A stretch of DNA of 37,917 nucleotides from Gemmatimonadota bacterium (GTDB taxonomy: Bacteria > Gemmatimonadota > Gemmatimonadetes > Gemmatimonadales > Gemmatimonadaceae): contig JAQBPY010000388.1 of the NCBI GenBank assembly GCA_028287285.1, positions 1-37,917 of the forward strand. Direction: 5' to 3'. Positions 1-37,917 of this stretch are shown here, piece after piece. The notes beneath the pieces are model-generated. The model was not told where the DNA came from, made no database searches, and saw only the letters and a list, made by a program, of their open reading frames with translations. The position numbers and the translations under genes are program-made. Position 1 is the first letter of the stretch. Each line of letters opens with the position of its first letter.

Positions 1-44
1 TTGTCGTCCTGCACGCAGCGAAGGACTGTTTTCTTCACGACAGC

Positions 45-1724
45 TCAGTCCGACCATGCCTGCATTTTCCAGGTATCATCCGCGCGATCGAGGAACACCA
101 CACTTTCGCCGGCCGCGCTTTCGCACCGCCAGTAGTCGCGCCGGTAGCCGCTGTCCCACCAGTCGCCAAACAGCCGCTCCGGCCCGATCGCGCGCGTGAT
201 GAGGATGCGCTGCCCACGCCACGTGAGTGCGCATGGAATGTCGCCATCGCAGATTACCTCGACGAGCTCCGGTGGGTCGAGTGCGCGCCGCGCCGCAGGA
301 GCAGGAGGAGGTGGCTCGGCAACATGGAGTCGTACCGTGGGATTGTCGGTGGGCAAGGGATATGGTTGAGGCAGGGATTGTTTCCAATCGTCGTCTGTCC
401 GTTTGCCTGCCCGGCTGTCTTCATGCAGGTCGGCCCACACCCCGGCCTTTTCCGGCCGGTGCGTATCCTGCGCCTCGGCGCGGACAATCGTACCTGTGCC
501 CAGCTCGGCGCGTAGACGCTCGAACGCTGCTTCCGCGGCGCCCACGTCGCGCCATGATTTGTCGAGCAGGTCACCCTGCTCGCCGGAAAGTGGTGCCACC
601 GCGACAATGGCGACACGCACGGCACTCACCGGTGCATCGAGTGTCCAGCTGTCGAGCAGTGCACGACACCGCTCGAACAAGGGCTGCACGCGCGCAAGTG
701 GCTTTGCCGCGCGTGCTTCGCGTGTGACCGTGTGAGCGGGTGCATTGACGAGCGCCCCCCGCGCATCGTCGAGCGTGAGCGTGATGGACACCGCGGCGAT
801 CGCGCGTCCATGGGCGATCATGTCCGCTACCAGACGATCGAGCGCTGCGCGTACGAGAAAGAGCACCGGCTCCATGGTCGCCGAGGGAATCGTGAGCTCC
901 ACTTCAACCGCCGGCTGTGCTTCCACGCGCGCAAGCACCGGGCGGCGTGCATCCTCCGCATTCGCGAGGCGCCACGCGCGCAGGCCGACGTTGCCCCACC
1001 GTCGTTCCACGTCGTCGGCGTTCAGCGTGGCGAATGCTCCTGCCGTGCGAAGGCCAAGTGCCTCGAGCGACGCGCGCAGCTCTCCGTCCATGGGCACGAG
1101 GGTGAGTGGCGCAGGGGCGAGATATTTCGCGTCCTGCTCTCGTGGCACCACATGGACCAGTGCACGATCACTGCTCGATGCCTGAAAGCTTGCACCGGCC
1201 CATGTAGCCGCGCGCGCCACGACACACGAGCCTGCGATGGCAACACGGGAACGCGGATGCCAGCGTTTCGCGATGCGCAGCAGCGCATGTGCCAACTCGT
1301 GCTCGCCACCTACCGCATCGAACCCCGACGCTCCAACCCACCAGAGGCCAGGCGCACCCGGCACCGGCGTCACCTGCGGGCTCGCACTCACCAGCCCTGC
1401 CGACGCCTGGGTGATTGCCGCACCGATGGCAGCGTCGCTCCACTTGAGCAGGTGGACATGGGCGCACAGCGCGCGCGCCTCGGCGGGACGCATTCCTGCG
1501 CGTACGCCGGCGCGTCCAGCGGCCGCTGATACAGCCTGGAGCCGCTTTCCTGGTGCGTCCGTGAGCACGATGGGGATGTCATCCCAATGCTCTCGCTCGG
1601 ACGCGACCTTGGCGGGTGTGCCGAGCGAGAAAAGGAGTTGTTCGCCGGCGGTTGCCCCCCATACGGCGGCGATTGGAAATCTCGGGATACGGACACAGGC
1701 TATGCGCCACAGCGACTGCAACAC
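45..1724 (-). CDS. imuB: ImuB, inactive Y-family polymerase homologue
   Basis: 559 aa. ImuB is the non-catalytic Y-family polymerase-like hub of the ImuA-ImuB-DnaE2 damage-tolerance mutasome; it bridges the beta clamp and DnaE2. The N-terminus (ACVRIPRFPIAAVWG) aligns with the polymerase palm start, but the metal-binding acidic residues of active Y polymerases are replaced, as expected for ImuB. The second palm motif reads WWVGASGFDAVGGE. The C-terminal tail has the typical ImuB ending (IGPERLFGDWW, then RDYWRCE, then a short aromatic end). The length fits the family. Its start lies inside the end of imuA (25-bp overlap), so the two are co-transcribed and probably translationally coupled. dnaE2 would be expected immediately downstream, beyond the left edge. 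Family assignment is confident; activity is inferred from the family. Confidence 0.93.
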   Translation of the reverse strand: MLQSLWRIACVRIPRFPIAAVWGATAGEQLLFSLGTPAKVASEREHWDDIPIVLTDAPGKRLQAVSAAAGRAGVRAGMRPAEARALCAHVHLLKWSDAAIGAAITQASAGLVSASPQVTPVPGAPGLWWVGASGFDAVGGEHELAHALLRIAKRWHPRSRVAIAGSCVVARAATWAGASFQASSSDRALVHVVPREQDAKYLAPAPLTLVPMDGELRASLEALGLRTAGAFATLNADDVERRWGNVGLRAWRLANAEDARRPVLARVEAQPAVEVELTIPSATMEPVLFLVRAALDRLVADMIAHGRAIAAVSITLTLDDARGALVNAPAHTVTREARAAKPLARVQPLFERCRALLDSWTLDAPVSAVRVAIVAVAPLSGEQGDLLDKSWRDVGAAEAAFERLRAELGTGTIVRAEAQDTHRPEKAGVWADLHEDSRAGKRTDDDWKQSLPQPYPLPTDNPTVRLHVAEPPPPAPAARRALDPPELVEVICDGDIPCALTWRGQRILITRAIGPERLFGDWWDSGYRRDYWRCESAAGESVVFLDRADDTWKMQAWSD

Positions 1725-2488
1725 TTCACCTCGAATTCCGTGGGCGGCCCGATCACAATCGGTTGCTCCGCCGAATGCACAGGAGGCGACGCCGCACGCT
1801 GACGCCGCCCATGCCGGTTACCACTCACCGGCTCTCGCGCCGCACCGCGCCGGTCGGCAGCCTCAGGATGCACACCCAGCCGGCGCGTGACAGCAATGAC
1901 GCATTCCATCTCCACCGTCTTGAGTGTTCCCCCTTTGTCGACACGCACGGCAATGGTGTTCTTCTTTTTCTTCTCGACGACGAGCCGCACCGCGCCGCCA
2001 AGCTGCGTGGCGGCACCCGCATGATCGCCGAGCAGCACGAATGCCGCATTGGATTCGCGGGCGAGCCCGGTGAGCCGCACCGCCGTCGCCTTGGACAGGG
2101 TGGGCGCACCATCGAGAATCACGAGCGCGAACGCGCCGCTCCTGAGCAGGATGTCCGCACACCACGCCGACCGCGTGGCGTCATGCGGCCGAATCATCCA
2201 TACCCCCTGGGCATCGCCCAGGTGCACCCAATCGCGTGCATCGAGCGTGCGTTGCGCATCGATGTAGGCGACCCAGCCTCGATCCTTCACGGTGTTCTCC
2301 ACGATCGCGCGCGCGAGTGTCGTCTTGCCACTTCCCAACGCACCCGTGACCTCCGTGAGCCGGCCGCGTGGGAGCCCTCCGCTCAGGAGCACCGCATCGA
2401 GCGCGGCGATCCCGGTTGGAAGGCCAGGCACAGTGCGCGCAGGCGGCGGCGGAAGAAGCCGAGTGAGCTCGGCGAGTGAGAGGGCCAT
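1700..2488 (-). CDS. imuA: ImuA, RecA-like SOS mutagenesis protein
   Basis: 262 aa. This is a RecA-fold protein of the ImuA type (also called SulA-like or RecA-like in imu cassettes), a partner of ImuB in error-prone translesion synthesis. It shows GLPTGIAALDAVLLSGGLPRGRLTEV leading into a Walker A loop (GALGSGKT, about residues 49-56) and a Walker B-like strand (FALVILDG). The C-terminal about 60 residues are basic and low-complexity and end in CCSRCGA. It is the first gene of the pair and overlaps imuB by 25 bp. The ATG at 2488 is only 9 bases from a candidate -10 box, and no Shine-Dalgarno sequence precedes it, so the transcript may be leaderless. A LexA-type box sits in the promoter spacer. 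Confidence 0.92.
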   Translation of the reverse strand: MALSLAELTRLLPPPPARTVPGLPTGIAALDAVLLSGGLPRGRLTEVTGALGSGKTTLARAIVENTVKDRGWVAYIDAQRTLDARDWVHLGDAQGVWMIRPHDATRSAWCADILLRSGAFALVILDGAPTLSKATAVRLTGLARESNAAFVLLGDHAGAATQLGGAVRLVVEKKKKNTIAVRVDKGGTLKTVEMECVIAVTRRLGVHPEAADRRGAAREPVSGNRHGRRQRAASPPVHSAEQPIVIGPPTEFEVKCCSRCGA

Positions 2489-2497
2489 GGAGTGGTG

Positions 2498-2526
2498 TAT
2501 TTACCGAACAGATACCGAACCCACAA
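2498..2526 (-). promoter_or_regulatory. imuAB promoter with LexA-type GTTC-N7-GTTC box
   Basis: On the minus strand there is a -35 candidate TTGTGG (2521-2526), a 17-base spacer and a -10 candidate TAAATA (2498-2503). The spacer contains a GTTCGGTA direct repeat, giving GTTC-N7-GTTC at 2506-2520. This is the form of the LexA box known from Alphaproteobacteria, where it controls imuA-imuB-dnaE2. A repressor bound here would cover the space between -35 and -10. The -10 box lies 9 bases from the imuA ATG, so transcription would begin at or next to the start codon. Confidence 0.75.
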
Positions 2527-2653
2527 CCACTGACCAAATGGCAGCGACTGCCTGGAAGTCGCAACACATTGACCTGGCAGGAGTTCGCTGCGTTTCAGGT
2601 GCACTCGTTTTGTCGTCCTTCGCTCCGCGCAAGAAGCTGGGGACGGCACACAT

Positions 2654-2851
2654 CTACGGGCGTTCAATCCACTCGAGCGCCAGCCTCACGGCATCGGCGA
2701 GGATGGCCTCCGCGACGGTATCGAGACGCTCCTCCGGCATCTCCACGCCCGCGCCACGAAGCTGTTCGGCAATCGTCGCGCGCAATTGCTCGACTTCATG
2801 CGGCATGCCGACGTCGACGGTGTCGGGCGACGCCAGCTCCATCGCGCTCAT
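2654..2851 (-). CDS. small protein of unknown function
   Basis: 65 aa when started at the ATG at 2851, which overlaps the TGA of the upstream membrane-protein gene as ATGA. That arrangement fixes the start and implies translational coupling. A longer start at 2899 is open but would overlap the upstream gene. The protein is acidic and probably helical, with the core EVEQLRATIAEQLRGAGVEM and a C-terminal amphipathic stretch. There is no signal peptide or recognisable domain. Because it follows the membrane protein on the same mRNA, it probably belongs to the same SoxR-linked unit. Function unknown. Confidence 0.65.
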   Translation of the reverse strand: MSAMELASPDTVDVGMPHEVEQLRATIAEQLRGAGVEMPEERLDTVAEAILADAVRLALEWIERP

Positions 2852-3360
2852 GGCAGGTACCGCGCAACCGACATGCCCACACCACACAATACCAGGCATG
2901 CCGTTGCCACCATGCTGCTCACGGCAATGCGCCGCTGCAGTACCGCGACCTGTCCAACCAGTGCGGCGCGCTCATGACCCGCGGCTGCCGCAACCGCCGC
3001 ACCGAGCGACGCCAACCGAACATTCGCCGGCCGCGCAACAATGAGCGACATCAGGAACGCGATGACCGCCAGCGCCCCGCTCACCGCGAACGTACGCCCC
3101 GACGTCGAGCGGAGATAGCTCGACGAATCACCAGACGCGATGGACAGCAGCCGGAGCCCGGAAAGAATCACGAGTACTGCCACCGCCGGCAACACGGCAA
3201 ACAGCCGCCGCTGCTGCAGCGCGGCAAACACCGGACCCGCATTCATGCCGGACTTTGCCAGCGCGGGCACGAGGAATACCGACATGAACAAACCGCCACC
3301 CAGCCAGAAAATGCCGCCAAGAACGTGAAGGAATCGCAGCAGGAGAATCTCGTAGATCAT
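2848..3360 (-). CDS. four-helix membrane protein, putative SoxR target
   Basis: 170 aa from the ATG at 3360; an upstream start at 3408 would run through the operator. There are about four hydrophobic segments: residues 2-32 (LLLRFLHVLGGIFWLGGG), a central one (LFAVLPAVAVLVILSGL), one near FAVSGALAVIAFLMSLIV, and a C-terminal one (VATACLVLCGVGMSV). The pattern of a His in helix 1 and short loops resembles small CopD/DUF2269-like inner-membrane proteins, but I cannot name the family firmly. It is divergent from soxR. A MerR-type promoter with a 19-bp spacer lies just upstream, so it is probably activated by SoxR under redox stress. It overlaps the next small gene by 4 bp. Confidence 0.8.
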   Translation of the reverse strand: MIYEILLLRFLHVLGGIFWLGGGLFMSVFLVPALAKSGMNAGPVFAALQQRRLFAVLPAVAVLVILSGLRLLSIASGDSSSYLRSTSGRTFAVSGALAVIAFLMSLIVARPANVRLASLGAAVAAAAGHERAALVGQVAVLQRRIAVSSMVATACLVLCGVGMSVARYLP

Positions 3361-3387
3361 GTGCTCGAGGTTGGAAGAAGATGGAGA

Positions 3388-3418
3388 AGGGTAAGACTTC
3401 AACCACACTTGAAGTCAA
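3388..3418 (-). promoter_or_regulatory. MerR-type promoter with SoxR box
   Basis: A perfect palindrome, GACTTCAA-N6-TTGAAGTC, lies at 3395-3416. Its 18-bp core, CTTCAACCACACTTGAAG, matches the layout of the enterobacterial SoxR box (CCTCAAG-N4-CTTGAGG). On the minus strand it sits between -35 TTGACT (3413-3418) and -10 TACCCT (3388-3393) with a 19-base spacer, the overlong spacing typical of MerR-family activated promoters. The promoter points at the membrane protein starting at 3360. The box also lies upstream of soxR (start 3444), which allows autoregulation. Confidence 0.8.
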
Positions 3419-3443
3419 GGGCGGCCCAGTCTACGTTCTCTGC

Positions 3444-3932
3444 ATGCGCGATCACCACGGCCGATATCCGGCGCTCACCGTCGGGCAGCTCGCCCAGCGT
3501 ACGGGCGTTGCCACCTCGGCGCTGCGGTTCTACGAAAACCGCGGCCTCATCCAGTCCGAACGCACGGAGTCCGGACATCGGCGCTACCCACGTGGCGTCA
3601 CACGACTCGTGGCGTTCATCGTTTTCGCACAGCGCGCCGGCCTCACGCTCGAGGAAATTCGTGTCGAGCTCGAGAAGTTACCCGCGGGCCGGCCGCCGCG
3701 CGGCGAAGAATGGGCACGACTGTCGGCCGTATGGACGAGCCGCCTCGCAGAACGCATCGCCGAGCTGCAGCGGTTGCAGCGCGGGCTCACGGATTGCATC
3801 GGTTGCGGATGCCTCTCGCTGGGTCGCTGCCAGATCCTCAACCCCGGCGATCGTGCCGCGGCGCTTGGGCCTGGTCCACGGTTCTGGCTTGGCGATGCAC
3901 CATCCGAACCCGGAAAACAACGCAGACCCTGA
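3444..3932 (+). CDS. soxR: SoxR-type [2Fe-2S] redox-sensing MerR regulator
   Basis: 162 aa, close to the 154 aa of E. coli SoxR. The N-terminal MerR helix-turn-helix is clear (LTVGQLAQRTGVATSALRFY, then ENRGLI and SGHRRY), followed by the dimerisation helix. The cluster-binding motif C118-x2-C121-x-C123-x5-C129 (CIGCGCLSLGRC) is followed by NPGDR, as in SoxR. SoxR is an oxidation-activated transcription factor that responds to superoxide or redox-cycling compounds. The ATG at 3444 is preferred over the ATG at 3381 because the SoxR box lies at 3395-3416. Outside enteric bacteria SoxR usually controls a few local genes rather than soxS; the divergent membrane protein is the obvious candidate here. 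Its TGA overlaps the next ATG (ATGA-type junction at 3930-3934). Confidence 0.95.
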   Translation: MRDHHGRYPALTVGQLAQRTGVATSALRFYENRGLIQSERTESGHRRYPRGVTRLVAFIVFAQRAGLTLEEIRVELEKLPAGRPPRGEEWARLSAVWTSRLAERIAELQRLQRGLTDCIGCGCLSLGRCQILNPGDRAAALGPGPRFWLGDAPSEPGKQRRP

Positions 3933-4159
3933 TGGAACGATACCGAGATATCAGCGCCAGCTCCGGTGTGGTTGCCTACGAAATCGGTCCGGACTTCATC
4001 GACGTGAAATTCCGGAACGGGGGAACGTACCGGTATGACAGCACGAAGCCCGGCGACATTCACCTCGCCCGCATGAAAGAGCATGCGATCGCCGGCAAGG
4101 GGCTTGGCACGTACATTAGCCAGCACGTGCGCGGCAACTACGCGCGAAAGCTCCCCTAG
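3932..4159 (+). CDS. KTSC-domain protein
   Basis: 75 aa. A small single-domain protein matching the KTSC fold (named from the lysyl-tRNA synthetase C-terminal region): an SSGVVAYEI strand, DVKFRNGGTYRY, and the C-terminal YISQHVRGNY. The biochemical role of the family is not known. The ATG at 3932 overlaps the soxR stop (TGATG), so it is translated by coupling from the soxR mRNA. Longer in-frame starts inside soxR are open but are not supported by the alignment. Whether it works with SoxR is inference from position only. Confidence 0.85.
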   Translation: MERYRDISASSGVVAYEIGPDFIDVKFRNGGTYRYDSTKPGDIHLARMKEHAIAGKGLGTYISQHVRGNYARKLP

Positions 4160-4179
4160 TGGCAAATGCTGTTCAGTGA

Positions 4180-4285
4180 GCTGTCATCCGCAGGAAGCGA
4201 GCGAGTGTCGGGATGGACTTTCTGCGCCCTGAGCTCCCAGGACGGGACAGTAGCTCCCGACAGTCACTTCGCTCCTGCGGGATGA
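4180..4285. repeat. palindromic dispersed repeat, copy 1
   Basis: An element of about 106 bp with long imperfect inverted arms. The left end reads TGTCATCC-GCAGGAAGCGAG and later TGTCGGGA; the right end mirrors it with TCCCGACAG, then CTTCGCTCCTGCGGGATGACA. A further half copy (CTTCGCTCCTGGATGACAG) follows at about 4290-4308. The same ends and the internal GGGACAGTA-CTCCCGACA block recur at 9370-9486. Both copies lie between convergent genes. It encodes nothing and could fold into a long hairpin on either strand. Confidence 0.8.
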
Positions 4286-4338
4286 CAGTGGCTTCGCTCC
4301 TGGATGACAGTCTAAAGCACCGAAAGCGCTGACCAGGG

Positions 4339-4683
4339 TCATGAATGCAGATCGCCCGGCGGAACGGAAATGACGGTGACCCCCGCCGAACGGGCGATGT
4401 CCATTGCGGTGAGCACGCTCTGGTAGCTCGCGTCACGATGGCCCGCCATGCTGATGTACTTCTGGCGGCGCGAGCGCATGATCTCCTCGAGTGTCGAGCG
4501 CAGCACGGCTGACGCAACCGGCTGCCGATTGAGCAGGTATGAGCCATCGCCGAGCACTTCCACCACGATGGGCACGCCATCGCTCACACACAATCCGGCA
4601 CAGGGCACCGGCAGGACGACGTCCATCGACTTCCGTACCGAAATCGCCGCGAGAAAAGTGATGATCAGGTACGACGTCCGCAT
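4339..4683 (-). CDS. ExbD/TolR-like protein
   Basis: 114 aa from the ATG at 4683. The C-terminal two thirds match the periplasmic domain of ExbD/TolR: VVEVLGDGSYLLNRQPV, then an LRSTLEEIM helix, then YISMAGHRDASYQSVLTAMD and AGVTVISVPP. In characterised systems ExbD/TolR works with ExbB/TolQ to couple proton flow to TonB or TolA. Here the N-terminus (MRTSYLIITFLAAISVRKSM) is short and lacks the usual membrane-embedded Asp in an LTPMVDV-like motif, and no exbB/tolQ or tonB lies beside it. It may be a divergent or solitary member. The start could also be at 4716. Confidence 0.7.
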   Translation of the reverse strand: MRTSYLIITFLAAISVRKSMDVVLPVPCAGLCVSDGVPIVVEVLGDGSYLLNRQPVASAVLRSTLEEIMRSRRQKYISMAGHRDASYQSVLTAMDIARSAGVTVISVPPGDLHS

Positions 4684-4777
4684 TACCCGCCCGTGAGCCT
4701 CCAATGACGGAGGCATGAAGTGGATATTACAATTCGATGACCGCCCCGAGATACACCGATCTCCGAGAGATGAAACA

Positions 4778-5257
4778 ATGCTGCCCCAAGTTCAGCTGCT
4801 TGATGAGATGGATGAGTCCACGTGGACCCTGCTCGTGGAGAATCTCGCGGGGCTGACCGAAGAGGAAGCCGATTGGCGTCCACATCCCGACGCGAACAGC
4901 GTGCGCTGGATGATCGGCCACCTCGTGTGGTTCGAGGAGTGGTGCCACGACGCGCTGGCGCTCGAAGGGCGCTATCTCGTCGACACCGGCCCCAACGCGT
5001 TTCTTGATGGAACGATGCCCGAGCTGCTGGCCAGGTTCGCGCGCGGTCGCACGCGGTATCGCGAGCGGATTGCCGCCTTTACGGACGCAGACCTCACTCG
5101 CGTCATCAGTTTTTTCGCCAGGAGTGATGTGTCCGGGCTCGACCTGTTAAAGACCCACGCGCTGCATCTCGCCGGCCATCGTTTCCAGGTTCGCTATGTA
5201 CGCGGGACGTACAGCCGCGCCCACGGCACAAAAAAGAGTGTCTTTGATCCGTGGTAG
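4778..5257 (+). CDS. DinB-family four-helix protein
   Basis: 159 aa from the ATG at 4778 (GAGAGA ten bases upstream). The sequence follows the DinB/YfiT-like pattern: a long first helix (LLDEMDESTWTLLVENLAGLT), WRPHPDANSVRWMIGHLVWFEEW with the first metal-ligand His, and a late THALHLAGHRFQVRYVRGTY helix with further His residues. Family members are metal-binding and often act as thiol-dependent transferases or hydrolases; the substrate cannot be told. It stands alone, divergent from the ExbD-like gene. A start at 4715 is open but adds a tail unlike the family. Confidence 0.85.
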   Translation: MLPQVQLLDEMDESTWTLLVENLAGLTEEEADWRPHPDANSVRWMIGHLVWFEEWCHDALALEGRYLVDTGPNAFLDGTMPELLARFARGRTRYRERIAAFTDADLTRVISFFARSDVSGLDLLKTHALHLAGHRFQVRYVRGTYSRAHGTKKSVFDPW

Positions 5258-5270
5258 ACGCGGGCAGCCG

Positions 5271-5621
5271 TTATCCGTCTTCTTCCACGAATGCCCTGAG
5301 TCGCGCCAGCGCACGATCCCATGATTCGGAGACGACGTCCGCATAGTCCCGAACTTCACGCAGCGGGGCAGGGTCGAGCTCGAACAGGCTCTCCCGGCCG
5401 TGTTTCACACTGCGGACGAGCCGCGCCTTCTGGAGCACGCGCAGATGCTTGGTGACCCCCTGACGTGTGAGACGCGTGCCCTCGGTGAGGTCGGCAATGG
5501 AATGCCGATCACCCTGTGAGAGCTTCGCGATGAGCGCCAGGCGCGTCTCGTCGCCGAGCGCGGCGAAGATGGGCGCCTGGCGCCGCCACTTCACCGCTGC
5601 ACTACGGGTACGCTGCGACAT
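5271..5621 (-). CDS. ArsR-family transcriptional regulator
   Basis: 116 aa from the ATG at 5621. A winged-helix ArsR-type repressor: FAALGDETRLALIAKLSQGD, then IADLTEGTRLTRQGVTKHLR, the recognition helix, and VRSVKHGRESLFELDPAPL, the wing. There are no clustered Cys residues, so it is probably not a metal sensor. Such ArsR proteins are often paired with an AHSA1/SRPBCC protein, as here: the start lies within the last 20 bp of the upstream AHSA1 gene, indicating co-transcription from the promoter at 6075-6103. Autoregulation at the palindrome there is inferred. Confidence 0.9.
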   Translation of the reverse strand: MSQRTRSAAVKWRRQAPIFAALGDETRLALIAKLSQGDRHSIADLTEGTRLTRQGVTKHLRVLQKARLVRSVKHGRESLFELDPAPLREVRDYADVVSESWDRALARLRAFVEEDG

Positions 5622-6054
5622 GATGCTCGATGTTGACGATCTGCTGCGCCCAGCCGGAATCATCCATGCGAAACGCCTCGGCGCGCCGGTGCTCGGGAAT
5701 GTTGTCGAATCCTGATTCGGAGATCACCAGCAGTGTTCCCGCTGCCGTGGGCTCGAGCCGGAACTCCACCAGCGTTGGCGGCTCCGCGGAGTAATCCATC
5801 GTTTCATCGATGGCGTAGGGATGCCAGGTCATGGAGAAGAGCCGTTCGGGTTGAATCTCCTTGACCGTGGCCTGCCACTGCACGTGCTCATGACCGGGGT
5901 GAAGAATCCTGCCGCGCGCCACCTGGCCCACCACGAACGGCCCCTCGAGCGCCACGCGAAACCATTCACCGAATTCGCGATGATCCGTGATGGCGCGCCA
6001 CACGCGCGACACGGGTGCCTTGAGCTCGATTCTCTTTTCGATACGATCCGTCAT
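5602..6054 (-). CDS. SRPBCC/AHSA1-like protein
   Basis: 150 aa. A START-like (SRPBCC) fold protein of the AHSA1 branch: RIEKRIELKAPVSRVWRAIT at the start, then FGEWFRV, LTW-type strands (LFSMTWHPYAIDE) and EFRLEPTAAGTLLVISESGF. The family binds small hydrophobic ligands in a cavity; the ligand is unknown. The ATG at 6054 has an ideal AGGAGG eight bases upstream, which settles the start (a GTG at 6063 is the alternative). It overlaps the ArsR gene and forms a two-gene operon with it. Confidence 0.9.
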   Translation of the reverse strand: MTDRIEKRIELKAPVSRVWRAITDHREFGEWFRVALEGPFVVGQVARGRILHPGHEHVQWQATVKEIQPERLFSMTWHPYAIDETMDYSAEPPTLVEFRLEPTAAGTLLVISESGFDNIPEHRRAEAFRMDDSGWAQQIVNIEHHVAAYP

Positions 6055-6074
6055 ATATGCCACCTCCTGGTTGC

Positions 6075-6117
6075 ATATTAAAACGGCCCGGGCGAAAGCG
6101 CAACTGTATGGTTGCGC
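6075..6117 (-). promoter_or_regulatory. AHSA1-ArsR promoter with palindromic operator
   Basis: Minus-strand -35 TTGCGC (6098-6103), a 17-base spacer and -10 TAATAT (6075-6080). The -35 box lies inside a perfect inverted repeat, GCGCAAC-N6-GTTGCGC, at 6098-6117. A second inverted repeat, ATATGC-N12-GCATAT (6055-6078), spans the ribosome-binding site and the -10 box. A dimeric ArsR repressor bound at the first palindrome would block RNA polymerase. The DNA pattern is seen directly; the binding protein is inferred from gene order. Confidence 0.65.
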
Positions 6118-6129
6118 ATGTGCTTCCGG

Positions 6130-6660
6130 CTACGGCGCCTTCACGAATCGCAGCGACACGGAATCAATGCAGTACCGCAGCCCGGTTGGCTTCGGCCCAT
6201 CCTCGAAGATGTCGCCGAGGTGGGCGTCACACCGGCGGCAGCATGCTTCGCTTGCATCCGCATCCACATGCTGCGCGCGCGGCCCCACCACGTTCTCGGC
6301 GGCAATGGGTTGCCAGAAGCTTGGCCACCCCGTGCCGGAATCGAACTTGGCGGCAGAGCTGAAGAGCGCCGTGTCGCAACAGATGCACCGGAAAATCCCC
6401 TTCTCGTGGAGGTTCCAGTACGCACCGCTGAAAGAACGCTCCGTGCCGGCATGCCGGGCGACCTCGAATGCAAGCGGCGAGAGCTGGCGCTGCCATTCGC
6501 TGTCGGTCTTCACGACCTTGGGCACCGTGACTTTCTCTCCCCGCACGCCGGCGTCGGAAAAGAGGACGATGGTGACGTCGGAGGAATGCGGAAGCACGCT
6601 CGCGAGGAGCGCGCCGAAGCCGATCTGTTGAAGAAATTCACGCCTGCCCTGGCCGGTCAT
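6130..6660 (-). CDS. msrB: peptide-methionine (R)-S-oxide reductase, Tat-exported
   Basis: 176 aa. MsrB reduces methionine-R-sulfoxide in proteins. Zinc ligands are C92/C95 (RCICC) and C141/C144 (CCRRC). The GTGWPSFWQP motif and the catalytic Cys164 in LRYCID are present. The N-terminus (GRREFLQQIGFGALLASVLP) has the twin-arginine RR-x-FL pattern and a hydrophobic stretch, so the enzyme is probably exported folded to the periplasm. The ATG at 6660 has GGGAGG seven bases upstream. A resolving Cys at the usual MsrB position is not obvious, though C92-C95 form the zinc pair. It is a single gene facing the glycosyltransferase. Confidence 0.94.
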   Translation of the reverse strand: MTGQGRREFLQQIGFGALLASVLPHSSDVTIVLFSDAGVRGEKVTVPKVVKTDSEWQRQLSPLAFEVARHAGTERSFSGAYWNLHEKGIFRCICCDTALFSSAAKFDSGTGWPSFWQPIAAENVVGPRAQHVDADASEACCRRCDAHLGDIFEDGPKPTGLRYCIDSVSLRFVKAP

Positions 6661-6797
6661 TGATCATCCTCCCATTGAAGCGTGCTGGAATCGTTCCCTC
6701 GACGTGGCGGGACGCGCGAAGGGAACGTATCTCTGAGCATGCGAGCGGCAACCACCAGTCGGATGGCGCGACAGAAATTGATTCACCCATCACTCAA

Positions 6798-8360
6798 TTG
6801 TTGAACGTGCTTTCCGGCCGGTTGTCGCGCCACGGAACAACACCCGCGATCTCCGCGCTTCTGGGGGGCATGGCGTTCGTGCTGGTGCTCGTCGTCACGG
6901 AGCTGCCGGGCCCCGGGCTCGATCCGGATGCGCTCGCGTACCTCGGCTCCGCGGAGTCGATCGCACTGCACGGCAGCTATCGCATTCCCGTCGCGCAATG
7001 GGCGAGCGCCGACAGCACCGAGCCGCTCGCGCATTTTCCGCCGGCCTATTCAACGGTGCTCGCCGTACCCGTGAAGCTCGGCATGCCGCCCACGCAGGCG
7101 GCCCGCCTCGTGGAAGCGCTGGCCGCATTCGTGACCGTAACCATGCTCGCGTTTCTCGTGGCGAGTGCGGCGTCGTTGACGGCGGCGGCGTTGTGCGTGG
7201 CGGCGCTCTTCGTGATGACGTCCATGCACGAGGTGCATGTATCCGTGTTGAGCGAGCCGCTGTACCTCGCGTGCACGGCGCTCGTGCTCGCATCGATGGC
7301 GCTCGCGCCAAGTCGCCCATGGCGCGCGGGAATCCCTGCGGCCGTGGGGCTCATGACGCGCTATGTTGGTGCGTCGCTCGTGGGAGCCGTGGCGCTCTGG
7401 GCACTGATTCAACCAGGACCATGGCCCGTGAGAATTCGGCGCGCCGCGATCGCATGCACGCCGGCGCTGCTGCTCGAGATTGCATGGATCCTCCGCACCC
7501 GTGCTGCGCAGGGCGCGGAGGAGATCAGGACGTTCGCGATCTACGGCAACCTTGGAGCAACGCTGGAGCAGGGCGCAAAGACGGTGTCGGCGTGGCTCAT
7601 CCCTGACGCGGCGTTCGACAGGACGACGATTCCGCATCGGGGTCTTTTCGCCATCGCGCTCGCGATGTCACTCGTGGCGCTCGTGGGTAGTGGTGCGCTG
7701 CGGGCGCTCCGTGCGTCATGGAACCCTGCCGACGTGCGCGCCGCCGTGGCGAAGAGACTGATGAGTGCCATGACCCTGCTCGTTGTCTGCTACCTCGCGG
7801 TGGTCGGTGCGTCCAGGTTGTTCGCTGATCCGGATATTCCACTGGACCGGCGCATTCTCGCGCCGGTGTTCCTGCTGCTCGCGATGCTCACGTCCGTTGG
7901 CATGTGGTACTGGTGGCGTGGCACGCGGCTCATGGTCGCGCGAGTCGCCGTGAGTGTTGCGTTCATTACGTGGTGGATCGCGTCGGCAGGCGTCGTCCGA
8001 GAAGAGGCACGCTTCATCCTCACCTTCGGTTCCGATCTCGCCGGCGTGCAATGGCGGCAAAGCGAGGTGCTCTCATGGACGCGCACCGAAGGTTCCGATG
8101 CAATGCTCTGGACGAACTGGCCGGCCGCGGTGTACTTCCATCTGCATCGCCCTGCCCACGAGCTGCCGAAGAACCGCGAGATGACACCGACGACGCTCGC
8201 TGCATTCGCTGATACGGTGCGGGCGCGGGATGGCAGGGTGATTCTCTTCAACGTGCAGACTGGCGAATATCCGGCAAACGCCGTGCTGAGCAAGCTGCCC
8301 GGACTGCGCGTGGTCGAGGTGCTGCGGGACGGCCTGGTACTGGGACCCGCTACGCCGTAG
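6798..8360 (+). CDS. GT39-like membrane glycosyltransferase
   Basis: About 520 aa. A polytopic membrane protein of the ArnT/PMT (GT-C) type, which transfers sugars from polyprenyl-phosphate donors in the periplasm. After the first membrane helix (ISALLGGMAFVLVLVVTEL) comes a loop with GLDPDALAYLGSAESIALHG, the acidic first-loop motif of this fold. About ten further hydrophobic segments follow, then a soluble C-terminal domain of about 130 residues. The acceptor is unknown. The start is uncertain: the frame is open from 6660 (TTG), which would abut the divergent msrB start, while TTG 6798/6801 or GTG 6807 lie just before helix 1. None has a good ribosome-binding site. Confidence 0.8.
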   Translation: MLNVLSGRLSRHGTTPAISALLGGMAFVLVLVVTELPGPGLDPDALAYLGSAESIALHGSYRIPVAQWASADSTEPLAHFPPAYSTVLAVPVKLGMPPTQAARLVEALAAFVTVTMLAFLVASAASLTAAALCVAALFVMTSMHEVHVSVLSEPLYLACTALVLASMALAPSRPWRAGIPAAVGLMTRYVGASLVGAVALWALIQPGPWPVRIRRAAIACTPALLLEIAWILRTRAAQGAEEIRTFAIYGNLGATLEQGAKTVSAWLIPDAAFDRTTIPHRGLFAIALAMSLVALVGSGALRALRASWNPADVRAAVAKRLMSAMTLLVVCYLAVVGASRLFADPDIPLDRRILAPVFLLLAMLTSVGMWYWWRGTRLMVARVAVSVAFITWWIASAGVVREEARFILTFGSDLAGVQWRQSEVLSWTRTEGSDAMLWTNWPAAVYFHLHRPAHELPKNREMTPTTLAAFADTVRARDGRVILFNVQTGEYPANAVLSKLPGLRVVEVLRDGLVLGPATP

Positions 8361-8365
8361 CAGTA

Positions 8366-8992
8366 TCAGTCAAAGTGGACGCCGATCTTCATGCCGCCTT
8401 CATTCACGGGCGCTGGCCGCACGAAGAAATTGGCGTAATGCCCGTCGCGGCTGATGCGGAGCGTGTGAAGGAGCGCCACGCCGCCGTAGATGAGTGTGAT
8501 GTTGGTCTTGCTCAGTGACGACGTCCGCGCCATGAAGTCCACGTCGCTCACGGATGCGGTGCGGCCGATGGTCACGTAGAACAGCGCGGTCGCGATGCCG
8601 CCGGCAAGCACGCCGCGCTCGAATGGAGCACCGCGATTGTGCGGGACGTCCAGGATGGCTTCGTCGAGGGCCGCCTGCGCATTCAGCCCCATGCTGGAAA
8701 AGAGAAACTGCTTGTGCGGGTCCTTGTTGACGTCGAATCCCGAGTAGACGGTGGGGCGGCCCTTGTCGAATCCGACTGTGACGTGGCCGCCCAGTGCGAG
8801 GGACGTGGCCACGTGCGCGGCTTCGTGCCCAAGGATGCTCGCAGCGAAGCCGGCCGCCATGCCGCGAAAGTAGTGCGGAGGCCGCGCGGCGGTGGCAGCG
8901 CTGTCACGCGCTGGGCTCGTCTGTGCCTCCAGTGCCCAGGCGGCAAGCGTGAGAATGAGGACGGCCAGATGGGTGGATCGTGGATGCTTCAT
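8366..8992 (-). CDS. HExxH-motif membrane or exported protein
   Basis: 208 aa from the ATG at 8992 (an ATG at 9016 is also open). A signal peptide is clear (HLAVLILTLAAWALEAQ). A hydrophobic segment carries GHEAAHVATSLALGG, a zincin-like HExxH motif placed as in membrane-embedded (M50-type) metalloproteases, but the NPDG-like second motif of site-2 proteases is not visible. Two more weakly hydrophobic segments follow (GVLAGGIATALFYVTIG, LIYGGVALLHTL). The family is unknown to me; protease activity is possible but not shown. It is divergent from the pterin dehydratase gene across 54 bp. Confidence 0.7.
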   Translation of the reverse strand: MKHPRSTHLAVLILTLAAWALEAQTSPARDSAATAARPPHYFRGMAAGFAASILGHEAAHVATSLALGGHVTVGFDKGRPTVYSGFDVNKDPHKQFLFSSMGLNAQAALDEAILDVPHNRGAPFERGVLAGGIATALFYVTIGRTASVSDVDFMARTSSLSKTNITLIYGGVALLHTLRISRDGHYANFFVRPAPVNEGGMKIGVHFD

Positions 8993-9046
8993 CGCCGCCA
9001 ATGTTGTATCATGCATGACACTTCACATTCCACGCCCCGAGGGGTC

Positions 9047-9334
9047 ATGGCTGCAAAGCTCTCAGATCTCGAGATTCAGCGTGCACTCGGCGCATTGCCG
9101 GGCTGGGCGCGCCGCAGTGATGTGCTGACCAAGAGCTTCACGTTCGCCACGTTTGCCGACGGGATCTCGTTCGTACAGCGAATCGCGCGTGCCGCTGATG
9201 CGGCCGATCATCATCCTGACATCGATATCCGCTACACGAAGGTAGTGTGTACGCTTTCAACGCATGATGCCGGTGGGATCACGGCAAAGGACCTGTCGCT
9301 CGCCAGCACGATCGAGACGTTGATCGAGGGCTGA
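9047..9334 (+). CDS. 4a-hydroxytetrahydrobiopterin dehydratase (PCD/DCoH)
   Basis: 95 aa, normal for the family. Pterin-4a-carbinolamine dehydratase regenerates the pterin cofactor after aromatic amino acid hydroxylation. The diagnostic core DHHPDIDIRY (His55-His56-Pro57) is followed by a VVCTLSTHDAGGITAKDLSLA stretch, as in other PCD proteins; the N-terminal ALPGW is also typical. The ATG at 9047 has GAGGGG just upstream; the frame is open further left but only as a shadow of the opposite gene. No aromatic amino acid hydroxylase is nearby, so the partner enzyme lies elsewhere or the protein has another role. Confidence 0.93.
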   Translation: MAAKLSDLEIQRALGALPGWARRSDVLTKSFTFATFADGISFVQRIARAADAADHHPDIDIRYTKVVCTLSTHDAGGITAKDLSLASTIETLIEG

Positions 9335-9340
9335 GGGAAC

Positions 9341-9363
9341 AAGCAGGTTCTTCGCTGCGCTCA
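9341..9363. repeat. short dispersed repeat copy
   Basis: AAGCAGGTTCTTCGCTGCGC followed by TCAG matches a short unit seen several times in this window, with consensus core AGGTCCTTCGCTGCGCTCAG. Other copies are at 9538-9576, 21957-21977 (inverted) and 21993-22009; weaker matches lie at 2-27 (inverted) and 2611-2630. All are between genes. Confidence 0.65.
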
Positions 9364-9369
9364 GCCAAC

Positions 9370-9486
9370 TGTCATCCCGCAGGAGCGCAGCGACTGTCGG
9401 GAGATACTCTCCAACACTGGTGGCACGTCTGGCGCAAAGACCGGGACAGTATCTCCCGACACGCGCAGGGCGCGTGCGGGATGACA
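9370..9486. repeat. palindromic dispersed repeat, copy 2
   Basis: 117 bp bounded by the perfect 12-bp inverted ends TGTCATCCCGCA and TGCGGGATGACA. The arms continue inward (CTGTCGGGAGATACT on the left, AGTATCTCCCGACA on the right), matching the element at 4180-4285. It lies between the convergent pterin dehydratase and Bax-inhibitor genes and encodes nothing. The resemblance to short palindromic MITE- or REP-like elements is by form only. Confidence 0.8.
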
Positions 9487-9537
9487 ATCGCGACGCTGCC
9501 ACTGTATCCCGTAGGAGTGAAAAGGACGAAAGGGAAA

Positions 9538-9576
9538 GCAGGTCCTTTGCGTTGCTCAGGATGACAAGGGACCTGC
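9538..9576. terminator. hairpin built from a dispersed repeat
   Basis: An eight-base stem, GCAGGTCC (9538-9545) and GGACCTGC (9569-9576), closes a 23-base loop that contains GCGTTGCTCAGGATGACA. It is followed on the plus strand by CTTTT. It sits just past the end of the minus-strand Bax-inhibitor gene and about 200 bp after the plus-strand dehydratase gene. It may act as a weak bidirectional terminator; the large loop lowers confidence. Confidence 0.4.
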
Positions 9577-9585
9577 CTTTTGCGA

Positions 9586-10272
9586 TCAGATCCGGCGACG
9601 GCCGCCGCCGAGGATGTTGACGATGGCCAGGAAAAGATTGAGCAGGTCGAGATAGATCTGCACGGCCGCCAGCACGTAGTCATCGGGCCCGTACTGTCCG
9701 GACCGCACGATGCGCCACGTGTCGAACACCAGCAGGCCGCTGAATACCAGCACCGTGCCGGCGGAGATCCACAGCGACACGAGCGCGCTCTGGAAGAAGT
9801 AGCTCAGCAGCGACGTGGCGATGAGCACCCACAGGCCGACCATGAAGAAGCTGCCCCACGCGCTGAAATCGCGCTTGCTCATGACGGCGTACAGTGACAA
9901 CACGCCAAAGGTGGACAGCGTGAGCAGACCCGCCTGGCCAATGATGCCCGGCGTGCGCGATTCCGCGAAATACAGGAACGGCGCGATGAAGATGCCCTCG
10001 ATGAACGTGAAGACGAGGGTCAGCAGGATATTCGCCGGATAGGTGCGGTGCGCGCGCATGGCGAACCAGAGCGGCGCGAACATCGCGATGAACGTGATGA
10101 ACGGGTGCTCCGCCGTGGCCGCGAATACGCCCGGCTGCGACAGGCAGAATGCGACGCCCAGCGCCGTGACGATGACGCTGATGAAGACGAGGCCATAGGT
10201 GCGGCGGACGAGTGCAGCGCGCTCTTCGCCGCTGCGGACCACGGTCCCGACGTGGAGACGGGAGAAACCCAT
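9586..10272 (-). CDS. Bax inhibitor-1 / YccA family membrane protein
   Basis: 228 aa with seven predicted membrane helices, the standard size for bacterial BI-1 (UPF0005) proteins. Typical features: an N-terminal cytosolic stretch ending in RRTYGLVFISVIVTALG, the TFIEGIFIAPFL helix, LVFSGLLVFDTWRIVRSG, and the final DDYVLAAVQIYLDLLNLFL with Asp residues in the last helix region that form the pH-sensing pair in homologues. The family is linked to calcium leak and FtsH-dependent proteolysis in other bacteria; its role here is unknown. It stands downstream of the sigma-factor operon but is separated from it by a hairpin. Confidence 0.93.
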   Translation of the reverse strand: MGFSRLHVGTVVRSGEERAALVRRTYGLVFISVIVTALGVAFCLSQPGVFAATAEHPFITFIAMFAPLWFAMRAHRTYPANILLTLVFTFIEGIFIAPFLYFAESRTPGIIGQAGLLTLSTFGVLSLYAVMSKRDFSAWGSFFMVGLWVLIATSLLSYFFQSALVSLWISAGTVLVFSGLLVFDTWRIVRSGQYGPDDYVLAAVQIYLDLLNLFLAIVNILGGGRRRI

Positions 10273-10309
10273 TGCTAGAAAGCTCCGTTTGAGGCTACAC
10301 GGAATATAC

Positions 10310-10340
10310 CCCGGAGATGGCGGCGGGAGCCATCTCCGGG
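10310..10340 (-). terminator. 12-bp stem hairpin after the DUF4097 operon
   Basis: A perfect inverted repeat, CCCGGAGATGGC (10310-10321) and GCCATCTCCGGG (10329-10340), with a 7-base loop lies 14 bp past the stop of the last DUF4097 gene and before the Bax-inhibitor gene on the same strand. No long T-run follows (TATATT only), so it is either an imperfect intrinsic terminator or an mRNA 3' stabiliser. Confidence 0.6.
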
Positions 10341-10353
10341 TTCCGCCGCCGCC

Positions 10354-11178
10354 CTAGCGCTTTCGCAGCTCCACGTTCCCGTTCACGGTCGTCAGCCGGA
10401 TCCGGCGGCCCCCCTTGCCCAGCGTGGCGCGGAGGTGGCGCGGGTCGATCCGGCCCGTGATCGTCACGGGCCAGTCGGTCTGGAAGCGGCCATTCACCGT
10501 GGTGAGGTCGATATTGGCGTCGATGTCGCCGGTGAACTCCGCCACCACGGACCCGTTCACCGTGGTGAACTCGAGGTCCTGGTCGCCATCCCAGCGCCCC
10601 ATCGAGGCGTGCACGCTGCCATTCACGGTGCTCGCCTGCACGGGCCCACCGGTGCTCGTGGCATTCACTTCCCCATTCACGGTGGAGGCACGGACTTCGT
10701 TCGTCACGCCGTCAACGCTCACGCCGCCGTTCACCGTCCACGCGCCCACCTTCACTCCCCTGGGCACGCGAATCTCGAACTCCACGGACACGTCGTTCCG
10801 GTTGTCGCGATTGTCGTCCCAGTCGCGGCGCCGCTGGTTCCGATTGTTGTGGGTCGAGTAGCTGTTCTCGGTGCACTCGGTGTCGTCGGTCCACATCGCA
10901 CAGACGAGAATGCTGCCGTCGCCCGATTTCTTCATCTCGATGCGGACGTCCCTGGGATCCCCGCGGCGCCAGCTCTTCGTTGCGGTGACCTCGACCTTGT
11001 CGCTCGTGGACGACCGGACCCGCATCTCGCCGTTCAGGTTGCGAACGCGAATCCACTCGCCGTTGGGCACGCGCTCGCTCATGGTGAACGCATCACGCTG
11101 CGTTTGGCGGGACTGGGCGGACATCACCGTGGGCGCGACAAGCGCGGCAGTGAGCATGACCCTGGAAAGCTGCCGCAT
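10354..11178 (-). CDS. DUF4097 exported beta-repeat protein (second)
   Basis: 274 aa. Signal peptide MRQLSRVMLTAALVAPTVMSAQ, then a beta-rich domain of the DUF4097 putative-adhesin type. The motif TVNG recurs six times (TVNGGVSV, TVNGEVNA, TVNGSVHA, TVNGSVVA, TVNGRFQT, TVNGNVEL), with one earlier NLNGEMRV, at roughly 20-30 residue steps, as expected for turns of a beta-solenoid. A central Asn/Arg/Asp-rich loop (about residues 120-135) interrupts it. The ATG at 11178 has AGGAGG upstream, which rules out the longer frame. It is the fourth gene of the ECF sigma operon, 35 bp after the first DUF4097 gene. Molecular role unknown; envelope location inferred. Confidence 0.88.
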   Translation of the reverse strand: MRQLSRVMLTAALVAPTVMSAQSRQTQRDAFTMSERVPNGEWIRVRNLNGEMRVRSSTSDKVEVTATKSWRRGDPRDVRIEMKKSGDGSILVCAMWTDDTECTENSYSTHNNRNQRRRDWDDNRDNRNDVSVEFEIRVPRGVKVGAWTVNGGVSVDGVTNEVRASTVNGEVNATSTGGPVQASTVNGSVHASMGRWDGDQDLEFTTVNGSVVAEFTGDIDANIDLTTVNGRFQTDWPVTITGRIDPRHLRATLGKGGRRIRLTTVNGNVELRKR

Positions 11179-11213
11179 CGCGGCCTCCTGTGTGATGAAG
11201 TGCGTTCGCACGG

Positions 11214-12221
11214 CTACCGCCGGCGCCGGATGTTGATGTCGCCACTGAAGGTCTCGGCGCTGATCCGTGCGGATCCGTGACCAACGGTAAAGGTGAGGCG
11301 CTTGGCCTGGGCGGCACCGATGCCGTGCTGGCCTGCCTTGAGCGTGATGGGGAAGTCGCTCTCGATACCGCCGTTGAACGTTGCCAGGCTCAACTCGGCG
11401 CCGATGGCCGCCGGCAGCCCCAGCGTGATCTCGCCATTGTGGGTGTTGAACTCGTACCGGCCGCCCTCGATGATCTGGCCAATGAACGCGATCTCGCCGC
11501 TCGTGGTGTGCGCGCGAACCTGTCTGGAGGTGATGTCGCGCAGGTCGACGTCGCCGCTGACGGACTCGATGACGACATCGCCTCGCGCACCCGAGAGTGT
11601 GATGCTGCCGCTGATGGTATGGATGTTCGATTCACCCGCCACGCCCGCGATGGTGACGTCGCCGGAGAGGCTCTCGAGGTCCACACGGCCACCTGCATCA
11701 CGGACGTCGACGTCGGCACTCTGGGCATGGATGTCGATGATGCCCTTTACACCTTTCACGCTCACCGATCCGCTCCAGCTGCTTGCGACGACCTTCGTCC
11801 CGATGGGCACGATGACGTCGAAGTGGCCATCGCTGCATCCCCGGCCCGACGCCGGCTCGAGTGACGCCTGCGAGCCATTGCTCGTGAAGCGAATTGCCCC
11901 ATTCTCGGTGCGGGCACGAATGCGAATCTCGTTGCGGCTCCCGCCGGTGACGATGACCGCGCCACCTGGGCAGCTCACGGTCAACATTCCGCTGGCATTG
12001 AAGGTGACGGTGGTGTCGAGCGAGCCCGCGCGATCGCGTTCCCGGCGTTCCTGCGCCTTCTCGGCGGCGCGCTCACGGCGTTCCTGCTCCCGGTCGCGGC
12101 GCGCCTGCTCCTTTTCCTGTGCTCGCTCGCGCGCGCGCTCCGCACTCGACGGCTGCGCCGAGACGTGGATGGGAAACGAGAGAGACAGTACGGCGGCCAC
12201 TACGATCGTTGCTCTGAACAT
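11214..12221 (-). CDS. DUF4097 exported beta-repeat protein (first), with charged linker
   Basis: 335 aa from the ATG at 12221 (AGGGGA six bases upstream). The frame stays open far upstream, but that is a shadow of the anti-sigma gene. Signal peptide (TIVVAAVLSLSFPIHVSAQ), then about 40 residues of almost only E, R, A, Q and K (roughly residues 25-65, probably a single long charged helix), then a beta-repeat domain with S/N-G turn motifs: SWSGSVSV, SLSGDVTI, TISGSITL, SVSGDVDL, TTSGEIAF, THNGEITL, TFNGGIES, TFSGDINI. It follows the anti-sigma gene by 8 bp. Its function is unknown; the operon suggests an envelope-stress role. Confidence 0.88.
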   Translation of the reverse strand: MFRATIVVAAVLSLSFPIHVSAQPSSAERARERAQEKEQARRDREQERRERAAEKAQERRERDRAGSLDTTVTFNASGMLTVSCPGGAVIVTGGSRNEIRIRARTENGAIRFTSNGSQASLEPASGRGCSDGHFDVIVPIGTKVVASSWSGSVSVKGVKGIIDIHAQSADVDVRDAGGRVDLESLSGDVTIAGVAGESNIHTISGSITLSGARGDVVIESVSGDVDLRDITSRQVRAHTTSGEIAFIGQIIEGGRYEFNTHNGEITLGLPAAIGAELSLATFNGGIESDFPITLKAGQHGIGAAQAKRLTFTVGHGSARISAETFSGDINIRRRR

Positions 12222-12229
12222 GATATCCC

Positions 12230-13000
12230 CTAGGTGCGCGAAGGCAGCGACGCCGCTGTCCGCAGCAGATCGACTTTCTTTTCGAGCGAACGATTGAGTT
12301 GTGTAGCGAGAAACGCGCTGGCGGGATCTTTCGAGAGTGCCGCACGGCTCTGCGCGATGGCCGAGTCGATCACGGCAACGCTCTGCTCCAGGATGGCGAC
12401 CGTCCTGGGATCGAGCTGTGCACGACGTTCCTTGACCAGCTTGCGCAGCTTGCTGATCTCTCCGTCGAATACAGGCTCGGCGGCCAGCATGGCAGGCTCG
12501 GCACTTGTGACGCGGGCGGCATTGATGAACCGGCCCGTGCGTTCGGTTGCCGTGGAAACAAATTCCGCCGTGGGCTCGCTGGCGACGGGCGCCGCCGCGA
12601 CAACGACAGGTGTCGTTGTCGCAGTGAGCGAGGCGCGCGTGGCGTAGTGCGTCACGCCTGCCGTGAAAACAACGAGCGCGGCGGCGGCCGCCGCCGGAAT
12701 GATCCACGTGCGCCGCTTTGGCGCAGGACGCGCGATGCGCGAGGCATCCAGCGGAATGACGCGGGTGTCGATACGCTCCGAGATGCCGGCCCACAGATCG
12801 CGCGATGGTACCAGCGGCGGAAGCGCGGCGGCGTCCGTCCGTATGGATGAAAGATCTGCGAGCAGCTGCCGGCACGCCGCGCACGAGCCCACGTGGAGCT
12901 CCACGGCAGCGCACACCTCCGGCAAGGCATCGCCTTCGAGGTAATCGGCCAGCGCTTCGGCAAATCCGTCGCAATTCATTGGTTGATACGATGTGGTCAT
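12230..13000 (-). CDS. zinc-finger anti-sigma factor
   Basis: 256 aa. The N-terminal anti-sigma zinc domain has the HxxxCxxC motif (H36-C40-C43; HVGSCAAC) with C10 and C30 upstream. One membrane helix follows (about residues 99-117), then a periplasmic domain of about 140 residues containing a predicted coiled helix (ISKLRKLVKERRAQLDPRTV). Such proteins hold an ECF sigma factor at the membrane until a signal releases it. The ATG at 13000 overlaps the TGA of the sigma gene (ATGA), which is classic for sigma/anti-sigma pairs. The signal is not known. Confidence 0.92.
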   Translation of the reverse strand: MTTSYQPMNCDGFAEALADYLEGDALPEVCAAVELHVGSCAACRQLLADLSSIRTDAAALPPLVPSRDLWAGISERIDTRVIPLDASRIARPAPKRRTWIIPAAAAAALVVFTAGVTHYATRASLTATTTPVVVAAAPVASEPTAEFVSTATERTGRFINAARVTSAEPAMLAAEPVFDGEISKLRKLVKERRAQLDPRTVAILEQSVAVIDSAIAQSRAALSKDPASAFLATQLNRSLEKKVDLLRTAASLPSRT

Positions 13001-13566
13001 TTGCTCAATGCCTCTCTCAACAACATTCTCGCGCGATGGAGCTGTGCCTTCGTCGCCCCGGTCGTGACGCCGAGCATCTCGGCGATTTCTTCGTGTTTGT
13101 AGCCTTCCACATCGTGCAGCGTAAAGACTCGTTTGGCACCCTTCGGGAGCTTGTTGATCGCCATCTCCAGGTCCATTCGGTCCCCTCGCTGGTGCGTCCT
13201 GCTGGGCAGGTGATCAATGGCATCGCCTTCGTCGTCGTCGTCGTACCGCGATCGCTGCCGGCCCTCGGTTTTCCGGTCGTTGAGCACCACGTTCACCGTG
13301 AGCCGGTGCAGCCAGGTGCCGAACGCACTTTCCCCGCGGAACAGCGACAGCTTCTCCCACGCCCGCACAAAAACGTCCTGCGTGAGCTCCTCGGCGCGCG
13401 TGCGGTCGTTGACCATTCGTGCGCAGAGGGAGAAGACCCGCACGGAGTGAAGACGGTAGAGCCGCTCGAAGGCGCGACGGTCCCCCGCAGCCGCCAAGGC
13501 TACGTCCGGGTCAGCGGAATAGGTGGGTGCCGCCGTCGTCGGTTCTGGAAAGGCCACTGCGGTCAT
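12997..13566 (-). CDS. ECF-type RNA polymerase sigma factor
   Basis: About 189 aa from the ATG at 13566 (a GTG at 13593 is also open; neither has a strong ribosome-binding site). Region 2 is clear (FERLYRLHSVRVFSLC, then AEELTQDVFVRAWEKL and FGTWLHRLTVN), followed by an acidic linker (RYDDDDEGDAID) and region 4 (LPKGAKRVFTLHDVEGYKHE, then IAEMLGVTTGATKAQLHRAR). It probably directs transcription of its own operon, which encodes its anti-sigma factor and two DUF4097 proteins. I could not recognise its promoter motif in the 50 bp upstream. Confidence 0.94.
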   Translation of the reverse strand: MTAVAFPEPTTAAPTYSADPDVALAAAGDRRAFERLYRLHSVRVFSLCARMVNDRTRAEELTQDVFVRAWEKLSLFRGESAFGTWLHRLTVNVVLNDRKTEGRQRSRYDDDDEGDAIDHLPSRTHQRGDRMDLEMAINKLPKGAKRVFTLHDVEGYKHEEIAEMLGVTTGATKAQLHRARMLLREALSK

Positions 13567-13648
13567 CAGTCGTCTGGGTGTTCCCTTGTGCACTCATTGG
13601 GATACCCAGACAGGGTGGAAGGTTTGAAGTGATAGCGTACTCAGGTGT

Positions 13649-14344
13649 TCAACCCGGACCTGGGTGGGCGGACTTTCCTTCGTCATCGCGCTCATCCAGC
13701 GGGAAGGCTGCCACAATAGTCTCGAGCTCGCCGATGGTGTTAATGACGGCTTTGGCGCCCGATTGTTCCATCTGGTCTACACTGAACGCACCCCATGTTA
13801 CACCAACGGTAAAGACGTTGGCGGCGTTTCCGGACTCGATGTCGTGGGGGCTGTCACCGACAAAAATCGCGTGAGTGGCCGGCACGCCCAGCAATGCCAG
13901 GGCTCGTTCGACCGGTTCCGGATGGGGCTTGTGGTTGGTGCAGCTGTCGCAGCCGACCACCACGGGAATGATGCCGGCGAGGCCCACGAGCTTCAAGCCC
14001 TGCTCGGCGAGCCAGCCGGCCTTGCTGGTAACGAGCGCCAGTGGATGGCCGGCGGCGGCGAATTGGTGCAATGCGTCCACGACGCCGTCGTACGCGCGCA
14101 CGAGCAGGTCATGGTGCTCGCGTTGATACTCCCGGTATCGCGCCAGCACGCGCTCCGCCTCGGCGTCGCTCTCCGTCCACTCGCGAATCGTGTATTGCAG
14201 CGGACGTCCGATGCCCGCCCGCCATTCGTCGTCGGTGGGCGTTCGGCCCGGAGCGCCATCGAACGCGAAGCGTGCGGAGCCCAGTATGAGCTCGATGGAA
14301 TCGATGAGCGTGCCGTCGAGGTCGAACAGGAGTGCAGGGCGCAT
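13649..14344 (-). CDS. HAD-family phosphatase, phosphoglycolate-phosphatase-like
   Basis: 231 aa from the ATG at 14344. A haloacid dehalogenase hydrolase of subfamily IA: motif I LFDLDGTLIDS (nucleophile Asp8, acid/base Asp10), a helical cap, motif II LALVTSK, a Lys in NHKPHPEPV, and motif IV FVGDSPHDIESG. The closest characterised types are phosphoglycolate phosphatase (Gph) and pyrophosphatase PpaX; substrate specificity cannot be read from the sequence. It is transcribed divergently from tex, with about 140 bp between. Confidence 0.9.
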   Translation of the reverse strand: MRPALLFDLDGTLIDSIELILGSARFAFDGAPGRTPTDDEWRAGIGRPLQYTIREWTESDAEAERVLARYREYQREHHDLLVRAYDGVVDALHQFAAAGHPLALVTSKAGWLAEQGLKLVGLAGIIPVVVGCDSCTNHKPHPEPVERALALLGVPATHAIFVGDSPHDIESGNAANVFTVGVTWGAFSVDQMEQSGAKAVINTIGELETIVAAFPLDERDDEGKSAHPGPG

Positions 14345-14484
14345 GGTGAATGATATCACCTCGGGCCACTGATCGAGAGAAACGTCGCCGTCAAGCCGTT
14401 GCACACATGGCTCGCGTCGATCAGCTTGCGCGTCCCCGATATTGGCGCCGTCGCGCCGTCACCGATTCGCGTGTGGTCATAGAG

Positions 14485-16764
14485 ATGGAACTCCTTCAGC
14501 TGTCCCAGATTGCCCATGCCGTTGCCGGCGAGCTTGCACTCCAGCCCCGCCAGGTGGCGAGTGTGCTCACCATGTTCGGTGAGGGAAACACCCTTCCGTT
14601 CGTCGCCCGGTACCGAAAGGAAGCCACCGGCGGGTTGGACGAAACGCAGCTCCGCGCCATCCAGGACCGCTCCGAGTATCTGCGCGAGCTGGGTGACCGC
14701 TCAGCCGCGATCCGGAAGTCCATTGACGACCAGGGCAAGCTCACGCCGGAATTGATCACCAGGCTCAATGCGGTCACCACCAAGCAGGAGCTGGAAGATC
14801 TCTATCTCCCGTAAAAGCCAAAGCGCCGTACCCGCGCGATCATCGCGAGGGAGCGCGGCCTCGAGCCCCTCGCTGATGCGATGTGGAGCGGCGAGTTGAC
14901 CGATGCCGCGGCACTCGCAGCGGCAGCTGGCTACGTGAGTGCAGAGAAGGAGGTGCCGACAACTGACGACGCACTCGCCGGAGCACGCGACATCCTGAGC
15001 GAGCGGTTTGCCGAAGACGCGGACAACCGCTCGTGGGTCCGTGATCTCACGAGACGAAAGGGCGTGGTCACGTCGAAGCTCGTGACCGGCAAGGACGAGG
15101 AGGCCGCCAAGTTCCGCGACTACTTTGATTTTTCCGAGCCACTGGGCGCCATTCCATCGCACCGCGTGCTGGCGATTCGGCGTGGTGAGGACGAGGGCAT
15201 GCTGGCATGGACCGTTACGGCGCCCGTTGATGAAATCAACAATGGGCTGATTGCGCGCGTGCAGCATGGCCGTCGCGCACTGGCGCAGCTCGAGCTCGTT
15301 GCGCGCGACGCGTACAAGCGGCTGCTCGCCTTTTCCATCGAGGTCGAGATTCGACTCGAGCTCAAGACGCGGGCGGACGAAGAGGCGATTGCGATTTTCG
15401 GGCGCAACCTCGAGCAGCTCCTGCTCGCCGCGCCTGCCGGGGAGCGCATCGTCATTGGCCTGGACCCGGGATTCCGGACGGGCGTAAAGGTGGCCGCGGT
15501 GTCTCGCACCGGAGCCGTGCTGCATACCGACGCGTGGATGCTGCACCAGCCGGATCGTTTTGCGGCGTCACTCGTTCGGCTGGTGACGTCATCGTCTGCT
15601 CAGCTCATCTCCATTGGCAACGGCACCGCATCGCGCGAGACCGAAGCCCTTGTGAAGGCAACATTGCGAGACGCAAATCTTGCGGCGCCGCCGCAGGTGG
15701 TGGTCGTGAATGAGGCGGGCGCTTCGGTGTATTCGGCGAGCGAGCTGGCACGCGATGAGCTGCCGGGTCTCGACGTGTCGCTGCGCGGCGCGGTGTCCAT
15801 TGCGCGACGTCTGCAGGATCCGCTCGCCGAGCTGGTGAAGATTGATCCGAAATCGATTGGCGTTGGGCAGTACCAGCACGACGTCGACCAGCGGCGTCTC
15901 AGAAAGCGGCTCGAGGACGTCGTGGTCAGCGCGGTGAATCGCGTGGGTGTCGAGGTGAACACCGCGTCCGTGGCGTTGCTGTCATACGTCTCGGGCATTG
16001 GGCCGGGCCTGGCGCAGAGCATCGTCACGCTGCGCGACGAGCAGGGCGGCTTCAAGTCGCGCAAGGCATTGCTTGCCGTGCCGCGCCTGGGCGCCAAGGC
16101 GTTCGAGCAGTCGGCGGGCTTCCTCCGCGTCCGCGGTGGAGCGCATCCGCTCGACGCAAGCGCCGTGCACCCTGAGCGCTATGCGCTGGTGGAACGGATG
16201 GCAACGGACGTGGGCGTATCACTCGCGGAGCTCATCGCCAACGAGAGCAAGGTCGAGGCGATTGCGCTGGAAAAATACGTTACTCCCGACGCGGGTCTTC
16301 CCACGCTGCGGGACATTCTCGGCGAGCTCAGGAAACCCGGCCGGGATCCGCGTGCCGCCTTCGAGGCGCCGGCATTTCGTGATGACGTCACCGAGCCGAA
16401 AGACCTGCGTGAAGGAATGGAGCTCGAGGGGGTCGTGACCAACATTGTGGCCTTCGGCGCCTTCGTGGACATTGGTGTGCATCAGGACGGTCTCGTGCAC
16501 GTATCGCAGCTCGCCGACCGCTTTGTCAGCGATGTGAACCAGGTGGTCTCGGTAGGACTCCGGGTAAAGGTGCGAGTGGTGAGCGTGGATCTTGCCCGCA
16601 ACCGTATTGCGCTCACGATGAAGTCCGCGACTGCCGACAACCGGCCCAGCGCGGGCGCGAAGCCACGCGTAGACAGGGTGCCGCAGAAACAGCCACCAAA
16701 GCCGGAAACGTTCACCATTCCAAAGCCGGGCGCAATTGCGCCGAACGGTATGCGGTTTCGGTAG
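14485..16764 (+). pseudogene. tex: tex, S1-domain RNA-binding protein, interrupted by one in-frame TAA
   Basis: Tex (YhgF) is a nucleic-acid-binding transcription accessory protein. Residues 1-109 match the Tex N-terminal helical domain (VLTMFGEGNTLPFVARYRKE). The frame then stops at TAA 14812-14814, exactly where the conserved LYLPYKPKRRTRA has Tyr: the DNA reads LYLP-stop-KPKRRTRAIIARERG. Without a frame change the protein continues to 16764, through the YqgF/RuvC-like domain (RIVIGLDPGFRTGVKVAAVS), the helix-hairpin-helix region (LLSYVSGIGPGLAQSIV) and a C-terminal S1 domain (LEGVVTNIVAFGAFVDIGVH). All else is intact and the total of about 758 codons is normal, so this is a single recent nonsense change or a sequencing error. 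A restart downstream would lack most of the N-terminal domain. Confidence 0.88.
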
Positions 16765-16807
16765 CAGCTCCTTCGCTTCGTTCAACACGACGGATACCTT
16801 TTCCCAA

Positions 16808-17362
16808 ATGCTCATGCGCCGCGCCTCCTTCTCCGCCCTCGCGATTGCCCTCGCCGGACTCACCGCCTGCCAGAGCAGCGGTACACCCGCCGCTGCGGCC
16901 GCAAATACGAATGCCATGCCCCCACGCCTGGGGCCGAGCGTTGAAGCGCAGACCATGGAGCAAGCAGGCGAATACCTCACCATCGTGGGCAGCTGCAACG
17001 ACTGCCACACCCAGGGGTGGGCCGAATCAAAGGGCAAAGTTCCGCCGGCCGATCGCTTCGCCGGTCTCGACGTGGGCTTTCGCGGAGACTGGGGCACGGT
17101 CTACGGCAAGAACCTTCGCACCATCACCCAGCGCCAGAGCGAAGACCATTGGGTCGAAGTGCTCAAGACCGCCGATGGCGGCGACGGCCATCCGCCCATG
17201 CCGTGGTGGAACACGGCGCAGATGAGCGACCGCGATCTCCGCGCCATGTACCGCTACATCAAGTCGCTCGGACCCAATACGAAGGGTGTTCCACGCAACC
17301 TGAAAGCTGGCGTCGAGCCGAAAGGACCGTATATCTGGGTGACACCAAAAACCGGTCCGTAA
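16808..17362 (+). CDS. c-type cytochrome lipoprotein
   Basis: 184 aa from the ATG at 16808. A lipoprotein signal ends in the lipobox LTAC (Cys21), followed by an Ala-rich linker. The single haem site is CNDCH (C63, C66, His67), and a probable distal ligand is the Met of HPPMPWWN. It carries one electron in the periplasm, anchored by lipid. No oxidase or dehydrogenase lies beside it, so its partner is unknown. The frame is open to 16736, but that start would put extra residues before the signal peptide. The penicillin-acylase-like gene follows within a few bases and may be co-transcribed. Confidence 0.9.
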   Translation: MLMRRASFSALAIALAGLTACQSSGTPAAAAANTNAMPPRLGPSVEAQTMEQAGEYLTIVGSCNDCHTQGWAESKGKVPPADRFAGLDVGFRGDWGTVYGKNLRTITQRQSEDHWVEVLKTADGGDGHPPMPWWNTAQMSDRDLRAMYRYIKSLGPNTKGVPRNLKAGVEPKGPYIWVTPKTGP

Positions 17363-17366
17363 GCCT

Positions 17367-19862
17367 CTGCTCCTCCGCACCCTCCGCCTCGGCGGCTCGC
17401 TCGCAATTCTGGTTGGCGCGCTCCTTGTCGGGGCGCGCCGCATCGGGCCCGCTCCAGCGCTCGGTGCCTTCCTCGAGCCCGCGCACGGTGTTTGGTCGCT
17501 CTCGCGATCGGCAGAAAAGCCAAAGCATGCGCGCGCCGATCTCATGCTCCTTGGCGACAGCGTGCGCGTTGTCTACGACGACCGCGCCGTGCCGCACATC
17601 TTCGCCAACAGCGAAGAAGATGCATATCGTGCGCTTGGCTACGTCGTCGCGCGCGACAGGCTGTTCCAGATGTACCTGCAGACCTTGGCCGCGTCGGGGC
17701 GGCTCACCGAGATTGCCGGTGCGCGGACCCTCGCACTCGACCGCGAAACGCGCGGCCTCGGATTGCCTCGTGCGGCAGAGCGTATCGTCGCGAGTATCGC
17801 GGATACGTCGCAGGTCATGCGCTATGCGCGGGCGTACGCGGCCGGCGTCAACGCGTACATCAGGCAGATGCCCGCCAGCGAGCTGCCGCTCGAGTTTCGC
17901 CTCACGGGAACGAAACCGTTCGAGTGGAAACCGGTTGATTCGTATCATCTCGCCAGCCGCATGGGCTACACGCTTGCCTACATCGCGGCAGAGAACGACA
18001 GGTCCGCCGCGGCATCACGCATAGGTACGGCCGCCGCCGAGGCGCTCTTTCCCGAGAACACACCCATTCAGGAGCCCATCCAGCCGAACGGCCAGAACGC
18101 CCCGCGTCTTGATTTTCATCCCCTGCCGCCGCCGGGGTCGCCGGACAGCTCCGCGTCGATGCTCGTTGCAGCGACGAATGCGTTCCTGCCGTCTCGCCGA
18201 GTTGCGACAGCCGACCCGGAAGATGATCCAAAGACATTCGCCAGCAACAACTGGGCGGTATCGCCGCGGCGCACGGCCAATAGCCACGCGCTGCTCGCCG
18301 GCGATCCACATCTCGATCTGTCGCTGCCATCCATCTGGTACGAGGTCCACATCGTCGTACCGGGCACGCTCGACGTGTACGGTGTGACCATTCCTGGTGC
18401 GCCGCACGTGGTCATCGGATTCAACCGCGACGTGGCGTGGACGTTCACGAACACCGGAGCAGACGTCCTCGATTACTTCGCGGAACATGTCGACAACGAC
18501 GAGTCTCCCGCGAAGTACATGGTCGACAGCGCATGGCGGCCGCTCGAGAAACGCATTGAACGGTATCATGGACAGCGCAATCAGGTCATCGCGACAGACA
18601 CACTTTATTTCACCCACCGGGGGCCAATGCGCCGAGTGGGCGCGCGGTGGGTGTCGATGCGGTGGACGGTGCTCGAGAGCGGCCGCGAAGTGGAAGCATT
18701 CTACGGAATAGCGCATGCGAAAAGCGCATCCGAGCTCGAGGACATCATGGGGCGTTTGTATCAGGCGCCTGCCCAGAACATGCTTGCCGCGGATCGCGGT
18801 GGACACATCGCGATTCGCTCCACCGGCCGGTACCCGTTACGCGCCGGCAATGGGAAGGGCGACGTGGTCCGCGACGGAAGCTTAAGTGCGAACGACTGGC
18901 GTGGCGCATTGCCGCTCACCCAGTACCCGCAGAGTGCTGATCCCGCGCAGGGGTATCTCGCATCCGCGAATCAGCAGCCCATTGATCCGCGCGCGGCCGT
19001 GGGTTGGTGGGGTGGAAGCTACGATCCGTGGCGCGCCCTCCGCATCAATGCGCTCCTTCGCGCCGACTCGGCAATGACGCCTGACAAGATGCGGCTGTTC
19101 CAGACCGATCCCGGTAGTGCGCGGGCCGACCTGTTCGTGCCGTCGTTCCTGCAGGCCGCCCAACGCGCCCATAACGGCATGAACATGACGCAGGTCAGCG
19201 AAGCGCGCAGACTGCTTGCCGAATGGGACCGCCGCTACACCAAGGACAATCGCCGCGCCGTGCTGTTCGAGGAGGCCATGCGCGAGCTCGTGACCCGCAC
19301 GTGGGACGAGCTCTCGGTTGACCAGGGTGCCGGACGCCGCGTGGCCACTCCGTCAACCGCGGTGCTGGCGGAGCTGCTCGCGGATTCGTCGAGTGCCTGG
19401 TGGGATGATCGCAGCACTCCGGAAGTGGAGCATCGTGACGATATCCTCGCGGCCGCCCTCGCTGCAGCCCTTCAGACCGTTCGCGGAAAGTATGGTGATC
19501 CAAACGGCGACGGATGGCGATGGGACAGGATTCGAAAAACAAATGTTAATCATCTGCTGCGGCTGCCAGAGCTGTCATCGCTCAACCTGACAAACCAGGG
19601 TGGAGTCGGTACTCTTAGCCCATCCTTAGGAAACGGTACGCACGGTTCGAGCTGGCGCATGGTCGTCGAGCTCGACTCCGGCATCAAGGCCTGGGCTACC
19701 TATCCCGGCGGCCAATCCGGCAACCCGGTGAGCTCGCGCTATCGCGATCGAATTCCACTCTGGGTGGCGGGACAGCTCGAAGCCGTGCATTTGCCGCGAA
19801 CGGTTGACGCACTTGCGGAAAAGTCCCGGCCCTCCGAGCTGACGCTCACGGCACCACGATGA
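17367..19862 (+). CDS. penicillin acylase family Ntn hydrolase
   Basis: A large S45-family amidase that matures by self-cleavage into alpha and beta subunits. The beta subunit begins at the catalytic Ser (codon at 18243) in FASNNWAVS, with LLAGDPHLDLSLPSIWYEVH after it, as in penicillin G/AHL acylases; the residue before Ser is Ala rather than the usual Gly. The first ATG is 17544 (772 aa), but family-like sequence continues upstream without a stop: a hydrophobic signal (SLAILVGALLVGA) and GVWSLSRSAEKPK. No ATG, GTG or TTG occurs there, so a CTG at 17367 is the likely start. Periplasmic; the substrate (beta-lactam, acyl-homoserine lactone or other amide) is unknown. It overlaps the next gene by 4 bp. 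Confidence 0.9.
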   Translation: MLLRTLRLGGSLAILVGALLVGARRIGPAPALGAFLEPAHGVWSLSRSAEKPKHARADLMLLGDSVRVVYDDRAVPHIFANSEEDAYRALGYVVARDRLFQMYLQTLAASGRLTEIAGARTLALDRETRGLGLPRAAERIVASIADTSQVMRYARAYAAGVNAYIRQMPASELPLEFRLTGTKPFEWKPVDSYHLASRMGYTLAYIAAENDRSAAASRIGTAAAEALFPENTPIQEPIQPNGQNAPRLDFHPLPPPGSPDSSASMLVAATNAFLPSRRVATADPEDDPKTFASNNWAVSPRRTANSHALLAGDPHLDLSLPSIWYEVHIVVPGTLDVYGVTIPGAPHVVIGFNRDVAWTFTNTGADVLDYFAEHVDNDESPAKYMVDSAWRPLEKRIERYHGQRNQVIATDTLYFTHRGPMRRVGARWVSMRWTVLESGREVEAFYGIAHAKSASELEDIMGRLYQAPAQNMLAADRGGHIAIRSTGRYPLRAGNGKGDVVRDGSLSANDWRGALPLTQYPQSADPAQGYLASANQQPIDPRAAVGWWGGSYDPWRALRINALLRADSAMTPDKMRLFQTDPGSARADLFVPSFLQAAQRAHNGMNMTQVSEARRLLAEWDRRYTKDNRRAVLFEEAMRELVTRTWDELSVDQGAGRRVATPSTAVLAELLADSSSAWWDDRSTPEVEHRDDILAAALAAALQTVRGKYGDPNGDGWRWDRIRKTNVNHLLRLPELSSLNLTNQGGVGTLSPSLGNGTHGSSWRMVVELDSGIKAWATYPGGQSGNPVSSRYRDRIPLWVAGQLEAVHLPRTVDALAEKSRPSELTLTAPR

Positions 19863-20197
19863 GATCCGGCGTCGTTCTCGTGGCGGCCATGGCGCTGGCC
19901 ACCTGGATCTGCGGTTGGTGGGGTGTGGCCCTGGTGGGAATCGCAACCGGCGTGCTCTACCGCGCCAGGGGCGGCCGCGCATGGCACGCCGCGCTCGCGG
20001 CAACGATGAGCTGGGCGCTCCTGCTGATTGCCGATGCCATTGCCGGACCCTTCGCGCATGTGGCAAGCACCCTTGGCGGCGCGATGAGTATTCCCGCCGG
20101 CGCGCTGTTGATGGCGACGCTGCTCTTTCCCGCGCTGCTGGCGTGGAGCGCGGCTATGGTGGCAGCGCAGCTCTCGAGCCTCACCCTGTCGTCCTGA
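19859..20197 (+). CDS. small integral membrane protein
   Basis: 112 aa. The ATG at 19859 overlaps the TGA of the acylase gene (ATGA), so it is translationally coupled. Almost wholly hydrophobic, with about four membrane segments (VVLVAAMALATWICGWWG, ALVGIATGVLY, WALLLIADAIAG, LLMATLLFPALLAWSAAMV). No domain is recognised. It may be a companion of the acylase or simply share its mRNA. Confidence 0.75.
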   Translation: MRSGVVLVAAMALATWICGWWGVALVGIATGVLYRARGGRAWHAALAATMSWALLLIADAIAGPFAHVASTLGGAMSIPAGALLMATLLFPALLAWSAAMVAAQLSSLTLSS

Positions 20198-20271
20198 GAG
20201 TCCTTCGCGCGCTCGGGGCGACAAAGCCGACAACGCTGGCGCGCGCTCCTGCATCTGGCGAATTTGCTCGC

Positions 20272-21048
20272 ATGCGCCCTCGCCCATACATCCTCGCCGA
20301 AAGCACCTGGAACACCGTGGCCGCGACACCGTACGACGTCGCCGTACTGCCCTGGGGCGCAACCGAAGCCCACAACTACCACCTGCCGTACGCCACCGAC
20401 AACATCCAGTCCGAGTCACTCGCCGCCGAGGGCGCGCGAATGGCATGGGAGCGGGGCGCCAGACCCGTCGTGCTGCCCGGTGTGCCGTTTGGCGTGAACA
20501 CGGGGCAGCTCGACATCAAGCTGTGCCTCAACATGAATCCGTCCACCCAGGCGCAGCTGCTGACGGACATCGTGCACTCGCTGGAAGCGTCGGGCATCCT
20601 GAAGCTCGTCATCTTCAACGGGCATGGGGGCAATGATTTCCGGCAGATGATTCGCGAGCTGCAGCCCAGGAGCACGCTGTTCATCGCCACGGTGAACTGG
20701 TACAGGATCGGTGATCCGAAAAGCATCTTTGCCGACATGGGCGATCACGCGGGCGAGTTGGAAACCAGTGTGATGATGCATCTCACGCCCGACCTGGTGA
20801 GCCCCTTGACCGAAGCCGGCGACGGCCGCGAGAAGCGGTGGCGCATGCGCGCCCTTCGCGAGGGCTGGGCGTGGTCGCCTCGCCAGTGGACGAAAATCTC
20901 GGGCGACACGGGCGTGGGGAACCCAGCCCAGTCGTCGGTTGAAAAGGGAGCGCGCTACGCTGAGGAAGTCACGCGGAATTTCGCGGATTTTCTCGTCGAG
21001 CTGTCGCATGCGGACCTGGATGATCTGTACGCCAGCGCGGAATCCTGA
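20272..21048 (+). CDS. creatininase-family amidohydrolase
   Basis: 258 aa, the family's usual size. Metal-binding motifs of creatininase: VLPWGATEAHNYHLPYATDN near the N-terminus (Glu, His, Asp ligands), GVPFGVN, LVIFNGHGGND in the middle, and DHAGELETSVMM (His, Glu). The family hydrolyses cyclic or linear amides; members include creatinine amidohydrolase, formamide-releasing enzymes of flavin or pterin pathways, and MftE. No creatine, riboflavin or mycofactocin gene is nearby, so the substrate is open. The ATG at 20272 starts at the conserved domain; the frame is open upstream but noncoding in appearance. Confidence 0.93.
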   Translation: MRPRPYILAESTWNTVAATPYDVAVLPWGATEAHNYHLPYATDNIQSESLAAEGARMAWERGARPVVLPGVPFGVNTGQLDIKLCLNMNPSTQAQLLTDIVHSLEASGILKLVIFNGHGGNDFRQMIRELQPRSTLFIATVNWYRIGDPKSIFADMGDHAGELETSVMMHLTPDLVSPLTEAGDGREKRWRMRALREGWAWSPRQWTKISGDTGVGNPAQSSVEKGARYAEEVTRNFADFLVELSHADLDDLYASAES

Positions 21049-21107
21049 CACGGCGCGGGAACAACGGCGGCAAAACCGGATAACACCAGCACCGCCTACC
21101 GAGCGCC

Positions 21108-21389
21108 ATGGCCACCCCCCGCAAACACTACGACGAGCTCATTGCCCGCAACGAGCAGCTGGACCGCGAAGCGCGGAGCGAGACATTCCGCGATCTGGTG
21201 CGAACCGCGGGCCACCTCCTCTTCTGGGTCCTTTGCGGCATGGGGCTGCTTGGCCTCGGTCTCCATAGCACAGACCTGGTGCTCGCACCCATCCTCTGGC
21301 TCGCCGGTCAGACGGTCTGGATTGCCGGAGTGAGCTTTTCACTCCTTGCCGCCTATCGCCGCGGCGCCGAGCGTGGCGATTGGAGGTAG
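21108..21389 (+). CDS. two-helix membrane protein
   Basis: 93 aa. A charged N-terminal helix (residues 1-30, YDELIARNEQLDREARSETF) precedes two membrane segments (HLLFWVLCGMGLLGLGLH and APILWLAGQTVWIAGVSFSLL) and a basic tail. Family unknown. It follows the creatininase gene by about 60 bp on the same strand. Confidence 0.7.
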   Translation: MATPRKHYDELIARNEQLDREARSETFRDLVRTAGHLLFWVLCGMGLLGLGLHSTDLVLAPILWLAGQTVWIAGVSFSLLAAYRRGAERGDWR

Positions 21390-21447
21390 CGTGCACAGGA
21401 GTGAACTGCCGCTAGACGACCGGCCTGCCACAGTGCAGCATTATCAC

Positions 21448-21918
21448 ATGCATTGCTCCCTGTTCTCGTTGATCCTGGCCGCGCTTCCTGCGTGTATGCT
21501 GGCGCAAGCCGCGCCCGAGGCCGAGGCCACCAAGGGCACGTCCGTGGCCTTTGGCGTCCACTACGGCAGCCCGCTACGGTATTCGGCCGCCGTTGGATTG
21601 ATCAAGGACATGAGCATCCATCGCAACGACGGCATGATCGTGATGCTCGAGCCGGGCTATCAGGGGAGCGAAATATCCGCCGGCTACTTTCGGCAGATCG
21701 GGCGGCTCGGAACGGGCTACTCGCTGCGTGCGGCCGCGGTTCGAACGGGGCGCGAGCCATGGAACGCCACACCAAGCACCACGTACATCGGCGGCGAAGC
21801 GCACTGGATGCTCATCCTCGGCGTCGGGGGACGTCTGGGCTATCTGCGCCGCGTGAGCAATTCCACCGATCATACGCGCGACAACCTCGCATCGATCGGA
21901 TTGTCCATCGGTTTCTAG
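21448..21918 (+). CDS. small outer-membrane-like protein
   Basis: 156 aa from the ATG at 21448. A signal peptide (HCSLFSLILAALPACMLAQA) is followed by alternating beta-type sequence rich in Gly and aromatic residues (FGVHYGSPLRYSAAVGLIKD, GYFRQIGRLGTGYSLRAAAV, ILGVGGRLGYLRRVS) and ends in SIGLSIGF, a terminal Phe of the kind recognised by the BAM complex. This fits a small beta-barrel, but no family is named. A possible lipobox-like Cys (LPAC) makes a lipoprotein an alternative. The frame is open upstream to 21346, overlapping the previous gene. Confidence 0.7.
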   Translation: MHCSLFSLILAALPACMLAQAAPEAEATKGTSVAFGVHYGSPLRYSAAVGLIKDMSIHRNDGMIVMLEPGYQGSEISAGYFRQIGRLGTGYSLRAAAVRTGREPWNATPSTTYIGGEAHWMLILGVGGRLGYLRRVSNSTDHTRDNLASIGLSIGF

Positions 21919-21956
21919 TGGATTGTTACGCACGTTGTAATAGCGGTGTCGTTCGT

Positions 21957-22009
21957 GAGCGAAGCGAAGGACCTGCTCTTTTACCAGCACAAACAGGTCT
22001 TCGCTGCGC
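21957..22009. repeat. inverted pair of short dispersed repeats
   Basis: GAGCGAAGCGAAGGACCTGCT (21957-21977) and ACAGGTCTTCGCTGCGC (21993-22009) are inverted copies of the same short unit found at 9341-9363 and 9538-9576. Together they can form a hairpin with a stem of about 16 bp and one bulge. It lies in the gap between the outer-membrane-like gene and the DUF1569 gene and may stop or stabilise the upstream transcript. Confidence 0.6.
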
Positions 22010-22039
22010 CAATCCAGACCAGTCTCACCAGACCCTGCG

Positions 22040-22486
22040 ATGATGAAATCCCTGCATACTGAACGCGACCGTCAGACGATCATTGCGCGCGTCCGCCAGC
22101 TGACGCCGGAATCAAGAGCGCGCTGGGGAAAGATGACGGCGCAGCAGATGATCCTGCACCTGGCAGACTCCGCACGAATGGCAACCGGCGAGTTGCCTGT
22201 TGCGTCAAAGGGCGCGCCGTTTCGCTTCCCGGTGGTCAAGCAGCTGCTCATGTACGTACTGCCGATTCCGAAGAATCTTCCCACGGCGCCCGAGCTCATT
22301 GCGCGCACGACTACCGACTGGGATGCGGACATGGCCGACTACTTCAGCCGGCTCGAAGCATTCGCGCAGAAGAAGATCGATAGCGCATGGGCAGATCATC
22401 CCGTTTTCGGCCCCATGAATGGCACGGAGTGGGGACGGCAGCTGTGGTCCCACATGGACCATCATCTGCGGCAGTTCGGAGCATGA
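22040..22486 (+). CDS. DUF1569 / DinB-like protein
   Basis: 148 aa. It matches the DUF1569 branch of the DinB-like four-helix fold: LTPESRARWGKMTAQQMILH with the first His, then VLPIPKNLPTAPEL in the middle, and HPVFGPMNGTEWGRQLWSHM followed by DHHLRQFG, with the His cluster that binds metal in relatives. Enzymatic role unknown. It overlaps the next tiny gene by ATGA. Confidence 0.88.
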   Translation: MMKSLHTERDRQTIIARVRQLTPESRARWGKMTAQQMILHLADSARMATGELPVASKGAPFRFPVVKQLLMYVLPIPKNLPTAPELIARTTTDWDADMADYFSRLEAFAQKKIDSAWADHPVFGPMNGTEWGRQLWSHMDHHLRQFGA

Positions 22487-22611
22487 AGGACATCGACTGG
22501 CCCCTCGCCGCCGAGCTGGCCGTCGCCTTCGTGGTGATTTCGTTCGTGCGGTGGCGCTGGTTCAGAGCGCGCTTTCTGCGGAAGCAACAGGCGCCGCCGC
22601 CGCCGGAGTAG
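22483..22611 (+). CDS. 42-residue single-helix membrane protein
   Basis: The ATG at 22483 overlaps the TGA of the DUF1569 gene (ATGA). The product has one membrane helix (AAELAVAFVVISFVRW) followed by a basic stretch (RWRWFRARFLRK) and a PPPPE end. Its 3' end overlaps the 3' end of the convergent gene at 22562-22945 by 50 bp. The coupling and the clean topology support it; no homologue is known to me. Confidence 0.5.
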   Translation: MKDIDWPLAAELAVAFVVISFVRWRWFRARFLRKQQAPPPPE

Positions 22612-22945
22612 CCCTCGCGCGCCGCAGCACCCAGCGCACGACCAGCACCACGAGGAGTACCGGAAGCAGGAACTTGAGTGCCATGAAGCCGAGCGCCAGT
22701 GCCGCGCCCACCGCCAGCATGACGGCCGCTCCGATGCCTGCCACGAGCACCAGCGGCAGCCCCACGGCGCTCAGGATGAGAAAGATCGGTGCGCCAACGA
22801 TGGCCAGCACGATCAGGATGGGCAGGCCGATGAACTTGAGCACGGCGGCGATCGGAACGAGCACCAGCATCAGCAGGCCGGAGGCGCCGGCAACCGTGCG
22901 GCCGGCAATGAGGCTGAGGGCGAGGGCCTTGAGCAGTGCGATCAT
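22562..22945 (-). CDS. hydrophobic membrane protein of unknown family
   Basis: 127 aa from the ATG at 22945 (the frame is open to 23026, but those residues are not hydrophobic and do not look coding). Nearly continuous hydrophobic sequence with three or four membrane segments: LLMLVLVPIAAVLKFIGLPI, LAIVGAPIFLILSAVGLPLV, VAGIGAAVMLAVGAALALGF and LLPVLLVVLVVRWVLRR, ending in an Ala-rich cytosolic tail. Function unknown. It is divergent from the DUF486 gene and convergent, with overlap, with the tiny gene at 22483. Confidence 0.65.
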   Translation of the reverse strand: MIALLKALALSLIAGRTVAGASGLLMLVLVPIAAVLKFIGLPILIVLAIVGAPIFLILSAVGLPLVLVAGIGAAVMLAVGAALALGFMALKFLLPVLLVVLVVRWVLRRARATPAAAAPVASAESAL

Positions 22946-23019
22946 TTGGCGGACTCCAGCGATGAGTGCGGCAGCATTCCTGTCTTGCCTTACGGGAGGG
23001 TGCCACAGAAGGTTTCCGG

Positions 23020-23373
23020 ATGCCAATCATCCTTCGGACCATCCTCCTGCTCGTTGCCTCGAACGTCTTCATGACTTTCGCCTGGTACGCGCACCTGAAG
23101 AACCTCAGCGACCGTCCCTGGTACATTGCCGCGTTCGTGAGCTGGGGCATCGCCCTCTTCGAGTACCTGCTGCAGGTGCCCGCCAACCGCATTGGCTACA
23201 CGTCGCTGTCGCTGGGCCAGCTCAAGATCATGCAGGAGGCCATCACCCTGCTGGTCTTCATTCCCTTTGCCGTCTTCTACATGCGCCAGCCGCTGCGGCT
23301 GGATTTCCTCTGGGCGGCGCTGTGTATCTGCGGCGCCGTCTATTTTATTTTTCGCGGGCACGGTGTTGCATGA
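23020..23373 (+). CDS. DUF486 (DMT-type) membrane protein
   Basis: 117 aa from the ATG at 23020. Four membrane helices in the DUF486 pattern: ILLLVASNVFMTFAWYAHLK, YIAAFVSWGIALFEYLLQVPANRIG, then LSLGQLKIMQEAITLLVFIPFAVFY and FLWAALCICGAVYFIF. The WYAHLK, QVPANRIG and QLKIMQE motifs are diagnostic. The family is related to small drug/metabolite transporters, but no substrate is known. Confidence 0.92.
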   Translation: MPIILRTILLLVASNVFMTFAWYAHLKNLSDRPWYIAAFVSWGIALFEYLLQVPANRIGYTSLSLGQLKIMQEAITLLVFIPFAVFYMRQPLRLDFLWAALCICGAVYFIFRGHGVA

Positions 23374-23375
23374 GG

Positions 23376-23948
23376 CTATTGCTCCAGGCCTCGTGATTGG
23401 CCCGGTTGAGGCAGATCGAGTGAGGGCAGGGGACGTTTGCTGGCCCGCTGCTGGGTCAGCTGCAGGAGTGCGCCAATGGTGGTACTCACGCTGTTGAGCG
23501 CCGCTTCATGCTCCTGGAGCAGCTCGGAGCTCGCTGCCGCGGCGGGGGTGAGCCGCTGCCGGCGAAGGCGGACGTAGTTGAGCCGCAACAGCCAGATGGC
23601 ATGCTCCACGTCAGCGGCGCCGATCGGGTTGAACATTGCCCAACCCGAATTCGGCGCCGCCGGCAACGGCTCGGCCAGGTGCTCGCGGAGCACGCTTGCC
23701 TTGAGCGCCTTCGTGAGCGAAAGGTGCAAGCCGCAGTCACTGTGCAGATGGCCGAACTGCCGGCCAAAGAGGCGAAATTCAATGCCATCGGGTTCTCCAT
23801 CCGGCGTCGACGTGGAGTGCGGGCGCATTTCGACACCGGGCCACCGGTGCACTTCGTCCATCACGCGTCGCGCAAACGATTCCCGCTCCGAGCTGGTCAA
23901 CATGGCGTCACTGGGCGTTGTGTGTATGTCTGCATCGCTAGCATCCAC
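23376..23948 (-). CDS. DUF5519 (luciferase-like domain) protein
   Basis: 190 aa. The core matches the DUF5519 family: GVEMRPHSTSTPDGEPDGIE, then EFRLFGRQFGHLHSDCGLHL and PNSGWAMFNPIGAADVEHAI, followed by WLLRLNYVRLR. Despite the family nickname, no light-producing function follows. The N-terminus may start at 23903 rather than 23948; no ribosome-binding site decides it. It ends 2 bp from the DUF486 stop (convergent). The C-terminal about 50 residues are probably disordered. Confidence 0.78.
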   Translation of the reverse strand: MDASDADIHTTPSDAMLTSSERESFARRVMDEVHRWPGVEMRPHSTSTPDGEPDGIEFRLFGRQFGHLHSDCGLHLSLTKALKASVLREHLAEPLPAAPNSGWAMFNPIGAADVEHAIWLLRLNYVRLRRQRLTPAAAASSELLQEHEAALNSVSTTIGALLQLTQQRASKRPLPSLDLPQPGQSRGLEQ

Positions 23949-24010
23949 GGTGGTATTGGAGGCATACTCCGTACCGAAATGCTCGCTCAGTCCGCCTCAA
24001 CCCACGTTCG

Positions 24011-25054
24011 ATGTCCATACTCGGAATTCGTTTCCCGGCCCTGCTGCTCGGCGCATCACTCATGGCCCCTCGTACGGTGCACGCCCAGTGGACCGCACAG
24101 GCCAGCGGAACCACGGCGGAGTTTCGCGGCCTGAGCGTGGTGTCGCCCACGGTTGCGTGGGTGAGCGGCATGCGCGGCCTGGTTGCCCACACGCTCGACG
24201 GGGGTGGCCACTGGATCCTCGACACGGTCGCGACGGCGTCGAAGCTCGACCTGCGTTCCATCGCGGCCACGTCGGCCCGCGTCGCGCACGCGATGAGCAT
24301 CGGCGATTCGTCGCGCATCTTTCGTACGACCGATGGTGGCCGGTCATGGACGCAGCAATTCATCAGCCTGAAAAAGGGCTCGTTCTTCGACGCGATCCGT
24401 TTCTGGGACGAGAAACATGGCATCGCCGTCAGTGATCCCGTCGACGGAAAATTTTTGCTCGTGACCACGAGCGACGGCGGTGACACGTGGCAGGAAATTT
24501 CCTCCGCCGCCATCCCGCATGCACTTCCGGCCGAAGGTGCGTTTGCCGCGAGCGGAAGTGCGCTCGCGGTGTGGGGTAAGAGCGACGTCTGGTTCGTGAC
24601 GGGCGGCGCAGCCGTGGCGCGCATCTATCATTCGCCCGATCGCGGCAGGAGCTGGATGGTACACGACACGCCGCTCCGCGTTGGTGCTGCTTCCACGGGG
24701 GTTTTCTCGGTGGCATTTCGCGACGCGAAGCATGGTGCCATCGCCGGTGGCGACTACGCGAAGCCCAGGCTTGCGGGGCGCAACCTTGCACTGACCTCGG
24801 ATGGCGGCCGCACGTGGACGCTGGTGGACAGCGCGACGTCGCCGGCGGGCTTCCGCTCTGCTGTTGCGTTCGTGCCTGGAACCGCAGGCAAACGCCTCAT
24901 CGCGACCGGGCTCTCCGGCACTGATCTCTCGGCCGATGGTGGCAAGACATGGACGCCGATGGATACGGTGGCGTACAACTCGGTGGTGATGTCGGGGAAT
25001 GTGGCGTATGCAACGGGGCCGCGGGGGCGGGTGGCTCGGTGGGTTGCTCGCTGA
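24011..25054 (+). CDS. YCF48/BNR-repeat exported beta-propeller
   Basis: 347 aa with a signal peptide (GIRFPALLLGASLMAPRTVHAQ). Repeated blades carry Asp-box-like motifs: TLDGGGHWILD, TTDGGRSWTQQ, TSDGGDTWQEI, SPDRGRSWMVH, TSDGGRTWTLV and SADGGKTWTPM. This is the pattern of YCF48-type and sialidase-like propellers. YCF48 itself is a photosystem II assembly factor, but such proteins are widespread in non-photosynthetic bacteria with unknown roles. It is convergent with the helicase gene; the 86 bp between them show no clear terminator. Confidence 0.9.
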   Translation: MSILGIRFPALLLGASLMAPRTVHAQWTAQASGTTAEFRGLSVVSPTVAWVSGMRGLVAHTLDGGGHWILDTVATASKLDLRSIAATSARVAHAMSIGDSSRIFRTTDGGRSWTQQFISLKKGSFFDAIRFWDEKHGIAVSDPVDGKFLLVTTSDGGDTWQEISSAAIPHALPAEGAFAASGSALAVWGKSDVWFVTGGAAVARIYHSPDRGRSWMVHDTPLRVGAASTGVFSVAFRDAKHGAIAGGDYAKPRLAGRNLALTSDGGRTWTLVDSATSPAGFRSAVAFVPGTAGKRLIATGLSGTDLSADGGKTWTPMDTVAYNSVVMSGNVAYATGPRGRVARWVAR

Positions 25055-25140
25055 CGCTTGCTTGACGGGGTCCCGTTCAGGGAGCGCCAACGACCGGCCC
25101 GCCCCCCGTCACGTGAGGCGCATCGCGCCGAACGAGCCAA

Positions 25141-27321
25141 TCATGGCCCAGCGATGACGAGTGCGACAATGGTGGGTGGCGCGTTCTTCACTTGCCTGTC
25201 CCCGCCGCTCCGGTGGGTCGTGGCCGCGGCTATCACGCTTGCCATCGTTTCGAGCGTGGCGTGCAGCTCGCTAAAGCCCACCGATGCCAGCGCCGCCAAC
25301 TGGCGCTCGGCGCCAATACCAAACGGCACTCGCATGCCACCGCGAATGGTCGATGTGAGACGGAGTACGACCGGCAATTGGTGCCTGGGGACTTTCGCGA
25401 TGGCCGTGCCGAGCCAGCGCAGCACGAGTTGGCGTTGCGGTCCGTCAGCGCCATCGAGCCCGGCCACGGAAGCCAGAAAGCTGGCCGACAGCCACTCGTC
25501 CACCTCGCGCATGGCGTTGCGCAGCTCACACGGCTCCAGTGAACGAGGTAGGCCGTTGGCAATTTGAACAGCCTGAGCCAGTCCGGAAAGAATCGTTTGC
25601 GGCGTTTTGTTCAGTGACGCATGCAGGCATCCGTCACTGAACGCGGCCAGCCACAATCGTTCCGTGCTACGCACGCCAGCCACGATGCAGCTCCTGCCTG
25701 TGCTTCCCGTACCGCGATGCCACGTACTGATCTGCTCGATGTAAGCCCCCTGAGCTGTCGCAGCGGAGCTGTCATCAATGCTCGATGCGGCCGCCATGTG
25801 CGGCAATACCGCAAAGTTCTCCCCGACTGCTCTGACCGTTGTTTCGAGCTTCTTACGCAACCGCGCCTCGACGTCGAGAAGTATGGCGGCATTTGTGGGC
25901 GGTGACATCAGATACGATTGCACTTCCGCAGACCCGCCCGGACGCCTGACCCGCCCAACGCGCTGCGCCATCTTCGCGGGATTCCAGGGCAGGTCAAGGT
26001 GCACGACGACGTCTGCGTCCTGCAGGTTGACACCCTCCGACAGGAGATCAGTTGCGAGAAGCAATGACACGTTCTCACAGAGCGGTGGCGAGTGCCTCCC
26101 CTGCGCCACCGGTGAAAAGTTGCCGAGCAGGTCGTCGCGCGAGATGCGTCCACTGGCAATGCGCGCTTCGTTGGCCGTGAGCATGCCCACACCGGCATCG
26201 TTCCTCAATGCGCAAAAGAGCGCACCAACCGTGCTGGCGAATTCACTGAACGCCAGGATGCGCGACGCGGGGTGCTCTCGCCGCAATGCCCGCAGGGCTG
26301 CGGCACGCGCAACATCAGGATCGGGAAGTGTTTTCAGCAACGCGAGCAGCCGTTGAATGGAGCCAAGATCATCACGGACCACCGCGTCGGTCATGTGTCC
26401 GGACGACGACACGAGCAGCGACGCAAATCCCAACTGGATCACGTCGTCCGCGCCGGTCCATGCACGGGCTTCTCGCCGCGTTGGAGTACGCCCTGCCTCG
26501 AGGGCTTGTTCGATTGCCGTGGCCACTCGTCGCCGTGCATGAAGTGTTGCCTGCAGGGCCGCCCGGCTGGAGGCCCACGCACGAACGAGATTGATCGTGC
26601 GCAGCACGCCGGCGTCCCCGCCGTCAAGGGGCCGCGCGGCAGGTGCAAGATCGAGAATTGCCGCGAGTATTTTGGTGTCGTCGACGTCCAGCGGCAGCCA
26701 CTGCGGTGGCGCGACCATCGGCATGTTCAGTACCGCGGAATCGCTGCGAATGATGAACCGCGACAACTCCGTCATCCCGAGAGCGAACGCGCGCTCGCCG
26801 AAGAACAGGGCAATTTGTGCCGCGAGGTCACGCGCGCGATTCTGCAATGGCGTGGCCGACAACAGGATGATCGGAGCACGCGCCGCCAGTGCAGCAAGAC
26901 CTGCGTATCGCCGGGTGGCCGGCGTACGAAAATGATGTGACTCATCAACGATGATTCCATCGAATGGCCTGATCGGGACATGCCCGCGGCTCAACGACTC
27001 GTGTGACTCGAACACGTGCTCCACGCCAGCGCGCTGGGCTGCCATGCGCCAGGTTGATCGAAGCGCGGCCGGCCCGATGACCAGCGGTGCATCCCAGCGT
27101 CGCGCGATGGCGAGTGCGACAAACGTCTTTCCTCGGCCCACATCCTCTCCGATCAGGCATCCGCCTACGCGATCCAGTGCGCGCCCTGCGCGCGATACGG
27201 TCAGCCGCTGGTCCGCACGCAGGATGACGTCACCGAGTGCCGCGTCCGGAAGAGCATCGAGTGCGGCACGAGCGATGGCCGCCCGCGCGGCCCTCAGGTG
27301 GAGGTCGGAGAGTGACACCAC
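25141..27321 (-). CDS. SNF2-type helicase of a methyltransferase-helicase pair
   Basis: 726 aa superfamily 2 ATPase. Motifs: an early Gln motif (ILRADQRLTVSRAGRAL), Walker A GEDVGRGKT (about residue 60), DESH (about 125), SATP (about 153), then in the second lobe ILAFSEFAST, LLLATDLLSEGVNLQDADVV (about 425), HLDLPWNPAKMAQRVGRVRR (about 455). The order and the WNP-QRVGR block fit SNF2/RapA-like translocases, including DISARM DrmD. A C-terminal region of about 230 residues has no recognised fold and no visible nuclease motif. Its start lies 28 bp inside the end of the methyltransferase gene, so the two are one translational unit. The likely role is ATP-driven movement on DNA in a defence or restriction-like system; this is inference. 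Confidence 0.9.
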   Translation of the reverse strand: MVSLSDLHLRAARAAIARAALDALPDAALGDVILRADQRLTVSRAGRALDRVGGCLIGEDVGRGKTFVALAIARRWDAPLVIGPAALRSTWRMAAQRAGVEHVFESHESLSRGHVPIRPFDGIIVDESHHFRTPATRRYAGLAALAARAPIILLSATPLQNRARDLAAQIALFFGERAFALGMTELSRFIIRSDSAVLNMPMVAPPQWLPLDVDDTKILAAILDLAPAARPLDGGDAGVLRTINLVRAWASSRAALQATLHARRRVATAIEQALEAGRTPTRREARAWTGADDVIQLGFASLLVSSSGHMTDAVVRDDLGSIQRLLALLKTLPDPDVARAAALRALRREHPASRILAFSEFASTVGALFCALRNDAGVGMLTANEARIASGRISRDDLLGNFSPVAQGRHSPPLCENVSLLLATDLLSEGVNLQDADVVVHLDLPWNPAKMAQRVGRVRRPGGSAEVQSYLMSPPTNAAILLDVEARLRKKLETTVRAVGENFAVLPHMAAASSIDDSSAATAQGAYIEQISTWHRGTGSTGRSCIVAGVRSTERLWLAAFSDGCLHASLNKTPQTILSGLAQAVQIANGLPRSLEPCELRNAMREVDEWLSASFLASVAGLDGADGPQRQLVLRWLGTAIAKVPRHQLPVVLRLTSTIRGGMRVPFGIGAERQLAALASVGFSELHATLETMASVIAAATTHRSGGDRQVKNAPPTIVALVIAGP

Positions 27322-30300
27322 GCGATGAGTGGAGTGATGTCAGCCACGCGAACCCAGTACGCCTTGCACACGGCATTGAGCAGGTCATCATTCGTGGGAA
27401 TTTTGCCGAGGAGTGCCCGTTCCGCGAGTGGGACAAGGATACTGCGTGCGCGAACCCAGTCTCGCGGGAGTGGAAGCAGGGAGACAGTCCATGCCAAGTA
27501 ACGATGCCAGCCCCCACGCGCCGGTTCGGCGATGGCATTCAGCCACGCGGCCGCGACGGGACTGTTCAGCAGGACCATGAACGCAAGTGCGTCCTGCACG
27601 TCGTCGCAGCTCAGGACGTAGCAGCTGTTGAGTGGAACGGTGCCGTCACCGGCGCCCAGCAGCGCGGCGCGCGGTGTCCTGCCAAAGTCGCTCCAGACGA
27701 TGCGCGGCCGAGTGGAGTCGGCGCTTTCCGTTCGAAAGAGTGACCACCATGTGGCGCTGCCACGCAGATCGGTGCGTGCGGTGAGCTGACGTCTCCATGG
27801 GCCGAGCCATTTCGCCGCACCCGATGGAAGCGCGCGAATAGGAGTTCCGTGTGAACCATGTGTCCATACGATTGCGTCTCGTGATGGAGGAATGGTCCAT
27901 GCCGTTACCGAATCGCCACGAAGCAGCGGACGGAGCACATCTCGTTCAATGAGGCCCTGCCGTCCGCCACAGGCGACGTTGATGTGATCACCGCTCTCGC
28001 CGATTGCGTCCACGATGAAGGCATCATTGCAACCGCATTTCACGCCGAGCATGGTGCGTCCGAACGTGCTTTCACCGAGTGGTGTGCCGTGCGACACGAT
28101 GCGATCGAATGCGGTGCGCACGTGGGGCGGAAGCAGGAGCCACGGACTCGCACTGTCGCCAGGGATCAGCGCGATGGAATTGGGCAGGGCACTCCATTCG
28201 AGGTCGAGCTCGCGACGTCGAATGGAAATGTGCACCTCCGCTTCGGGCTCACACCGGCGTGACGCAATCATGACGGACGGATACACGGCCGCATCGAAGG
28301 AGGATGGCGCTTCGGACCAGTCTTCCACTACATGAAGGTGGGTGCGGGCTCCGAGCAGCCGTCGAACCCCGCCGCCGGCAAGAGAACGCCACAGCTTGTT
28401 CGGAAGGAGCAGGGCCACGCATCCCGTGGGTGACGCAAGCCCCACGCTCCGTTCAACGAACAGTGCTGCGAGATCGATCTGCGCTGCGAAGCCGCGCGAT
28501 GTACTGCTACCACGTGCGCCGTGCTCCCATGCGGCGTCGCGATAGACCATGAACTTTGCCCGCAGCGCATTCCGGGCAGCGGCTGGAATATTGTGAAGGC
28601 GAACCCAGGGCGGATTGCCGATGACGAGATCAAAGCCGTTTCGGGCATGTGCCGCGCCAAAATGCGAAGGAAACGAGAATGGCAATGCTCCACCGTCGGC
28701 GACACGGCGTCGTTCGCGGCGAAGTGCCGCGGCGCGCAGGCGGTGCAGGCGCATGCGGTCGCGCTCCGCACGCTCCAGCGCGGGTTGCTTGCCAAACAGA
28801 TCCGCGGTGCGTCGTGCACGGATGCGCTCACGCCGTTCATCGGTCAACGCGGCCAACTCCCTGTCCATTGCGGCAATGGCGCGTTTCCGTTCTTCTCGGG
28901 CCAACGCACGACGCAGCGGCGCCTTTTTCGGACCCGTGGCACGCACGTAACGCTCCCGCAGGCGAACGAGAACTGCGGGAGGTCCAACAAGTGTTGGAGG
29001 TTCGGTAAACGCCTCGCCGGCGAGTGTATCGCCAACGCGGATGTTGCAATCGAGGTTCGGCAGGGGAGGCACGGCCCACATCCGCGTCTCGTCACTCTCG
29101 ATCACGACCGACAGCCAGAGGCGAAGCTCGCAGAGCCAGACGGCGGTCGGGTTGAGATCCACGCCGTGAATGGTGCGCGCCAACACCTCGCGACGGATGG
29201 TGGCGAGGGGGCGCGTATCGCCCGCCGCGCGATGGAGGCCGGCGAGACGCTCGAGCATGTACACGAGAAATGCACCGGAGCCACACGCGGGATCGAGTAC
29301 CGTGAACGTGCGAAGAGACACGCGCAGCAGATTCCCGCGCACGTCGTCGAGTCGCGCACCATGGAACAGCGCGAGAAGGTCAGTCTCGGAGATCTGCTCG
29401 CACCGGAGTGCGAGCAACAGGGCCTTGTCTGCCACGTGTGAGACAAGCGATTGCGGCGTGAAAAAAGTACCGCTGAGCCGCCGCTCCCGCCCCGCCATCA
29501 GGCACTCGAAGGCTCGGCCCAGCATCTCGGGATCGATGGCGGCCTCACACCATTCGTCGTGACCCTCACGAGCCGTAAAGCGGTAGGCACCGAGCAGCTG
29601 GCCAAAGAGCTCACCAAACGCGTCATCGGAGAATCGCGCACGGGAATGACGCCGCTCCGGCGCGCTCTTGCTGAATAGTCCGCCATTCAGGAACGGAATC
29701 GACCCGAACGTACGCGAGGCCGCGGACCGATTTCGAATGGGTGTGTTGAGCGTGCCAAAAAACAGAGGCAGGAGCACACGTTGATGGAACCGGCCGCCCG
29801 ATGCCATGCACTCGTCGAAGTGGCGCGCAAGAAATGCATGGTCGCTGTCCAGCCACCCCTTGGATTCCAGGAACGAAAGAAAGAGCAGGCGCGAAACGTA
29901 GAGCAGCGCCAGCTCCGCGCGGTCAGTGGCATTTATTCCCGTGAGCGAGTCGCCAAGCACACGAACACGTTGCTCTAGCGTGCGATAGAAGCGGCGAGAA
30001 AGGGCTTCGCGGCCCAGCAGCTCGTACCAACGTGTGTGCACGAGCAGATCGTCGCCCGTACTCGATGCAGCCAGTGCACACAGCGCCTCCGCATCGCTCG
30101 CCACGATGCGCTTTGGCTGCGACACCAGCGCCACCACCCGCGGTCCGCGCGCCGATGACTGCCAGCATGCCACGCCCACTTCGTCGCCCGCGCTGCCGAT
30201 CACGAGCCACAACACGTGCGACGTGCGTGCGCCGAGGACCGACGCGATTTGTGTAACGAGCGCTCGAAAGGAGAGTTCGTGCGGCGCGGAGACCAGCAGC

Positions 30301-30491
30301 GCCCTGAGTGCACCATGTCCACGAACGATCCGCGCATCGGCGATGGACACGGGAAGGCCAAGCCGTTCACGCGCCGCCGAGTCTACCGGCAGGGCGACTG
30401 GATCGAAGCCAAGGGCGGCCGCGAGAACAACGCAGCCATCAACAGTGTGTGCCGCGGCGAGTCGCTCGGCGGCATGACGAAGGGTTTGCAC
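27294..30491 (-). CDS. large adenine-specific DNA methyltransferase (Eco57I-type)
   Basis: 1065 aa, GTG start at 30491 (an in-frame TAG lies 12 bases upstream). The N-terminal about 330 residues include LALLYVSRLLFLSFLESKGW and FGSIPFLNGGLF, as in type IIG/BREX-like enzymes. Then come motif X (SGTFFTPQSLVSHV), motif I (TVLDPACGSGAFLVYML, about residue 400) and motif IV (FDLVIGNPPWVRLHN, about residue 625), which together indicate N6-adenine methylation. An Arg/Glu-rich coiled insert lies between motifs I and IV. The C-terminal third resembles a TaqI-type specificity domain. I see no PD-(D/E)XK signature, so it differs from true type IIG nuclease fusions. The gene overlaps the helicase downstream and follows a GT2 gene by 57 bp. 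Confidence 0.92.
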   Translation of the reverse strand: MQTLRHAAERLAAAHTVDGCVVLAAALGFDPVALPVDSAARERLGLPVSIADARIVRGHGALRALLVSAPHELSFRALVTQIASVLGARTSHVLWLVIGSAGDEVGVACWQSSARGPRVVALVSQPKRIVASDAEALCALAASSTGDDLLVHTRWYELLGREALSRRFYRTLEQRVRVLGDSLTGINATDRAELALLYVSRLLFLSFLESKGWLDSDHAFLARHFDECMASGGRFHQRVLLPLFFGTLNTPIRNRSAASRTFGSIPFLNGGLFSKSAPERRHSRARFSDDAFGELFGQLLGAYRFTAREGHDEWCEAAIDPEMLGRAFECLMAGRERRLSGTFFTPQSLVSHVADKALLLALRCEQISETDLLALFHGARLDDVRGNLLRVSLRTFTVLDPACGSGAFLVYMLERLAGLHRAAGDTRPLATIRREVLARTIHGVDLNPTAVWLCELRLWLSVVIESDETRMWAVPPLPNLDCNIRVGDTLAGEAFTEPPTLVGPPAVLVRLRERYVRATGPKKAPLRRALAREERKRAIAAMDRELAALTDERRERIRARRTADLFGKQPALERAERDRMRLHRLRAAALRRERRRVADGGALPFSFPSHFGAAHARNGFDLVIGNPPWVRLHNIPAAARNALRAKFMVYRDAAWEHGARGSSTSRGFAAQIDLAALFVERSVGLASPTGCVALLLPNKLWRSLAGGGVRRLLGARTHLHVVEDWSEAPSSFDAAVYPSVMIASRRCEPEAEVHISIRRRELDLEWSALPNSIALIPGDSASPWLLLPPHVRTAFDRIVSHGTPLGESTFGRTMLGVKCGCNDAFIVDAIGESGDHINVACGGRQGLIERDVLRPLLRGDSVTAWTIPPSRDAIVWTHGSHGTPIRALPSGAAKWLGPWRRQLTARTDLRGSATWWSLFRTESADSTRPRIVWSDFGRTPRAALLGAGDGTVPLNSCYVLSCDDVQDALAFMVLLNSPVAAAWLNAIAEPARGGWHRYLAWTVSLLPLPRDWVRARSILVPLAERALLGKIPTNDDLLNAVCKAYWVRVADITPLIAWCHSPTST

Positions 30492-30548
30492 GAATGCACC
30501 CTAAGCGGACGTACACTCGGCATCCGCACCGAACGAGCGCGCATCGTA

Positions 30549-31703
30549 TCAGAATGCCGCGCCCGTCAGATACTCGCGGCCCTTCCATCGCACACGCTCC
30601 CCACGGGCAATGGAGTAGAGCACGATGTAAAGAAAAAATGCCGCCCCCAGCGGATAGAGCACCACGTAAACGAGCGAGAGACGCAGCCACGAATAGACCA
30701 GCGTCCACCACGTCACATGAGTGGCCACCACAATCGCTGCCCACAACAGCCACGACCCTCTTGCACCACACAGGATCAGGGAAGGTGGAATGAGTTGCAT
30801 GAGCGCGGGCATGAGGAGCGCCAAGGGAAACAGGATACTTCCCGCGCGGCCATGCGGCATCGCATCCCGCCCGCCAACGAACATGTTCTTGCCCCAGCCC
30901 TGAACGACTTCGCTGAGCGACGTGTACATCCGCGTCGACAGCTGCTGCTGTCCAAGAATGAGGATCGTCCGCCTGCCGGCCAGAAAGAAGCGCTGCGCAA
31001 GCGCGAGATCCTCGGCCACTTGGTCGCGCACGGCGGCATGTCCACCCAGCGCCACGTATGCAGCCTTGACCACGAACAGACATTGCCCGTTGGCAATCTT
31101 GTCGCTTGCACGAACGGACTCGTTAACGGCCTCCGTGCTCCCATACCGAATGGCAAGCATGCTGAACACCTGCGGCTGCACCAGCTTTTCCCAGAAGCCC
31201 ACAAGTTCCTGCGTGCCGCCCACACTCAGGAGGTCGGCGTGGCGAGCGCTCATCGCATTCACGATCCGCGGCACCAGATCCGCCGCTTGCTGTGTATCCG
31301 CGTCCACAAAACCGACGATGTCGCCATGGCTCACCTCGAAGCCCGCCGTGCACGCCCACTGCTTGCCGAACCACCCCGCGGGCAACGGCGCCGGAACGAT
31401 CACGCGCAGCCTGGCATCCTCTGCGGCCAGGGCGGCAAGAATGACTCCGGTGCCATCGGTAGAGTGGTCGTCCACGGCAATGATCTCCAGTCGCGGATAG
31501 CCCGACGCGAGAATCGAGCGAATGCAGCGCTCGATATTGTGCGCCTCGTTCCGCGCGGGAACGACGATCGACACCGGCGGCGCATGCTCGGGCAGGTCTG
31601 CCGAATATTCATCCAGCGATCGCGAGCGCATGAGGCGGAGCAGGGTGACCGCGGGCGTGAGCACCCAGGGAAGCGCGAGAAGTATGGCGGCAGCAGTGGA
31701 CAT
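30549..31703 (-). CDS. family 2 glycosyltransferase with membrane helices
   Basis: 384 aa. An N-terminal membrane anchor (AAAILLALPWVLTPAVTLLR), then a GT-A fold: PPVSIVVPARNEAHNIERCI, IIAVDDHSTDGTG, PAGWFGKQWACTAGFEVSHG, IVGFVDADT (metal-binding DAD), and an acceptor-side VAEDLALAQRF, then three or four C-terminal membrane helices. The layout is like HpnB-type and carotenoid (CrtQ-like) glycosyltransferases, but there are no hopanoid or carotenoid genes beside it. Donor and acceptor are unknown. It is divergent from the LD-carboxypeptidase gene with only 29 bp between starts. Confidence 0.9.
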   Translation of the reverse strand: MSTAAAILLALPWVLTPAVTLLRLMRSRSLDEYSADLPEHAPPVSIVVPARNEAHNIERCIRSILASGYPRLEIIAVDDHSTDGTGVILAALAAEDARLRVIVPAPLPAGWFGKQWACTAGFEVSHGDIVGFVDADTQQAADLVPRIVNAMSARHADLLSVGGTQELVGFWEKLVQPQVFSMLAIRYGSTEAVNESVRASDKIANGQCLFVVKAAYVALGGHAAVRDQVAEDLALAQRFFLAGRRTILILGQQQLSTRMYTSLSEVVQGWGKNMFVGGRDAMPHGRAGSILFPLALLMPALMQLIPPSLILCGARGSWLLWAAIVVATHVTWWTLVYSWLRLSLVYVVLYPLGAAFFLYIVLYSIARGERVRWKGREYLTGAAF

Positions 31704-31732
31704 GTGTCAAAGCTCGCCCTACGTTGCCCGCG

Positions 31733-32632
31733 ATGCGACTTCCACCACCACTCACGCCGGGCGCTCGCGTCGCCCTCATCGCTCCATCAGGCCCCTTGCG
31801 CCCCGCTCAGGAGCTCGAGCTCGCCATTGCCCAGGCAGAATCGTTTGGCTGGGAGCCCGTCGTCGGCAAGAGCGTGCTCGAAGGGCGTGGATATCTCGCC
31901 GGCCACGACGCACAGCGCCTGTTCGACGTCAACGCCGCACTCCGGGATGACACCATCGACGGCATCTGGTGCGTTCGCGGTGGCTACGGCGCGATGCGGC
32001 TGCTCACTGGCCTCGACGTCGACGCCATGCGACGACATCCAAAGGCGCTCATCGGCTATTCCGACATCACCGCCCTGCACGCCGCGTTCGTCGACACCGC
32101 CAACGTCGTCTGCTTTCACGGCCCGACGGCGCGCGCCCCGCTCACCGGGTTTTCGCGTGCATCACTTGATCGCGCGGTCATTGAACACCGCGACTCCTGC
32201 GGCGTGGCAACCGGGGCGCGGACGCTGCGCGCGGGACGCGCCGAGGGACGTCTGGTGGGCGGGAACCTTGCGCTCCTTGCTTCGCTCGCCGGAACACCGT
32301 TCGCGCCGGACTACACCGGTGCGATCCTCGTGCTCGAGGACATCGGGGAGCAGACCTATCGCATCGACCGCATGCTGCATCAGCTCGCGTTGAGTGGCGC
32401 GCTCAGTCGTCTGTCAGGACTCGTCTTCGGACACTTCACTGACGGTACTCCACCAGGGGACATCACGTCCCGCGACCTCGATGACGTCCTGATCGAAGCG
32501 GCCGACGTTGCCGGAGTACCCGCCGTTGCCGGCGTGCCCGTTGGCCATATTGAAGACCAGTGGACAGTTCCACTCGGCGCCATGGCCGAGCTCGACGCCG
32601 ACGCACATACACTTCATGTCGCGCTGGCTTGA
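31733..32632 (+). CDS. LD-carboxypeptidase, peptidase family S66
   Basis: 299 aa from the ATG at 31733 (TTG 31724 is an alternative). S66 family: ARVALIAPSGPL at the N-terminus, CVRGGYGAMRLL, the nucleophile Ser110 in LIGYSDITALHAAF, then VGGNLALLASLAGTPF, LVLEDIGEQTYRIDRML with the catalytic Glu, and a late GHIEDQWTVPLGAMAELD with the catalytic His. The enzyme removes the terminal D-Ala from L,D-linked tetrapeptides during murein recycling; related S66 members (MccF) cleave peptide-nucleotide toxins. Cytoplasmic, with no signal peptide. I cannot separate LdcA from MccF roles with certainty; the length and motifs favour LdcA. Confidence 0.92.
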   Translation: MRLPPPLTPGARVALIAPSGPLRPAQELELAIAQAESFGWEPVVGKSVLEGRGYLAGHDAQRLFDVNAALRDDTIDGIWCVRGGYGAMRLLTGLDVDAMRRHPKALIGYSDITALHAAFVDTANVVCFHGPTARAPLTGFSRASLDRAVIEHRDSCGVATGARTLRAGRAEGRLVGGNLALLASLAGTPFAPDYTGAILVLEDIGEQTYRIDRMLHQLALSGALSRLSGLVFGHFTDGTPPGDITSRDLDDVLIEAADVAGVPAVAGVPVGHIEDQWTVPLGAMAELDADAHTLHVALA

Positions 32633-32686
32633 TGGCGCGGCCTCACCCATGCATCTGACTCACCATCAGGCACAGGAGCTCAATTC

Positions 32687-33040
32687 ATGAAAAGTGGCAC
32701 GGATCTGATCAACGAAGCAAAAGGCCGCATTCGCCAGGTGACTGCCGCCGAGGCGCAGGCCATCCACGCCCGCGGCGGCGCCACCTTTCTCGACGTGCGC
32801 GACCTGCAAGAGGTCAACCTCGGCAAGATTCCCGGGGCGGTGCACATCTCGCGCGGCAACGTCGAGACAAAGGTGGAGGGCGTGGTGCCACGCGAGGCGG
32901 AAGTGGTCGTCTACTGCGCCAGCGGGAATCGCTCGGCGTTCGTGGCGGACGTCATGCAGCAAATGGGGTACGCCAATGCGAGCTCCCTTGCCGGCGGCAT
33001 TCGTGGCTGGGCGGAGGCCGGGGGAGAAATAGATGGATGA
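32687..33040 (+). CDS. single-domain rhodanese
   Basis: 117 aa, ATG at 32687 with AGGAG nine bases upstream. A rhodanese fold with FLDVRDLQEVNLGKIPGAVH and the active-site loop VYCASGNRSAF (Cys77). It transfers sulfane sulfur from a donor such as thiosulfate or a persulfide to an acceptor. Cytoplasmic. Its TGA overlaps the ATG of the Nudix gene (ATGA), so the two are co-translated; a functional link is possible but not known. Confidence 0.94.
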   Translation: MKSGTDLINEAKGRIRQVTAAEAQAIHARGGATFLDVRDLQEVNLGKIPGAVHISRGNVETKVEGVVPREAEVVVYCASGNRSAFVADVMQQMGYANASSLAGGIRGWAEAGGEIDG

Positions 33041-33702
33041 CGGGCGACGTCGTTTCCATTGACCACGCGATCGACCGGCTCGCATCCCACGAGCTGATCG
33101 ACCGGTTGATCCAGGCGCTACGTGATCACCCCGGCCGCGAAATCGAGGCGCCCGAGCAGACGCGCCGCGCCGCGATTCTGCTCGTGCTGCGCGCACGTCC
33201 CAGCGGCGAGCCCGAGCTGCTCATGATCAAGCGCGCCGAGTTCGACGGCGACCCGTGGAGCGGCCACATCGCCTGTCCGGGTGGGCGTATGGAGAGGGGC
33301 GATCGCAACCTCGCCGAAACGGCGGTGCGTGAGACGCGCGAAGAAATGGGCTTCGACGTCGACCGCGACGGGCGCATCCTTGGCCACCTCGACGATCTCA
33401 GTCCGCGGTCGCCCCTGCTGCCGTCCATCGTCATTCGTCCTTACATCGCGCTCGTGCGACCCGATGTGGAGCTGGTGCTCTCGCCGGAAGTGGCGAGTGC
33501 TTTCTGGGTGCCCGTCTCGCAACTCTCCGAGCAAAGGTCGTGGGGAGTGGGCATGGTCAGCGCTCGCGGCGAGGAACGGCGGGTCAGCGTGTTTCAGCAC
33601 GGCGAGCACACCGTGTGGGGTCTCACGGAACGCGTGCTGCGCCAGTTTCTGACCTACCTCGGAGCAGCGCCTCCGGGCGAGTCCATCGACGAGATGCGGT
33701 AG
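33037..33702 (+). CDS. Nudix hydrolase, CoA-pyrophosphatase-like
   Basis: 221 aa. The Nudix box is GGRMERGDRNLAETAVRETR followed by EEMGF, in the CoA-diphosphatase style, with an upstream FDGDPWSGHIACPGG motif resembling the CoA-specific signature. It would hydrolyse CoA or related nucleotide diphosphates, but substrates are hard to predict in this superfamily. It is coupled to the rhodanese gene. Its stop (33700-33702) directly abuts the stop of the convergent VOC gene. Confidence 0.9.
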   Translation: MTGDVVSIDHAIDRLASHELIDRLIQALRDHPGREIEAPEQTRRAAILLVLRARPSGEPELLMIKRAEFDGDPWSGHIACPGGRMERGDRNLAETAVRETREEMGFDVDRDGRILGHLDDLSPRSPLLPSIVIRPYIALVRPDVELVLSPEVASAFWVPVSQLSEQRSWGVGMVSARGEERRVSVFQHGEHTVWGLTERVLRQFLTYLGAAPPGESIDEMR

Positions 33703-34095
33703 CTAACGCGGCTTCTCGCACATGAGGGCAAGCGGGTTTCCGTCCGGATCACGGAATTCGGCAAGCCACAGGTCGTGGTCAGGCATCGCGGCGAGGAAAG
33801 CGGGCGGCTTTGGAAATGACACACCGCGTGCGGACATTGCTTCGTGCGCAGCGTCGATGTCGGCGACCTTGAGGTAGAGCACCGTGCCGCGGCCCGGTTT
33901 GAAGTCGCCCTCAGGTGGCGCAATCATCAGGCGCACGCCGCCGATGTCGAAAAACGCGAGACTCGGCGGCGCCGCGAACAGGAACGGGAGGCCCACGGCG
34001 TCGCGATAGAACGCCACACTTTTTTCGACGTCGGCTACCGTGAGCGCGACTTGGCGCAGGGCAGTTACGCGCGTGCCGTCTGCAGAGGAGGTCAT
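33703..34095 (-). CDS. VOC (glyoxalase/bleomycin-resistance) family protein
   Basis: 130 aa, a single vicinal-oxygen-chelate unit pair: LRQVALTVADVEKSVAFYRD, VGLPFLF, FDIGGVRLMIAPPEG, then TVLYLKVADIDAAHEAMSAR and DLWLAEFRDPDGNPLALM. The N-terminal metal His is replaced by Gln (RQVAL), but the Glu of LAEFRDPDGN is present. Members include glyoxalase I, dioxygenases and drug-binding proteins; the substrate is not known. It stands alone on the minus strand between the Nudix and Nramp genes. Confidence 0.9.
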   Translation of the reverse strand: MTSSADGTRVTALRQVALTVADVEKSVAFYRDAVGLPFLFAAPPSLAFFDIGGVRLMIAPPEGDFKPGRGTVLYLKVADIDAAHEAMSARGVSFPKPPAFLAAMPDHDLWLAEFRDPDGNPLALMCEKPR

Positions 34096-34173
34096 CGGTG
34101 CGGGATGAGGAGTGTGGCTGGTGAAATCATACCGAGTATACGCCAGGTCGCTGTTCCGCTCAACATCCGGGTC

Positions 34174-34229
34174 TTGCGTTCTCCCAACCTCGAAATAATA
34201 TTAGGCGCAACTAATTTAGTTGGGCCTAA
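34174..34229 (+). promoter_or_regulatory. mntH promoter with DtxR/MntR-type operator
   Basis: Plus-strand -35 TTGCGT (34174-34179), a 16-base spacer and -10 TAATAT (34196-34201). The predicted start site falls inside a 29-bp palindrome at 34201-34229 with arms TTAGGCGCAACTAA and TTAGTTGGGCCTAA around one central base; only one arm position fails to pair. The TTAGG...CCTAA form is that of DtxR/IdeR/MntR operators. A DtxR-family gene lies two genes downstream, so metal-dependent repression of the operon is the likely logic. Confidence 0.8.
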
Positions 34230-34252
34230 ACTTCTTTTTCGCGACCAGCTGC

Positions 34253-35617
34253 ATGGGAAAACCTGTCCTGCATACAGACGCCGGCACCACCCCGCCCTCG
34301 GAAACGGGATGGCGCCGAGCGCGCGTAGCTCCAAGTCTGGCAGAGGTTTACAGATCTGTTCCGGTAACGGGCTCAACCTTTCGAAAGATCATCGCGTTCG
34401 CCGGGCCGGGCTACCTTGTGGCGGTGGGATACATGGACCCGGGCAACTGGGCCACCGATCTCGCCGGCGGGTCGCGCTTTGGATACACGTTGCTCAGCGT
34501 CATTCTCCTGTCCAACCTCATGGCGGTGCTCCTTCAGGGACTCGCCTCCAAGCTGGGCATCGTCACCGGCCGCGACCTCGCGCAGGCTTGCCGGGATCAC
34601 TACAGCAAGCCTGTTTCGGTGCTGCTGTGGGTGATGTGCGAGATCGCCATCGCGGCGTGTGATCTCGCCGAAGTCATTGGCTCCGCCATCGCATTGAACC
34701 TGCTGTTCGGCATTCCGTTGACCATCGGCGTGGTCCTCACGGCGCTGGATGTGCTGCTGCTCCTCTATCTCCAGAACCGCGGCGTGCGTGTGCTCGAGGC
34801 CATGGTGATCGTGCTCGTGGCCACGGTCGGTGCGTGTTTCGCCTTCGAGCTCGTGCTCTCCAAACCGGATGTCGCCGGTGTGTTCGCGGGCTTCATTCCG
34901 CACTCGGAGATCGTCACCAATCCGGCGATGCTGCTCATCGCCATCGGCATCCTCGGCGCCACCGTCATGCCGCACAATCTCTACCTGCACTCGTCCATCG
35001 TGCAGACGCGGAAGTACGAGGAGACCGCGGCAGGAAAACGGGAAGCGGTGAAGTTTGCATTTCTCGATTCCACGATTGCCCTCTCCATCGCCCTGTTCAT
35101 CAACGCGGCAATCCTCATCGTGGCCGCGGCGAGCTTTCATACGAGCGGGCATCACGACGTCGCCGAAATCCAGGATGCCTTCAAGCTCCTCACGCCCTTG
35201 CTTGGGGCAGGCGCGAGCACCGTATTCGCGCTCGCGCTCCTTGCCTCGGGCCAGAATTCGACGTTGACGGGCACGCTCGCGGGGCAGATCGTCATGGAGG
35301 GCTTCCTGGAGATCCGCATTCGCCCGTGGCTGCGCCGGCTCATCACCCGGCTCATCGCCATCGTGCCGGCGGTCATCGTGTCCCTCCTGTGGGGCGTGTC
35401 CGGCACGGCCAGGCTGTTGATTGCGAGCCAGGTTGTGCTAAGCTTTCAGTTGTCCTTTGCGGTCTTCCCGCTCGTCGCCTTCACGTCGGACCGCGCGAAA
35501 ATGGGCGAGTTCGTGAATGCGACGTGGCTCAGGATCCTCGCGTATCTCGTCGCGTTCGTGATTGCGGCGCTGAATGTGTGGTTGCTCATCCAGACGGCAC
35601 GGGACTGGCTCGCGTAA
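34253..35617 (+). CDS. mntH: Nramp family Mn2+/Fe2+ transporter
   Basis: 454 aa from the ATG at 34253. About eleven membrane helices. The signature metal-site motifs are present: [14 protein letters not shown] in helix 1 (Asp, Asn) and [20 protein letters not shown] in helix 6 (Met, His). Nramp proteins import divalent metals with protons across the inner membrane. Residues 1-45 are a hydrophilic extension. The gene begins about 45 bases after the predicted transcript start, leads an operon with uspA-like and dtxR-like genes, and is probably repressed by the latter when manganese is plentiful. Mn2+ rather than Fe2+ is inferred from this context. Confidence 0.94.
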
Positions 35618-35652
35618 GCGGGCGGAACCAACGCCTCGTTCCCGACGCTGCC

Positions 35653-36096
35653 GTGTATACGCGAATTCTCGTTCCGCTGGAATGCTCCGACTACGACGAC
35701 GCCATCATCACGCACGTGCGCGAGCTGGCGCTGCTCTGCCAGTCGTCGCTCGTGCTCATTCACGTCGCCGACGGCTGGGCGGCGCGGAATCAACAGGGCC
35801 TCGTGCTGCGCGAGAGCGACGAGATGAAGCGCGATCGCGCCTACCTCGAGTCCAGGGCCGATGTACTCGAGGGGGCGGGGCTGGAGGTGGAGTGCGTGCT
35901 CGCGGGCGGCGATCCGGCGAGTGAGATCGCCATTGCGGCCGAGCGCGAGCGGTGCGACCTCGTGGCCATGTCCACGCACGGGCACAAGGGCGTGCAGGAT
36001 TTCATTCGTGGCAGTGTCGCGAACGCCGTTCGTCACCAGACGACGGTGCCTGTTCTCATGGTGCGCGGCGCCGTACGTCGCCTCCAGATCGAATGA
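35653..36096 (+). CDS. universal stress protein (UspA family)
   Basis: 147 aa, GTG start at 35653. A UspA fold: YTRILVPLECSDYDDAIITH at the N-terminus and the ATP-binding type STHGHKGVQDFIRGSVANAV loop near the C-terminus, ending VPVLMVRG. Such proteins bind nucleotides and modulate stress survival or transporters. It is 35 bp after mntH and overlaps the mntR-like gene by ATGA, so it belongs to the manganese operon. UspA proteins encoded beside transporters can regulate them; that link is a guess here. Confidence 0.92.
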   Translation: MYTRILVPLECSDYDDAIITHVRELALLCQSSLVLIHVADGWAARNQQGLVLRESDEMKRDRAYLESRADVLEGAGLEVECVLAGGDPASEIAIAAERERCDLVAMSTHGHKGVQDFIRGSVANAVRHQTTVPVLMVRGAVRRLQIE

Positions 36097-36791
36097 GCGC
36101 CGAATCCGCCGCACATGCGTTGAGCGGTCCCGTCGAGGACTACCTCAAGGCGATCTACGATCTCGAGCGCGTTGGTGAGCCCGCGTCGACGAACGACATC
36201 GCCACGCGGCTGGCGATCTCTCCCGCATCCGTGAGCGGGATGGTTCGGCGCCTGGCCGATCAGGGGCTCATCACGCACGAGCCATATCGCGGGGTGCGGC
36301 TCACGAGCGGCGGCCGGCATGCTGCCCTTCGCACATTGCGCCGTCATCGCATTCTCGAATGCTATCTCACCACGGTACTCGGCTATCCATGGGATCGTGT
36401 GCACGATGAAGCCGAGCATCTCGAGCATGCTGCGTCCGAGGAGTTGATCGAGCGCATGGCGGCCGCACTCGGGGATCCCACCCAGGATCCGCATGGTGCG
36501 CCAATTCCCACGCGTGATGGACGAGTGGAAGAGCCCAGGCTGCGAACGCTTTCCACGGTGGTCCAGGGTGAGCGCCTGCGAGTGCGCCGCGTGGAAGACG
36601 ACGACGCCCAACGATTGCGCTATCTGGCCGAGCTGGGAATTCGTCCCGGTGCGCTGGTGCGCATTCTCGACATTGCGCCCTTTGACGGACCGATAACGCT
36701 CTGGGTGGATGATGCCGGCGGTGGAACGACGCGAGCCATTGGTGTGGGGCTCGCGTCGCAGGTATTCATGGAGACCGCCACCGAAGACTAG
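36093..36791 (+). CDS. mntR: DtxR/MntR-family metal-dependent repressor
   Basis: 232 aa. An N-terminal winged helix (PVEDYLKAIYDLERVGEPAS, then NDIATRLAISPASVSGMVRR), a dimerisation and metal-binding domain (YPWDRVHDEAEHLEHAASEE with clustered Glu and His), and a C-terminal SH3-like FeoA domain (LRVRRVEDDDAQRLRYLAEL, then GIRPGALVRI). This three-domain form is typical of IdeR/DtxR and of longer MntR proteins. Gene order behind an Nramp transporter suggests a manganese sensor. It would bind the palindrome at 34201-34229 and control its own operon. Its stop TAG shares the CTAG at 36788-36791 with the convergent gene. Confidence 0.93.
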   Translation: MSAESAAHALSGPVEDYLKAIYDLERVGEPASTNDIATRLAISPASVSGMVRRLADQGLITHEPYRGVRLTSGGRHAALRTLRRHRILECYLTTVLGYPWDRVHDEAEHLEHAASEELIERMAAALGDPTQDPHGAPIPTRDGRVEEPRLRTLSTVVQGERLRVRRVEDDDAQRLRYLAELGIRPGALVRILDIAPFDGPITLWVDDAGGGTTRAIGVGLASQVFMETATED

Positions 36792-37375
36792 CGGGCACCG
36801 CGGCGCTCGGGGCCATCATACGGACCTTGGTCCCTGTACGGCGCGGAATTCTGCCGCTGCGCGCTTCCGTGGGTGAAGCCCTCGCCCGCGTAACGGCTCA
36901 TCGTTGCCCAGTCGCCATATCGCCGCGTATACTCCGGCGTCCACGCGCGCTGCAGCTCGTTCGAGACGTCGGCCCAGTTCTTTGCCCGGTACTCCGGATT
37001 GTGGGCGGCCACGTGGCCGAGCAGGTATGCCGGGCGTACATCGTGATACGTGCGGTCCGCGAGACGATTGGGCAGTGATTCGTAATGCGCGCGATAGTAG
37101 GCGTCTTCATTCTGGCTCAGCATGGTGATGGCCTCCATCACCGCGCGCCCGCTCCACCAGCCTCCCATTGCGCCGGCGATGCCGCCAATGAGTACGCCAA
37201 TGGGTCCCGCTGCGAGACCCATGGCGGCACCAGCAAACAGACCGCCAATGCCGCCAGCGGCTTCTCCCGCCTCATCGATGTGACTTGGCTCACTGGAATG
37301 ACTCCCGAGCGCCGCGTCCTTCGCGCGTTCAATTCGCGCGTCCGTGGAATCGGGTCTCGCATCTGAATTATCCAT
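36788..37375 (-). CDS. glycine-zipper protein of unknown function
   Basis: 195 aa from the ATG at 37375, with GAGGGA upstream; a longer open frame to 37738 is a shadow. After a charged N-terminus comes a Gly/Ala-rich hydrophobic segment (GGIGGLFAGAAMGLAAGPIG, VLIGGIAGAMGGWW), a glycine-zipper-like pair of helices. The rest is hydrophilic: YYRAHYESLPNRLADRTYHD and VRPAYLLGHVAAHNPEYRAK, then a Tyr/Arg/Gly-rich tail. The middle section recalls stress-induced hypothetical proteins with an acid YxxHYESLP motif, but I cannot name the family. Probably membrane-associated. Confidence 0.8.
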   Translation of the reverse strand: MDNSDARPDSTDARIERAKDAALGSHSSEPSHIDEAGEAAGGIGGLFAGAAMGLAAGPIGVLIGGIAGAMGGWWSGRAVMEAITMLSQNEDAYYRAHYESLPNRLADRTYHDVRPAYLLGHVAAHNPEYRAKNWADVSNELQRAWTPEYTRRYGDWATMSRYAGEGFTHGSAQRQNSAPYRDQGPYDGPERRGAR

Positions 37376-37498
37376 TGTTCCCTCACTCGCAAGGCGTGAA
37401 TGGCCTGTCAGGAGGGCAAGACTCAAGCCGAGTCGGCCAGTTACCGCGGATGTGCTCGCACGCTTGACACAGGCCGTTCGCACGCGCCGATTCTTCTC

Positions 37499-37917
37499 AT
37501 GATCGAGAATCTTCGCCTGGGTACTCAGGGCTGGAATTACGAGGCGTGGGTGGGACCATTTTATCCGTCGGGCACCCGGCCCGCCGATTTTCTCACGACT
37601 TACGGCCGCGCCTTTGACACGGTCGAAGTGGATTCGACATTCTATGCCGTCCCACCGTCCAAGACGGTGCGCGGCTGGTATGACCGCACGCCGCCGGGCT
37701 TTTCCTTTGCACTCAAGCTGCCGCAGGAAATCACGCACGAGCGCAAGCTGCGTGGGGCGAGCGACATTGCCGAAGAGTTTTACGCACGTGCGCGCGAGCT
37801 GCGCGAGAAGCTGGGCCCCGTCCTCATTCAGCTTGGTCCGGATTTCGGTCTGGCGGAGCTGCCCGCTCTCGCAGAATTCCTTCCGACGCTGCCGCGCGAC
37901 ATCAAGTTCGCCGTCGA
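37499..37917 (+). CDS. DUF72 family protein, 5' part
   Basis: The first 139 codons are in the window; the gene runs off the right edge. ATG at 37499. Strong DUF72 features: LRLGTQGWNYEAWVGPFYPS, then FDTVEVDSTFYAVPPSKTVR and GFSFALKLPQEITHERKL, then LGPVLIQLGPDF. The fold is a TIM barrel; no activity is established. It is divergent from the glycine-zipper gene across 123 bp, in which a TTGACA (37464-37469) could be a -35 box, but no convincing -10 box follows. Confidence 0.92.
   Translation, partial: MIENLRLGTQGWNYEAWVGPFYPSGTRPADFLTTYGRAFDTVEVDSTFYAVPPSKTVRGWYDRTPPGFSFALKLPQEITHERKLRGASDIAEEFYARARELREKLGPVLIQLGPDFGLAELPALAEFLPTLPRDIKFAV

Follow-up and report, generated by a model that had tools for sequence, protein, structure and literature searches.

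The locus studied here raises the question of whether an adenine methyltransferase and an SNF2-type helicase, encoded side by side with no visible nuclease, form a minimal epigenetic defence system or serve their hosts in another way. The window (the whole stretch of DNA analysed, 37,917 nucleotides) is a contig of a Gemmatimonadaceae MAG, the genome being 84% complete. A first-pass annotation had described an overlapping minus-strand unit of a 1065-aa methyltransferase and a 726-aa SNF2 helicase, and both open reading frames were recovered as described, both on the minus strand, with a 28-nt overlap between the end of the methyltransferase gene and the start of the helicase gene. A literature search returned nothing on this MTase-helicase pair.

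27294..30491, minus strand: Eco57I-type N6-adenine DNA methyltransferase (MTase), 1065 aa, GTG start (ORF, Pfam, AF2, fold match)
25141..27321, minus strand: SNF2-type helicase/translocase, 726 aa, GTG start (ORF, Helicase_C, AF2, Foldseek)
30549..31703, minus strand: family 2 glycosyltransferase directly upstream of the pair; context, outside the pair (Pfam, synteny)

Pfam analysis of the MTase gave matches to Eco57I (1.6e-16) and N6_Mtase (4e-07) and none to DUF1156. Its AF2 model was of high confidence (pLDDT 91.4) and matched the folds of CamA, BseCI, MmeI, BpuSI and BrxX, the best solved structure being CamA (7lt5, E 2.2e-22, TM 0.79 on CamA). For the helicase, Pfam recovered Helicase_C (3.1e-13), with SNF2-rel_dom slightly below cut-off (23.1 vs 24.9 bits); its model was also of high confidence (pLDDT 88.9) and was matched by Foldseek to SNF2 remodellers and RapA (Chd1, ISW1, RapA). 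Motifs and conservation were read from alignments of 50 fetched sequences of each protein, from which fragments and some long ORFs were omitted. The regions relevant to the argument are as follows.

30051..30491, minus strand: N-terminal alpha/beta domain of the MTase (residues 1-147), with poor conservation (AF2 secondary structure)
29268..29294, minus strand: MTase motif I DPACGSGAF, residues 400-408, SAM binding, conserved 50/50
28605..28616, minus strand: MTase motif IV NPPW, residues 626-629, catalytic, conserved 50/50
27468..28154, minus strand: MTase target-recognition (specificity) domain, residues ~780-1008, aligning with the C-terminal part of M.BseCI
27124..27138, minus strand: helicase motif I GRGKT, residues 62-66, GxGK in 50/50
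26935..26946, minus strand: helicase motif II DESH, residues 126-129, DExH in 50/50
25942..25965, minus strand: helicase motif VI QRVGRVRR, residues 453-460, QRxGRxxR in 50/50
25144..25824, minus strand: C-terminal part of the helicase (residues 500-726), beta hairpins followed by helices (AF2, conservation)

The annotation had also reported that neither protein carries a nuclease motif, and had named a clear nuclease domain in either as evidence against its proposal. No nuclease was recognised in either protein by Pfam, by conservation across 50 orthologues or among the helicase fold matches. Specifically, no alignment column within MTase residues 1-165 reached 40% K in the 50 orthologues, and there is therefore no conserved D...ExK in this segment. 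Across helicase residues 495-726 the sole strongly conserved polar residue was E672 (43/50) and no nuclease signature was found; the AF2 fold of this C-terminus, whose inspection had been recommended, consists of beta hairpins and helices in which no nuclease was recognised, and the highest-ranking fold matches for the helicase included none either. PLDc_2 was not among the Pfam matches of the helicase either, and since only about 60 residues precede helicase motif I there is no room for an HKD domain there. A nuclease hidden in the MTase N-terminus or the helicase C-terminus was rejected on the lack of conserved catalytic residues, the fold evidence being the top matches of the helicase only.

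The distribution of the pair was examined in 298 genomes using the window's own proteins as queries, giving matches to the MTase in 169 and to the helicase in 160. Within the same order, the MTase was matched in 157/173 genomes (93/104 in the family, 64/69 others) and the helicase in 150/173 (89/104 in the family, 61/69 others); orthology is uncertain for the MTase matches in G236 (4.1e-22) and G109 (3.7e-43). The controls, which were general profiles with other thresholds than the pair searches, found type I hsdR in 69/298 genomes (25/104 in the family) and HKD+Snf2 in 27/298 (4/104 in the family). MTase and helicase lay on the same contig and strand and in the same order in 125 of the 135 genomes for which both best matches were listed, a count drawn from 148 helicase and 148 MTase genomes among the matches listed (of 160 and 169). 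Among these, homologues thus usually occur as one two-gene unit, a co-occurrence that the annotation had asked to be checked.

Its companion check concerned a defence-island setting. Pfam analysis of the window neighbours and synteny across 61 loci showed the pair to be surrounded by ordinary genes, those recurring most being Nudix (35), HAD (33), glycosyltransferase (30), rhodanese (28) and ECF sigma (26). Of the roughly 41 further genes predicted in the window, 10 ORFs, some of them possibly shadow ORFs, were searched with PADLOC (E<=1e-5) and gave no match. A recent horizontal island was rejected on the even GC along the window and the conserved locus, and in a plasmid search no record reached 80% coverage of the helicase.

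The pair also has a history resembling that of rpoB. Trees were compared for the 25 of 28 genomes with usable sequences (G012 and G166, with rpoB in pieces, and G104, without a called helicase, were omitted): 14/22 splits were common to the rpoB and MTase trees and 15/22 to the rpoB and helicase trees, with no strong conflict in either case and at most 3 common splits under random labels. The MTase diverges like its neighbours, with a mean identity of 50% (Nudix 47, HAD 48, glycosyltransferase 50), and the helicase, at 36%, is evolving faster than most of them. Vertical descent alone does not explain the pair outside families f1 (that of the window) and f2, as f4/f9, Myxococcales and a deltaproteobacterium were placed against taxonomy or differently in the two trees.

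The pair is not essential to its carriers. The MTase is missing from 11/104 family genomes, including 6/7 of those of at most 2.4 Mb and 5/97 of the larger ones, a concentration in the smallest genomes that is expected from streamlining loss. In G025 the MTase gene is split by a mobile element, and in G080 the MTase stands beside core genes without a helicase. Together with the absent nuclease, these cases could be taken as signs of a restriction-modification (R-M) system that is disappearing, the pair being its decaying relic or a selfish remnant. We consider this very improbable, as catalytic residues are kept in 50/50 of each protein, dN/dS is clearly below 1 (six pairs: MTase 0.15-0.35, helicase 0.28-0.42) and the pair has persisted across an order.

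Conservation of the specificity domain bears on what the MTase may recognise. In family f1 this domain is 54.9% identical, compared with 52.7-55.3% for the core, and identity comparisons gave no sign of specificity-domain swaps. In family f2 the domain lags behind the core in conservation (43.5% vs 50.4%), so that the motif may differ between families. At 60-70% core identity, specificity domains were 55.0% identical among orthologues (sd 3.9, n=271) and 40.6% among distant relatives (sd 8.3, n=59); these pairwise identities are mutually non-independent, and the distant set includes four nuclease-less relatives (L130, L132, L133, L137) and others with the helicase off the contig. Some distant relatives share 91% of the core and 49% of the specificity domain.

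These distant relatives, from bacteria and archaea, place the pair in a wider context. No relative was retrieved when the helicase alone served as query, and the loci considered are 80 of 557 matches from an alignment-based contig search. In 63/80 of them, profile searches revealed a helicase as one of two genes on one strand with the MTase; typically it is a protein of ~1100 aa bearing an N-terminal HKD (PLD) nuclease. Pfam assigned PLDc_2 to these helicases, and H, K and GSSN were present in >80% of 41; detection relied on profile and Pfam, as a strict HxK...D regex caught few of the domains. Profile searches and trees group the window pair with these HKD-SNF2 + MTase pairs, whose MTase and SNF2 helicase are homologous to its own and likewise form a unit; the window helicase lacks the N-terminal HKD domain. 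Given the nuclease domain on the relatives' helicase, the window pair represents a branch without a nuclease within a broader family of ATP-dependent R-M-like systems. The change was probably a loss of the nuclease rather than a gain. In a 15-sequence set, profile searches detected weak HKD remnants in f4 (L092 E 1.1e-4, L090 0.02) and none in f9.

That relatives carry their nuclease in cis also lends something to an earlier suggestion, namely that the pair is a full R-M system that draws its nuclease, of PLD or another type, in trans from an unlinked gene. Three PLDc_2 ORFs (397, 472 and 749 aa) do occur on other contigs of the genome. Nothing ties these proteins to the pair, however, and no nuclease gene recurs beside it in the clusters common in the 61 loci, which were annotated in part; we regard supply in trans as improbable.

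The proposal of a minimal epigenetic defence system thus stands in so far as the locus is a two-gene unit without a nuclease. Its defence role is doubtful in view of the near-universality of the pair, its ordinary neighbours, its rpoB-like tree and its conserved specificity domain, set against the 69/298 genomes with the hsdR control. Core presence alone may still be compatible with defence, and immunity without a nuclease can be envisaged: the SNF2 motor would recognise an unmethylated invader and block its transcription or replication by translocation, the MTase would mark self, and the system would have become fixed in the order. Both proteins have relatives among defence proteins, the helicase is kept with the MTase in most genomes under purifying selection, and the helicase and the specificity domain of f2 are less constrained, in keeping with a degree of arms-race pressure. 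DISARM offers a precedent, since the available excerpt of PMC9142583 reports that its PLD nuclease DrmC is dispensable and proposes replication blocking. Nevertheless, a near-universal, stable locus with an rpoB-like history, no recognised defence genes around it (PADLOC on 10 ORFs; synteny) and no sign of specificity-domain swaps within f1 make such immunity unlikely, though less so than the two alternatives above.

On balance, we favour the interpretation that the pair is an ATP-dependent R-M-like system that has lost its nuclease and now serves as a core module for methylation, equipped with an SNF2 motor of its own, an account we consider somewhat more probable than its negation. The module would be vertically inherited as part of the core of Gemmatimonadaceae and allied families. 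The MTase is predicted to methylate adenine N6 at a single sequence that probably varies little or not at all among family members, and the SNF2 protein would act as an ATP-driven double-stranded-DNA translocase working with it, possibly in physical partnership. This motor may either carry the MTase along DNA or clear bound proteins, and clearing would allow sites to acquire and keep their methylation after replication. In the ATP-dependent R-M-like family at large, the motor bears an HKD nuclease as well. As the nuclease is absent here and the unit is fixed, selection would act mainly on the pattern of methylation (regulating genes, or marking replication or repair), a housekeeping role, and not on the cutting of foreign DNA. 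Since distant relatives have this pair together with a domain that cuts DNA, the locus has the look of a one-time defence system now permanently devoted to marking DNA. More tentatively, we suggest domestication in full, in which HKD was lost, a fixed specificity was retained and the SNF2 motor drives or maintains core genome methylation.

If this is correct, an SNF2 motor would drive or maintain methylation here, for which Dam, CcrM and CamA offer no known parallel. The pair, with an MTase fixed across an order alongside an SNF2 motor that powers a nuclease in distant relatives, would allow the conversion of a defence-type system to housekeeping epigenetics to be put to the test, and leads to the prediction that members of one family of environmental bacteria share a 6mA motif. 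It also illustrates how an orphan-looking MTase-helicase pair can be separated from broken DISARM or BREX by distribution, synteny and specificity-domain conservation.

When both proteins were searched against PADLOC models, as had been proposed, those of DISARM, BREX and Hma matched weakly, and NCBIfam scores were far below cut-off. The DISARM helicase DrmD (NCBIfam 1.1e-19; 70.3 bits vs a curated cut-off of 610) and MTase DrmMI (PADLOC 3.8e-22) are distantly related to the pair. Unlike it, DISARM has DrmA, DrmB and DrmC, none of which was found adjoining the pair; PF09369, the MZB domain sought for DrmB (DUF1998/MZB), is absent from the 84% complete genome. For BREX, PglX models scored the MTase far below cut-off, and a locus combining PglX with PglZ and BrxC was not found, as judged by PglZ, whose matches lie only on contigs C314 and C391. 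The reported lack of DISARM and BREX genes nearby was thus borne out, with PADLOC blank in the 10 window ORFs, and homologues are not always beside drmA/drmB or pglZ. Hma resembles the pair in combining an N6-MTase with an SNF2 helicase, which in Type-2 has an N-terminal HKD according to the part of PMC12839542 available. The DUF499-centred BREX-related systems (Hma) are defined by a DUF499 ATPase, of which the window genome has no match. A broken DISARM, BREX or Hma locus was rejected, as partner genes were not found and models scored far below cut-off.

PADLOC labelled the MTase best as REase_MTase_IIG, and it shares a helical spacer and specificity domain with Type IIG/IIL enzymes (MmeI, BpuSI). 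Unlike these, it has no conserved PD-(D/E)XK residues in its N-terminal domain (residues 1-165, 50 orthologues), and its SNF2 partner is separate. The HKD-SNF2 pairs (PADLOC C3a139 'HKD+Snf2', a model name under which no paper was found) have a homologous MTase and a homologous helicase core and C-terminal part. They differ in a helicase of ~1050-1170 aa with the N-terminal HKD nuclease, in a gene order that is often helicase then MTase, and in specificity domains that diverge fast.

Lastly, the pair resembles core orphan MTases in being near-universal, vertically inherited and without a cognate nuclease that could be recognised; the three PLDc_2 ORFs elsewhere in the genome may still encode an unlinked one. 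To our knowledge, the known core DNA MTases (Dam, CcrM, CamA) are single proteins, CamA has no helicase partner, and no core orphan MTase needs an SNF2 motor. CamA, a core orphan adenine MTase of Clostridioides difficile, is the closest solved fold, and measures ~575 aa against 1065 aa here. It is described in the accessible portion of PMC13395437 as conserved across its lineage without a nuclease; that conservation is within one species, whereas the window MTase extends across an order.

The minus-strand unit of methyltransferase and SNF2 helicase described in the first-pass annotation was recovered at the positions given there, with an overlap of 28 nt between the two frames. Pfam assigned the upstream frame as an Eco57I/N6_Mtase protein and the downstream frame as a Helicase_C/SNF2 protein.

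27294..30491, minus strand: Eco57I-type adenine methyltransferase, 1065 aa
its residues 1-147: N-terminal alpha/beta domain (AF2 model)
between that domain and the catalytic core: helical spacer (AF2 model)
its residues 400-408: motif I, in the catalytic core
its residues 626-629: NPPW, in the catalytic core
its residues about 780-1008: specificity domain
25141..27321, minus strand: SNF2 helicase, 726 aa

The window is the entire contig C420 (37,917 bases) of a 6.1-Mb MAG that is 84% complete, and the named close relatives of its methyltransferase, among the matches listed in an alignment scan, belong to Gemmatimonadaceae and other Gemmatimonadetes. The AF2 models reached pLDDT values of 91.4 (methyltransferase) and 88.9 (helicase). 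CamA was the top Foldseek match of the former (E 2.2e-22, TM 0.79 on CamA), followed by M.BseCI, MmeI and BrxX, while the helicase, with ~60 residues ahead of motif I, resembles Chd1, ISW1, INO80 and RapA in fold. Catalytic motifs were kept in 50 of 50 aligned orthologues of each protein, and the same alignments upheld the earlier view that neither carries a nuclease, as no conserved nuclease signature was found in a terminus of either. The pair is genuine and conserved, and it represents a branch without a nuclease within a known kind of ATP-dependent R-M-like system. Judged from sequence, it is best explained, with a modest lean in favour, as a core epigenetic module: the methyltransferase would set 6mA at one site, and the SNF2 motor, co-translated from the overlapping frame, would translocate on DNA and help to deposit or maintain methylation, or clear proteins.

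Across 298 genomes spread evenly over the phylum (threshold E ≤1e-20), the methyltransferase was matched in 169, the matches of genomes G236 and G109 being weak and possibly not orthologous, and the helicase in 160. The respective counts were 157 and 150 of 173 within the order, 93 and 89 of 104 in the window's own family (f1), 64 and 61 of 69 in the order's other families, and only 12 and 10 of 125 outside the order. Most genomes had a single match, extra matches being largely pieces. Two controls, both resting on general profiles, were type I hsdR (69/298 genomes; 25/104 in f1 and 6/69 in the order's other families) and, at a stricter threshold, the PADLOC model for SNF2 with the PLD-type nuclease domain HKD (27/298; 4/104 in f1). 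The methyltransferase was lacking from six of the seven f1 genomes of ≤2.4 Mb vs 5/97 larger ones. The pair is dispensable in some lineages, a point against a core epigenetic module. Where best matches to both proteins were listed, the methyltransferase came first with the helicase on the same contig and strand in 125 of 135 genomes; nine of the other ten had them on separate contigs, and G025 had 12 kb between them. Genome G080 keeps the methyltransferase, but the stretch from there to the next core gene contains no recognisable helicase, which suggests that the methyltransferase can be the retained half of the pair.

Genes at 61 loci (the window and 60 fetched stretches) were predicted with a codon model and clustered, Pfam names for six neighbour clusters being taken from the window copies. 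The commonest neighbours were a Nudix hydrolase (35 loci), a HAD hydrolase (33), a family 2 glycosyltransferase (30), a rhodanese (28), an ECF sigma factor (26) and its putative anti-sigma factor (24), followed by repeated proteins that we take to be DUF4097-like (23) and an LD-carboxypeptidase (21). The HAD and ECF genes directly follow the helicase in many relatives and lie ~11 kb further on in the window. Convergent with the window helicase is a YCF48-like BNR-repeat protein (24011-25054), similar genes following the pair in the same genus only.

Trees of rpoB, methyltransferase and helicase were compared for 25 genomes. Splits in common numbered 14/22 (rpoB-methyltransferase), 15/22 (rpoB-helicase) and 11 (methyltransferase-helicase), with at most 3 for permuted labels, and patristic-distance correlations among the trees were 0.79, 0.80 and 0.92. 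At support ≥90 the rpoB tree had no conflict with either other tree, and those of methyltransferase and helicase had one, the placement of G038. Mean identity in f1 was 50% for the methyltransferase, in line with its near neighbours (Nudix 47, HAD 48, glycosyltransferase 50, rhodanese 53), and only 36% for the helicase, with rpoB at 81%; dN/dS over six pairs was 0.15-0.35 and 0.28-0.42 for methyltransferase and helicase, respectively. Such fast helicase evolution counts against a core epigenetic module.

The specificity domain is 54.9% identical in f1 vs 55.3% and 52.7% for the catalytic-core halves; in family f2 it is looser (43.5% vs 50.4% and 50.4%), a further point against that reading. 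At 60-70% core identity it averaged 55.0% (sd 3.9, n=271) in orthologue pairs vs 40.6% (sd 8.3, n=59) in distant relatives, and above 70% it averaged 67.3% (n=19) vs 48.4% (n=15), although the pairs cannot be counted as independent and the distant set, which includes cases like 91% core with 49% specificity domain, is heterogeneous. This is most naturally read as f1 keeping one recognition specificity, while distant relatives change theirs. With no nuclease, and with address and specificity fixed, what the pair most probably provides is the methylation pattern as such. The main rival, that the pair defends its host with no nuclease, is conceivable: fixed systems can still defend, and DISARM is reported to function without its PLD nuclease DrmC (PMC9142583). 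We regard it as less likely than the core epigenetic module.

The best 80 of 557 methyltransferase relatives in named genomes span many phyla, archaea included. A related helicase lay on the methyltransferase's strand at 63/80 loci and was not seen at the rest, many of which stop near a contig edge, though L161 and L184 have long flanks. At L147 (Brasilonema, 2922-7565) both profiles match one open frame, a possible single-chain fusion. An N-terminal PLDc_2 domain was found in six of nine scanned helicases (L188, L167, L140, L146, L163, L142) and not in L130, L087 or L137; in 41 aligned helicase N-termini, conservation exceeded 80% at the H and K of HxK and in a GSSN motif. Relatives of this nuclease-bearing type probably restrict unmethylated DNA. 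The first residue of motif I is 59-96 in f1 and f2 helicases and mostly 231-310 in distant ones. Family f9 helicases (L087-L089, L093) have a 225-257-residue extension where distant relatives have HKD, with no HKD domain detectable in it, and f4 helicases have a weak HKD remnant. In the helicase tree the HKD-bearing proteins fall into a single clade (support 100), adjoined by f9 and then f3/f4, which would fit stepwise nuclease loss if the root lies on the HKD side; some transfers are visible in the trees. Myxococcales, an acidobacterium and a deltaproteobacterium have short relatives without the nuclease as well, so this branch extends beyond the order. Against a core epigenetic module, PLD proteins elsewhere in the genome could act in trans. 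One f1 genome, G065, holds the core pair plus an HKD-bearing pair (L233, G065:C8, 2912-10361, a methyltransferase relative directly upstream of the helicase), a natural internal comparison.

In G025, a genome of the same genus, an 11.6-kb casposon-like element interrupts the methyltransferase gene (L055, G025:C3:24501-44400, 5454-17097). It encodes Cas1 (Pfam 1.6e-42), a protein with motifs that we take to mark it as PolB-like (DNA_pol_B_2 0.0017, under cut-off) and a small HNH-looking protein (DUF7097). Its terminal inverted repeats (83%) are 40 nt long, and a direct repeat of 16 nt lies at its borders; a literature search for casposons in Gemmatimonadetes found no paper. A second, interrupted methyltransferase copy, 66-68% identical to the window's, lies at L094 (G000:C197, 14-1030 and 9359-10363), its pieces (residues 1-335 and 732-1061) ~8.3 kb apart with another DNA methylase (N6_N4_Mtase) between; it may come from another species within the MAG. 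At L095-L098, in two more genomes of the genus (G071, G196), contigs stop inside the gene, perhaps because of insertions or strain variation there.

In PADLOC and NCBIfam searches the methyltransferase weakly cross-matched IIG enzymes, DrmMI and PglX, and the helicase DrmD, DpdE, BrxH and HmaA, with NCBIfam scores far under curated cut-offs; PADLOC matched none of ten other window ORFs. Literature searches (Gemmatimonad* with methylation; SNF2/PLD/methyltransferase), in which subscription journals were scarcely covered, returned nothing on this pair. The accessible text of a 2026 NAR survey of BREX-related systems (PMC12839542) has no mention of Gemmatimonadota under that word stem. It describes DUF499-centred systems, in Type-2 of which the SNF2 helicase bears an N-terminal HKD nuclease; DUF499 is present in theirs, whereas none was found in the window's genome (84% complete). 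Orphan methyltransferases with core status are an already known class (PMC8407109, PMC13395437), and the DUF499-centred systems of the survey combine an N6-methyltransferase with a SNF2 helicase, like the window pair.
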